Source of the DNA: Lonicera japonica
Taxonomy: Eukaryota; Streptophyta; Magnoliopsida; Dipsacales; Caprifoliaceae
Reading direction: 5' to 3'
DNA length: 64,000 nucleotides
Assembly (NCBI GenBank): GCA_021464415.1
Contig: CM038471.1
Coordinates: 29,237,234-29,301,233 of the forward strand
Part shown: positions 1-64,000 of the stretch, piece after piece
Layout: every line of letters begins with the position of its first letter
Position numbering within the stretch: position 1 is the first letter of the stretch
Program-made: the position numbers and the translations under genes
Notes under the pieces: model-generated
Told to the model about the DNA's origin: nothing
Databases searched by the model: none
Seen by the model: the letters and a program-made list of their open reading frames with translations, nothing else

Positions 1-260
1 CAACATTTAAAATTCATCGTAAACAAATGAAACACATTAAAATAAGTTGTAAATATTCATTTGCACATAATGTTATACGCAACAATAAGAATATGACTCG
101 AATGATCATGCATTATATGCTGATTTGATCAATTTACCATACAATTTATTTGAATTAAAGAGTGGTGAGGGTTTAATTGCATGAATTGTTTAAAATTGGT
201 GGCTGTAAACGTATTTATTTTAACATTCATTTGTGCATAAGTTTTCCTCATAAATTTTAT
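1..260 (+). repeat. Local dispersed repeat family A, copy 1
   Basis: An AT-rich segment of about 260 bp that recurs at 3005-3265 and 9455-9700 in the same orientation. Shared landmarks in all three are an 'aataagttgtaa/gaat' stretch, 'gatttgatcaattt', 'gggtttaattgcatgaat' and 'taatttgtgcata'. The copies differ by many substitutions and small indels, so the duplications are old. No open frame is shared. It may be part of an unnamed non-autonomous element; no terminal repeats could be fixed. Confidence 0.6.
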
Positions 261-1069
261 ATACCAAGTATGTAATGTCTTTAATCCCATTTAATATTTT
301 ATATATACTATACCACCTGTTTATTAATAAAATATTGAGCCGTGAGATTATTAATTTGAGCTAAACATGAAGATTGAAATTAGTATGTGCATGTGTTAAA
401 AGTAAAAAAGCCAAATTCCAATGCTTCGTCAATTTGCGAAAAGAATAATAAAATCTACATGAGTCAACATGTCTAGCTATATAAATTGGTAGTATTCCTT
501 TTTAATTATGTAAACATTATATGAATAAAAAGTATAAATAGTGTAAACAATAAGATTCAAACTTTTATTATATTTGACATTTTAATGGGTTAAATTTTTG
601 TTTAATCACTGGGACATATTAATACTTATATAAAAAATCTTTAAAATGTATATACGTTAATCGTGCACACATCACGTACATACAGTAAACAGCTACTTCA
701 ATATATAAAGAATACACTTAAATATTTTCAATCATATATGAACACCAGTTTAATTACGCAAAATTTAGTCCCTTGAAAATGAATATAAGCAAGTCAACTC
801 ATGAGCACTAATTTATATAAAATTTACCCTCTTTATATTAAATTAGGAGTCCCACATTTTGGTTTTAGAATATTGGAATTACGAGTTTTATTTTTTATTT
901 GTACCAAATTTTAGAAAGTATGTTGTTGTTTGGTAAGTTTGAAATTTTGCTTTGTTGTTGTGACTTGTTATTGAAATAGATTTTTATATACAAACTATGT
1001 AAAGTTTTTAGTCTCATTTAATGTTTTATAAAATATGTTGTTGATAAATGGAGAACATACCTCTTGGGG
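261..1069. other. AT-rich spacer, no gene seen
   Basis: No coding region recognised. A short segment near 980-1035 ('tatgtaaagtttttagtctcatttaatg') resembles 265-300 and 9710-9760, so repeat family A probably extended further and has been broken up. Confidence 0.5.
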
Positions 1070-2679
1070 CATCACTTTGTGATCAAAATAGATTACCGAA
1101 GCCTTGAATTTCTGTTGGACAAACGGTCGCCACATTACTGCACCAAAAATGGCTCACAAGGCTTATAGGATTTGGTTACATGATTACTTACAAAAGGGGG
1201 TGGAAAATAAAGTTGTTGATGCCTTGTCAAGGTACTTTGAACATGAAGCTTCTTTTAAAGCCATGACTGCCCTTTAAACTTCTTGGATGGTTGAAGTTAC
1301 ATTAATAGTTGGGAAGGTGATGAGTTAGTACAATATATAGCTCATTGCCAAGTTGGTGACAAATTATCATGATCTGCCTAATTACAGTTATTAAAATATG
1401 ATGCTTAGGAATAATGGAAAGCTCTATGTGGGCAGTAATGGGGACTTGAGGTAATAGATCATAATAAAACTCCAAATAAATGGAGTGGGTAGTCATTCAG
1501 CGTAGAAAGGTACCTCAAAGAGGGTGGAACAATTTTTATTTTGGCCTTCCCTCAAGTTTGATGTGATTGAAATAGTGAAGAATTGTATAATTTGTTAGAG
1601 AAGTAAGGTAGCGCATGTACCATACCCCGGCTTACTACAACCACTACCCATTCCTCAACAACCATGGGCAGACATTTTTATGGATTTCATTGAAGGTTTG
1701 CCACATTTTGAACATGAAAGTACCATTTTTGTAGTCATTGATAGGCTCATAAAATGTGGTAATTTCATTCCCATCCACCATCCTTATTCAGCTAAGGATA
1801 TTGCCACCATCTTCTTCAATCAAATCTACAATTACATGGTCTTCCTTCCACTATAATTAGTGACGTAGACGATATATATCTTCGTGAGTGCTTTTTGGTG
1901 CCAACTATTCAAATTGCTGGGCAGTCACCTCTGTCATTCAACAGCTCACCACCCACAGACAAATGGTCAGACTAAGAGCTTAAACCAGTGCCTTGAAAAT
2001 TATTTGAGGTGTATAATAGCTGATAAGCCTAAAGAATAGGTTAAGCAGGCACCACTAGCTGAATGTTGGTACAACACCACCTTCCATTCCTCTCTCCAAA
2101 TGACTCCCTTTGAGGCACTATATGGATATTAACCCCCACAGCTAGCTATTCCACAAGAGCATAAAGCTAAATGAATTTTTGATTGAAAGGCAGTGTGCCC
2201 TATAACTAGTTCGGGACATACTTGCTTATGCTCACGATAAAATGAATTTTTTTGCTGATAAGCGAAGTACGGAAAGGGAGTTTTAAGTTGGAGAGTGGGG
2301 GCTTTTTAGAATACAACCCTACAGACAAATCATACTATTTATGCGTAGGAATGTGAAACTGGCTCCCAAGTTCAACGGTCCTTTTGAAATCCTTGAGAGG
2401 ATTGGTAAAGTGGCTTACAGGCTCAACCTATCTCCATTGGCAGCCATCCACCCAATATTCCATGTGTCTTTGTTGAAGAAAAAAGTGGGTAATCTGGTCA
2501 CTCCTCAATCAACTCTTCCACCATTAAACCTACTTGGGCAACTAAAAGTAGCTCCTATGGCTATTTTAAATAGGAGGAGAGTCAAGCACAATAACCAAGC
2601 TATTGTACAAGTCCTTGTCCAATGGGAAGATATGCCTAAAGCCTCTTTCTTCAAATGGTTTCCCAACTTTACTCCTTGA
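1070..2679 (+). pseudogene. Decayed Ty3/gypsy (chromodomain-lineage) pol remnant: RNase H end, integrase and C-terminus
   Basis: Conceptual translation in shifting frames gives the end of the RT-linked RNase H domain (about 1070-1280, with the typical end VDALSRYFEHE), then an integrase core (about 1600-2130) with [47 protein letters not shown] and MTPFEALYGY. The last part, 2341-2679, is still open for 112 codons and matches the region after the integrase core: [32 protein letters not shown], then [18 protein letters not shown], the start of a chromodomain-like tail. That order is that of plant chromodomain-type gypsy elements. Stops and frameshifts are frequent upstream, gag, protease and most of RT are missing, and no LTR pair was recognised. 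It is an old, inactive fragment. Confidence 0.85.
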
Positions 2680-3004
2680 GGAAAGGGATTTATATATGGA
2701 AGAGGTGGACAATTGTTATAATGTGAGTAGGTGACAAAATTGGTGGGAGCCGGTAATAAATAAGTGTGAAGTCTGAATTAATCAAGGGGGTGTCGTTTGT
2801 AGTTGGAGTCTGAATTAATCCTTCATTTTGTTGTCGTAGTTTGTTAGAGGAGCTGAATTTTGATTATTTAAAATATATGTATTAATTATTTAATTTCTTC
2901 CAAAACTTCAATAATTATGTAAATGATATTTTTCTTTTGATTGAACAAAATATTAATAATTAAAAAAAATTAACTATAATTTTTTTGTCAGGTGACCATG
3001 TAAA

Positions 3005-3450
3005 TATATGCAAAATTTAAAATTCATCTTAAATAAACTAAAGCTATTAAAATAAGTTGTAATTTTAATTTAAATATAACGTTACACACAACAAGGCAAG
3101 AGTACTGCTCCAATGATCATTCATATAATATGCCGATTTGATCAATTTGCTATACAATTGTTGGGCATAAAAGAGTAGGGAGGGTTTAATTGCATGAATA
3201 ACTGTTTAAAACTGGAGTTTATAAATGTATTTATTCTAACATTAATTTGTGCATAAGTTTACCTCGCGTTTGATCTCATTAATTTAGGAATTAATTCAAA
3301 TCAAAATATTAGCTCGTTTCCACCACCAACAGTAATAAATTAAATATCACTTCCTTTGTGTCAAGTTAGGATCTGACTTTCCCTTTTTAAAACGTTTTAG
3401 ATTACGAGTTTTATATTTTTTTGGAATAAAGTTAATAATCCGGATATCCC
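3005..3450 (+). repeat. Local dispersed repeat family A, copy 2
   Basis: Second copy of the segment at 1-260 (same order of landmarks), extended by 'aattaattcaaatc' and an 'acgagttttatatttttttggaataaa' stretch that also occurs near 9840-9890 and 57265-57295. The preceding spacer 2680-3004 holds only a small duplication of 'gtctgaattaatc' at about 2770 and 2808. Confidence 0.6.
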
Positions 3451-3454
3451 AACT

Positions 3455-4616
3455 CCACCCGGGTCTGAACTCAAATTTAAAAGGCATAGGCCATGGCCCA
3501 GGGCTGGCCTGGATAAATGAACTCTACACTGACGGGGACAAGTGCAAATTGGTTATTTAGTTTTCATAAAGAAAAAAATGAATTTTTCATATTTTTTTCA
3601 TGTTACGATAAATATAAATTCGCATAAATATTAACAATACTTTGATTAAATTAGTTCTTACGGAAAATTCATAGTCAATCTATAACTGGATTTAATTTTA
3701 AAAGTTCCAAAATAACATACTATTTATAATCTCAATTCTGATACATGATCAAACTTGTACTTTTTATTTATTTGAACGTGTTTTTGGTGTAGTAGCTAGT
3801 ATTGAACGCACACATATAGATAAGTTACCAGGCTCGTTGCATTCGTGACGAATATGTTTCACCTTTGGGTGCGTCACAATAAATTTACCAACTAGTTTAT
3901 TTGTAAATTAGAGATTTGCCTTTACTTTTGAAACATTATAAACACCAATCTTAACATAATCATTAAGTAAAATTACAAACTTATTAATTTAATCGAATAT
4001 ATATCTTCTGAAAAACATTTGAAATTTTATGTTCTAAATCTTCCGCCATTGCAATCACCCATGCATAATTAAATGGTCAATTCATGCTTGGCTGATAAAC
4101 GAATTAGAAAAAAGAGACAAAAAGGCATGGTGAGAAACATAAAACAACCTTGATGCTGTTAAGCTTGCAAGTTGAATTCACTCCTATATTTCTCCGTTAA
4201 AAGTTAAATTTGGGGAGAAATTCTACAAAAACTCACTCGAACCAGTCACTATACTTTTCTCATATTCAAGGAATCCTTACTATAAATCTTCCAGTGTTTT
4301 ATGGATAGGGGATCCCCAAATGTCTTCTAAAACTTGTTTCTTATGGTTTTATCTTGAAATGAATTTTACATGTTCAAATTTATCCTTATATTTGAGAAAA
4401 ACTATAGTTGGAGTACATGTTTTCCAAAAAAATTCTCTAAAATAATTATTTTTGTTCATTTTTTTCTTTTTTTAAATATGAGGAATTGGGTGGAGATGCA
4501 CCAAATACTCTCTAAACTATCAATTAAATATATATATATATATATATATTAGCAACAATAAACCATTAAATTGAAGGAGAAGGGCGTAGAATTATAAAGA
4601 GAGAAGCTATTTATAC
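3455..4616 (+). repeat. Repeat family B, left copy (interrupted by the palindromic element)
   Basis: About 1.2 kb that aligns by eye with 57260-58400 in the same orientation. Landmarks are 'taggccatggcccag', 'cctggataaatga', 'catgttacgataaatataaa', 'gaaaattcatagtcaatct', 'ttcacctttgggtgcgtc' and 'aataaaccat..attga.ggagaagg'. The homology resumes after the palindromic element, at about 8790-8870 ('aaattaatttaaataaataatt'), so the palindrome inserted into an older duplicated segment. A (TA)n run lies at about 4530-4550. No coding content recognised. Confidence 0.7.
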
Positions 4617-4623
4617 ACAACTT

Positions 4624-5045
4624 GATAAATGCTTAATATTGTCATTTTCGGAGTTATTTGACGTGTTTATTTCTCTAAAATTACTCGGTTTGCCAACTTA
4701 TTTCGCGATTAGTCTCGTAGCACTTTTGTATTTAACAATACTTGGAAAGACACATTTTGTGTTTGTTTTGGTGTCTTTAAATTTCAAGAAATATTATATT
4801 TAATACAATGGTGGAATTTTCCATGGAACAAATGGAATCCAAGAAAGTGAAATTCTCCATATGACCAAAGAGCATCCAAGAAAGTGAAATTTTTCATGTG
4901 ACCAAAGAGCATCAAAGATAATGGATTTATCCACCAAAAATAAAATAAATAAAAGCATTGTTTACTTTTGGCATCCAACACAACAATCCTATTTATAGTT
5001 TTCATTATTGTTTTGGAGAGGAGTATTTTTATTACTTCTCATTCC
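4624..5045 (-). repeat. About 420-bp subrepeat present four times in the palindrome, with a TATA box
   Basis: This unit occurs at about 4624-5045 and 6267-6655 in one direction, and at about 6665-7108 and 8290-8753 in the other. Each half of the palindrome is therefore a direct-repeat pair flanking about 1.2 kb, like an LTR layout. Three copies contain 'actataaatagga' followed by 'tgttgtgttggatgcc': minus strand near 4990, plus strand near 6723 and 8375. This looks like a TATA box and start region firing outward from the unit. The inner junction of the second copy is cut short by the palindrome centre. Confidence 0.6.
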
Positions 5046-8000
5046 TTAATTTACAGAGAGCTTGTAATAGTTTTTTCTAGAGAGAGAAATGGAGTTCACT
5101 TTTAAAATTTTTGTTTCTACTTTATTATGGAGTAAATTTATTTGCTAAGGCTCAAAGATGAAATTTGTAATACATTAATTATGTAAGTTCAATTCTCATT
5201 CCATTGTTAGTATTGTTAAATATTTTTTGAATTCTTCTACTTCTCCATTTTTTCAACCATTCATAAGCTAGTAAGATAATTTTCATATGATGATTTGACT
5301 TTGTATGTCTTGTATACATAGATCTCAAGCATTAATGAGGAAATTATACACTTGTGTATTTTCTTACTAGCTTATGTCCATTTTTTCTTTGAATGAGATA
5401 CTTTTTACTAACAAGCATGATTAGTTTTTGAATATTCATGAAAACACCATAAATTTGAGATTTTAATATGTGAATACTTTAATGATATGTTGAGTGCTTT
5501 TTACACTTTATGTAATTTTAAGACCCATCATCTTCTTAATTAAAGTATTGCGAAAGACGATCTTTTAAATATATGTCATAAACAACTTCACTTATTATTT
5601 TAAGGGTTCAATTTGTATTTATCAAATAAGTCTATATATGACGGTTTGACCTTCACCTAGACCTCCCAATCTTAGACAAATGAAATCTTATGATTTATCG
5701 AGCTAAACTCTTTGTAGTTGGTCATTTTCATAATCAAGTCATTTGCCTAGGGGACACTAACAATGAGTTCTTAAATGACTAATTTAAATTTATACCTTTT
5801 ATTTATCTGTATTTTAAGTTTGAATCTTGGTTGATATTATATGAGAATGAGTTGTACTTGGTTCACACCCTTTGTCACAAGATAAAAATGAGAGATACAC
5901 TTGTGTTAATTTTTGCTTACATTCTTTCTTTATATGGCATTTATATGGGATTAGGTTGCTTTTGTTCCACACCCTTTTGCTTAAAAAATGGGTAAAATAC
6001 AACACTTATGAATTGCATTGAGGACTTTGAATGAGGTTGATTTGATATAACTTTACAAAACGAATGAATTCTATAATGCCTTAGCCTTTTCTCATCTATT
6101 GTTATATCACTTTAATTTTTATTGCAAGACTTTAAAATCAACCATTAAAATCAATCAACTAAATTTTCTTAACAAAACCTTGGACTCTTAAACACCACAT
6201 CGTCTTTCCGACTATCCTTGTGATTCGACACTTGGACTTACCAAGTATTATCCTTATTATAATTCCGTTGATAAATGCTTAATATTGTCATTCATACGCT
6301 CATTTTCGAAATTGTTTGACGCGTTTATTTTTCTAAAACTACTCGGTTTGCCAACTTATTTCGCGATTAGTCTCGTACCACTTTTTTATTTAACAATGCT
6401 TGGAAAGGCACATTTTTTTTGTTTATTTTGGTGTCTTTAGATTTTAAGAAAAATTGTATTTAATACAATGGTGAAATTTTTCATGGGATAAAAGGAATCC
6501 AAGAAAGTGAAATTCTCCATGTGATCAAAGAACATCCAAGAAAGTAAAATTTTTTATGTGACCAAAGAGCATCCAAGATGGTGGATTTATCCACCCAAAA
6601 TAATAGTAATATAAAAAAAAAAAGCATTGTTTACTTCTCATTTCTTAATTTATAGAGAGTTCTCAATAAATTGAGAAATGAGAAGTAATAAAAGTAATTC
6701 TCTTCAAAACAATAATGAAGACTATAAATAGGAGTGTTGTGTTGGATGCCAAAAATAAACAAGACTTTTTTTTTATTTTTCGTAGATAAATTTACTATCT
6801 TGGATGCTCTTTGGTCACATGAAAATTTTCACTTTCTTGGATGCTCTTTGATTTCATGGAGATTTCACTTTCTTGGATTCCTTTTGTCCCATGAAAAATT
6901 TCACCATTGTATTAAATACAATATTTCTTAAAATATAAAGATACCAAAATAAACACAAAATGTACCTTTTCAAGTATTGTTAAATACAAAAGTGCTACGA
7001 GACTAATCGCGAAATAAGTTGGCAAACCGAGTAGTTTTAGAAAATAAACGCGTCAAACAATTTCGAAAATGAGCATATGAATGACAATATTAAGCATTTA
7101 TCAACGAAATTCTAGCAAGGATAATACTTAGTAAGTCCAAGTGTCGAACTACAAAGATAGTCGGAAAGACAATGTTGTGATTATGAGTCCAATGTTTTGT
7201 TAAGAGAATTTAGTTAGTTGATTTTAATGGTTGATTTAAAGTCTTGCAATAAAAATTAAAATGACGTAACAATAGATGAGAAAAGATTAAGGCATTATAG
7301 AATTCATTCGTTTTGTAAAGTTACGTAAAATCAACCTCATTGAAAGTTCTCAATGCAATTTTTAAGTGTTGTATTTTACCCATTTCTAAGCAAAAGGGTG
7401 TGGAACAAAAGCAACCCATTCTCATATAAATGCCATATAAAAAAATGGTGTAAGCAAAAATCAACACAAGTGTATGTCTCATTTTTATCTTGTGACAAAG
7501 GGTGTGAACCAAGTGCAACACATTCGCATATAATGTCAACCAAGATTCAAACTTAAAATACACATAAAGAAAAGGCATAAATTTAAACTAGGCATTTAAG
7601 AACTCATTGTTAGTTTTCCCTAGGCAAATGACTTGATTATGAAAATGGCCAACAACAAAGAGTTTAGCTCGATAAATCATAATATTTTATTTGTCTAAGA
7701 TTGAGAGGTCTAGGTGGGGTCAAACCGTCCTATATAGACTTATTTGATAAATACAAATTGAATCCTTAAAATGATAAGTAAAGTTGTTTATGACATAAAT
7801 TTAAAAGATCTGTCTTTGGCAATACTTTAATTAAGAAGATGATGAGTCTTAAAATCACATAAAGTGTAGAAAGCACTCAACATATTATTAAAGTATTCAA
7901 AGATTAAAATCTCAAATTTATGGTGTTTCCATGAATATTCAAAAATTAATCATGCTTGGTAATGAAAAGTATCTCATTTAAAGAAATAATGGACATAGGC

Positions 8001-8753
8001 TAATAAAAAATACACAAGTTTATCATTTCTTCATTAATACTTGAGATCTATGTATACAAGACATACAAAGTCAAATCATCATATGAAAATTATCTTACTA
8101 GCTTATGAATGGTTGAAAAAAAGGAGAAAATGAAGGATTCAAAAAGTATTTAACAATACTAATAATGGAATGAGAATTGAACTTACATAATTAATGCATT
8201 ACAAATTTCATCTTTTAGCCTTAGCAAAGAAATTTACTCCATAATAAATGTAGAGACAAGAATTATAAAAGTGAACTCCATTTCTCTCTCTAGAAAAAAC
8301 TATTACAAGCTCTCTATAAATTGAGAAATGAGAAGTAATAAAAGGACTCATCTCCAAAACAACAATGAAGACTATAAATAGGAATGTTGTGTTGGATGCC
8401 AAAATTAAACAATGCTTTAATTTATTTTTGGTGGATAAATCCACTATCTTGGATGCTCTTTGGTCACATGAAAAATTTCACTTTCTTAGATGCTCTTTGG
8501 TCACATGGAGAATTTCACTTTCTTGGATTCCTTTTGTCTCATGAAAAATTTCACCATTGTATTAAATACAATATTTCTTGAAATTTAAAGACACTAAAAT
8601 AAACACAAAATGTGCCTTTTCAAGCATTGTTAAATACAAAAGTGTTACGAAACTAATCGCGAAATAAGTTAGCAAATCGAGTAGCTTTAAAGAAATAAAC
8701 GCGTCAAACAATTCCAAAAATGAGCGTATAAATGACAATATTAAGTATTTATC
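4624..8753. mobile_element. 4.1-kb near-perfect palindromic (foldback-type) element with target-site duplication
   Basis: The left half (4624 to about 6655) is the reverse complement of the right half (about 6665 to 8753), with point differences and small indels. The centre is near 6660, where 6631-6653 pairs with about 6667-6689. The ends are GATAAATGCTTAATATTGTCA at left and its complement (one change) at right. ACAACTT (4617-4623 and 8754-8760) flanks both ends. A second reading is TG...CA ends at 4623 and 8754 with a 5-bp CAACT duplication, as for LTR retroelements. No transposase or polymerase domain is visible; short frames such as 6734-6931 are mirrored repeat sequence. It could be a foldback or Mutator-like non-autonomous element, or an inverted fusion of two small LTR-type elements. 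Confidence 0.8.
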
Positions 8754-9454
8754 ACAACTTATTATTGAAGATCATACCCATCAACCAATATACGAGGTCA
8801 CTTTATGTGACTTATTTTATTTTTAAATCCCAACTCCCTCTAAAATTAATTTAAATAAATAATTTTAAATAGATGGAGAAGTGTATAGAATTATGAATTG
8901 AAGTTAAGTGACATTGTTTTTAATTTTTTTTGTAAATATTATATATTTTGAATATGTAGAAAATACCTTTCTATATCTTTCTCCATACTTGATGAAACTC
9001 ATTAGTTACTGTAAAAAAAATCACAAAAAAAATTAATAATATTAAATATTTAACGTCTTCCTATATTTCATTAAATTATGTAAATGATATATTTTATTTA
9101 CTAAAAAGAACACAAATAATGGAAACAGACAATAAAAGTGTCCAATGAGTTTCCGCTCTTTTATTTCCATCTGTAATTACCGACATCTAATTATTGTAAT
9201 TTCACAATTATCTCATCATCTGCTTTTTAAATTCCCAACATCCCACTAGACAAGTCTTCAACACAAACTCTCACAATCTTGTATAGCATTTCTCATTTGA
9301 TAAGAAAATAAAATTTTAAATATTAGTTATTTAGTTTCTTCCAATATTTCATTAATTTATGTAAATAACATATTTTATTTGATTGAATAAAATAAACAAA
9401 ATGAAAATGAAAATAAAAATAAACTAATTAACTCATTTTTTCTCCATAAACTAT

Positions 9455-9700
9455 CTAAATATATGTTCATCGTAAGCAAATAAAACCTGTCAAAATAAGT
9501 TGTGAATATTCATTCAATAAGAATATGACTCCATTGGTCATGCATAATATGTTGATATGTTGATTTGGTCAATTTACTATACAATTGTTGCAAATAAAAG
9601 AGTAGGGAGAGTTTAATTGCATGAATTGTTTAAAATTCTTGGTTGTAAATGTATTTACTTTAATATTAATTTGTGCATATGTTTTCCTTAGAGATTTTAC
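9455..9700 (+). repeat. Local dispersed repeat family A, copy 3
   Basis: Third copy of the 1-260 segment, closest to copy 1 in its first half ('aataagaatatgactc..tggtcatgcat') and to copy 2 in 'aaaagagtagggag'. It continues into 9700-9760 with the 'actatgtaaagtctttagtctcgttt' extension also seen at 980-1035. The spacer 8871-9454 is AT-rich with nothing recognised. Confidence 0.55.
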
Positions 9701-9814
9701 ACACAATTTCACTATGTAAAGTCTTTAGTCTCGTTTAATATTTTAAGAATTAATTCAAATCCAATTCTTTTTATATTAGCTCATTTTTACTACCAAACAC
9801 TAGCAAAATTTTAT

Positions 9815-10205
9815 GTTAAATTATGAACCCACTTTCTTTTTAGAAAATTTCAAAATACAAGTTTTATATATTTTTAGAATAAAATTAATTTACAAAATAC
9901 TAAATTAGTTGGTAAGTTGTTGAATTCTTGACCACTGGAACGCATTGCATTCCAGATCAAAAATATTAAAATATGTGTCAAATTAGAAATTCACTTTCTT
10001 TTTTTAAAATGTATCAAATTATGAGTTTAATATTTTCATTAGGACAAAATTAATGTACAAAATACTAAAATAGTAGGTAAGTTGCTAAATTCCTGACCAT
10101 TGGTAAGTTTTGCGCTTGCGAATTGAATCCAAAATATTAAAATAGTACGTAAGTTGCTGAATTAATTCCTAACTATTAATAGGTGTTGTGCCCGCAGATC
10201 TACGA
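9815..10205 (+). repeat. Tandem repeat, about 160-180-bp unit, roughly 2.3 copies
   Basis: Units begin near 9815, 9975 and 10125. Each contains 'cactttctttttt', 'gagttt(t)atattttt', 'aaaattaat.tacaaaatac', 'taaattagt.ggtaagttgctgaatt' and 'gaccattggtaag'. Copies are diverged, and the third is truncated. No coding capacity. Confidence 0.5.
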
Positions 10206-12439
10206 TTGTACTAATGTTTTGTTCTCTACTTAACTATCTTTGGACTGCATATGTGGATTGAATTTCAAAAGCCTTCGTTACTAATTAATAATTCCACCTC
10301 TTTTATTAATCATATTAGTTTTATAATAGTTTAGATATATGACTTTTTATATATATATAAAAAATAGTCTATTTTTATTACAAGTTGTTCCACCCCATGT
10401 AAATATAACCTCCTCAATGAATGATTTTCTTTTTTCTTTTTGAGGGCAAACAAACAAGAGAAGACAACTAAAACTGATAATCAATTGTAATATGATACGT
10501 AAGCCACAAGAAAAAAAAAACTGAAACTAATAAAAATGTATGATTTTAAAAGTGGTTCCTATATATAAGGTAAAAAAACACGCGCGGTATTGCAACTTAT
10601 GCAACACATCTCTAGATCTAGAAAAGATATTCAATTGAATTTGAGCTAATAATTTGACGGATTCTTAAGAATAAAATCCATATACGATATGAGGAGAACG
10701 AAAAATCTTAGTCCTTTTCATGTCAATATTTTTCTCTCCATAATTAGGATTATGATTTTATATTTGCTCCATTAAATTATTGGATTCGGATTATAATAAG
10801 ATTATAGTATTGAAATTCCAAAATCATATTCGATAAAGTACATTGGATTCAGATTAGATTTAGATCAAAATTTGATCGACAGTTGTACAACCAAGATATA
10901 GATACATAGTGTCCAACCGCGCGGCAAGAGAAAGGAAACGTTAAGGAATCTTAAGCAAAACATTAAGGACATAAAATTAAAACCTACTTTTTTTTAAGCC
11001 AAATTAAAATATGGTGATCAAACTAACAAAAAAATTGTATTTAAACATATGACGTTTAACTAGAACAAGATTAGGCCTTTTACTTTATTCATTAATTTTT
11101 TTTTGGTACTTTTGGAACGGTCCATAAGATATGTAAATAACAATATACTATTGTATTATAGTTAGGCCATAAGATTATAGTAATAACTATTGCTGTTTTC
11201 AATAGTATTAATATTGTATTAAAAAAAGGTATCATGCAATATTGTCTTTACATTGTGTCCAATTTAGGTAAACTTCCTGTCAAAATTTTAACATAAAAAT
11301 GACACGATTTCGTGTCAATAAATCGACGCACATAAACAAGAAAACGATAAGAAAGTTTAATCTTGTGTCGTGCTATATTAAAATTGCCAACTTTATTATT
11401 AGTAGCGGAGCCAAAACTTTAACTTGAGGAGGGTTGATTTATAGGTGAATAAATATTGACATTATAAGCTAAAGATAAAGGTAAGGCATTTCATTGTAAT
11501 TTTTACTTGTTTGAAACCAGTAAAAACTAATTTTTTAAAGATGGATATATTGGTACCCAAAAAATATTTGGTAACACTCCCATTTTCATTCGGTCATTCG
11601 CGATCGAAAAGATATCTATTACTTGGTTCTTAAGGACTGAGTATAAGTATATATACTCGGTGCTTGATAACTTCGTAAAGCATTATCAACTTTATATTCG
11701 ATCATTCACAACCAATTAACATATAACCTTTCTTAGTTGTCAAGGACCGAATGAAAAATAGAGGTGTTTTCAGAAAATATTGAGGGTGCAAATAGCTCCA
11801 ACTTTTTTAATGACACAAGTTTTCTACACCTACTTTTTGTCTCTTCAAAAAAACGAAACCTAGCTACCTTCCCATATGTTTTTGTTGGTACATGATTATA
11901 GAAGTATATAACTACTTATAAGGTATTATTTATATTAGAGATATGTACAAATGTCATTTAATTAGTAGATATTAGTGTTATTGACGCATATATTTTTCAT
12001 CTAAAGAAAATTCCAAAAAATTAAACAATTCAAAATAGATTATGAAAATTTATAATTATTTTATATATATGGCATATTCAACATACCTACAGCCATATTC
12101 GAGATACGTAAGGCGTGTACCATATAATTAGCATACATTATTTTGAAGTGGTGATTAGATTAAATTGGGGCTAAATTAAACACCCAGTTTTATTATTATT
12201 ATTATCTTTTTAAAAAAATATTTATTATTTTATAAAGCTTTATCAAAATAAATTATATGATTTTATGAAATAATTTATATATTTAAAAAATTACAAGCAA
12301 ACATTTCAGTGCACAATTATTTTAATAATATATCATACAACAGAAAAGTAAATGATGTGAGTTGACAATACACAAAACACAAATATAAAACTATTTTTTT
12401 TTTACTATAACGTATAGATAAAACTTACATCAATCTTAC
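10206..12439. other. AT-rich intergenic DNA, nothing recognised
   Basis: No open frame of convincing length or similarity, no terminal repeats and no tandem arrays. Small inverted motifs occur (for example 'cacgatttcgtg' near 11302), but they lack context. Confidence 0.5.
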
Positions 12440-13115
12440 TAAGTATAAACTAATAATTTGATTCATATTCGAAAATTTTATCTATTACTAACTGCGTGCA
12501 ACCTTAGAATTAAAATATGAAATTTTGCATTTAATATCTTCCAATATCTTAATATTCTGCGTGCAACCTTAGCATTAAAATATGAAATTTTGCATTTAAA
12601 ATCCTCCAATATCTTAATATTAGGGATTGAATTTCTAACATTTTAATTTGTCAAAAGAATGTTGCATAGCTTTGAGTACGAATATCTGCATTCTACATTT
12701 GCTCATGAAATTCTAATATAATGTATTAGTTGATCATTTAAATCATATTATATAGCAAGGGAGTTCATGAAATTTTTATTTTAAATTGTGCATTCAAGCG
12801 GCATTTCTTATCTCATGCATCAATTAATTGAGATTTTTTAAAAAAATTATGCCCTAAAAATAATAAGTAAATTATAAATTAGAAAATCGTATAATTTAAT
12901 TACATGTCATGTGTGGGGCTGTCTCTAGAAGTTTAAAAACTACTAAATACACCAGGTCGCGATGTTCAAAAATGTGCCTTTAAGATTGCCTGGGAAGGAC
13001 TAGTGTGTGTAAATTGGGATGGACAACTTACCATTGAACCGTACAAATAAAGTATAATTTGATACTTGTAGTGGTATTTTACATCTACATTGTATAGTTG
13101 ATGAGACATTAAATG
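12440..13115 (+). repeat. Dispersed repeat family C, copy 1
   Basis: About 650 bp recurring at about 55600-56085 (inverted), 56430-57000 (direct) and 61890-62150 (direct, partial). Landmarks are 'caaaagaatgttgcatagctttgagta', 'gaaattctaatataatgtatta', 'tgcattcaagcggca', 'agtaaattataaatta' and 'ggtggtattttacat'. Within this copy 12487-12610 contains a direct duplication of about 65 bp ('ctgcgtgcaaccttag.attaaaatatgaa'). No protein coding seen. It is probably a non-autonomous element whose ends I could not define. Confidence 0.6.
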
Positions 13116-13501
13116 CTCATCTCATTTGAATTTTTTTCTATATTTTTTTTGATCTTGTTATCCAAAATAATAATTTCATACATAAAGTTTAAGATTACCA
13201 TTTGACATAAAGTTTTAGAGAATCCTAATATCAATTTATTATTTTAGGATTTTACAAACAAACAAAAATTTGAGCGAAAGAGGACTAAAGTTATTACATG
13301 CACTCTAAAATCTACATTTACCTTTTTTTCCTACAATAGAATGAAAAAGCCTCCGCCCAAAGTTTTTTTCCTACATTTACCATTCTAATCGTAGAAGTCC
13401 TAGCTCCGATAATAAGAGCCCTCGCTCTAACGGTAAAAGCCCTTCTTCTAATTTTAGAAACGGTTTCCCATACCTCGGTACCTTTTTGCTTTTATAGTAC
13501 G

Positions 13502-13870
13502 ATGGCTACTCCTATGTCTTCTACTAACTCTACTGCACCCATAATGTATGTCCCAAACATCACCAAGCCTGTTACTTTGAAATTGAATGAAAATAATTAC
13601 TGCATTCGGTGTCAACAAATGAAGCCCTTATTAGTTGGACAATTGTTTTGGTGTTTTATAGATGGCTCCTACCGGCATCAATCAGATTTTTTGCCATCCA
13701 CAGCGACTTAAATGGGATAGAAAAATCCTGAATATCGTCTTTGGCATCAAATGGCATGGAGGCATGAAGAGGCAACTCTTCGCGTATTAATGTACAGGAC
13801 GAAGGAATGACAGAAGGTTGCAAAGGCAGAGAGAAATCTACAGATTTAAGGAAGCGAATTTGTTTGGTGA
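13502..13870 (+). pseudogene. Ty1/copia gag N-terminal fragment
   Basis: The open part (69 codons) reads ITKPVTLKLNENNYCIRCQQMKPLLVGQ followed by LFWCFIDGS. This is the usual start of plant copia Gag ('..VKLDENNYLLWRQQM..PLLRG..L.G.IDG'). It runs into a stop at 13709, and the continuation (WHQMAWRHEEATLRVLM) has stops and no later gag-pol domain. Upstream 13370-13500 has 'agccctcgctctaacggtaaaagcc' but no recognisable LTR. It is a small dead fragment; the exact 3' limit is uncertain. Confidence 0.6.
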
Positions 13871-14079
13871 TACGATAGTTCTTTAAGCTTTTCCAATGAA
13901 AAAGTGGTAATTGTCAATGTAAATACAAAGAAATGAATATATTTGCTCTCTTTCTTTCTTTTTATGCTAAATTTATGATTTTATGCGACTCCTCTGTTTT
14001 TTTTTTGTTTTTTATTTCCTTTCCTTTTTTTCGTTGAAAAATGTTTCCTAATTATGTTCCTTGCATCCCCCTCCCCTAC

Positions 14080-14345
14080 CACAAATTAAAAATCCGCTTC
14101 CCTCTATTAGAACATATCAAATTAAGATTCACCTTCCGAAAAACCATTTACCAAATCTAATGATAAGAAATCAAAAGTTTATTTATTGATTACGTTAAAA
14201 TCAGAGACATAATAAATCTTCCCCAAAGAAAATATATAGAGTAGTCAAGATGTGTATAAATGAGTTGCATTACGTGGTGCTTTTTGGATTTAAATCCATT
14301 GAATTAACAACTTGATCAAATATAAGATTTCAGTATAATCTTTCC
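14080..14345 (+). repeat. Repeat family D, copy 1: paralogous empty site of the MULE
   Basis: This segment matches, piece by piece, 14505-14600 joined to 52563-52740, the two sides of the MULE insertion. Landmarks are 'aattaagattcac..ccatttaccaaatct' then 'tcaaaagtttatttattga', 'agtcaagatgtgtataaatg', 'tggtgcttttt' and 'taacaacttgat'. The join (about 14170-14180) is uninterrupted here, so it shows the pre-insertion state and fixes the MULE ends. Confidence 0.65.
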
Positions 14346-14591
14346 CTTTCTTTTTTGCTTGATTTATAAAAATATGAGAATTTTTTGAATTAGGTGTTCA
14401 ATTCTTAGTAGGTTTAGGCTTGCTTGTTTCATAGTCCTAGTACCTTGGGGCTTGTTTGGAAAGCATTATATAAGATCTGACCAATTGGTTTTATGTTGGA
14501 TATTCCTAAATTAAAAGCTCACTATCCTTTCCTAGAATGCGCCAAATTAAGAGATACTTTTCTTCAATCAATATACCAAATCTCGTGGTAA

Positions 14592-14600
14592 CAAAATAAG
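14592..14600 (+). repeat. 9-bp target-site duplication of the MULE, left
   Basis: CAAAATAAG at 14592-14600 is repeated exactly at 52563-52571, directly outside the two terminal inverted repeats. Nine bases is the hallmark duplication of Mutator-superfamily transposons. Confidence 0.85.
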
Positions 14601-15360
14601 GGTGTTTTTGTTTCTATCCACCAAATCTTGCTGTTAATCCACGCTATTAAGTTAATCCGCATTACATATTAAGTTAATCCGCGAGCGTGGATAGACTGAC
14701 AAAAAAATATTATTAATTTACTTTTATAAATATTATTTTAAATAATAATTTAATACTAAAACATCCACTAAATTAATAAGTTCAACCACTTTATAAATTT
14801 AAATTTTAATATTAAACAATAGTTAAATCTTAATTAACTTTAAAATAAAATAATACAAACAAAAATTAACCTTAACCTCATTCTTTCTCCCACTCACGAT
14901 CGTTCTTCCTCCCACGCTCACTCCCACGCCCAGCCTCCTTCTTCTCCATCGTCTCCTCCATCCCCACTCTGTCGTATTTACTCATGCGCTATATCAAGGA
15001 CCACTCGCTATCTTCATCTTCTTCATTTGGTAAGCCCTATCATAAACCCTAAAATTTTCCCCAATTGCAATTCCAGCTCATGTATATTTTGATTCCAAGT
15101 TATCAGAATCGTGAATTTGGAAGATGTAATGTTCATCTCTTTGATTTTCTTTAGACAACCAAACAGAAGGAAATTAGTTGTTTGGTTCCATTTGGAGTTG
15201 TATGTTTGTTCTATTTTACTTGATGCATCCGATCCATTGATTTACAAGATTTCCTAAAATTGTTTTATGTTTTGACTTAAACTAAACATGCGTAAAATGA
15301 TTGAATTGTTCCATTTGGTATGCTGTTGATTTCGCACGGATTGTTTTTGTGTTCTTTTAT

Positions 15361-16085
15361 CATAAAGCCAATTATTGTCAATTGTTTTCAAAATGGACAA
15401 CACTTGGTTACATTGATAGAATTAAGTAAAGGGTATGGTTTAGCTTCTTTTTTTTCCCCTCTTTCTTATAACATTGTTTTGTACAATAGCTAAAGGATTA
15501 TGTTCTTTATCATATAGCCAATTATTCTCTGTTGGGTTCAAAATGGACAACACTTGGTTACATTGATAGAACTAAGTAAAGGGTATGGTTTAGCTTCTTT
15601 TTTTTTTTTTTTTCTTGTTTTCCTTTCTTATAACATTGTTTTGTACAATAGCTAAAAGATTATATTGCTTATCATATAGCCAATTATTGTCTGTTGGTTT
15701 CAAAATGGACAACACTTGGTTACATTGATAAAATTAAGTAAAGGGTATAGTTTAGCTTCCTTTTTTTTTTCCTTTCTTATAACATTGTTTTGTACAATAG
15801 CTAAAGGATTACGTTTTTTTATCATATAGCCAATTATTGTCTATTGGGTTCAAAATGGACAACACTTGGTTACATTTATAGTATTAAGTAAAAGGTATGG
15901 TTTAGCATTTTTTTTTTTTTTTAACTTTCTTATAACATTGTTTTGTACAAGAGCTAAAGGATTATGTTCCTTATCATATAGCCAATTACTTTTTATTGGT
16001 TTCAAAATGGACAACACTTGGTTACATTAATAGAATTAAGTAAATGGTATGGTTTAGCTTCTTCTTTTTTTCCCTTTCTTTTCTG
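15361..16085 (+). repeat. Tandem repeat, about 150-160-bp unit, about 4.7 copies, in the MULE leader
   Basis: Units start near 15361, 15511, 15673, 15823 and 15974 with 'catatagccaattattgtct'. Each contains 'caaaatggacaacacttgg', 'ttacattgatagaattaag', 'gtatggtttagc', a T-tract of variable length and 'cttataacattgttttgt'. Spacing varies mainly through the T-tract. The array lies between the left MULE end and the PMD gene and has no coding content; it could be leader or intron sequence or binding sites. The CT-rich stretch at 14880-14960, before the array, may be an untranslated leader. Confidence 0.8.
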
Positions 16086-17114
16086 AAACCGGATATGGTT
16101 GAGCCTTTAAACTATTATTTACTGTTATTTTCTTTCACTTTGATTACTAGTAAAGTGAAGAAATCTATGGGGAAAGTTAACTCTGAGATGCTTCTCTCTT
16201 TGTTTTCTTTGAAAAAAAAATTTCCTACAATTTTAAGAATCTTTATTTCATTTTATGTTTGTCTAGTTATAGTTTTCTTGCTTGTTATTGACAGCACAAG
16301 ATCTTTAGTGTTTCTTTTTCTATAAAGAAAATCGAACAGTGATAGTGACAAATCTAGTTTTTTTTTTTTTTTCATAGCATTGGGTAGGTTTTACGAATAT
16401 GTTAAATTCTTTAATATTACTCTTTTTCTGAACTTGAAATTATTTGGTTTAAAATTAAGATTATTTTGTGAATTAATGAATCTTGATTCTTGGTGACAAT
16501 TGTTTTCCCGTACTAGTAATTACTTGAATTATATTCCTCATTCAGTTAAATTGAGTTCCTATGGCTTGAAGTATTTAACGTGCCTTACGTAGAATAGAAC
16601 ATGATTGAATAGTTTTGTATGATATATTTCCTCTACGAAAGACTTCATCATTGATTTTGTGGAGATGTAAACAAGTGTTGCACTTAGGTATAGTTATCGA
16701 CTTATGTAGCTAGTTTGTATATTTTGAACTTGAGTAAGCAGTTTTTGTTGGTTTACTTTCTTATTAAGTCAACATTTTTATTTTCTTTTATTAGAAACAC
16801 AATTATCACATGGAAAATTTTCCATACAAAGCAATTTTAAGGAATTCAATTTCTTTCCATATAAAAGAATTAAACACCTTGATCCAAGAGCTTTACTCAA
16901 AAATAGTCATGTTATTCAAAAAAAATTTACTCTTCAAGTTTTCTCTCCCCTATTCTACCCTCATTCCTACTTGTTGCACACTTGAATCTATACAAATTAT
17001 AAAAATTTCCCTAGTTTCTAGATTCAAATTTATATTGTTGTTCAAGTTCCAGAGTTAGCCCCTCAACTTTTTTAGTATTACAGATTGCCATAATTTGTGC
17101 CGTGGGTTGTATCG
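16086..17114. other. MULE leader region without recognisable gene
   Basis: Between the tandem array and the PMD start the sequence is AT-rich. Frames at 16044-16325 and 16810-17058 are low-complexity (F/L/S-rich) and match nothing I know. I treat them as non-coding. Confidence 0.5.
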
Positions 17115-19120
17115 ATGACAACCTCCGCGAGGCAAAAAAGGGTAAAGAAAAATGGACCATTACATGAAGGACCGGGCGAAGGTCGGAACTAAGAAAATGA
17201 TGGCGGGCCGGTTGATAAATCTGTACTTACAAGCTTTAAAACCCATATTGCATATGCTATTTGGAATAAAGAAGTGGTATTTCATCTTACAGTACATATA
17301 AAATTTTATATATAGTTATATATATACATATCCATTGCTAATTAAGAGTTTTATGTAGGATAAACATAAATTGAAGACAATACATCACTGGGATCTACTT
17401 AATGACTGGAAGTTATCTGATGAGGTAGAAGGGGTACAGAGTAGGGTTAAAGACGCTGGCTTAATGAATTTAGTTGATTACACATACCGTTACATTGACT
17501 ACGTTGCAGTATCAGGCTTTGTAGAAAGGTGGCATACTGAAACAAACACTTTTCACTTGCCTTTTGGAGAGATGACAATAACATTAGACAATGTGAAGCA
17601 GATTCTAGGGATCCGAGTGGAGGGGAAAGTGTTTTATGATAAGGATGGGGAAGGGATATTGAACCAAAAGCAGCAATAACGTTAGTTAAACGATTATTGG
17701 GTATTCGTAAGAGGGTGGTAAGAGAGGAATGTCGTACTACATATGCAGTTAGGCTTGATTGGTTAAAACAACATTTTAAGGGTAAAGCTACTGAGGAATC
17801 AAACCCCAATGAATTAGACCAATGTGCAAGGGGGTACCTCTTTTATGTGTTAGGTTGTTATGTTTTTCCCGATAAGACAAAAACTAAGATATCCATATAT
17901 TATTTGAGTTGTTTGATAAATTTGAGGAATGTCGGAGAAAATGGATGGGGAATGGCGATACTTGCATATTTGTATCGTCAGTTGGGCATGGCATCAAGGT
18001 CTAGGGTGGTGCAAATTGCCGGTTGTTTAACTCTTCTTGGGATACGTCTCTTAATCTTGTAAATGTACATAATTTTGTATTTTTCAGATATTTATTATTT
18101 CCCAATTCATACAGGCTTGGATAAATGACCACTTTTCGGAGTGTGTGTGTGTGGTTCCTAATATGGAGTATACGGAGCTAATGCCACGGATGTGTAAATG
18201 GAAGGCTCAACAATGCTGTGGAGATACCCGTACTGCTCTTATTGTCTTGAGAGAGAAAATTGATGACTTAACAGAGATTGATGTAACTCTTACTCACTTT
18301 ACTGTTTAAGTTTGTTTTGTTTTTAACTAGATATATTTTAATGTTTGGCTATTGTTGTAAATAATAGGTAACTTGGGACCCGTACAAAGACCGTAGGAAA
18401 GCCCACCCATTGGATGATGTTTCATTTTATCGCGGCTTGCTCCTTTGCTATGATGTTGCGGAGGCATACTACCCTGATCGGGTACTTAGACAGTTTGGTA
18501 TTGTACAAAGAATTCCAACCATGCCGATGGTTCAACCCGAGAAGTTGATACGTGGGAAGACGTCAAATGAATATAAGATAGTATATAACACTCACAGCTG
18601 GCATCTCGAGAACTGGAAGAATCACTTATTGAATGATGCATCGCGCTCTGTACTAGCTAAGTATCCTTGGGAATGTGAGGACGGTTATATGGAATGGTTT
18701 CTTAGGATCACCCATCCATATGTACAAGTCCCATCACTAAGAACAACTCCGAGGAGGATACGCAGTGCACAAGATACAGAACATGCGAAATTGGTAATTC
18801 CCATATACCATTGAGTTGTTGTTTTCCATTTTAACTTGGAATTAAATGTAGTAATTGTGATTGTAATTGAATTATGTAGCAAGTGGAGGTCGACAGGGTT
18901 ATCGCATTCCTACAGGGGGCATTCTCTAGTGGCCAAGTGGAGGACAATTCAGGTGTTACTTATGAAGCTATAAAAATGCTTTTGGATGCTAGAAAGACAG
19001 AGAAAGCACAAGGAAATATACCCGCAATGGAGAGTAGGAGAAAAAAGGCGACATGAACCTACCAATACTATAGCTGTGACAAAAGGCAAAGCCATTTCAA
19101 AAAAGAAACCAAAGAAGTAG
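17115..19120 (+). pseudogene. Plant mobile domain (PMD, MAIN/MAIL-like) gene of the MULE, broken
   Basis: Inferred exons are 17115-17291, 17359 to about 18055, 18115-18282, 18368-18793 and 18880 to about 19120; most junctions have GT-AG in phase. PMD signatures are GPVDKSVLTSFKTHIAYAIW (exon 1), WHTETNTFHLPFGEMTITLD (exon 2), a GYLFYVLGCYVFPD segment, WDPY and FYRGLLLCYDVAEAYYPDR VLRQFG. The C-terminus is lysine-rich. PMD proteins MAIN and MAIL1 act in plant gene and transposon silencing; the role of transposon-borne copies is not settled. Damage: an in-frame TAA at 17190-17192, a one-base frameshift near 17655 in the conserved region, an unclear donor after CLTLLG near 18050, and a possible frameshift near 19045. 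The gene converges on the transposase. Confidence 0.85.
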
Positions 19121-19406
19121 TTTTACAAAATTAGGACATTAATTATGACTTTTAATAGGACATAATGCATTCTATTTTTTTTTTTGCTAATGGGATATAT
19201 GTTAGTGCATTTTATGTGAGACTAATTACTCAAAGCAATGGGATGTTCGTAATGTATTTTTTGTTAATAGGATGACTTATTGAATGAATCAACTCTTGTT
19301 AACTTAAATTCCACAAACACCATGTCCCCAGTATATCTATTTGTGTAATAAATAATTGAAGATGGCTAAAGAGCTAGTGTTGATGTATTCTATGCCTTAA
19401 AAAACT

Positions 19407-19424
19407 ATTTTAATCTTTCTTGTT
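19407..19424. repeat. 18-bp target-site duplication of the LINE
   Basis: ATTTTAATCTTTCTTGTT at 19407-19424 recurs exactly at 23961-23978. It brackets the LINE; the T-run at about 19423-19431 is the complement of the poly(A) tail. Confidence 0.9.
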
Positions 19425-19452
19425 TTTTTTTGAAACAGAGAAATGGAATATA

Positions 19453-22400
19453 TTAACTTAAATCGCTGAGAAGAACATCATGAATGAAGGTCGGACATTC
19501 ATCCCAAACCTTCCAACCAGACAAGGAATTCGCCGCTTGAGCTAGACTATGAGCTGCGCAATTCGCTGATCGATAAATGAAAGAAACACTACACTGATTT
19601 AGGTCTCTTAAAAGAGCCTTACAATCTTCTATAATCATACCAAAATAAGAACAATCATCCGCTTCTTTGTTCATTGCATCTGCTACTAATTTGGAGTCCA
19701 CTTCAATTTGAATATTGTGTTGTTGCTTGTCTTTGAGCCAACTCAATACCTCCCTAAGGCCAATGGCTTCTGCTAGAGACGGGGAGACACGGCCATAAAA
19801 CCACCCTTGAATAGCCTTGAGGAAATTCCCATTTTGGTCTCGAAGTAGACCTCCAAACCCATACTTTAAAGAAGCCGAAAAGAGAGATGCATCCACATTG
19901 CATTTAATGAACCCCGAAGCGGGTTTGACCCATGACCTATTACTTCCCGAACCTGCCATAATTGTACAAGCAGAAGTAGAATCGGCAACCGCATTACTAA
20001 CCGAGGTCGAGGCAGCAGTGTCCACTCGAGACTGTTTCTCCTTAAGTGACCGGAATTCCGCTACTGCCATAGTCGCTTTATTAATAACCGAGGCTGCAGG
20101 TTTTGATTCCCCATTCCATGTGAGCTCATTACGGTTCCACCAGCAGCACCATAAAATCGCTGCTACCATTTCTAACTGTTGTTTGTTCAAATGCCGTCTT
20201 TGGTCGTTCCACCAATTCACAAAAACTGAAGCTGCACTCGCATATATACGAACAGGGGCTGCTGCCCAAATACGCTGTACTACAGGACAATAAACAAGGA
20301 CATGAAGGCTTGTCTCAACCTCCATATTACAAAAGCTACACGTAGGATCTATATTCACCCGCCGCTGAAGTAATGCCGCCTTCGTAGGAAGATTATCATT
20401 CAACACACGCCACAGAAAATTACAGATTTTAGGCGGAAGTTTCAAGGCCCAAATCATACTCCAATCAGTCAACGAGGGCCCGTAAATCGGATTTCCAGTA
20501 GCTCTAAGCAGATGATACCCGCTCTTGACACTATAGTTGCCTTTAGGTGTCCAAGCCCAACGCCAAATATCCTCACGCCCTATTTTCGGCAGAGGAATTG
20601 AGAGGATTTCTTCGCAATCTCGAACATCAAACAAATCAGAAATCAGTACTGAATCCCATTCTAACTTTCCCGGAATAAAAAGAGCATCGACAGTGACATC
20701 CGACGCACCCGATGGAGGGGGAGTTTGAATATAAGGCTGATCCGTGTCCTGCAACCAAGGACAATCCCATATTTTAGAGTCCTTTCCATTACCAATCCTA
20801 CGACGAGCACCTGCTTGAACCAAATCTCTACTAGCAAAAATACTCCGCCAAACGTAGCTAGGATTAGAGCCCAAAGCAGCTTCCATAAAAGAAGAATTCG
20901 GATAATACCTTGCTTTAAAAATACGGCTACATAAAGATTGAGGATTTGATAATAGCCTCCAACCTTGCTTTGCAAGCATTGCCAAATTAAATAGACGGAT
21001 CTCTCTGAAACCCAAACCACCATTAGTTTTTTTCTCACACAACTTCGACCATCTTTGCCAATGAATACTATTACTTCCATCTTTCTTTTTACCCCACCAG
21101 AAACTATTCATCATCCTCTCTAATTCATCAGACAAACGGAGAGGAAGCAGAAACACCCCCATCACATAACTCGGAATAGCTTGAATAACTGCCTTTAACA
21201 AAATCTCTTTACCCGCCCTTGAAAGATGTTTAGACCGCCACCCATTCAAACGTTTCCAAGCTTTTTCTTTTACATAAGAAAACACCTCAGCCTTGTTACG
21301 CCCGATAAGAGAAGGAGCCCCCAAATACTGGCCATGATTAGAGCAGATGGGAACCCCCAAGAAATCACTAATAGAGGCTTGCACTTCATTTGGCGTACTA
21401 GTACTGAAACGAATAGACGATTTTGAGAAATTCACTTGTTGACCAGAAGCCTTCTCATATGCACTAAGACAATGCTTGATAATACAACATTCTTCCATAG
21501 TCGCCTTGAAAAAGAGAAAACTGTCGTCTGCAAAAAATAAGTGAGTGACTTCAGGAGCCGAACGTGCAACCCTGCACCCATGAACTAACCCTCTTCGGTT
21601 GCAATCAGTAATGAGAGTGGAGAGCCCCTCTGCACAGATGAGAAAAAGATATGGAGATATAGGATCACCCTGTCGAAGCCCTCTAGACGGCACAATAGGA
21701 CCCACCACTCTATCCCCCTGTCGAATTACGTACTTGACTGATCTCACAAATAACATTGTTAAATTAACCCAGCTATCACAAAAACCAAGAGCCCGCATCA
21801 TATCCTCAAGGAATTGCCATTCTACCCTGTCATAGGCTTTCGACATATCGATTTTCAAAGAGGAAAATCCTTCTTTGCCTTGAGTACGTCTCTGTAAATA
21901 ATGACCGACCTCAAAGGCGATCATAACATTATCGGTAATTAACCTGCCAGGTATAAATGCACTCTGCGCTTCTGAAATGATAGAGTCTAGTACAACTTTC
22001 AACCTATTTGCTACAACCTTAGTCATGATCTTAACCACAACATTACAGAGTGAAATCGGACGCAACTCCGTTAGTTTATTTGGGTTCTTAACTTTAGGAA
22101 TCAGAACAATCATCGTATCATTAATATGATCAGGCAACGAGCAAGAATTTAAACACATTAAACAGAAGTGGGTTACCTCCTCACCAATATCTCCCCAGAA
22201 ATTCTGATAAAAGCATGGATTAAATCCATCCAGTCCCGGACTCTTATCCGGATGCATTGAGAATACTGCTGTGCGCACCTCCTCCACCGTGTACTGTCTG
22301 CTAAGAAAATAATTCTGCTGGTCAGATATTTTAGCCCTGACTTTGCTTAAAATTGGGGTTGAGTCGGACCTTCTACTTGTAAACAAGTCAGAGAAATAGT

Positions 22401-23571
22401 CACCAATCAGTTCCTGTAAACCCGAATTCCATTCTCGCCTTGTACCTGTGTCATCGATTAACGAGTTAAAAGAATTTTTCTTTTTTCTTTCCGACGCATA
22501 TGCATGGAAAATCTTCGAGTTTGAATCGCCAGCCTCGAGCCAAAAAATCTTAGCTCGCTGCTTCCAAAACTCCGATTGGTTCTTCAACAAACTATACAAA
22601 ACCGAGCGCTCCTCCACAACTCGAGTTTGTGATGTAGCGTCTGTGCGTTTGGAAAGCATAGATATTCGTCTTCTGCACTTACTGATGTCGTTTTTAAATT
22701 GCTTTCTAAGATCCTCACCCCAGGTTTGAAGGGCTGCTCCACACCTTTTTAAACGAGTCCTGAAATCAGTAGTCTCACCCGGTTGCCAATGCTCAAGAAT
22801 AATTTCCCTGCACTTTGGTTCAAAACGCCATATATTCTCGAAACGGAACATTTTGGGGCTTCGATGGAAGTTAACTGGGTAGTGAAGGAGAATAGCAGAA
22901 TGATCTGACGATCCAACCGGGATATTTAGAATTTCTGCCGTCGGGAAACGGTCGTGCCATTGTTTAGATGCCAACGCTCGGTCCAGTTTCTCTTCAGTGA
23001 AGCTTGCTGTCCCTCTACCTTTTTCCCAAGTAAAATTATGCCCCTTCATACAGATATCCGACAACCCACAATCTTCAATTGCCGACCTGAATCCATTTAT
23101 TAAGTTAACAGGGTGTGATAAGCGGCCTCGTTTTTCTGATTGCGCAAGAAGGTCATTGAAATCCCCTATACAACACCAGGGTAGGTTGGAGCTCTGAGAT
23201 AAAGTGCGTAGCATAGACCAGGATGCTCTTCTTCTCTGTCGTTCAGGATACCCGTAAAACCCCGTAAGACGCCAGTCAGACGTATTAGGAAGTGAAATAA
23301 TCACATCAATAAAATTCTTTGTAAGATTAATAAGACGTGTAGTTCCCTTATCCTTCCACATGAATGCTAAACCTCCCCCTCTATTAATACCCTCCACAAA
23401 ACATAAACCACTGAAATTAATTTTACGACGCACATTCTCCACCTTATCCCGACCTACCTTTACTTCAAATAAAAAAACAAAATCGGGTCTCGTTGTGGAC
23501 ACTAAGTCCATTAACTCGCGAACTGTCTTAAGGTTGCCCAAGCCTCGACAGTTCCAACTTAAAGTTGTCAT
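19453..23571 (-). CDS. LINE ORF2: endonuclease / reverse transcriptase / zf-RVT / RNase H polyprotein
   Basis: 1372 codons without a stop. Residues 1-230 form an apurinic-type endonuclease: WNCRGLGN at the start, GDFND near 136-140 and SSDHSAI near 221-226. Reverse transcriptase runs about 485-750: IPKV, RPISLCNVVVKIMTKVVANR, KIDMSKAYDRVEW (catalytic D about 575), GLRQGDPISPYLF near 631 and FFADDSFLFF with the catalytic pair near 681-683. A zf-RVT segment follows near 1010-1090 (LPPKICNFLWR, CSFCN, E.S.HVL..CP). RNase H type 1 is near 1200-1345: KCNVDAS, AEA, EVDSKLV and the RSANCAAHSLAQAA end. The start ATG overlaps the ORF1 stop in ATGA (23568-23571), so reinitiation is likely. It should nick target DNA and prime reverse transcription there. 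Truncation of the element's 5' end means no own promoter. Confidence 0.95.
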   Translation of the reverse strand: MTTLSWNCRGLGNLKTVRELMDLVSTTRPDFVFLFEVKVGRDKVENVRRKINFSGLCFVEGINRGGGLAFMWKDKGTTRLINLTKNFIDVIISLPNTSDWRLTGFYGYPERQRRRASWSMLRTLSQSSNLPWCCIGDFNDLLAQSEKRGRLSHPVNLINGFRSAIEDCGLSDICMKGHNFTWEKGRGTASFTEEKLDRALASKQWHDRFPTAEILNIPVGSSDHSAILLHYPVNFHRSPKMFRFENIWRFEPKCREIILEHWQPGETTDFRTRLKRCGAALQTWGEDLRKQFKNDISKCRRRISMLSKRTDATSQTRVVEERSVLYSLLKNQSEFWKQRAKIFWLEAGDSNSKIFHAYASERKKKNSFNSLIDDTGTRREWNSGLQELIGDYFSDLFTSRRSDSTPILSKVRAKISDQQNYFLSRQYTVEEVRTAVFSMHPDKSPGLDGFNPCFYQNFWGDIGEEVTHFCLMCLNSCSLPDHINDTMIVLIPKVKNPNKLTELRPISLCNVVVKIMTKVVANRLKVVLDSIISEAQSAFIPGRLITDNVMIAFEVGHYLQRRTQGKEGFSSLKIDMSKAYDRVEWQFLEDMMRALGFCDSWVNLTMLFVRSVKYVIRQGDRVVGPIVPSRGLRQGDPISPYLFLICAEGLSTLITDCNRRGLVHGCRVARSAPEVTHLFFADDSFLFFKATMEECCIIKHCLSAYEKASGQQVNFSKSSIRFSTSTPNEVQASISDFLGVPICSNHGQYLGAPSLIGRNKAEVFSYVKEKAWKRLNGWRSKHLSRAGKEILLKAVIQAIPSYVMGVFLLPLRLSDELERMMNSFWWGKKKDGSNSIHWQRWSKLCEKKTNGGLGFREIRLFNLAMLAKQGWRLLSNPQSLCSRIFKARYYPNSSFMEAALGSNPSYVWRSIFASRDLVQAGARRRIGNGKDSKIWDCPWLQDTDQPYIQTPPPSGASDVTVDALFIPGKLEWDSVLISDLFDVRDCEEILSIPLPKIGREDIWRWAWTPKGNYSVKSGYHLLRATGNPIYGPSLTDWSMIWALKLPPKICNFLWRVLNDNLPTKAALLQRRVNIDPTCSFCNMEVETSLHVLVYCPVVQRIWAAAPVRIYASAASVFVNWWNDQRRHLNKQQLEMVAAILWCCWWNRNELTWNGESKPAASVINKATMAVAEFRSLKEKQSRVDTAASTSVSNAVADSTSACTIMAGSGSNRSWVKPASGFIKCNVDASLFSASLKYGFGGLLRDQNGNFLKAIQGWFYGRVSPSLAEAIGLREVLSWLKDKQQHNIQIEVDSKLVADAMNKEADDCSYFGMIIEDCKALLRDLNQCSVSFIYRSANCAAHSLAQAANSLSGWKVWDECPTFIHDVLLSDLS

Positions 23572-23940
23572 AATGCCCGGCGAGCCCCGACGCCGAGACC
23601 CGCCTCCACGAAGTTTTTTGAGCTCCGCCCAGTCAATGTTGTTGAACTGCCCTTAATTTCCCCCTGGTCCATTTCTTCTTGCAAATCACTTTCTTTTCTT
23701 CTTCTTTTAGAATCCATAACAATTAAAACATCAGGCCCACTTTGGAGGCCCAAAGCATATTGCCCTGACCCATCTAACTCCATATTTGCGGCTGAATTAA
23801 TAGCCAGATCAGCTGTCTCGCTTTCCTTGCAAGCAATTACGTGCATGTTATTCAAAACGGATTCTTGATTTATGTCAATCCCTTTGAATAAGGGATTCTG
23901 CCGCGCAACGAAACTGGAGCCTTGATTTTCGACATTTGAA
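23568..23940 (-). pseudogene. C-terminal remnant of LINE ORF1 (nucleic-acid-binding Gag-like protein)
   Basis: The frame upstream of ORF2 is open from the truncation point to the TGA at 23568 that overlaps the ORF2 ATG by ATGA. It encodes about 125 residues (for example ...FVARQNPLFKGIDINQ... and a basic KRRRKESD patch). Position and overlap identify it as the tail of ORF1. The zinc-knuckle part and the start are lost by 5' truncation. Confidence 0.75.
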
Positions 23941-23978
23941 AAATACCCTTGATTTTCGACATTTTAATCTTTCTTGTT

Positions 23979-25042
23979 AAATTAGAAGTTTCAGAAAAAT
24001 TTAAGAATAAGGGCATTACTTCGTTCCAAAGATTATAATTGCTCATTCTAGAGAAATTTACTAAATTTTATTAGCTTTGAATTCGAAGGTATTCTAGTTT
24101 GAATTATTGCTACAAATATATCAAAACTCAAAGATTAATGTATCAAAACTCAAATTGCAAAAAAGTTTTGTTTAAAGCACTGATTATAATAAAATTAGTA
24201 TTTATTAGTATTTTATTAAAGACTATAACAATTAAATATAAATTCTTAATTAAAGGCCGAAGAGAAAAAGTAATATTAACATTTTTTTTAATAAAAAAGA
24301 AATGCAATATAAAACGTGCTCTCCTCTATAAAAAACACCTTGGTAAAGTTAGTGTTAATTTTTATTTATTTTTTTACTTTATGCTAGGTGTGATCGGATC
24401 AATTTTCGCAGGGTTCGACTAATCTCCTTCATTGAGAAGTTCCTGATTTTCATTATAGATTATTTGGTCATAAACTAGTAAACTAGTAAAAAATACCAAT
24501 ATTTTTTTCTACACTAAAAATGCCACAATACTACCAAAATTTTTCAGATAGAAAATTAAAGTAATCAAACACATTTAATTGACATTTTCCATGAAACTCA
24601 ATTATAGGTAATTCAATTGCCTGTAACTTATTTTTTTTTCCTTGCAAATTTCATATTTGCAATCAAACGCACCCTAAGTATTTAGTACTGGACGTGCCGC
24701 TTAATGCCGAATGTTGAATAATCCAATTATTCTTCTATACAATTTCTAACTGAACCAGCTTTCTAAAGCATTGAAACAGTCATTTTAATTCTCAATGGAA
24801 TAAGAACTTTGTCTCAAAAATCAAGTTCACCAACAAAACAAACAAACAAATATTGGAATGAACAGGAAACAAAATAAGCATGATACTTACTTTTTTTCGG
24901 TGAAATTCAAACTTCGTCAAAAGAACAAACAAGACAACTTTCATAAATGCATCACTCAAAAAATTGCAAAAGAATTGTTAAATGCATAAATACATCACTC
25001 ATAAACGCATCACTTAAAAGTTTCATATCAAAGTATTAATAT
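23979..25042. other. MULE spacer between the convergent genes
   Basis: AT-rich DNA between the LINE's right target duplication and the transposase stop. The 107-codon frame at 24099-24422 is K/I/F-rich and unlike any family I know; I do not call it a gene. Some 'aaatgcatcactcaaaa' repeats occur at about 24945-25015. It presumably holds the 3' untranslated parts of both MULE genes. Confidence 0.5.
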
Positions 25043-28004
25043 TTAAAGTACATTGATAATTTCAAAAGAAGAAGGATCCGCTACCGGGGGATCACCAATA
25101 AGCTTGCACCACTCAAAGATTCTCATTTGCACAACTTCAACCCAATGTTCTGCATCTGAGTATCACTGTTTACGCCAACCAGGAACCACAGGTGGAAGAG
25201 GAGATCCTTCTTTGAGAATGACTTTCATGCAATGAATGTCATCATACAACAAAATTGGAACAATTCGTACGGTGTTAGTTGGGCCCGTCCTCAGTGGCAA
25301 GTACGTTAAGCTTTGGCCAGGAGAGAATACAAAAAAAATGCAATTAAATGCTAATGCAAATAAGCAACCCATATCCGGAAGTTGCATCCAATACTTAACA
25401 CGGACATTGTGCACTTCAAAATAATTTAAAGCTTCCGAAACCTTCTTATAGCCTTCTTCAGCGCCTAGAATTCCCTTGTATAACTCTTGATTTTCACTTA
25501 GCTCAATTAACATTGTTCTTCTGACCACCTTCCACCCATTATGAACATCAAGATTTAGCAATTCTGCACAACACCTATACCCACAATACCCATCCGCGGG
25601 AACATCTTCGAAACCTTCAAGGACATGCTCTTTAATGTTTGGATCGAACAACTAAAAAACTGAAGAGGTGTATTGATTCTCATTTAAGTCCAAGAATATT
25701 GTTTTCTCTTTTGTATTCTTCGGCTTATTCTTTCTCATATATTTACCTCTTTTACATTCACTTAAATTTTGAAACCCAGCGAACACAACCTCTGTTTGTT
25801 CTTCTAAAGTTTTTGCATACTCAAAACCAGATGGATCCCGCTTTGTACTATCATCTTTTGTACGTGAAATCTTCCTCTTCTTTTTGTTGGCCTTCCTTTA
25901 GGAAACTTGTTTATTGACGATGGTGCCATATTTGTTGATGCAGGATTTGTTGCCTAAGAGATAAAATATAATATATAGTTATAATACCAATACCAACATG
26001 GAAATATGTTTCGAAAGGTGAAACTAATTAATACAAATAATTATAATATTCAAAGGGTAGCACAAGTATAATTACCTCTCTTATAACCTTTAGTAGCTTA
26101 ATTTTTTGTTCATTGGTTGCTTCATCAAACTTCATTCTAAAGAAGGATATCTCTTGCTCCGGATCAATTGCATAATGTGGAGTTTCTCCAGGTATGTCAT
26201 TTAGTTTCATCCATCTTTGGTGAATGGAAAATAAGGGAATCCCACGACCTTCACATTTGAATTGTAAAATCTCATGAGCACATGGAAGACCGTACGCAGT
26301 TCTAAGTACACAACCGCATCGTGAAATATCAACACCTACATGTTCATTCCTCTTTCTTTCATCATTAATTAGCTGTAAAGCATTTGAAGACACAAATCCT
26401 CTTAAATTGTTAAAATCAGATATTTGATGAACGTGCAAGTTAGAGCTTAAAGATTTACGAAAAGAAGCTCTAATGGCAACATGTTGTGATATGAGGAGGT
26501 TGTCAATCATATTCAAATTGTTTACAAAGTCTCCTCGTGATGAACCCAAATACCTTTTCAAACTTGCGTGTTGTGATTCGACCCTATTTGTTGTAACATT
26601 GCCGAAATGCAAAATCTTATTTGTCCACGCAGTCACAAACCTCTCTTTGTACTTTAACCAAGTGCGATCAATATAACTTAGAAGATCTTTGACTTTTCAT
26701 ATTTCTTCCAGAATTTGTCAACATTTTCATTGTACTCCTCTTCAGTATAAGACTTTATCATATTATGAAAATCTTGGATGAATAGGTCCCACGATTTCTT
26801 AGTTGTAAAGTTTTTCTTCCCGTGTTGTTCAATGTTTCTTGAGATATGAAAGGTACATAACATGTGAGAAGCATCAGGAAATATGATTTTAATTGCATTC
26901 ATCAATGCCATGTCACAATAACTGTAGGATTACCTGGTGGAAGAATATCTCTTAAGCATTCTAAAACCCATCTATAATTACTTTCCATTTCTTTGTGAAG
27001 GTATGCATGTGCAATAATAAACGTTTTTTCAGTCGACGTAACACCAACAATCTCTAGTAAAGGTAAGCCATGCCGATTTGTCTTATAGGTGCAATCCATT
27101 ATCAACACATGGGGGAAGCATTTAACAAGCGTCATAGAATATGGATGACCGAAGAAGATATCCATAATCTCATATGTGTTCTCATCCTTCCTATGAAACT
27201 CAACATACTTCTTTTGATCTAAAATATGCATCAACTGTTGCATTTGTGTTCTTCCTTGCATTTCGAGCATTCGATGCTTCATTTTGAAATTATAAATTGT
27301 TGTAATAGTAGAAGCATTGTTGGGATTTTGTTGTTTTAGTACACGAAGTATCTCTCTAGGTTTAACTCCACAAACGCACATGTCCGTAACAATCTGCTCC
27401 TCATTTTTTGAGAGTCTACCGACATATGAATGCCCTTCAAAGGTTGTTTGATCATCTATAAGGTGGTTATGCCTACCACATACAACTTTTAACTTTCAAT
27501 TGTCAGCATCTTCAAGTTTTTCCCCTTTCAGTAGGAATGGACATCCACATTTCTTTGTTCCAGTAATTTTTTGTTGCTTCTTAGAGTTGCTTGAAACTTT
27601 TTTGGGTTTTTCTTTATAAGATCCACTTCTTTCGCACCAATAAATGATTCTCCCTCTACGACCAAATCTTGGAAACTCCGATTTTTTTATGCTAACAACG
27701 ACCCCACAATTCCTACCAACAGCTTTACACCATGACGTTAGATCATCTCGTGAGTCAAAAATCTGCATTAATTAGAATATAATAAATCTCATGCAATCGT
27801 GTTGAAAATACAAGTTATAATTTAATATTTAATTTAACAAATATTTACCTCTTCTGTAACAAAAAATTGAGTACAATCCCATCCCACAGGTCTACTGTTT
27901 TCCACTTCTTCCATCGGTACATCATCGACATCACTTTTAACCGATTGTAACATCGATAAAGTTTTTGAAATAATCAATTCTTTTGGGATGGATACCTTAG
28001 GATC
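25043..28004 (-). pseudogene. MULE transposase (FAR1-type) with SWIM finger and C-terminal OTU domain, exons 2-4
   Basis: Inferred exons are 27849-28004, 26076-27762 and 25043-25953, with GT-AG borders; exon 1 lies at 52035-52199. Order: FAR1-type DNA-binding zinc domain (CGCPF ... CGRHNH), DDE core (first Asp in MDCTYKTNRHGLPLLEIVG; SHMLCTFHISRNIE after the second), a SWIM finger (CGCVLRTAYGLPCAHE), then an OTU cysteine protease with DVPADGYCGYR (nucleophile Cys) and EHWVEV (His). It would excise and insert the MULE; the OTU part's role is unknown. Damage: stops at 27496-27498, 25652-25654 and 25163-25165; a deletion at about 26905 that removes the second catalytic Asp motif and shifts frame; frameshifts near 26690 and 25880. 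Clearly non-functional. Confidence 0.9.
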
Positions 28005-28109
28005 CTAAAAAAATCATAAGAGATTTTCATAAGTTTAAAAGAAATAAAAAAGAATAATACAATTATTATTTTGGGGCAACAAATTGGTTTTGGATTCGAC
28101 ATTAGATAT

Positions 28110-28958
28110 TGATGGGGTTAAATATTAATTTTACCATTAGCCTACAAAGGTAATTCAACATTTTTTACCTCCGGTAAAATTCTATTTTTACCCCTGGTAA
28201 AATTATATTTTTACCCCCGGTAAAATCTCATTTTTACCTCCACACCTACCACATCTCACTTACCCTACATACCACATCTCACCTACCTCACCTACCTCCA
28301 CCAAAAATGACCATTTTGCCCTTTATTTTTTACCAAATTTACCTTTTTGCCATTCTCCATTTACCTATAAATACCTCCGACCATTCATTCATTCAACACA
28401 CAACAAAAACATATATTCTTTCTCTCTTAAGATCCATTTATCTCTTCTAAGAGATATAAAGCCATTGGCAATACAAATACAAGCTAATTCGGGAAGAAAT
28501 AGAGGAGTCATATACTCTCTCTTTTCATACCCCCCAGAAATAGAAGAGTCTTATACTCTCTATTTTCATATCCCGAAAAATAGAAGGGTCTTATACTCTT
28601 TATTTTCATACTCCAAAAAATACCAACAACCCTTATACACTCTCTCTCCTACACAGTTTATTATTTATTCTGTTGAAATATTTGTAATCATAATTCTATA
28701 CTTATAAATAGAATTAAGGAAATTATAGAAAGAGAAGTTGGTAGCTTGTATTACCATCCAAATTGATCGCCTTTGAGCTAATACAAAGCAAGCACACACA
28801 AAAGGAGGACGTACCACTGGAATAGCATAAGCGCTACCGGGGGAACCTGCCTTAAAAAAAAAGTCATGTGTTCATCATTGCGTCGCATTTATTTTTTTAT
28901 TCACCGATTTTCACTTATTGATTGGTTAATTATCTATCTCTATATTTTGACACCATCA
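28110..28958 (+). repeat. 5' LTR of the non-coding LTR element
   Basis: 849 bp, TGATGGGGTTAAAT...GACACCATCA. It repeats as 30779-30998 plus 51276-51882. A TATA box (TATAAATA, 28366-28373) follows a pyrimidine-rich stretch of 'ggtaaaatctcatttttacc' repeats. A 38-bp unit ('agaaatagaagagtcttata') is repeated about 3.5 times at 28497-28625. The left flank ends in GATAT, matching 51883-51887. Confidence 0.92.
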
Positions 28959-28959
28959 G

Positions 28960-28977
28960 TTGGCGCCGTCTGTGAGA
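28960..28977 (+). promoter_or_regulatory. Primer-binding site of the non-coding LTR element
   Basis: TTGGCGCCGTCTGTGAGA begins one base after the LTR end. Its first bases, TGGCGCCG, are complementary to a tRNA 3' end of the type ...CGGCGCCA, as in plant tRNA-Asp. This is inferred from general knowledge of that tRNA, not from a search. Confidence 0.7.
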
Positions 28978-29039
28978 ACGATAAGCTCTCTAAAGCTCTC
29001 GTTCTTTAGAAATTACAAGTGAATTTTCGGTAAAAAACT

Positions 29040-29470
29040 TGAAATCCCGCGTGTCTACGTAGCTCAATATTCTCGGGGGCATAACTTTGTGCTCAGAATT
29101 CCAAATCATGCGATTCTGGAGTCCATTTTGGAGAAAATTTCAAGATCTACAACTTCTCAGTTCAAGCCATTTTCAAATTCGGCCATCTAGGGGTTCAAAA
29201 CTTCGATACAAACTTTCTGGAACGAAATCCCGCGAGCCTACGGTGACTCAATATTATCAGGTGCGTAATTTTGTGCTCAAAACTCCAAATCATGTGATTC
29301 TAGAGTCCATTTGGACAAAATTTCAAGATCTACAACTTTCCAGTTCAATCCTTTTTCAAATTTGGCCATTTCGGGGTCCAAAACGGGGATATAAAGTTGC
29401 TGCGACAAAAAATGCGAAAATCCGGCAAGCCTACGCTAGCTCAATATTCACGAGCTCATAATCATTCAAA
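29040..29470 (+). repeat. Tandem repeat, about 185-bp unit, 2.3 copies, in the non-coding element
   Basis: Units starting near 29040, 29227 and 29412 contain 'aaatcccgcg.gtctacg', 'gctcaatatt', 'tttgtgctcaga.ttccaaat' and 'aaaatttcaagatctacaac'. An apparent 124-codon frame here only follows the repeat. Confidence 0.75.
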
Positions 29471-29739
29471 ATTTCGGTTACCCAAGGGGATAAAACCCAA
29501 AAGAAGAGATAAGAAAAATTGATGAGCTTCCAAATAAATTACAATTGAATGTAACTTTTACCAAGTTCATCCGACAAATCACAAAAAAGAAATTGAAGAA
29601 GTTTTCAGCGGATATCAAACTTCCACAAAGCCGAATGCAATTTTGAAGTCTATCAGACAACAATAGGACCACCTTAACCCAAAGAGACTTGGCTGAGAAT
29701 GATCATCTACTGGTGCACCACTGGTCAGAGACCAAGATT

Positions 29740-30540
29740 TTGACGCTCCTTGGTAATAAATGAGAAAATTGTCAAAATTTGCCTAAGTCAGAAGGGGGCA
29801 TATCTCTACTCAAGACTTAGCAAAAAAGAACAAATTTTCCTTTTAAGAAACCCTGGTAATAAATGAGAAAATTGTCAGAATTTGCATATGTTATAAGGGA
29901 GCAAGACTCTACTCAAAACTTAGCAATTTGTCTAAGTTAGAAGGGAGCAAGACTCTACTCAAAACTTAGCAAAAAGAACAAATTTTCCTTTTAAAAAACC
30001 AAGGACTTAAATGAAAAAATTGTCAGAATTTGCCTAAGTCAAAAGTGGGCATGACCCTACTCAAGACTTAGCCAAAAAGAACAATTTTTCCTTTTAAGAA
30101 ACCAAGGACTTTGAAAAAAATGCTATCAACATATAAGGGCCATGCTTTAAACAATCGCAAGTGGAACATCCCCGGAATGTTTGTACAAAGCCCTCACTAG
30201 AGATGCACATTATCTGGTCACTCAAAAAGGCTGAAGAATCCGAAGATCATTATCACTAAAAGTATAGCGAGTTTTACATATTAATGTCCCAAGCTCTACG
30301 ACTTGAATCCAATGTCTAACGAGTTCTACACATTGATGTTTCGAGCTCAACGACTAGCATCCGAGATCTAGCTTCCTTGAACAAAGACTCGAGATCAACG
30401 TCTAGCCAGCCCTACACAATGATGTTCTGAAACTCTAAGACTAATGATCAAAGTCTAGCTAGCTTTATACATTAATGTTCCGAACTCCACAAACTTATGG
30501 TCAAGGGCTACCAAAGCTCTACGCATCGGTTATTCAAGCT
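29740..30540 (+). repeat. Further tandem repeats of the non-coding element interior
   Basis: 29740-30115 holds about four imperfect copies of a unit with 'gagaaaattgtcagaatttgcc', 'taagt.agaaggg.gcat', 'ctactcaagacttagc' and 'aaagaacaaattttcctttt'. 30250-30530 holds several copies of a shorter unit with 'gttctacacattgatgtt.cgagctc.acgact'. No coding domain is present. Confidence 0.7.
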
Positions 30541-30762
30541 TTTTCCATGATTATCTTCCTCGACAAGTGCTCACTCTCACGCCTCAGCTTCGAAAAAGAT
30601 TTCTAATAAAGACAAAAGACCTAACACAGGCATTGAATTGTCGACCTTGTTCGCCTACGAAGGATTCGGGCCTAAGATATCACGAACATCAGAGCTCAGA
30701 GCTACTACTACCTCCCGGGTTGAAGGATATCCTCACCAATCAGCTCATCCGAGCTAAATGAT

Positions 30763-30774
30763 AAGGATAGGGGG
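30763..30774 (+). promoter_or_regulatory. Polypurine tract of the non-coding LTR element
   Basis: aaggataggggg, four bases before the right LTR (TGATGGGG at 30779). Position and purine content fit the plus-strand primer of LTR retrotransposons. Confidence 0.75.
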
Positions 30775-30778
30775 CAAT

Positions 30779-30998
30779 TGATGGGGTTAAATACTAATTT
30801 TACCATTGGCCTACAAAGGTAATTCAACATTTTTTACCTCCGGTAAAATTCTATTTTTACCCCTGGTAAAATCTCATTTTTACCCCCGGTAAAATCTCAT
30901 TTTTACCTCCACACCTACCAAATCTCACCTACCTCACCTACCTCCACCAAAAATGACCATTTTGCCCTTTATTTTTATCAAATTTACCTTTTGGCCAT
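30779..30998 (+). repeat. 3' LTR of the non-coding element, first part
   Basis: Matches 28110-28355 but lacks about 22 bp of the 'taccacatctcacttaccctac' stretch. It is interrupted after GCCAT (30994-30998) by the Tat element. Confidence 0.9.
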
Positions 30999-32539
30999 TG
31001 TGAGAATTCGCAAATGCGACCCCCGGGTCTCGTCCCCGTTCGTTTGGGCGTCTGAAACGTCGGAAGGGATCCCGTCATTCCATTTGCTTGGAGTTTGTGT
31101 TGATAATTCATATCGGGTATCCCTACGTCTATTCTAGATGCAAAGGGGTTCGTTCAGAGTCGCCAGTACGTTTTACGAGAAAACGGACAAAAAAGGTTGT
31201 GTAAGAGAAAAGGCTACCGATAAGCCTTTCTTTACACGTTTGTCTGCGAAACCAGGATTCTATGGGGTTCGGGAACTATATTACGGTTTGGGAAGGTGTT
31301 AAGCACCCATTCCGCCCTTTCGGTCTCTAGTGGTCTTATATGTTTATTCTATGTTGAAAAACTTGGATGCTTTTACTGACAGTCTACTACTTTTTAAATG
31401 AAAACCCTAATTTCTGGGGGAAAACAGGAAAGGGATAGAAACCTTTGTGTTCCTAGATCCGATGTTTTATTTATTGAAAGATGTAAATACAAATGACAAA
31501 ACCTTTTATTTTGAAAGAGTATTCCGTATTATTTCCTCAGATAATGACGGTTTTCTCATGTTGTGATTACTTTTGTAAAAGTTCGGATCTTGTATCGGGA
31601 CTGATTTAATATGGAACTAGAACTCTTTGAGGAGAGTTATCAGACATGTCGCAGTCTATAGAGAAGACGGGATATGTTGATTTTAATTCCTAGATAAGTC
31701 GTATCAGTCCGGGTTTTGAAAACAGAATTTTATCCGGATGATAACGTATTTACTCTTCTGGTTTTGCAAAATGGTTTTATCAGGGTCTTTGGTTTTGAAA
31801 ACGGTAGACTATTTGTAACTTGGCAATAAGTTTATTCAAATAAAACGTGGACAGAATAACAGAAATAAAACAAGTACACAGATATCTTAATTTAAATACT
31901 ATAAGGGACTTTCTTTACCTTCCCGACGAGAATAATAATAAGAAAGAAAATATGATTCGGCGGAGAGATTTTCGGCGATAATAATCTTTTCCTTCTTCAG
32001 ATATTTCCGAGAATTCGATTCCAGAGACGGGACACGTCGAGTGTCGGGAATAGATCCGATAATTCTTCAGAGATAAGATGATAATATAAAATGCTTGATA
32101 ATAAAATCAGACTAAAGCTCCAGATTTTCCAGATTCCCGTTGCCGCCTCGAACCCTTGGGGGTGTTGGCCTATTTATACTGCTCGGGGAGGATTGTCGCG
32201 CGACATTTCCCCAAGAAAGGCAAGTGTCGCGCGACATATCAGTTTGTCGCGCGACATTCCTGTATGTCGTGCGACAAACGGCTGAAGTGATGGGTCCTGA
32301 CACTGTGATGTGTCAGAAAGTGATTGGTCGGGTGCAGAGAGGAATTGTCGCGCGACATAATGGGAATGTCGCGCGACAATGTGATATGTCGTGTGACAAT
32401 CCTTCATAAAAAAAGGTTTGTCGCACAACAAACCCTCCTGGGGTAGTTTCGGGTGCTCGGGTGGGTCCCGGACTCCAAAAACAGTAGTTCTCATAGGTCG
32501 TTAGGGTTCTTGCGGGGGTCACGGATCGGGGTGTCTACA
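30999..32539 (-). repeat. 3' LTR of the Tat/gypsy element (left copy)
   Basis: 1541 bp; read on the plus strand it is TGTGAGAATTCGC...GGGGTGTCTACA. It differs from 48167-49398 at only about 14 positions by eye over some 1.2 kb, mostly transitions, which says the element is young. On the minus strand a TATA box (32171-32178) is preceded by the palindrome array described separately. Confidence 0.95.
32171..32430 (-). promoter_or_regulatory. LTR promoter: TATA box with array of eight TGTCGCGCGACA-type palindromes
   Basis: The minus-strand TATA box TATAAATA is at 32171-32178. Upstream of it in the reading direction are exact TGTCGCGCGACA sites at 32194-32205, 32225-32236, 32245-32256, 32346-32357 and 32367-32378, and variants with one or two changes at 32265-32276, 32387-32398 and 32419-32430. 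Within the two groups of three the start-to-start distance is 20-21 bp, about two helical turns. The 12-bp site is a perfect palindrome with three CpG dinucleotides, so it could bind a dimer and be sensitive to methylation. The same arrangement occurs in the other LTR copies (49362-49373 and 50591-50602 onwards). Confidence 0.8.
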
Positions 32540-34182
32540 GACCCTCTCGACTCAAGCTCCTTGCTTGCAAGGAATTGAGGCGACTGGAAGAGACCATGAT
32601 CCATGGCTCCCGCATGAACTCTAAAGAAGTGTTTATGCAAAAAAAAGGTGCTTGTGAATGTCTCCGGAAAGGGCTTCGTGTTTGGTTTTGCCTCTGGAGA
32701 GGGATTTTGTTACCTCATTGCCTCTTTCGAGGGCTTTGATTTGCTCCACTTGCCTCAGATGGGAGGACTACCATTGATCCTTTTTTGCGCCTCAGGTGGG
32801 AGGACTACCATTGTGCCTCAGCTGGGAGGACTACCGTTGTGCCTCTCTGGGAGGGCTTCACCTCAGGTGGGAGGACTACCGTTGTGCCTCTCTGGGAGGG
32901 CTTCGCCTCAGGTGGGAGGACTACCGTTTGTGCCTCTCTGGGAGGGCTTCGCCTCAGGTGGGAGGACTACCGTTTGTGCCTCTCTGGGAGGGCTTCGCCT
33001 CAGGTGGGAGGACTACCGTTTGTGCCTCTCTAGGAGGGCTTCGCCTCAGGTGGGAGGACTACCGTTGTGCCTCTCTGAGAGGGCTTCGCCTCAGGTGGGA
33101 GGACTACCGTTGTGCCTCTCTGGGAGGGCTTCGCCTCAGGTGGGAGGACTACCGTTTGTGCCTCTCTGGGAGGGCTTCGCCTCAGGTGGGAGGACTACCG
33201 TTTGTGCCTCTCTGGGAGGGCTTCTAGATCTGTAAGAAGAAGGAAAATTGCCTCTGGGAGGACTTTCATGAGTAACTTTTGCCTCTGGAGAGGGCTTGTG
33301 ATTTGCCTCTGAAGAGGGCTTGTGTTTGTGATTTGGTAAAATTTAATTTGTCTCTCTTTAGACTGCTAGAGTGAGAGAGAGAGGTTTTCGTGATGGTGAA
33401 AAGAGCTCCTCGAGGTCTAATCTTATCTGAATGTCCGCTTTTCTGTATCTTTCTTGAATTTTGTTCTTATGTTTTCCTCGAGTGAGGATACTTTTCTCAG
33501 AAGGCAGTCTTCGATTTTATTTGTTTTCCGCAGCGTGATGATTCGAGGATTTTCCAAACCATCTCTTCTGTATCGTGCTGAAAAGAAAATTTGTCTGAAA
33601 GTCCAATCTCTGATCTCTGCTTTCTTCTCAGTTTCTCTTTTTGGTGGGCCCAACATCGTTTTCTGTTTTTCGATGCCCTTATTTCTCCCTCTTTTGGGAA
33701 AGACTTTTCCTGGCCTTCTCTGTTTTTGACCAGGAGTCTTTTCATCCCTTTGTCGTGATCAGGAGCCTTACTCACCCTAAAACGAAGCCCTGAGCCGGTT
33801 TTGGCCTAGCTATCACTTTTGGTGTGGCTCTCCCTGTCAACCTACATTTCTGTTTCTCTCGCTTGCTTTGGGCGCTCATGCGGGTTTCTTCTCTTTTCTA
33901 CTCTTTCAATTTTTTCTATTCCCGTCTTATCTCTCTGTTCTGCTTTTTCTTATTTGATGGTCTCGGTCCTTCTGTGAGATTAGAGACTACTTTTAATCGT
34001 GGCACTCTGTTCTTGCATTTTTCAGAGAGATGATTTGGAAGTTTCCTCTTTGGAATCTTTATCATGGGTGTGCGGTTTTAGTAATAATTTTTTTTTTTTT
34101 TTTTGAAAACTGCTCCTCGGAAGTCCTCCTGCAGGAGATAAAAATGAGAAAAGAGGTCAAAAAATCAGGGGAGATGGGAGAT
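32540..34182. other. Non-coding part of the Tat element next to the 3' LTR
   Basis: It contains the 46-bp minisatellite (32755-33228) and related loose copies of 'gcctctgg.gagggctt' at 32640-32760 and 33240-33330. The rest (33350-34180) has only short frames with no recognised domain. The purine tract for plus-strand priming should lie just right of 32539; on the minus strand the sequence there is 'gagtcgagagggtc', a weak candidate. Confidence 0.6.
32755..33228 (+). repeat. 45-46-bp minisatellite, about 11 copies
   Basis: The unit is gcctcaggtgggaggactac followed by cg(t)ttgtgcctctctgggagggctt. Copies start near 32757, 32793, 32817, 32861, 32906, 32952, 32999, 33044, 33090, 33135 and 33181; the first two are shortened or variant. 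Because unit lengths alternate between 45 and 46 bp, no single reading frame is maintained, and the overlapping frames of up to 195 codons here are not genes. Confidence 0.92.
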
Positions 34183-34266
34183 TGTCGCGCGACACTTCGG
34201 TGGGGAGCTCTTTGTCGCGCGACAATGTGACCATTTGTCGCGCGACAAACTGATCCACTATATAAG
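34183..34266 (+). promoter_or_regulatory. Promoter of the antisense PMD gene: three TGTCGCGCGACA sites and TATA box
   Basis: Exact palindromes lie at 34183-34194, 34213-34224 and 34236-34247. The TATA box TATATAAG is at 34259-34266, 12 bp after the last site. A CT-rich leader ('ctctcccttctctttctctc') runs from about 34295 to the ATG at 34404. The arrangement mirrors the LTR promoter on the opposite strand. Confidence 0.75.
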
Positions 34267-34403
34267 CCTCTTGCTGAGCTCATTCCACCTCATTCTCTCC
34301 CTTCTCTTTCTCTCTCTAGCTCTCTTTCTCTCTTCTTTCTAGCGCGGAAGCTCTGCCGTGTTTCCGACTTTTCCGGCCTTTTCCATATATTCTACTTATA
34401 CCG

Positions 34404-37400
34404 ATGGACCCTGCTCATCCCGACAGACTGGAGGGCGACCAGGAGGAGGTCACCTTCACTGACGCTCAGGGCGTTCTCCGCTGCAGCCCTCATCATGATG
34501 ACTGGGCAGACTTGGATTGGTATGATGAGGATGGGATAGACCGCGGCCGGGCGGTGGTCTATCGAGATGCTATCCGAGCTGCTCCAGTCCCGGATGTCCC
34601 GTGGCTCTTGATGGAGCCTATCTCTCACGAGATTCGCCGTCGATCTCTGGTATGTCTTCTTTTTGTGTATTTATCTATTCTGTTTCTTGTCGTTTCCTGT
34701 ATTCATTTTCAATAATGTTAGTATGCATGTCTGCCTAGGAATAACGCCCGATTTTAGCGAACACATACTTTTACCTGTGATGCCTCTTAGTTTTTAGGAA
34801 AAATACATAATCTACCCCTATAACCCTATAACTCTTATAATTACACCAAGGTACCCTCAGGTTTGGAAAATTACATAATTTACCCTTATAGCCCTATATC
34901 TCTTATAATTACACCAAAGTACCCTCATGTTTTGGAAAATTACATATTTTACCCCTATAACCCCATATCTCTCATAATTACACCGAAGTACCCTCAGGTT
35001 TTTTGGAAAATTACATATTTTACCCCTATAGCCTTATAACCAAAGTACCCTCAGGTTTTTGGAAAATTACATAATTTACCCTTATAACCCCATATCTCTC
35101 ATAATTACACCAAAGTACCCTCCGGTTTTTTGGAAAATTACATAATTTACCCTTATAACCCCATATCTCTCATAATTACACCAAAGTACCCTCAGGTTTG
35201 GAAAATTACATAATTTACCCCATATAACCCTATAACTCTCATAATTATACCAAAGTACCCTCCGGTTTTGGAAAATTACATAATTTACCCTTATAACCCC
35301 ATATCTCTCATAATTACACCAAAGTACCCTCAGGTTTTGGAAAATTACATACTTTACCCCTATAGCCCTATAACTCTCATAATTACACCAAAGTACCCTC
35401 AGGTTTTGGAAAATTACATATTTTACCCCTATAGCCCTATAACTCTCATAATTACACCAAAGTACCCTCAGGTTTTGGAAAATTATAGAATTTACCCTTA
35501 TAACCCCATATCTCTCATAATTACACCAAAGTACCCTCAGGTTTTGGAAAATTATAGAATTTACCCTTATAACCCCATAACTCTCATAATTACACCAAAG
35601 TACCCTCAAGTTTTGGAAAATTACATATTTTACCCTTATAACCCCATATCTCTCATAATTACACCCAAGTAACCTCAGGTTTGGAAAATTACATAATTTA
35701 CCCCATATAACCCTATAACTCTCATAATTACACCAAAGTACCCTCAGGTTTTGGAAAATTACCTAATTTACCCTTATAACCCCATATCTCTTATAATTAC
35801 GCCAAAGTACCCTCAGGTTTTAGAAAATTACATAATTTACCCTTATAACCCCATATCTCTCATAATTACACCAAGGTACCCTCAGGTTTTGGAAAATTAC
35901 ATAATTTACCCTTATAACCCCATATCTCTCGTAATTACACCAAAGTACCCTCAGGCTTTGGAAAATTACATGATTTACCCTTATAACCCCATATCTCGTT
36001 CTCTTGTCTGTAGTGGGTTGGCCCGGGTTGGGGTTCTCCCAACACTATATCTTCGGAGTGGCGATGGGCACCGGCCCCTGTTCAGGAGTTGATTCTTGCG
36101 ACTCCTTTTGGCTCCCTCTTCGACGCCCTCCCAGAGCTGGTTTCTAGGGCGGCAATTTTGGTGCCGGCACTGGCTTGCCATTGGTGGGATACTACTCATA
36201 CCTTCCATTGGAGCTGGGGTGAGATGACGATGACACCCCTCGATCTTTTTGCTCTGACCGGGATCCCTTCAGGGGGGTCCCCATTCAGATCGATGTCCCT
36301 TTGCGTCTGACGGCAGAGGGTATTGTTAGTGCGCTTGGATGGTTCCCGGAGCAACGGAGTTCTGGTGATACGATTCCTCGGGGTGTCTTGGTTACGCGGC
36401 TAGCCACAGAGAGAGCTCGGCTAGTTGCTTCAGGGGTTCCTATGACCCATCAGGAGGCGCACCAGTATGCCCGTGTCCTTCTTCTGACACTCCATGATTT
36501 ATTCGAGGCTCGTGGTGGGGACACGGCTCATCTTTGGTGGTTGCCCTATCTTCGGGACTTCAGCCTCATGTTTGACTATGACTGGGGAGGCTTCATTCTT
36601 GCAGTCCTCTATGATGCCATGGACCAGGTCTCTCGCCATTTAGCCCTGAACCTCAAGGGCTTTTCTCTGCTGTGGGAGGTACATACTTTAGTCCTTTTGT
36701 CTTTGCTTCAGTTCTTTACATATTACCTGTTGATCATTGCTGATTTCTTTTATCTTTCCTTTTCAGAGTTGGTTTGTTGCTTATACCCGCCTGGGTCGCG
36801 CCCAGGTGGATCTCCTCGTTGAGAACGAGGATCAGTTCCCTTTTCTCCGCCGATTCATTGCGGGGAACTACAGGGCTCCCTATGTATACCGGACTCGGGA
36901 GACCGGAGCTGCTGCTGTCCACGATCTGCGGGAGGAGCAGGTAAAATACTTTTAGTTTTCTTGCTCTTCAATAGTTAGATAGAATATATAAATTACTGAA
37001 AATAAAAAACTTGTTCTCTTTTCAGGTTGAGTGGGCCCCTTGGGGTGATCTGGGTCTCCATTATGGGTATGGTCGTGCTCTGACCGCCTCGAGGACTAGG
37101 CGGCTTATCCGGGATGAGTACGGCCTTCTCTTCTACTTGGGCGAGAGGGTCATTCGCCAGCACACGCCGTCCCAGTGGCCTCGTGTTCCATTATTCCCTC
37201 ATGTTCTGATGAGGCGGACGGGCGAGATCGATCCGGTGACGGTGCAGGCCTTGGTCGACGGACTCGGCTTCCAGACGTTCGTCGAGGAGGGAGACTACGC
37301 AGTTTTTGCTGCCCGTTATCTGATGAGGGAGCCGAAGGGGACTCGGGGACGGGTCTTCTATGAGAGGTACCGGGCATTGGGAGGTGATCCCCATTATATA

Positions 37401-38586
37401 CGGGGACAGACTCATTTAGCTAGGGTGGTTCCAGGTCATCTGCCACCTGTCCCTGATCAGAGGGACAACATTCTGGATTCCGAGGATGAGGACCCCGAGG
37501 GAGAGAGGGATGTTCCTACTGCGGCCGAGGGCAGTGGTCGGCCAGAGGGCGAGGGAGGCGATGCGACAGCGGTTCCGAAGCCGTCACCTCAGGCGACACC
37601 TGTGAGGGAGCAGCATGCTGAGGGTTTCGAGTTTCCCACCGGCCCTTCTGTGTCTCCGGGGGTCCTTTTTGCTGCTGCTGAGGCTGCTAAGGGGAGAGCG
37701 GGATTGTCTGAGAGGTCCTGGGAGCCTACGGACCTTGGGGCGGATTACGAGCAGTTCGCGGACTCCTCTAGCTGCGGTGGCTACTCCTTCTAGTGGGGTA
37801 CCTCCTTTGAGGGCGACGGCCATAGTGGATCCTCCAGGGGTCCGTACCTACGCCACATTGACTCCTCTTCCGGCGACTGTCATGGGTCCTCCTGCCCGAT
37901 CTCTAGGTTTCGGGGGTTCTTCATCCCGGCCTCCCTTGTTCCCGATCCGTGAGGAGGGCGGGTCCACTTCTGCTGGTGTTCCGGCAGGGTCGTCTATTCC
38001 GTGGGTAGATCTACCCCCACTCCCCAGGGACATCTCTTACGTTGGCGCTGGATTACGTCGATATCCTGTCCCGGAGTACCCTCTTCCTGAGGATACTTTT
38101 GACTATTTGGGTGGTCGCCCTGATGACGAGGTACTTTCTTTTACCTTTTCTTGATACCCTTATGTCTATCTCTATCTATTTTGACTGTGCTGATTCTCTT
38201 TTATGTCCTTTTTACAGAGAGTGAGCGTACGGGTGGCAGATCTTCGGGCTTGGCACGCCCAGTACCTTTACAGCTGGAACCTGCTCTAGTATGTCGGTTG
38301 AGACCCTCCAGCCTATATGCGTGACTACCAGAGGGCTATTGACGTCTCCCTATGGCCGGATGACCCCCTGACTTCTTCTCACGCCCGGACGGATTCTCGG
38401 AGGAGCAGTAGTCGGACTTCTAGGCGTTCCCGATCGTCGGTGATTCGTCCTACGGCACCGATCCCGTCCACGGGGCCTTCTCAGGCAGCAGTTCCTCCTG
38501 TTCCTGGCGTCCCAGTTGTTGATCCTACTCCCGAGGAGGGCTCGGGTGATAGTGGGAGCGTGTCAAAACGGGTCCGTATAGATTAG
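34404..38586 (+). pseudogene. Antisense plant mobile domain (PMD) gene of the Tat element, broken
   Basis: Five exons can be inferred with GT-AG borders in phase: 34404-34649, 36014-36678, 36777-36940, 37026-38130 and 38218-38586. Exon 2 holds the PMD core: WWDTTHTFHWSWGEMTMTPL, LFALTGIP, LWWLPYLRDF, then LKGFSLLWE. Exon 3 starts SWFVAYTRLGRAQVDLL. The C-terminal half is Pro/Ser/Gly-rich with an acidic stretch (DSEDEDPEGE) and ends in a basic SRRSRSS and KRVRID tail. Damage: a one-base frameshift at the G-run 36272-36277, a frame change near 37700-37790, and stops at 38287-38289 (TAG) and 38299-38301 (TGA). It reads opposite to gag-pol from its own TATA promoter. Intron 1 contains a 69-bp minisatellite. 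Its function in the element is unknown. Confidence 0.85.
34795..35999 (+). repeat. 66-69-bp minisatellite, about 17 copies, in intron 1 of the antisense PMD gene
   Basis: The unit reads ggttttggaaaattacataa, tttacccttataaccccata, tctctcataattacaccaaa, gtaccctca. Successive starts at 35333, 35402 and 35471 give a 69-bp period; a few units are shorter. Since 69 is divisible by three, long spurious frames appear on both strands (35082-35609 minus; 35268-35672 and 35751-36092 plus). They are not genes. Confidence 0.93.
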
Positions 38587-38928
38587 TTTTCCCTTTTCTG
38601 CACTTAGCGTTAGTTCTGGACAGATATGTATTTATTTTAGATATGTTTAGACGGATATATTTAGTCTTTTAAAAACTGTTCTTTTATTGGATTCATAAAA
38701 TATCTTTATCCGTGTTTGATTATACTTTTATTCTCTGTGTGTGAAAGATATATACATATATATATATAAGAGTCGGCGACTTTTAGAAGTCATACCTTGT
38801 AGTGTAGTGATACCTTTCCTGTAAAAAAAGAGCAAAGTGAGAACAAGAAAGCATCCAAAAATGATTCTTTTGGCAAACATGACTGCTATGTGTAGGAAGA
38901 ACAAAATTAGGGTGACCCCAAAGGGGTT

Positions 38929-39006
38929 TCTCGCGCGACAATCCCCCCTGGATATGGGTTTGTCGCGCGACAAATAGGTACAGGTCCCTCTTTTTTGCTA
39001 TAAATA
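38929..39006 (+). promoter_or_regulatory. Promoter of the antisense DUF7745-like gene: two palindromes and TATA box
   Basis: One variant site (TCTCGCGCGACA, 38929-38940) and one exact TGTCGCGCGACA (38961-38972) precede TATAAATA at 38999-39006 by 27 bp. The ATG at 39045 follows 38 bp after the TATA box, so the leader must be very short or the start lies very near the ATG. Confidence 0.7.
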
Positions 39007-39044
39007 CACCCATCTTCCTTCCTTCATCACCACACCTTCCAAAA

Positions 39045-40301
39045 ATGTCTTCTTATCGCACAAAATCTGATTTTTCTTATGTCAATGCTCGAGATGCTTT
39101 GATATCTTCCGAAAATGGTCTGAACTTTGGTGCCTTTCGTCCTTTAGCGGGCTGGTGCCATCGTCCCGTCGATTTTTCCTTTCTGTTAGGTGCCTTGTAT
39201 TTCTGGAGTCCTGCGGACCATCTCTTCCGCTTTGGACTAGATGAGCTCTGCCCGACCTATGAGGAGTTCTCCTGGTTGTTACGTTCTGAAGTTCGTCTCC
39301 CGATGGCAGTTCCCATAGAAGAAATCGGTCCCCGCGACATGCTAATTGCTCTGTTAGCCATTTTCCAGGTGGCCTGTGATGGTTTCATTGCCGACGGTCT
39401 TCTTGACCTCCAAAAGATGGTGAGGTTCTTTCATCGTTATGAAGATAGGGCCTCTTACGGCGTGGGGTGTACTGCAGCGGCCCTGATTTGCCTGGTTTCT
39501 GATATGCTGCTGGTGACGGGTTCTTCCCGTGTTGATCCGACTATCCTGAGTCTGATTTACCAGGCTAAAAATGGGGAGTCTATAGTGCCGATCATTCTTG
39601 TAGAGACCCTGAATGGTCTTGATGATGTTCAACGGGGGGCCTCGCCCTTCTTCCGGGGGAGTCCGCGTCTGCTATACATGTGGCTGCTAGAGCGCTTTCG
39701 ATCGGTGGGTTTCAACGGAGTTCGGCTCGACAATCCGACTCATTTCTTCCATCGGCCTCTCTTTGGTGCTTTGACCATGTCTTCCTCTGATTGGACGGTG
39801 TGGTTTTCGGAGAACTTTTGGGCTATCCGGTGGAACATTCCTTGGTGGAAGCTGAGGGCAATGGTACTTAGCACTGGGGGTCAGAACTACGTTCGGCTCC
39901 GTGGGCTCTGGTTTACTTCCTTTTATCTCCCTGGACGTCTTCTTCGGCAGTTTAATATTCCTCAGGAGGTTCCCCTTGGTCTGAACAACTTCTCTTCTGA
40001 GTCTAAATTTGTGACCCCACATGTTTCTTTATCGGTAGAGAGGATGTGGCGTGCTCGACTGACTCGTCAGTTCAACTATGCCCGTTTTGGTATTACCCGG
40101 CCCCTCCGGGCTGATATTATCCGCTCTTGCTGGCAATCTCTGGAAGGAGAATTGATCGACGACCCCTTTCAAATGGAGTGGTTCCGGTTCATGGATACTG
40201 AGGCTACTGATGATAATATTGTTTTTGCATATCAGATCTTGGACGAAGCTCGGATCGACTTGGCTATTGAGGACCCAGTGTGGCCAACCCCTAGGGATTA
40301 G
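39045..40301 (+). CDS. Antisense PMD-like (DUF7745-like) protein of the Tat element, intact ORF
   Basis: 418 codons, single exon, no stop. The N-terminal part has FWSPADHLFRFGLDELCPTYEE at residues 54-74, the pattern of plant transposon-associated proteins of the DUF7745 type, distantly like the PMD motif 'FHLPFGEMTITLEDV'. The middle is rich in F, L and W (residues 100-330), the end acidic. No signal peptide, membrane anchor, zinc finger or catalytic triad is apparent. It converges on the end of pol (40527), and an AATAAA signal lies at 40387-40392. The start is the first ATG after its TATA box (38999). It is the only undamaged gene of this element. The family name is from memory of the motif; biochemical function is unknown, and a role in binding or regulating element DNA is only an idea. 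Confidence 0.75.
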   Translation: MSSYRTKSDFSYVNARDALISSENGLNFGAFRPLAGWCHRPVDFSFLLGALYFWSPADHLFRFGLDELCPTYEEFSWLLRSEVRLPMAVPIEEIGPRDMLIALLAIFQVACDGFIADGLLDLQKMVRFFHRYEDRASYGVGCTAAALICLVSDMLLVTGSSRVDPTILSLIYQAKNGESIVPIILVETLNGLDDVQRGASPFFRGSPRLLYMWLLERFRSVGFNGVRLDNPTHFFHRPLFGALTMSSSDWTVWFSENFWAIRWNIPWWKLRAMVLSTGGQNYVRLRGLWFTSFYLPGRLLRQFNIPQEVPLGLNNFSSESKFVTPHVSLSVERMWRARLTRQFNYARFGITRPLRADIIRSCWQSLEGELIDDPFQMEWFRFMDTEATDDNIVFAYQILDEARIDLAIEDPVWPTPRD

Positions 40302-40526
40302 TTTCTTTCGTTTTTGTCATGTCTCCCTTGTAACCTTCGGTGTTTTGAACCACCTTTTAATAATATATGAGGGACTGTTTGTGGGAAATAAATTTATTTT
40401 ACAAAGTTTAAACCGGGCCTGAAGTCACTTCTCAGGTTGCCTACGTTCCCCTTTTTAATTTTTACAAAGAACAAAAAGTTTTTGAGTTGGGGCTCAGGTT
40501 TACGTAGTTCTTTTTATATGCCACAC

Positions 40527-43500
40527 CTATTGATAATACTTCTTCAGTCGATCCATGTTGACTGGTGAATGTAGTAACTGCCCATCCAAATCAGTGAGCA
40601 TAGCGGCACCTCCTGTATCGATTTCTTTGACGATGTACGGCCCTGTCCACTTCTGCCCAAATTTACCCCTCGGATCTCTGGCTGGTTCTCGAATTTCTTT
40701 CAATACAATATCGTTCTCATTGATACCCCGAGTCCTCACTTTTTGGTTAAATGCTCGAGCGATTCTCTTCTGATACCCCTGATGGTGGTATGCGGCTTTC
40801 AATCTCTTTTCATCTAGTAGGGCTAGCTCGTTATAACGTGCCTGGACCCACTTCAGTTCATTGACTTGATTTTCTAGCATTACCCTGAGGGAGGGGACTT
40901 CTAACTCAACAAGGAGGACTGCTTCCATCCCGTATGTAAGAGAGAACGGGGTTGCCCCGGTGGAGACCCTCTCGGTGGTGCGGTATCCCCACAATGCATA
41001 AGGTAACTTCTCTGGCCAGTCTCGACAGGTGTCGGTCATCTTGCTTAGGATATTCTTCAGATTTTTGTTGGCGGCTTCAACTGCCCCATTGGTTTGTGGC
41101 CTGTATGGCGAAGACCTGTGTCTGGTAATACCGTATTCTTCCATGATGGTATTAGCTTCTCCTTCAAAGTGGGTGCCGTTATCTGAGATGATCTCGTGTG
41201 GGACCCCATATCGGCAAACAATATTCCTTTTGATGAATCGAGCTACTTTTTTGGCATCCAGGGTCTGGTAAGACTCAGCTTCTACCCATTTGGTGAAGTA
41301 GTCGATGGCCACTAGTATGAATTCATGGCCGTTGCTGGCTTTGGGCGAGATCTTCCCAATGACGTCGATTCCCCAGGTTGCGAAAGGCCAGGGAGCAGTC
41401 ATGGTGTATAACTCTTTTGGAGGAAGCTTCTGGGATTTAGCATAAATTTGGCACTTGTGACAACGGTGTACGTGATTAGCGCAGTCGGTTTGCAGAGTAG
41501 ACTAGAAATAACCTTGTCTGATGATTTTGCGGGCAAGTGTATGTCCGCTCATATGAGGTCCGCAATCGCCCCCATGTATCTGATCCATTACTCTGACTGA
41601 TTCTTCTTCGGTGAGGCATTGAAGATGAGTCCCGTCGTAGTTCCTTTTATACAATCTTCCGGCACAAAGTATGAACCCTGATTCTAATCTTCTGAGCGTG
41701 ACCCGTGTTTTCTTGTCTGTTTTCTCAGGATACTGATGGTTCTTCAGCAGGTTCCAGATGTCGTAAAACCAAGTGGTTGAATCCCCTTCCCCTTCATTCT
41801 CTACCACCAAGGCCGTGCAGTGTGCTGGTTCTGATTTCTTTTGCACCGTAAGAGTTATTTCTTCCATTCCTTCAGGAATATCGATCATAGATGTCAGGGT
41901 TGCCAGTGCGTCAGCAAAACTGTTCTGAGACTTGGGGAGGTAGTAAAACTCCGTATGCTTGAACTTTCCCGCGATATCCTCCAGTCGGGCGTGGTAAGGG
42001 ACTAATTTCTCATCTCTGATCTTCCATTCTTTCAGAACCTGGTGAACCACTAGTGCTGAATCTCCGTATACCTGTATCCTCTTTATACCCCTTTGAAGAG
42101 CTATCTCTAACCCGAGTATGCAGGTTTCATATTCAGCCATGTTGTTGGTGCAGAAGAAGTCCAGACGATATGATACCGGGGAGTGAGTTTGGTCTGAAGA
42201 GACTAACAGGATACCTATCCCGTTTCCATTCCGATTGGCGGCCCCGTCAAAGTACAACTTCCAGTCTTCATCGGTTTCGACATTCATGATGGTTTCGTCT
42301 GGGAACTCGACTTCTTCTAGCATGTCTCCCAATATTGGATTGTGGGCCAGGTAATCAGCTATGATCTTGCCTTTGACTGCCTTCTGGGTCATGTAGGTGA
42401 TGTCGAATTCGGAGAGTAAAAATAGCCATTTTGCCATTCGGTTCGAGAGAGCCGGTTTCTCGAAGAGGTATTTCAACGGATCAATCCGTGATGCCAGGAT
42501 GACTGAGAAAACTAGCATGTAGTGCCGTAGTTTCTGTGTTACCCAGACGAGAGCGGTGCACAATTTCTCCAATGATGTGTAGTTCATCTCAAATGGGGAC
42601 AGTTTCTTTCTGAGAAAATAGATGGCCTGCTCTTTCCGGGTATCAGTCAGGTGTTGGGCTATCATTGCTCCCACGGCTGAATCAGTGACGGTTAGGTATA
42701 AAATTAAAGGTAGTCCGGTTTGCAGTGGGGCTAATACTGGGGGGTTGGAGAGATATTCTTTGATTCTATCAAAAGCTTCCTGGCACTGACCGTCCCACTC
42801 TCCCAGTGAAGATTTCCTCAGGAGTTTGAAGATGGGCTCGCAAGTCTGAGTGAGCTGAGAGATGAACCTACTGATGTACTGCAGATTACCCAAAAATCCA
42901 CGGACTTCTTTCTCAGTACGAGGTTTAGGCATTTCTTGGATAGCTTGAACCTTGGCAGGGTCTACCTCGATTCCTCTCTTACTGACAACATAACCTAGGA
43001 GTTTTCCCTTGGTCACCCCGAACACACAGTTCTGCGAATTGAGTCTCATCTGGTACTGGCGGAGCCGGTCGAAGAAGGTTCGCAGGGCTGGTATGTGACC
43101 TTCCCTCTCCTTTGATTTGATTATCATGTCGTCCACATACACTTCTACCTCTTTGTGGATCATATTGTGGAAAATAGCGGTGGCCGCTCTCTGATAGGTT
43201 GCCCCGGCGTTCTTCAGCCCGAATGGCATAACGATGTAGCAGTATGTTCCCCATGGTGTGATGAATGCCGTTTTCTTCTGGTGATCCGGGTGCATCTTAA
43301 TCTGGTTATACCCGGCAAACCCATCCACAAATGACTTCAGGGCATGGTTAGCAGTGTTATCTATTATCAAATCGATGTTGGGCAATGGGAAATCGTCTTT
43401 CGGACAAGCTTTGTTAAGATCCCGGTAATCCACACACATGCGGACCTTCCCATTTGCTTTTGGAACGGGCACAATGTTGGCTAACCATGAAGGGTAATCG

Positions 43501-45464
43501 ATCACCCGCAAAAACCCTACACTCAGTTGTTTCATCACTTCTTCCTTTACCTTTAGGGACCATTCTGGCGTAAGTTTCCTTAACTTTTGCTTGACAGGTC
43601 TGAACTCCGGCTTGGTATGTATCTCGTGCATGACTATCTGACTGTTCAATTCTGGCATATCCGCATAAGACCAGGCGAAGACATCCACGTACTCTTTCAG
43701 AGTTTGTGTGAATTCCACTTTTTCTGTTTCACTCAGACTTGTCCCAATGCGGACCTCCTTTCTTTCCTCTTCTGTTCCGAGGTTAATTTCGAGAGTGTCT
43801 CCTTCCTCGCTCTGTATACGCTGTTCCTCCCGTTCAGGGTGTTCGTTCAGTCTTTCTAACTCCTTATAAGCTATTACAGAATTACAAATAACAGGATAAC
43901 GCAAAACAGAGTTTTCTTCATTAATAATAGTGTTTACAGGTACAAGTTTAAAAAGTAAATCTAGGAGTGGCTCTTTCCTAGCCTTACTCTCACTCTCACC
44001 TCTCACCCTTACAATTTCACTCTTTTTCCCTTCACTTTGGTAGTCTGGATCAGCGTATATCAGGTGTACGGGGTCATCCCTTGGCTCATCGTCCCTTAGA
44101 GCCATGATGTCGAAGAGATTTCCGATCATTTCTTCCTCATCATTCTTCTTGTCTTCATTTCCTTCTTTCAACCCGATTGTTAACTTGGTGGAGAAACTGT
44201 GTTTGATGCTTTCTTTGACATATAGGTCCTCTTCATAGAAGATTTCCCATCCCGGTAGGTTCTCTCCGTCGCTGTTTCTCCAAGGTTCCTGAAAACCGCA
44301 AAAGGGGAAGTCCTCTCCTTCTTTGACGAAAAATCCGTTCAAGGAGCTGAAACTCGGATACTGATGCCCTCGGCTCCTTTTTGGCTGATCGTCTTCTTCA
44401 GTGTGTTGGTACCCCAAACCTTCCCTTTCGTACCTCGTTACCGGTTCCAAGGCTTGAAGTAGTCCTGATTGTCCCATTCCCAGGCCGGCTCCAGGTAAGT
44501 ATTTCATCATTCTCAGCATATTTGTAATCTTGGTGCTGAGACCGGGAATATTGTCAGGGGGAAGATATTCGATTATCTGAGTGCTGAGAGTTTGTACTTG
44601 AGGCTCGTAAGAAAAGCCTCCTAACTGTATGCTCTGGCTCCCGATTCCCAAAACAGGTAACTCCATATCCGCCAAGGTCCTTTCAGGATCTCCTTGGATG
44701 GTAATTATGTTCCCTTTAAACGGTATCTTGATCTTTTGGTGCAAGGAGGAGGGGAGTGCTCCTATGTCGTGTAGCCACGCTCTTCCCAGCAGGAGGTTAA
44801 AACTGGAGGGAATGTCTATGATTTGGAACTCGGCCGGAAAGTTCCCAGGACCGACCATGAGGTCAAGCTTCAGAGAACCCAGAATGGCCCTTCTGGTATT
44901 GTCGTAGGCCCTGACAGTCACAGCTGATGGGGAGAGCTCTGAGTCCAAGATGCCTAGACATATGGCTGTCTTTAGGGGGCAGACATTTATGGTTGATCCG
45001 TTGTCGATAAGGACTTGTGGTAGGATTTTTCCTCGGGTTCGGACGGTGATATGGAGAGCCAGGCTGTGTTTCCTCCCCAATGGAGACAGATCTTCATCTG
45101 AAAATGACAAACTTCTTTGGACAGTAAGTGACCCAATCATATTTGGCAGTTGTTCGGGTGTGGAGTCTGGTGATATCACGGCCTCGTCTAGAAGTTTGAT
45201 GAAAGCAGTCCTGTGGGGTTTGGAGGCAACCAAGAGGCCCCAAATGGTGATGTGTGCCTGGGTCTTCTTCAACTGCTCAAGCACTCTATCTTCTCCCATT
45301 TCCTTAGGTGGTAGTGTTTTCTCAGCATCCGGTGGTGGTTGGTATACCCTTCCTGAACGGGTGATTTGTTGGATCCAAAGGGATGCCGGGTCTGATTCCT
45401 CTGAAGTTTCTGATGATTCCGGCTCTGTCAACCAACTGAAAGTCCCGGGGGAGGTTTCTGTCAT
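40527..45464 (-). pseudogene. Tat/gypsy pol: protease, RT, RNase H, archaeal-type RNase H, integrase; one stop
   Basis: One frame of 1645 codons broken once by TAG at 41502-41504. Order: aspartic protease (LIDNGSTINVCP), a G-patch-like segment (GAGLGMGQSGLLQ), RT (YPSWLANIVPVPKANGKVRM, MPFGLKNAGATYQRA, VYVDDMIIKS), RNase H, then a second archaeal-type RNase H (LYFDGAANRNGNGIG, NMAEYE, VYGDSALVV, FADALA). Integrase follows: H/C zinc finger interrupted by the stop, then WGIDVIGKI, ISDNGTHFEG and a conserved Glu in NGAVEAANKNLKN; no chromodomain. The stop needs only one G-to-A change from Trp. Pol is out of frame with the preserved gag end, with an indel near 45535-45545. The two RNase H domains place it in the Tat lineage. 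Confidence 0.95.
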
Positions 45465-45528
45465 ACAGATTGTCTCCCTGGGGGGGGTTTTGGGATTTCC
45501 ATGACTGTTTCTTCTTATTCTGGGTCCA

Positions 45529-47421
45529 TCATATCCCAGATTTTTTGGGATTGGTTTTGATTGTAAGTGGTTGTAAGATCCCCTTATTTGCCTTTCCTAA
45601 ACCCTGCCCGGGTAGGAAGTTCATTTTGGCCATCCATTGGTCAATTATGGGATTGAGGCCTGGGGCAACTTGAGCCTTTGCTGGTAGTACAACGGGTGCC
45701 CTGTAGGCTGGGTCATCTCGAATGAGCCCCACGGGATCGAAGCCTTCTTCACCAGTGGTTAAGGCATTAATCCCCGCAGGTGGAACATGGATAGGAAGTG
45801 GATTATTAGTAACATTGGGCCCGCCGGGTGCGGGGATGGTTCCGGCTTCGATGAGGTCTTGAATACGATGGCGAAGGGCCAAACAACGCTCCGTGTAATG
45901 CCCTGCATCTTGATGATACGCACAATTCTCATTCATTCTCCATGTGTTTGGAATAGGGTTTGGTGGAGGGCGCGGGTTGAGTGGAGTGATTAGTCTGGCC
46001 TTTCGGAGCAGCTCCACACTTTTTACCAGGGTAGTGGGAAGGGTGCAGAAGTTTCTCCTTTTCTTGTCCTCGGTGTTTGAAGGGCCCCCTTGTGCGGGCC
46101 AACTCATCGGATGTGGCTGTTGTGGTTGTTGAAAAGGGTTCTGTTGATAGGGGTATGAGTTTATTTGATTCACGGCTGTAGTGGCTGTCTTTCTCCCGGT
46201 GTATGCGGTTTTTTTGGTATCGGTTTCAGCTTTTTTGGCCAATTCTTCCTCTACTTGTGACCCCATACTCAACAGGGCCCTGAAGTGTGGGAATACATGC
46301 TTTCCCATTCAACTTAGTACGGCTGGAGTGAAGTTCTTCTGAATGATTTCCAGCTGTTCTTATTCATCGGGTCGTTTGAGCATTTGGGAGGCCATCTCCC
46401 TCCAGCGAGTGACAAAGTCGCTGAAGCTTTCTTTCTCGCCCTGTTTGGCCATTTCCAGGTGTTTACGGGTAATTTCCAAATCCTCGTTGGACCCGTATTT
46501 GGTCATAAATTCCTTGACGATATCTCCCCAAGTCTGCGTGTGATGCCTTTCTAGACCAAAAAACCATCTCAGGGCGGCCCCCGTGAGAGTCATATGAAAG
46601 GCATGTGCTAATTCTAGCTCTCCACAACCGGACACTTGCATGGATCTGATGTAGGACTGTAGGTGGGTTTTAGGGGGCGTGGTTCCAGTGAACTTGGTGA
46701 TGGAAGGGAGTTTGAATCCCTGGGGTAATCTTGCTTCTGGGTAGAGGGAGAAGGCATTCATATCTGTGATCTCGTCTGCTCCTTTTATTAGGGAAACCCC
46801 CTTTTGTAGGACCCTCATCTGTTCTTTCAGCTTCTTCATTTCCTCACTCTCTCTTGACACCTCGTCGGGCTGTTCCCGTGCTATTACCGATTCTACATAT
46901 ACAACCCGAAGTCGGTTGATGTCTGGGTATTCATTAGGGAGGGCTGCAGGGGCCGGTGGTGGAATGGGTCTCGCGGGAACTTGTGGCCATGGTTGGTATT
47001 GGGGGTCAAAGCCGGGTTGTACTTGGGGTTGTGGCCAAACTATGGGTGGCTCTTACTGTTGGTAAGTGGGGCCTGAATCCGGGGCCCATTGGTTCTGATT
47101 GTTGGGGTCGGTTTGAACGGGACCAGCTACGATAGGGCCTGTTTGAGGTGGATTGGTTCCTTGAACTGGGGGAGGTACTTGTGAAGACTGTCCTTGGTTC
47201 GGATCTCGATTCGGTGGTAGTCGATCAAACCCCGGTGGTGCAGTTCGTTCGGCTGATAATTCTTCTATTCGGATCCGGGTACCCTGTTGCTCGTTCGTGA
47301 GGTTAGCCAGATCCCTGCTGACGGTCATGAGTAAACGGTGCATTTCGGCTAGGGTTGGCTGAGCTGATGATGCCTCGGCTAGGCTCTGATCTGTCTCTCG
47401 ATTCTCACGTTCATCGGCCAT
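45529..47421 (-). pseudogene. Tat/gypsy gag with three in-frame stops
   Basis: About 630 codons in one frame, interrupted by TAA (47053-47055), TAA (46360-46362) and TGA (46309-46311), all reachable by a single C-to-T or G-to-A change from Gln or Trp codons. The N-terminus is Q/P/N-rich. The retrotransposon gag domain (capsid-like) lies in the middle: YPEARLPQGFKLPSITKFTG, HAFHMTLTGAALRWF, GDIVKEFMTKYG and FSDFVTRWREMASQML. Near the end is the Cys/His motif CAYHQDAGHYTERC typical of Tat-type gag, then a G-patch-like GQGLGKANKGILQPL. It would form the particle; it is dead in this copy unless stops are read through. Confidence 0.92.
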
Positions 47422-48147
47422 TTCAGGTGTGCCTGGTCTTACTAGTCTTCCGGTGTGATCTCGACCGGCCCAACCTTCTAGTCTGTCGTCGCTTCACGGC
47501 TGTAGACGAAACCACGTGGCGAAGATGAAGGAAAATCGTGATGCGACTCGATTTTTGCCAAAAGAACCACTAAAAATTGCCGAGAAGAACCTCGAATTTA
47601 AAAAAGGGTGTCAAAAAGTAAGCCGTAAAGTGGTACATCCCCTACGGCTATTTGACAAGTGTTTTAACTCGACTCGATCTTATATGCAGCGCAGGTGTAC
47701 GCATGGTTAAGGCTTCACGCCCCCTCCTATTTGGCAAGACCTTGCGATATACCCCAGGGGCGGGTACGTGCAAGAATCTTTTGATATACTTCCCGGGTAC
47801 GTGAGTGTTCTCGTCACTCGATATACCTCGGGGGCGTACTTGGCCAAGGAGAGTGGAAGTAAATGCTTTCGGTTTATGTTGGCCCAAGCAAGCCAACTCC
47901 CTACTCACTTACAATACTTCCGAGGGTTTGGGGTAAATTCACACTCGTAGAACCAATGCATGATTTGTGATAGTGCGTGCGAAAAAAGGTTGGGTTTACA
48001 AATATCATTATCTTGATTACGTATTTTTGAAAAATTCCCTTTTTCAGAAAAATGTTTCTTCTCAATCAATTAACATAAGTAGGGAAAAAAAAGCAAGTAT
48101 TTCAATAGATAAACAAAAGTCCACATATAAGAGCCTAGTTTTCTATC
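47422..48147 (-). other. Untranslated leader of the Tat element
   Basis: Region between PBS and the gag ATG. Short frames here have no recognised domain. A loosely repeated 'cgggtacgtg' / 'cgatatacc(t/c)c' pattern occurs at 47745-47845. Confidence 0.6.
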
Positions 48148-48165
48148 TCCCTAGCGGAGTCGCCA
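48148..48165 (-). promoter_or_regulatory. Primer-binding site of the Tat element
   Basis: On the minus strand TGGCGACTCCGCTAGGGA begins two bases after the end of the 5' LTR. Ogre/Tat elements are described as using a tRNA-Arg primer with a very similar sequence. It fixes the orientation of the element: gag-pol is sense, PMD and DUF7745-like genes are antisense. Confidence 0.8.
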
Positions 48166-48166
48166 C

Positions 48167-49398
48167 TGTGAGAATCCGCAAATGCGACCCCCGGGTCTCG
48201 TCCCCGTTCGTTTGGGCGTCTGAAACGTCGGAAGGGATCCCGTCGTTCCATTTGCTTGGAGTTTGTGTTGATAATTCATATTGGGTATCCCTACGTCTAT
48301 TCTAGATGCAAAGGGGTTCGTTCAGAGTCGCCAGTACGTTTTACGAGAAAACGGACAAAAAAGGTTGTGTAAGAGAAAAGGCTACCGATAAGCCTTTCTT
48401 TACACGTTTGTCTGCGAAACCAGGATTCTATGGGGTTCGGGAACTATATTACGGTTTGGGAAGGTGTTAAGCACCCATTCCGCCCTTTCAGTCTCTAGTG
48501 GTCTTATATGTTTATTCTATGTTGAAAAACTTGGATGCTTTTACTGACAGTCTACTACTTTTTAAATGAAAACCCTAATTTCTGGGGGAAAACGGGAAAG
48601 GGATAGAAACCTTTGTGTTCCTAGATCCGATGTTTTATTTATTGAAAGATGTAAATACAAATGACAAAACCTTTTATTTTGAAAGAGTATTCCGTATTAT
48701 TTCCTCAGATAATGACGGTTTTCTCATGTTGTGATTACTTTTGTAAAAGTTCGGATCTTGTATCGGGACTGATTTAATATGGAACTAGAACTCTTTGAGG
48801 AGAGTTATCAGACACGTCGCAGTCTATAGAGAAGACGGGATATGTTGATTTTAATTCCTAGATAAGTCGTATCAGTCCGGATTTTGAAAACAGAATTTTA
48901 TCCGGATGATAACGTACTTACTCTTCTGGTTTTGCAAAATGGTTTTATCAGGGTCTTTGGTTTTGAAAACGGTAGACTATTTGTAACTTGGCAATAAGTT
49001 TATTCAAATAAAACGTGGACAGAATAACAGAAATAAAACAAGTACACAGATATCTTAATTTAAATACTAGAAGGGACTTTCTTTACCTTCCCGACGAGAA
49101 TAATAATAAGAAAGAAAATATGATTCGGCGGAGAGATTTCCGGCAATAATAATCTTTTCCTTCTTCAGATATTTCCGAGAATTTGATTCCAGAGACGGGA
49201 CACGTCGAGTGTCGGGAATAGATCCGATAATTCTTCAGAGATAAGATGATAATATAAAATGCTTGATAATAAAATCAGACTAAAGCTCCAGATTTTCCAG
49301 ATTCCCGTTGCCGCCTTGAACCCTTGGGGGTGTTGGCCTATTTATACTGCTCGGGGAGGATTGTCGCGCGACATTTCCCCAAGAAAGGTAAGTGTCGC
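48167..49398 (-). repeat. 5' LTR of the Tat element, inner part (interrupted)
   Basis: Homologous to 30999-32230 with about 14 differences by eye. It is broken after TGTCGC at 49393-49398, in the middle of a TGTCGCGCGACA site, by the solo LTR. The minus-strand TATA box is at 49339-49346 and the first palindrome at 49362-49373. Confidence 0.93.
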
Positions 49399-50959
49399 TG
49401 TGAGAATCCGCAAATGCGACCCCCGGGTCTCGTCCCCGTTCGTTGGGCGTCTGAAGCGTCGGAAGGGATTCCGTCGCTCCATTTGCTTGGAGTTGGTTGA
49501 TAATTTATATCGGGTGTCCCTACGTCTATTCTAGATGCAAAGGGGTTCATTCAGAGTCGCCAGTACGTTTTACGAGAAAACGGACAAAAGGGTTGTGTAA
49601 AGGGAAAAGCTACAGATAAGCCTTTCTTTACACATTTGTCTGCGAAACCAGGATTCTATAGGGTTCGGGAACTATATTACGGTTTGGGAAGGTGTTAAGC
49701 ACCCATTCCGCCCTTTCGGTCTCTAGTGGTCTTTATATGTTTATTCTATGTTGAAAAACTTGGATGCTTTTACTGACAGTCTACTACTTTTCAAATGAAA
49801 ACCCTAGTTTCTGGGGGAAGACGGGAAAGGAATGAAAAACCTTTGTATTCCGAGATCCGATTCTTTATTATTGAAAAGTGTAAATACAAATGACAAAGAC
49901 CTTCTATTTTTGAAAGAGTATCCCGTATTATTTCCTCAGATAATGACGGTTTTCTCGTGTTGTGTTTACTTTTGTAAAAGTTCGGATCTTGTATCGGGAC
50001 TAATTTAATATGGAACTAGAACTCTTTGAGGAGAGTTATCAGACACGTCACGGTCTATAGAGAAGACAGGATATGTTGATTTTTATTCCTAGATAAGTCG
50101 TATTAGTCCGGGTTTTGAAAATAGAATTTTACCCGGACGATAACGTACTTACTCTTCTGATTTTGCAAATGGTTTTATCAGGGTCTTTTGTTTTAAAGAC
50201 GGTAGACTATTTATAACTTGGCAATAAGTTTATTCAAATAAAACGTGGACAAAATAACAGAAATAAAACAAGTACACAGATAAACCTGATTTAAATACTA
50301 GGAGGGACTTTCTTTACCTTCCCGACGAGAATAATAATAAGAAAGAGAATATAATACGGCAGAGAGATCTCCGGTGATAACAATCTTCTCATTCTTAAGA
50401 TATTTTCGAGAATTCGATTTCAGAGACGGGACACGTCGAGTGTCGGGAATAGATCCGATAATTCTTCAGAGATAAGATGATAATATAAAATGCTTGATAA
50501 AATCAGACTAAAGCCCCAGATTTTCCAGATCCAAGTTGCTGCCCCTGAACCCTTGGGGGTGTTGGCCTATTTATACTGCTCCGGGAAGATTGTCGCGCGA
50601 CATTTCCCCAAAAAAGGCAAGTGTCGCTCGACATTCCTGTATGTCGTGCGACAAACGGCTGAAGTGATGGGTCCTGACACTGTGATGTGTCAGAAAGTGG
50701 TTGGTCGGGTGCAGAGAGGGATTGTCGCGCGACATAGTGGGATTGTCGCGCGACATTCCAATAATTGTCGCGCGACATTCCAATGATTGTCGCGCGACAA
50801 TGTGATATGTCGTGCGACAATCCTTAATAAAAATAGGTTTGTCGCGCAACAAACCCCCTCGGGGTAGTTTCGGGTGCTCGGGTGGGTCCTGGACTCCAAA
50901 AATAGTAGTCTCGTAGGTCGTTAGGGTTCTTGCGGGGGTCACGGATCGGGGTGTCTACA
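49399..50959 (-). mobile_element. Solo LTR of the same Tat family inserted into the 5' LTR
   Basis: A complete 1561-bp LTR (TGTGAGAATCCGC...GGGGTGTCTACA on the plus strand) flanked by the 5-bp duplication GTCGC (49394-49398 and 50960-50964). Removing it and one GTCGC joins the two halves of the host LTR. It is visibly more diverged from both host LTRs than they are from each other, so it belongs to another subfamily. It arose by insertion of a full element followed by LTR-LTR recombination. It carries its own TATA box (50568-50575) and palindrome array (50591-50820). Confidence 0.92.
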
Positions 50960-50964
50960 GTCGC

Positions 50965-51275
50965 GCGACATTCCTATATGTCGTGCGACAAACGGCTGAA
51001 GTGATGGGTCCTGACACTGTGATGTGTCAGAAAGTGGTTGGTCGGGTGCAGAGAGGAATTGTCGCGCGACATAGTGGGAATGTCGCGCGACATACCAGTG
51101 ATTGTCGCGCGACAATGTGATATGTCGTGCGACAATCCTTCATAAAAAAAGGTTTGTCGCACAACAAACCCCCCTGGGGTAGTTTTGGGTGCTCGGGTGG
51201 GTCCCGGACTCCAAAAACAGTAGTTCTCATAGGTCGTTAGGGTTCTTGCGGGGGTCACGGATCGGGGTGTCTACA
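50965..51275 (-). repeat. 5' LTR of the Tat element, outer part
   Basis: Continues the LTR after the solo insertion, matching about 32250-32539. Relative to the left LTR it lacks one 20-bp palindrome unit ('gcgacatatcagtttgtcgc'), a gain or loss of exactly one array step. Confidence 0.9.
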
Positions 51276-51280
51276 GCCAT

Positions 51281-51882
51281 TCTCCATTTACCTATAAATA
51301 ACTCCCACCATTCATTCATTCAACACACAACAAAAACATATCTTCTTTCTCTCTTAAGATCCATCTATCTCTTCTAAGAGATATAAAGCCATTGGTAATA
51401 CAAATACAAGCCAATTCGGGAAGAAATAGAGGAGTCATATACTCTCTTTTAATACCCCCCAGAAATAGAAAAGTCTTATACTCTCTCTTTTCATACCCCA
51501 AAAAATAGAAGGGTCTTATACTCTCTATTTTCATACTCCAAAAAATTCCAACAACCCTTATACACTCTCTCTCCTACACAGTTTATTATTTATTATGTTG
51601 AAATATTTGTAATCCTAATTCTATACTTATAAATAGAATTAAGGAAATTATAGAAAGAGAAGTTGGTAGCTTGTATTACCATCCAAATTGATTGCCTTTG
51701 AGCTAATACAAAGCAAGCACACACAAAAGGAGGACATACCACTGGAATAGCATAAGCGCTACCGGGGGAACCTACCTTAAAAAAAAATCATGTGTTCATC
51801 ATTGTGCCGCATTTATTTTTTTATTCACCGATATTCGCTTATTGATTGGTTAATTATCTATCTCTAGATTTTGACACCATCA
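51281..51882 (+). repeat. 3' LTR of the non-coding element, second part
   Basis: Resumes after the Tat element and its GCCAT duplication and matches 28356-28958, including the TATA box region and the 38-bp repeats. It ends ...GACACCATCA, followed by GATAT (51883-51887), the target duplication. Confidence 0.92.
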
Positions 51883-52034
51883 GATATTAAATGAGGTTGC
51901 GCTGAAGTCTCTAATTTTGTATCCAAAATTAAGTAGTTCTATAACAATTCAAATAAGAATATAATATAAAGTATAAATTCATAAGGTTTAAAAAAAATCA
52001 TAAGCAAAAAAAACAAAACAAAACAAAAACTCAC

Positions 52035-52199
52035 CATTGAACGTGCAATCTCTACTGATTGCGATGGAAATAAACCGTCATCAACACTAATACCCAATTC
52101 TTTCTCAACTTCTAATGCCGCGCTAATCCATTCTATTGTAGAGTCTTTTTCGTGTTGAGACGTGTTATCTGATTCTCTCGTTGGCAAAAGATTTTTCAT
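52035..52199 (-). pseudogene. MULE transposase exon 1
   Basis: 55 codons starting MKNLLPTRESDNTSQHEKDS and ending in phase 0 at a GTGAGT-type donor (52031-52034 begins GTGA). The matching acceptor before exon 2 is at 28005-28006. The intron therefore contains the whole 23.8-kb retrotransposon nest; without it the intron is about 0.25 kb. The segment has no known domain by itself. Its assignment as the start of the transposase rests on orientation, phase and position between transposase body and the right terminal repeat. Confidence 0.7.
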
Positions 52200-52562
52200 T
52201 GTTGTATGCTTAAACTATGTATTGATATTAGGGTTTGTAGTTTTCTTCGAAAAAATACGCACTGATTTTTTCACACTAAAAAACCCACGCGCAAAGATTC
52301 ATAAACATTGAAACGTATAAACCCTAAATCGTTTAACATTTTTGTAAAGGTAATTATCAAAAATAAATTAAAAAAGGAATTATATTTGGATTAGGAATCT
52401 TAACTAAAATGGAATCTAAATTTATGCAATTATAATTTAATTTTAATTGGTGGATATACTAATTAATTTTGAAAAGGGTAATATTGTAAATTTTTTTAAA
52501 AAATTTCCATGATTTAAGGGTGGATTAACTGCAAGATTTGGTGGATAGAAACAAAATCACCC
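52200..52562 (-). promoter_or_regulatory. MULE right end: transposase promoter region and terminal inverted repeat
   Basis: The terminal repeat occupies 52521-52562. Between it and the exon-1 ATG the sequence is AT-rich, with 'aaccctaaatcg' and 'aaaaaacccacgcgcaaag' just upstream of the gene (minus strand). No certain TATA box could be chosen. Confidence 0.5.
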
Positions 52563-52571
52563 CAAAATAAG

Positions 52572-53988
52572 TTTATTCATTGATAACATTCTAATTTAAC
52601 AGTGATCAATAATGTATAGAGGAGGCAAGATACATATAAATGCATAAAGCTGCACTAAATGGCGCTTTATAGATTTACGTAAATGGAAACTAACAATTTG
52701 ATAAACCAAAAGATTGAGAACTTGTCACAGTCAATATTGGCGTATTTGCAGTAGACAGCCAAAGCTTAAATTGAAATTATTTTTTCTGCTCCTAAAAGCT
52801 AAATTAGTTTAGTGACCTTCAATTAATGTTGGAGTATGTCAATAGATATAACCAATGCCTCCAGAAGATTCAATGGCCTACCGGTGTGTGTTGTTTTCTA
52901 CAGGGTGGTAAATGGAACCCACAACATCCTAAGTGGGAGTTAGGGGCCAATGCCATTTGAGCTAAAGCTTTTGGCCAAAAGATTAATTTGTGTTGCCTGG
53001 ACAAAGGAGGTGTGTTGTTTTCTATTATGTTTAACTATTCATGGACTTCTTATAGAAAATAATATAATCTTAATATGATTAGAAGCATAGCATCATATTA
53101 CAAATCATATTGTGAATTGAAAACCTATGAATTGCGAATTGAATCATAAAATTCAGTGCAAATGTGCAAAAAAGAAATTAGCAAGTACTCCTTCCATCTC
53201 AGATTAATAGTTCCACCAATTTCCTTTTTCGGATATCTCAAATCAAAAGTCCGATTTCCTACTTGGAACATAATCAATGTACCAAATCTCACAATGGAAA
53301 ATAAGTTGTATTCTTGACAATCGATTAGGGTGAATTATATGGTTTCTTAGAGCCAGTTTTTGCCTTTTTGTACCTTCCACTCAGCAGCCATCAAGTCAAA
53401 CCATCATATGTTACTATAGCTGGAAATTCCATCTGAGCAGGATGGTTGTGCCAAAAGTTAGACATTTGGATAATACACAAAACAACAATTATTTTTATTT
53501 GCAAATATGTGATCATCTACTGGATCAGTTGGTGATCATATCTTGTATTTTTTAACATAGCTTATGCATTGCACGTAGCGGCGGAAGTACTTCTGGAAAG
53601 TTCTTTAAATCAGTTGATTAGTTATCGAAAGGAAAAAAAATACATAGACATACACACTGTTGTTACCGTACCGGGAATTGATCATTTGTATACTACCAGC
53701 CTATGAAGATATAAAGGGACTCGATGTTAAGACTAAAAACTAAGACTTTGATGCTAGCTATGGCATCAATGCATTAATCGGTGGGTGAGGTCCATCACAA
53801 TTTAATAATCCATTTACTAACCAAGACAGTGATAAACGCATTAGTGTAATATGATTTTCAGTCTCAATATTGAGTTCCTCTAAAATTATGGTTAAATTAC
53901 TCGTATATTTAATATGGCACAGAACAAAATATGCATAGAGAAAAAGAACCTTAATGCCTCTGTTTGTAAAAGTATGATACCTTTGGCA
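52572..53988. other. Right flank, no gene; second half of repeat D, possible MITE end
   Basis: 52563-52740 is the right half of repeat D (see 14080-14345). At 53188, 'tactccttccatctcagatt' resembles the start of a Stowaway-type MITE (CTCCCTCCGTCTCA), but I could not find the opposite end. The rest shows nothing recognisable; the 100-codon frame at 53758-54060 (minus) is not convincing. Confidence 0.45.
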
Positions 53989-55084
53989 AAAACGGGAAAA
54001 GATGAGTAAAATCCTTGTATTCCATAATCCAATATTTGGAATGATTGTTAAAAATGACAAAGTTTAACGGTTTAAAATCGTAAGATCGATTTGATGTCAA
54101 AATACCGTGTTTAGTTAATTTAGAAAAAAATATCGAATTCTATCAGAACTGATTTGATATGGAATTCGAACTCTTGGAGGAGAGCATACCAGATATATTA
54201 CAATCTATGTAAAAGACATACTCTATCCGGGTTTAATTTCTAGGTAAGTTTTATTCATCCAATTTTGTGAAAAAGTTTTAGTCGAATGATAATATACTTT
54301 TTCTAGTTTTGTAAATGATCAAGATATATTTTGGTTGAAAACAATAAACTATTGGCAACTTGACAATAAGCTCGTTCAATTAGAAAGTGGACAAATTGAG
54401 AAATAAAACAAGTACACAGATGTATAATTGAATTGATAGAAGAGATTTTAGTTATTTTCCCGACGATATATATATATATGAATGAAAGAGAGAAAATATA
54501 ATATGAAATAAGAGATTCTGGCGAATATCAGCTTTTCTTCTCCAGATATTTTCAAGAATTCAACTCTAGAATATAACACTTCGAGTGTTGGGATGTGAAT
54601 TCGAGACTTTCTTTAAAAATAAGACGAACACATGATTCGGACTTTAAATTGTTTTAAAAGATCAAAAGGTTACAACGTTAGAAAGATTTTGGCTCCTCCT
54701 CAAAATGCTGCCCCCGAAACCCTTGGAGTGCACGCATATATATAGTGCTGGGAGGGTTTGCCGCGCGACATATTGCAACAGTAAAGCGATTGTCGCGCGA
54801 CATATGAGTATATGTTGTGCGACAAATAGCCAAAGTGATACTCTTGACAGACATATGTGTTAGAGGGTGGATGGTCTGTGTCCGAAAAACTTGTCATGCG
54901 ATAAAGTTAGGTTAATTGTGCAACAAATGGCTTTGGTGCGTGACAAATCCAAATACAAGGTAGTTTGTTGTGCGGCAAACCCTCCTAAAAACAGTTTCTA
55001 GTGTGTGGGTGGGTTCTAGGTCCAAAAAGTGACTTCCGAGGGTTTTTAAGGTTCTTGCGGAGGTCAAGAATTGGGGTGTCTACA
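53989..55084 (-). mobile_element. Old, truncated LTR related to the Tat element's LTR
   Basis: It aligns with about 31420-32539 of the Tat LTR: 'aaaacgggaaaagatgag..aaatccttgtattcc', 'ggaact.gaactctt.gaggagag', 'cttgacaataagctcgttcaat', 'ttttcccgacga', 'cccttgg.gtg' and the end 'aggttcttgcggaggtcaag..ttggggtgtctaca'. The palindromes survive partly: TGTCGCGCGACA exact at 54790-54801, others decayed (tgccgcgcgaca, tgttgtgcgaca, tgtcatgcgata), mostly C-to-T or G-to-A. The outer 430 bp are missing and no target duplication is visible. Confidence 0.8.
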
Positions 55085-55599
55085 GCATCCAACAAAAAAT
55101 AATGAGAATTTAATTTTACGTTACATCAATTAAAAAAGGCATCTAATAGGATGAATTATATTTAATATTAAAATACTAAATTGGTAAAGTAAATTAGCGT
55201 GAATATGTGGAATAGAATCAATTAAATATACTCATCTTAATCTTAGCACAAATTTAGGCTAGCATATAATAAATTAAATAACAAACAAAATTAAAAGAAA
55301 ACTAACTTGCATTAATTTAATTGAATAATAAAATAAACCACCAATTTTCAAGTCTTCAAAGTAAAAGAAAATAAGAAAACAAAAAAAATGAATTTAAAAA
55401 ATACTAAACTGTAAAGTTGTAACTTTCGAAATTCCCTTCAAATTAGGCTCAAGAATCGCATGATTTGAAATCCCAAGTAAAAACTTATGCATCCAAAAGT
55501 ATTGACCAATTTAGGTGTCGTCTCTTGCTTTAATTTGTTATTTTTCTCAATCTTCTCAAATTCTTTTTTAATACCTGAGAAATCATTAAAAATATAAAT

Positions 55600-56085
55600 A
55601 ATAGTAATAATATATTCTCTTTAAATTATAAATTGTCATGATAAACTATACCAATTTTTTGGTACATCGATCTTAAAGGCGCATTTCTGAATATCGTGGC
55701 CTAGTGTATTTAGCAGTTATTAAACTTCTAACTAAACTATTCCCTGCATGACGTGTAATTAAATCATACTATTTCTTGATTTATAATTTACTTATTATTA
55801 TTATTAGTGCATAAAATTTAAAAATAATAACATTTAATTGATGTGTGAGATAGGACATATATGCCACTTGAATGCACAAATAAAAATAAAAATAAAAATT
55901 TCATGCACTTCCTTGCTGTGCAATATGATTTAAATCAAATAATATATTATATTAGAATTTTGTTTAGAAAATCTAGAATGTAGATATTGGTACTCAAAGC
56001 TATGCAACATTCTTTTAAGAAATTAAACTGTTACAAATTGTCTCCTTAATATTAAAAGATTGGACGATATTAAATGTAAAATTTT
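55600..56085 (-). repeat. Repeat family C, inverted copy
   Basis: The reverse complement of this segment matches 12540-12990 and 56480-56850 ('gcatagctttgagtaccaatatct', 'cattcaagtggcatat', 'agtaaattataaat'). With the next copy it forms an inverted pair around about 350 bp. The spacer 55085-55599 is AT-rich with nothing recognised. Confidence 0.6.
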
Positions 56086-56429
56086 GTGTTTTTTTGATAA
56101 AGTTGCACCCAGTTAAGAATAGAATTTTTTTTTCAAATATAAATCAAATTATTAGTTTATACTTGGTTAATCATTGTTTTAGAACATTATAAATTATAAG
56201 ATTTTCTGAGGCAATTGATATTTAAAATATGAAAAAAAAATTGATATTACTACAATTATTTAAATAATATATAGTTAGATTTGTTTCATATAAAACTAAT
56301 ATGTAAGTAAAACATACAATCTTACATTAATTTAAAAACAAATATAATGCTAATAATATCTTCTCTTCTGCAAAAATATTCCTCACTAGATTCTAATAAA
56401 AATTGTTTGAATTTCATTATTATTTAAAA

Positions 56430-57000
56430 TATTTTCCATTCTTAATAGAGTAGAAATGCTAAGATGAAAATATAAAATATTGTATTTAATATACTCCAAT
56501 CTCTTAATATTACTGATTCAATTTTTAACAATTTTATTACTCAAAAGAATATTGCATAACTTTAGGTACCAATATCTGGAAATTCTAATATAATGTATTA
56601 ATTGATCATTTAAATCATATTGCATAGCAAGTGAGTGCATGAAATTTTTATTTTGAGCGTTCAAGCGGCATGCATGTCCTTTCTTGCACATAAATTAATT
56701 GTGATTCTTTTTAGATTTCATGCACTAATAATACTAAGTAAATTATAAATTAGGTAATAGTATAATTTGATAATTGCATACATGTCTTGTGGGGGAGCAG
56801 TTTAGATGTTTATAAACTTCTAAATACACTAGATCGATGTTGATAAATGCTCATTTAATTAAGATGGCCCGGAAAGGACTACTGCGCGTATGTAAGTTGG
56901 CCCGGACAATACTTTCTGTTGAACCAAAATGATAAATTATAATTTGATAATTGTGGTGGTATTTTACATGTAAATTGTAGAGGTTAATGAGACATTAAAG
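56430..57000 (+). repeat. Repeat family C, direct copy
   Basis: Matches 12490-13105 over its length, including the end 'tggtggtattttacatgtaa..tgtagaggttaatgagacatta'. The copies are diverged by substitutions and small indels. No coding content. Confidence 0.6.
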
Positions 57001-57259
57001 GGCCAGTTTGTAAGGATAATCTATATTAGTACTACTTATAGGGTTGTTGAGGTCAACCCGAAAATCAAACGACCAAACCGTACCAAGTCAAACTAGTCTA
57101 TTAAAAATCAAACCAAAAAGAATAAAATAAAAAAACTACCCAAATATGTTTCGTTTGTGTTTGGGGTGTACCATTGGACAATTGAACCAAATCAAACTGA
57201 ATCATTACATATGTGACTTGAAAATAATATTATTTAACTCTCATTTTACAACGTCTCAA

Positions 57260-58400
57260 ATAAGAGTTTTACATTTTTTGGGACAAAGTTAATAATCTGT
57301 GTTTAAACGGTGTAGGCCATGGCCCAGAGCCCAGCCTGGATAAATGAGGTCTGCACCAATTGGGCCAAGTATAACTTAGTTATTTAACCTGCACAATATT
57401 TAGTTTTCATAAAGACAAAAATGACTTTTTCATGTTTTTCTCATGTTACGATAAATATAAAATCACATAACATATTCACAATACTTTGATTCAATTAATT
57501 CTTACAGAAAATTCATAGTCAATCTAAAACTAGATTTCATTTTAAAAGTTCCAAAACAAAATACTATTTATAATCTCAATTATGATAGATGATCAAACTT
57601 GTAATTTTTATTTGTTTGAATGTGTTTTTGGTTTATCAGTATTGAACACACGTGTATATAGATACGTTACCACACTTGTTGCAATCGTGAAGAATAATTT
57701 TCACCTTTGGGTGTGTCATAAATAAATTTACCAACTAATTTGTATTGAAATTAGAGATTGGCTTTGACTTTAGAATCGTTCTAAACACTAATCTTAACAT
57801 AATCAATAACTATGATTACAAACTCATTAATTTATTATGAGATTTAATTGACTATATCTTCTAAAAGAATTGAAACTTTATGTTCTAAATCTATCTGCCA
57901 ATGCTATCACTCATGCTTAATTAAATGGTTAATTCATACTATTTTTCCCTCATATTCTAAAGTTTATTCCAAACTTACGGTTCTATCTTGAAATGACTTT
58001 TACATGCTCAAATTTATTATTATATTGGAGAAGAATCATAGTTGGAGAGCATTTTTTTTGTAGAATTTACTCCAAAATATAAATTTTTTTTGTACAATTT
58101 TTTTTCTCAATTTTTTAAAAATATATGAGGAATAAGATGGAGATGCTCGAAATACCCTCTTTAAACTATTAATCTCTTTAAACTATCATTTTCTACCAAA
58201 AATAGCTAATACAAGAATAAACCATCACATTGAGGGAGAAGGGGCATCTAATTATGATATTTTTTAAACTAAGGAGTCCCACATATGATACAAATTGGAT
58301 TATGAATAGAGAAACCTATCTACCAAGGTATAATGCCACATGAATGATTTTGTTTATTTTTAAATCACAAATCCCTCAAAAATTAATTTAAATAAATAAT
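57260..58400 (+). repeat. Repeat family B, right copy (without the palindrome)
   Basis: Direct repeat of 3455-4616 plus about 8790-8870 (landmarks given there). It lacks the 4.1-kb palindromic element, so it is an unoccupied relative of that insertion region, although the exact joint is too diverged to align base by base. Confidence 0.65.
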
Positions 58401-58429
58401 TTAATGAGGAAAGAATAATCGCAACATTC

Positions 58430-58800
58430 AGTAGGGCCTTCTTCATGGCTGCCAAGTAGCTCGTAATGCTCCTGTTATATCTCATTTAGTCTTCGCTGAT
58501 GACAGCTTTTTGTTCTTCAAGGCTAATACTACTGAATGTGAGATGGTAAAACTTTGTTTACAGCTGTATGAATAAGCCTCCAGCCAAATGGTAATTTTTT
58601 CTACGTCCTCAATATTATTTAGTTCAAATGTAGAAGAAGACATGCATGTAATGATCTGTAACTTATCAAGTTCCTAGTGGCACGAATCATGGTAAGTATA
58701 TGGGGGCTCCTTCTCTAATTGGCCGAAATAAATCCAAGGTGTTTGAATATGTCAAAGAGAAGGTGTGGAAAGAGATTTTACTTAGATCAATCATGTTAGG
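58430..58800 (+). pseudogene. LINE reverse-transcriptase fragment
   Basis: The first frame reads GLLHGCQVARNAPVISHLVF then ADDSFLFFKANTTECEMVKLC, closely like residues 661-700 of the intact LINE ORF2 (19453-23571). After stops and a frame change it continues NHGKYMGAPSLIGRNKSKVF and EYVKEKVWKEILLRS, with the segment corresponding to the GWRSKHLSRAGK part deleted. It is a scrap of a related but distinct LINE. Confidence 0.85.
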
Positions 58801-60384
58801 ACGTTGTGGTACGGACACCCAATTACAGCTGAAGTAGAAATGATAAAATAAGAATTTTGGATTGGTAAATTGTAGAAGGATTTCACTATATATAGCAAAA
58901 GGAATAAAACAATTTCTCTCTAAAATAAGGAGGGCATAAATTGACAATAGCCTCTCTCTTATAATAGAAGAAAACACTCTTACTCTAACAAATGAAAGAC
59001 TATAAGAGTTTAGGAGAAACCTCACAAGTTTTTCTCTGTAACTTCCTTTGTCACTTAAGAATGGGATGCACTTCAAATGAAGGGGAGGCTTGTATATATA
59101 GTGGTAGAAAAGAGGTGGAACAACTAATATACAACTCAATATACAACTCTATCTCTTACGAAGGAAAAATTAAAAAAAGAAAAAAAGAAAGAAAAAGGAA
59201 AAGGAACAGAGAGAGAGAGAGAGAGAGACCCACCACCTCCTTTCCGCCTTCCCTCCACCTCCTCCCTACCTCCCTTCCATCACCACCTCCTCCCCTCGTA
59301 GGTACTGAAAATCGAGAGTAATTGCAACGTAAACTAAAGAGGGAAGGTGGAATCGGAATCAATTTAGCAAACTTGTTGCCGGAATGTGACCGAAAAGGCA
59401 AAGGCTGTCGAAATAGGAGAATCTAATTGCTTTGGCTGGTGGAAAGATTGAAGAGAATGAGAGAGGACAATCATTACTATTGCTGCGGAGATAAAACCTA
59501 ATATTAATCCGTACGCTACTTCTTATTAAATTTAAAATCAAAGCGATCGAGTAAGCATGAAGAGATGAGGAACGCTAGGGTTCCTTTAACGCTGCCAGAG
59601 CTAAGGGAGGGAAGAAATTAGGGAGAGGAAAAAGGAATCAAACTTTCATTTTTCTCTCCACCTCCTCCTTCTCTAATGGGATGCCGTGGCCGGGAACAAA
59701 GTGACCTTCGAGGAGAGAGAAAGTAGAGAGAAGTATCCATGAATTGTCAAAATATGTCGCCGCCGTGAACAATTCGCTGGTGTATGTGCCGAAACAGAGG
59801 CAAAAATCAAATCTTATGTTCAAGATTCTGCATTCTGAGGCTCATCTACATCATTTTCTAAGCAAAATGAAGGAGTTCTTTGGCTATAATTCGCATATTC
59901 TTCATGCAAGGTCCAATTTTTCATGACTTGGATTTCTCCATCGGTGTCATTTGATGATAGAGAACTTTTTGCAATAGAAACTTTGTTCGAGTCACACCCA
60001 AATGCCTGTTTGATAATTGTGTCGAATTCTATAGATTCAATAAGGGAAATGCAAATTCCATGGGTCTCTCTCTGTTCCTTTTCCTTTTTCTTTTTCTTTT
60101 TCTTTTTTTGATTTTTCCTTCATAATAAGTTTTTTTAATTTAATTAAAACTATTTTAAAAAAATATATAATTGAAATGATAATTTTGCCCTTAATTCTTT
60201 TCAAATTAACGCCCAAATTGGACGGAAGGGCCAATTTGAAGCTCGGTCAATAGGTTAAGTATTTAAATGAGGCAAAATTTTGTTTAAGGGCCAAAGTGGA
60301 ATAATACCAATAGTTCAAGGGCTATTAGAGTAGTTTACTCTTATATTTGGTTTCCTTACATATGTAGGTTTCATTATTCTACTA
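58801..60384. other. Unassigned region
   Basis: It contains a (GA)n run at 59208-59228 in a purine-rich stretch, CT-rich mirrored pieces (59230-59300, 59640-59680) and short frames on both strands (58687-59139 minus, 58992-59321 plus, 59744-59926 plus) without recognised domains. Composition suggests leader or promoter-like DNA of an element or gene, but I cannot name it. Confidence 0.4.
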
Positions 60385-60386
60385 TA

Positions 60387-61683
60387 GGGGTGGTATTCAA
60401 TTTAGATTTTAAAAGATTTTAAAAGATTTTAACCGACTTTTCAAAATCCATGGATTTTGTAAGTCTATGATGGATTGTTTTAAATCCTTATAGAATCTGA
60501 CATATTTTAATGTATGGATTCTTTTGGATTTCAGCAGATTTTAATAAGTCCATGGATTTCTGCATATTTTAATAAGTTTATGAATTTCTACAGATTTAAC
60601 AAGTTCATCAAAAAAATAAAAAATCAAAAGACAAAAGACAAACAATAAAATAAATTAATTAAGAGTTTAAAGTAACATTATCAAAATCCACGTTTGAACC
60701 AAATTGATTACTTAAAATTTTGATTACAATAAAAAAATTAAAGGAATTTTGATTATAATAAAAAAAAATTAAAGGATAAATAATAAAAGAATTTTGATTA
60801 CAAAGTGAATAAAAATTATAACATTGTTATTCCAATGTATATCTATTAATTTAAAACTCACGTTTGAACCAAATTTAGTACTTAAAGTTTTTTAGATTTT
60901 GGTCATATTACTATCTGGAGTATTATAAAAGTGTAATAATGCATGCTGTGTTAATCCATGAAATAAATTACAAGAAAAAAAAATATATTATGTCCCTAAC
61001 TTTCGCTTATAGTAAAAAATTAACAGTTATTACAAAATAAGTTAATTGAATTTTAATTTTGTGAACCGATTTTAACTATGAATGATTTTATGCCCCCACA
61101 AAATTAAACTTCTCACCCCACTAGTATTCTTTAATAAAATTGACATGAATTGTTTTTAAAAATTTGAACAACAATTAGCGGTCTAATCATTTGAAATTAT
61201 ATTAATGCGTGATAACCACATTATTAGTAAAAGAGAAAATAAAGACTTTATAGGAATGAATAAAAAAATAATGCGTTCATCACATAATAAGAAATTTGGA
61301 TTTTGAAAAATAGGGGAAGGGGGAGGGTGAAGGGGGGAGAGAGAGAATGTTGAGTAAAGTTCTTAAAGGAATTAGAAATCCATCTGAAATCTCTGGGTAA
61401 GTGAGCAGATTTCAAGATGAATTTTTATGTATAAAAAAGCTTTACAATCCACCAAAATCCATCAATAATTAAAATCCTACTAAGTCATTAAACTTTTGAA
61501 TACCATAAGATTTAGATGGATTTTTTAAAATCTTAATTGATTACATCAAGATTTTAAAAGACTTTTTAAAATCTCAATTGAATACATCATGATTTTAAAG
61601 ACTTTTTAAAATCTCAATTGAATACTCATGAACTTTAAAAGTCCATAAAAATCCTATAGATTCTAAATCCAATACACCCCCCC
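60387..61683. mobile_element. Non-autonomous terminal-inverted-repeat element, about 1.3 kb
   Basis: The left end GGGGTGGTATTCAATTTAGA and the right end (on the minus strand) GGGGGGGTGTATTGGATTTA are inverted repeats. Subterminal copies of 'gattttaaaagattttaa' and 'ctcaattgaata' continue them inward. TA flanks both ends (60385-60386 and 61684-61685), which would fit a mariner-like 2-bp duplication; the superfamily is uncertain. The interior is AT-rich without an ORF. Confidence 0.65.
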
Positions 61684-61889
61684 TAAGTTTCATATTGTGT
61701 ACGTAGCCCTATAAATAGGCTCCTTTTTATCAATATTAATTCAATGAATTATAAATCTCCTTCTTCTACTTGAAGTATTACATGAAATTGGAACTAAATT
61801 AAACACCCGTCGTATAATTATTTTAATAATTTGATTTATATCCCAAAAAAATTTACATTCTTAAATAAGTACAAGGAAACATTAACATA

Positions 61890-62150
61890 TAAAAATTTTC
61901 ATTTAATAACCCCCAATCTCTTAATATTATAGATTCATTTTTCCACAGTTTGATTCTCAAAAGAATGTTGAATAACTTTGAGTAGAAATATTTGCGTTCT
62001 ACATTTGCTCATGAAATTCTAATATAATGTATTAGTTGTTTTTCAATCATATTGCACAGCAATGGAGTGCATGAAAATTTTATTTAGTTTGTGCATTCAA
62101 GCAGCACGTCCTATCTCACGCATCAATTAATTGCGATTATTGTTGGAGCA
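61890..62150 (+). repeat. Repeat family C, partial copy
   Basis: Matches 12590-12835 ('tcaaaagaatgttgaataactttgagta', 'ttctacatttgctcatgaaattctaatataatgtatta', 'gtgcattcaagcagca', 'catcaattaattg'). It lacks the 3' half of the family. Confidence 0.6.
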
Positions 62151-63382
62151 TCACAATATAAGTACTGCAATAGCAACGAGTACATTAGTTCAAAACAATA
62201 ATGATATCAAACTGAAATTAAATTAGTGATATCAAAGTCTAAGAAAATTTCTATTGTTTTGGATAACAATCAAAACAATTTTGCCATTAATAATATCATT
62301 TGTGAGGAGTGAATGAATTAAGTTGCATCGACATATAGACACATCTCTAATTTGTAAACCTTTCAAAACATAATGGTTGACATTAACAATAACAAATAAT
62401 AGTGTACTACTATTAAGTCTATATAACCAACATTGTTAAAATTATATTAACAAAATAATAATGCTAAAATAAAAATCTTACACTTGTCAAAACAAATTGC
62501 AAAAAATATTTTATAAATGGAACAATAGTACCATTAACTCGATAGGGAAATTTTGGGTTGAGGCGCGGACTAAGTTGCTCTCTTTAAGATGTTTTGCGGC
62601 TTTGCCCAAATTGTGTGCTTGAAGTTTGTAAATGTCACGCTGTCCCCAGGATACAGTGAGCCCAGAATTTCCTTTGTCTCAATTTTCCTTGCATGGTGGA
62701 AAATTGGAAAACTAACACCCTTGATAATTAATGCTTAGAAACGGTAGACAAAATTGACTGAAGATGAAAAATAAAAAAAAATCTTTTTGGTGCCTTGTTT
62801 TCTTCAAATGAAGAAAGGAAGAAAAATCATATATATATATATTTTGCTTGTACTCCCGGTTAGCTCAAGGAAGAGAAAGAAGAAAATATTTCTCTTTTTG
62901 TTTTCTATTTTCTCAAACAAAGAAGGAAGGGAGAAAGTAATATACAAATACGTATGTATATATATATATTTCTCAACATGAACATCAGGTGTAGAAAAAT
63001 AAGGAAACACTCTCCATGTTCTTTGGCCCAAGCTAACCATTTTTAGAGAAAGAGAGAGAGAGGAGTTGTTTGCCAAAATAGTGGGGGAGTTAATATCTAT
63101 TTGTTGGAGACTTGATTAACCTTTTCAAAGTCTAAATATCTAAATAAAATTTTCAAATATATTTTATTCAAAAGAATTTATTCAAAGCAAGCCTAAGTTC
63201 GAACCCGAGTCAGGTTGCTCCAGTACAATCACTGCATACGTGTGCATACTAAATATATTAAAGTTCTCATCCAATTGTACAAAAATTGGGTAAACAAAAC
63301 ATATATTGAAACTCATAAAAGAATTCCCATTCTTTAATGTAGGACATAGTTAAAGAAGTTTGTTTTAATTTTTTCAAAATAC
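62151..63382. other. AT-rich DNA, possibly LTR or flank of a copia-type element
   Basis: No gene recognised. Frames at 62787-62981 and 62804-63076 overlap on opposite strands in low-complexity (TA)n and A-rich sequence and are not credible. Confidence 0.4.
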
Positions 63383-64000
63383 ACACCAAGTTCTAACAAT
63401 CCCCCACTTGTATTTTATAAAAAAATAGTTTTTATCTATCCAAGCATAATTTCATAGTACAGTGCAAAAGAAAAGGTTTTTTTCCACTTGAACCTCAACA
63501 TAGTATTGATGTTCCAGATTATACTAGAGTAACTCATAGTTTTGAACATTATACGCACAATATCATAAGGGTGTAGTTTGAAAGCCAGCACAATACGGCC
63601 CTATGCTTTATCCCGGTATGGTGAATGCTTTAGAGAATTTCCCAAATTCCATAGGAAGCCACCACACTTCCACATTCACGTAGGTGAGTCTATCAAGAAT
63701 ACTCCTATAGCTAGGTATCTCACTCCACATGGAGATATAACTCTTTTATGATACTCTTCCAGTCGGCTACCATGTGCTTGTCCAACCCTAAAAACTAACT
63801 ATGTGCGGGCCCTGTCAAAGTTTAATGGAAACCTTGAGCTAAGTGATTCTTATTCAGTCCGTACAACTGCATAATACGGACATAGGTCTTAAGATGAAGA
63901 TGGGGGAGTACTTCCTGAAAACTTTTCCACATTAGAAAGCTTAAAATCGATCGACAATCTGGCTTCTGGGAAGAGAGAAATTTTAGAGATCTGCTAAGTC
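63383..64000 (-). mobile_element. Putative 3' end of a Ty1/copia-type element (LTR start, purine tract, 3' untranslated part)
   Basis: On the minus strand the sequence reads 'caagtgggggattgttagaacttggtg'-like across 63383-63413: a purine tract followed by TGTTAGAACTTGGTG, a common start of plant copia LTRs. The adjoining 63414-64000 has no pol motif and would be the 3' untranslated stretch; the element continues beyond the window. This is pattern memory only; neither LTR limit nor a partner LTR can be seen. Confidence 0.35.

Follow-up and report, generated by a model that had tools for sequence, protein, structure and literature searches.

In Sireviruses, 77 of the 79 linker palindrome copies precede the ENV-like gene, according to the part of Bousios et al. 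2010 used here (PMC2829016). Among Tat/Retand elements, Grande carries gene23, an antisense accessory gene with its own promoter and a nuclear protein product (PMC7264820), and the TRP28 ORFs are counted among the antisense genes of these elements (PMC11963269); in the passages cited, both papers call the function of such genes unknown. The PMD is present in 57% of Ogre elements (PMC6317226, section cited), and Gypsy-only PMD-A clades show that it occurs in Gypsy elements too (PMC5418596). The PMD proteins MAIN and MAIL1 are required for genes with a common promoter motif, ‘DOWN’ (PMC7156037), which offers a precedent for a PMD protein working together with a promoter motif. DNA binding by PMD proteins is left open in the relevant passages of PMC7156037 and PMC5418596.

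We analyzed a 64-kb stretch of Lonicera japonica DNA, called the window below. The original prediction for this stretch was that one 12-bp palindrome, TGTCGCGCGACA, which reads TGTCG-CG-CGACA, marks all three TATA-box promoters of a Tat retrotransposon, namely that of the LTR and those of two antisense genes. This was borne out for the element in the window and for 4 further elements. The features are as follows (motif sites carry no strand).

30999..51275, minus strand: Tat-type Ty3/gypsy element of 20 kb
30999..32539, minus strand: 3' LTR
32171..32178, minus strand: LTR TATA box TATAAATA, 15 bp from the first motif site
32194..32430: eight motif sites upstream of the LTR TATA box, five exact and three variants
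34183..34247: motif sites in the promoter of the PMD gene, all three exact
34259..34266, plus strand: TATATAAG box of the PMD gene, 11 bp past the last motif site
34404..38586, plus strand: antisense PMD gene with predicted introns, its frames broken in this copy
38929..38972: two motif sites of the 418-aa-gene promoter, one variant and one exact, 32 bp apart
38999..39006, plus strand: TATAAATA box of the 418-aa gene, 26 bp past the second site
39045..40301, plus strand: antisense 418-aa gene, encoding a weak PMD-superfamily protein
40527..46860, minus strand: gag-pol ORFs (gag, G-patch, RT, RNase H, second RNase H, integrase)
about 48150-48166: likely primer binding site, adjoining the inner 5' LTR
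48167..49398, minus strand: 5' LTR, inner part
49399..50959, minus strand: solo LTR from the same family, nested within one of the motif copies in the 5' LTR (TSD GTCGC)
50965..51275, minus strand: outer part of the 5' LTR, including its motif array
54759..54824: three motif sites of a diverged solo LTR at 54650-55084, one exact and two with 1-2 mismatches, adjoined by its own minus-strand TATA box

The element is flanked by the TSD GCCAT at 30994-30998 and 51276-51280, and a paralogous empty site lies at 28349. Its LTRs have the TG..CA ends and short TSD of the Tat lineage. Also present is an additional RNase H of archaeal type, placed between the first RNase H and integrase, which in the part of PMC6317226 cited marks the Tat lineage of Ogre/Retand type: the ORF at 41502-45464 matches RT_RNaseH at 918-1020 and RVT_3 at 1077-1189, and rve follows in the next ORF.

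Exact copies of TGTCGCGCGACA number 19 in the window, where none was expected and none appeared in 100 shuffles, and sites with up to two mismatches number 33 vs 0.40 expected. The predicted rarity of the motif in random DNA was confirmed, as the 886-Mb genome contains 29,561 exact sites vs a single one for the reversed control and 7.7 expected by chance from base composition, and six arbitrary 10-kb stretches contained none. Outside the three promoters, exact copies in the window occur in LTRs only (49362-51114, plus 54791 in the diverged solo LTR), as had been proposed. In 14 sampled regions, a non-random sample consisting of the first places listed, all from one scaffold end, 53 of 53 exact sites lie inside DNA of the Tat family: 41 in LTRs, 9 in PMD-gene promoters and 3 in 418-aa-gene promoters. 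Within all DNA sampled, TGTCGCGCGACA looks private to one Tat retrotransposon family. The second flanking position on either side of the motif is A or T in 217 of 218 cases, and pairwise flank symmetry outside the 12-mer is no greater than with shuffled partners. In the open-licence literature, the string TGTCGCGCGACA matched only work on a chicken methyltransferase, and nothing on it appeared among the 12 of 112 papers listed for Ogre, palindromic promoter motifs and PMD.

At the LTR promoter, both the eight sites and the 15-bp gap to the minus-strand TATA box are as originally described. The gap was found to be 15 bp at 11 and 16 bp at one of the 12 loci, out of 15 given, in which both features were found. 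The spacing had been given as 20-21 bp; spacings of 20, 20, 21 and 20 bp are indeed present, but so are spacings of 31 and 32 bp and one 81-bp break. All three variant sites of the 3' LTR are CpG-transition variants, and one of the three TATA-side sites of the diverged solo LTR is still exact.

The three sites in front of the PMD-gene TATA box are where they were said to be, but the gap is 11 bp instead of 12. The TATATAAG box is retained in four other loci (L017, L023, L024 and L026). One piece of the antisense gene (36017-36301) matches PF10536 (PMD) with 37.0 bits, above the curated cut-off of 34.9, and another (36301-36681) with 21.5 bits, while three other pieces gave no match to this profile. 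Since the frames of the PMD gene are broken here, a PMD factor, if there is one, would have to be supplied by other copies or by the 418-aa protein.

The promoter of the 418-aa gene contains the variant TCTCGCGCGACA at 38929 and an exact TGTCGCGCGACA at 38961, in agreement with the one variant and one exact site proposed; the gap had been put at 27 bp and is 26 bp. The distance between the nearest site and the TATA box is not uniform: 15 bp for the LTR, 11 bp for the PMD gene and 26 bp for the 418-aa gene. We examined the promoters of 20 of the 99 further copies of this gene among the matches listed. In all 20, sites are retained at 26-27 and 58-59 bp upstream of TATAAATA; each copy has two or three sites, exact in 37 of 42 cases, and the TCTCGC variant of the window is absent from all of them. 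The substitution rate of the motif in this promoter is 7/504 vs 0.036-0.046 in the neighbouring stretches (TATA box, 0/168), i.e. the motif evolves about three times slower than its flanks. The gene itself has no internal stop in 81 of the best 100 genomic matches listed, the present copy included.

The sole Pfam match of the 418-aa protein is to PF10536 at 16.1 bits, below the curated cut-off, Pfam recognises no DNA-binding domain in it, and the predicted structure has a pLDDT of 31. A relative from L. macranthoides (P0001) reaches 24.7 bits for PMD and 12.3 bits for DUF7745, both again below the cut-offs; it also contains residues that fit a read-through of the two motif sites in the 418 promoter. 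The label ‘DUF7745-like’, originally attached to the gene, is thus a weak one. Viral contigs contained neither the paired motif nor a relative of the 418-aa protein.

The original prediction had proposed that related elements be aligned to see whether the sites are kept. Exact or 1-2-mismatch sites occur at all three promoters of the 4 further elements for which both internal promoters were included, with 80-95% identity of those internal promoters (the 418 promoters of L023 and L024 contain 1-2-mismatch sites only), and together with the 20 promoters of the 418-aa gene this shows that the sites are kept, although the sampled copies are related and their retention partly reflects shared descent. 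Two further patterns also hold. Counting sites with up to two mismatches, and with homologous arrays included, 54 spacings fall at 20-23 bp, 34 at 30-34 bp and one at 42 bp, with none at other distances up to 60 bp; these values are about two, three and four helical turns. The helical phasing of the nine spacings of the window, the 81-bp break left out, is significant (R = 0.83, p = 0.001), and that of the three internal-promoter spacings alone is not (p = 0.31). Furthermore, CpG transitions account for 57 of 74 mismatches, and the outer TGTC and GACA are less variable than the central CpG. Because the CpGs have decayed by transition in many copies, the motif sites have probably been methylated there.

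The most likely explanation is that TGTCGCGCGACA is an operator private to this family, through which a dimeric factor links gag-pol to the antisense genes. More specifically, a single dimeric factor, probably an element-encoded PMD-type protein, would bind TGTCGCGCGACA and thereby couple gag-pol and antisense expression, a reading to which we assign a probability of roughly 0.45. The factor might act by activation, by repression or by countering silencing, the last of which the original prediction had also suggested. Counting against this reading are the broken PMD gene of this copy, the lack of a Pfam-recognised DNA-binding domain in the 418-aa protein, the unequal gaps to the TATA boxes, the 418 promoters of L023 and L024 with their inexact sites and the single exact site left beside the TATA box of the diverged solo LTR. 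The dyad symmetry of the motif suggests that a dimer would dock on the palindrome, and the helical phasing suggests that neighbouring dimers would line up along the same side of the helix and act cooperatively. As the site is a palindrome, it could function in either direction, with the LTR read leftwards and the antisense genes rightwards. Because the motif looks family-private and sits at the promoters of the element's own PMD-type genes, the factor may be the element's own PMD-type protein, in which case a feedback loop would result. If the factor were sensitive to methylation, silencing and expression would be mutually exclusive. More doubtful is a further-reaching version, in which the antisense PMD-type protein is the element's own sequence-specific transcription factor and binds the palindrome both at its own promoters and at the LTR, so that about 29,000 sites would form a methylation-gated regulon that reinforces itself. 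Such a regulon would be to LTR retrotransposons what VANC anti-silencing is to VANDAL elements, and its motif would be the first defined DNA target of a transposon-borne plant mobile domain.

Host transcription factors are commonly used by plant retrotransposons, and a host activator borrowed by the element, such as a TGTCNN-binding auxin response factor (ARF) or a CGCG-box or E2F-type factor, could act on each of its three promoters. We consider this unlikely, but it is the best of the alternatives. The TGTC/GACA half-sites fit the ARF element TGTCNN and, as would suit a host factor, vary less than the central CpG; reporters with TGTCGC have expression domains of their own (PMC10690724, part cited). 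Gaps of 8 bp (25 of 114 between neighbouring sites) and 18 bp (4 of 114) would read as ER8 and ER18, which are ARF-bound spacings in DAP-seq work. However, of the gaps found (8-11, 18-20, 22 and 30 bp), most are 9-11, 19, 20 or 22 bp. Moreover, the halves of the motif abut and form an IR0, outside the IR5-IR9 range at which ARF binding is reported, with IR7/8 best (PMC10690724, part cited), and for AtARF5 the spacings named in the literature cited are ER0 and ER13. By these spacing rules an ARF is a candidate. Finally, with about 8 exact sites expected by chance, the confinement of every sampled site to the element leaves no host regulon of the exact site in the sample.

It is improbable that the clustered palindromes are mainly a silencing target or barrier, acting through methylation, as an siRNA origin or by binding a repressor, and not in activation. 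The CpG transitions are the methylation footprint that such a role would leave, and the Sirevirus work links palindromic boxes to CpG islands in the section cited (PMC2829016), but the fixed distance to the TATA box and the slower change relative to the 418-promoter flanks point to a role kept in active copies.

Somewhat less probable still is that the motif spread by tandem duplication and by the copying of short cassettes between the LTR and the internal region, with little function. Array length does differ between LTRs by units of 20-22 bp and, in the 418 promoters of L051/L054, by one 32-bp unit, and in alignments of 76 columns, motif copies included, the LTRs of L022 and L029 are 79-80% identical to the PMD promoter. 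When the promoters were compared with the motif masked, only 20 of 500 shuffles attained the strongest score, that of the 418 promoter vs the 3' LTR, but 94, 496 and 366 attained the others. Cassette copying as the whole explanation is thus unsupported in three of the four comparisons and borderline in one, and since the masked promoters have no clear similarity, their common feature is the motif itself. Passive copying also leaves unexplained why the sites are placed before three TATA boxes and have a low substitution rate.

A role in nucleic-acid structure, either in dimerisation of genomic RNA, in whose 3' part all the sites would fall, or as a recombination or integration hotspot, as the family solo LTR inserted within one site might suggest, is very improbable, because site position follows the TATA boxes on both strands, a single insertion makes no trend, and in 12 plant genomes LTR elements as a whole showed a weak preference for palindromes and the nested set showed none (5.2 vs 5.3, p = 0.50; PMC6911290, part cited).

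With the operator reading preferred, one exact and countable site connects the function of the antisense genes with the question of DNA binding by PMD proteins, and it is a ready probe for two candidate proteins in a family of many copies. If a host factor binds it instead, that factor would control a large retrotransposon family of honeysuckle.

By description, the likeness extends to MAIN and MAIL1, which are host genes; binding of the PMD complex to DOWN is left open in the passages cited. As in other Tat/Retand elements, the antisense genes lie between pol and the 3' LTR, are suspected regulators and share their region with tandem arrays. In the descriptions cited, no common promoter motif is reported for those genes, whereas here it accompanies a PMD gene and a weak PMD relative. 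The closest precedent appears to be the palindromic repeats of Sireviruses, with VANC/VANDAL as a functional analogue. In both Sireviruses and the present element, many copies of a short palindrome with CpG immediately precede the LTR TATA box, and additional copies of the same palindrome stand in front of an extra gene. However, Sireviruses are Ty1/copia elements in which the ENV-like gene has sense orientation, the motif core is CGG-CCG and, in the part cited, an internal promoter was not conclusively identified, whereas the present element is a Ty3/gypsy Tat element by its domains, its two antisense PMD-type genes have a TATA box each, and TGTCG-CG-CGACA lacks CGG. VANDAL, in turn, is a DNA transposon whose motif is non-palindromic and has one orientation, and binding and loss of methylation were shown there by experiment, while the present system is known from its sequence. 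As in VANDAL (PMC5735166, PMC10398659, as far as cited), a short motif is dense in the non-coding parts of one transposon family and rare elsewhere, here with 29,561 copies and near-privacy to the family in the sample, and is gained and lost by tandem repetition (Hosaka et al. 2017; Sasaki et al. 2023). If the element's own protein binds the motif, LTR retrotransposons would join VANDAL as carriers of a private regulatory code.

The window carries a Tat-type Ty3/gypsy element with two antisense genes:

30999-51275, minus strand: Tat-type Ty3/gypsy element with LTRs of ~1.54 kb and the target site duplication (TSD) GCCAT
34404-38586, antisense, between pol and the 3' LTR: plant mobile domain (PMD) gene with predicted introns, one exon piece of which scores 37.0 bits
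39045-40301, antisense, between pol and the 3' LTR: gene of a 418-aa protein, a weak PMD relative

The ORFs of the element encode gag, G-patch, RT, RNase H, a second RNase H and integrase. The frames of the PMD gene are broken in this copy, and the 418-aa protein scores 16.1 bits against the PMD profile, which is under the cut-off. As the LTRs differ by only K = 0.0115 and 0.0214 (two blocks), the insertion is probably young. A paralogous, unbroken insertion site is found ~2.6 kb off (28108-28959 versus 30777-30998 plus 51276-51883; empty site at 28349), and a nested solo LTR of the same family (49394-50964, TSD GTCGC) has inserted into one of the motif copies in the 5' LTR. A 69-bp tandem array (~17.6 copies, 34793-35997) is located in the PMD gene's first predicted intron, and a 46-bp array (~9 copies, 97% matches, 32815-33224) lies within a plus-strand ORF (32648-33235) adjoining the 3' LTR. 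Outside the element, the window holds a large, imperfect inverted-repeat complex (4633-8754, arms ~89-94% identical) and an uninterrupted minus-strand LINE-type ORF (19453-23571, 1372 aa) with endonuclease, RT, zf-RVT and RNase H.

The perfect 12-bp palindrome occurs 19 times in the window, where 0 are expected. As originally noted, it clusters upstream of all three TATA boxes: eight sites in the 3' LTR, the first 15 bp from the minus-strand TATA; three at the PMD promoter, with 11 bp between the last site and TATATAAG; and two at the 418-aa gene ("418 promoter"), with 26 bp between the last site and TATAAATA. The originally noted LTR gap of about 15 bp is thus correct, whereas those of 12 bp (PMD) and 27 bp (418-aa gene) are not exact. 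Within the element, sites with up to two mismatches are confined to the LTRs, the nested solo LTR and the two internal promoters. The remaining exact sites of the window are all in LTRs, as originally noted.

The Lonicera japonica 'Sijihua' assembly (886 Mb, 967 scaffolds; longest C1, 116,908,140 bases; N50 79,566,881, C4) contains 29,561 exact motifs versus 7.7 predicted from composition and a single occurrence of the reversed, non-complemented control. Fourteen 10-kb regions around the first places listed, which come from the initial 4.54 Mb of a single scaffold and are not a random sample, contain 53 exact sites, all of which align to the element (41 LTR, 9 PMD promoter, 3 418 promoter). 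Six arbitrary regions held no exact motif; one of them contains a decayed LTR with three sites of 1-2 mismatches.

Four further elements in the fetched DNA span both internal promoters (80-95% identity). All four have sites, exact or with 1-2 mismatches, at all three promoters and retain the TATA boxes; in two (L023 and L024) the 418 promoter has variant sites only. Of 15 loci, 12 yielded both an LTR site and its TATA box; 11 of these have a gap of 15 bp and the other has one of 16 bp. Listed genomic matches to the 418-aa protein at ≥95% number 100 (itself included; the best scorers only, 100 of 4,436 candidate places being scored), and 81 of them are free of internal stops. We read the promoters of 20 of the 99 further copies. 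Every one of them has retained sites at 26-27 and 58-59 bp upstream of TATAAATA, 37 of 42 sites being exact. In two copies, L051 and L054 (scaffolds C5 and C7), a third site lies at 90 bp, i.e. another 32-bp step. L054 is among ten loci of equal protein score, which suggests a recent burst. Across these copies and the window, substitutions affect 7/504 cells of the motif and 0/168 of the TATA box versus 95/2068, 35/966 and 34/797 in neighboring stretches, which suggests constraint, with the proviso that the copies share descent and that the comparison falls short of a formal test.

One homologue of the 418-aa protein, from L. macranthoides, came up among 5.8 billion proteins searched by a method that picks up only relatives with short words in common; it is 93% identical and starts upstream. 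Its first 48 residues are the same as the read-through of the L051/L054 promoter except at their stop positions, and contain LSRD and CRAT, the predicted translation of both sites. Hence, the arrangement is very probably also present in a second Lonicera species.

The sites were originally noted to lie two helical turns apart in the LTR. When sites with up to two mismatches are counted across the window and 14 loci, in which many arrays are homologous, neighbors are indeed spaced by 20-23 bp in 54 cases, but also by 30-34 bp in 34 and by 42 bp in one, with no other spacing up to 60 bp. The window's nine spacings (81-bp LTR break excluded) are in phase with 10.5 bp (R = 0.83, p = 0.001 versus uniform 18-36 bp); the three internal-promoter spacings on their own give p = 0.31. 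The arrays differ in length by steps of 20-22 bp (LTR) or 32 bp (418 promoter). GWT is preferred before the 12-mer and AWC after it; counting both sides, 217 of 218 second flanking positions are A or T. In four comparisons made with the motif masked, 20, 94, 496 and 366 of 500 shuffles equalled the likeness seen between internal promoters and LTR. CpG transitions, mostly at the central CpG, account for 57 of 74 mismatches (same mismatch limit). This decay fits methylation of silent copies and a tolerant motif center, but is no proof of the proposed methylation switch.

The dyad symmetry, whole-turn spacing, set place before the TATA box and use on both strands would suit a cooperative dimeric factor acting near the core promoter. 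A putative factor encoded by the element itself is favored because the motif is private to the family in our sample and located at the promoters of its PMD-type genes. MAIN and MAIL1, two PMD proteins of the host, are described as needed for genes with a common promoter motif (PMC7156037), and PMD-A clades as encoded by Gypsy elements only (PMC5418596). The element's PMD-type protein would be the candidate DNA-binding factor, and a host factor acting at the sites instead is a serious rival. The honeysuckle genome has 162 PMD (PF10536) matches at E ≤ 0.001 (117 of 4,838 candidates scored), and other PMD-bearing families may have motifs of their own.

The VANC/VANDAL system, as described in PMC5735166, is an analogue in behavior only. 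The principle of one palindrome at both the LTR and an internal gene is already known, since palindromic boxes of Sireviruses are reported both at the TATA box of the LTR and in front of the ENV-like gene (PMC2829016). However, the honeysuckle element belongs to a different superfamily and uses a different motif; as far as our literature searches go, these two features, the two antisense genes each with a TATA box, the helical phasing and the genome-wide count are new.
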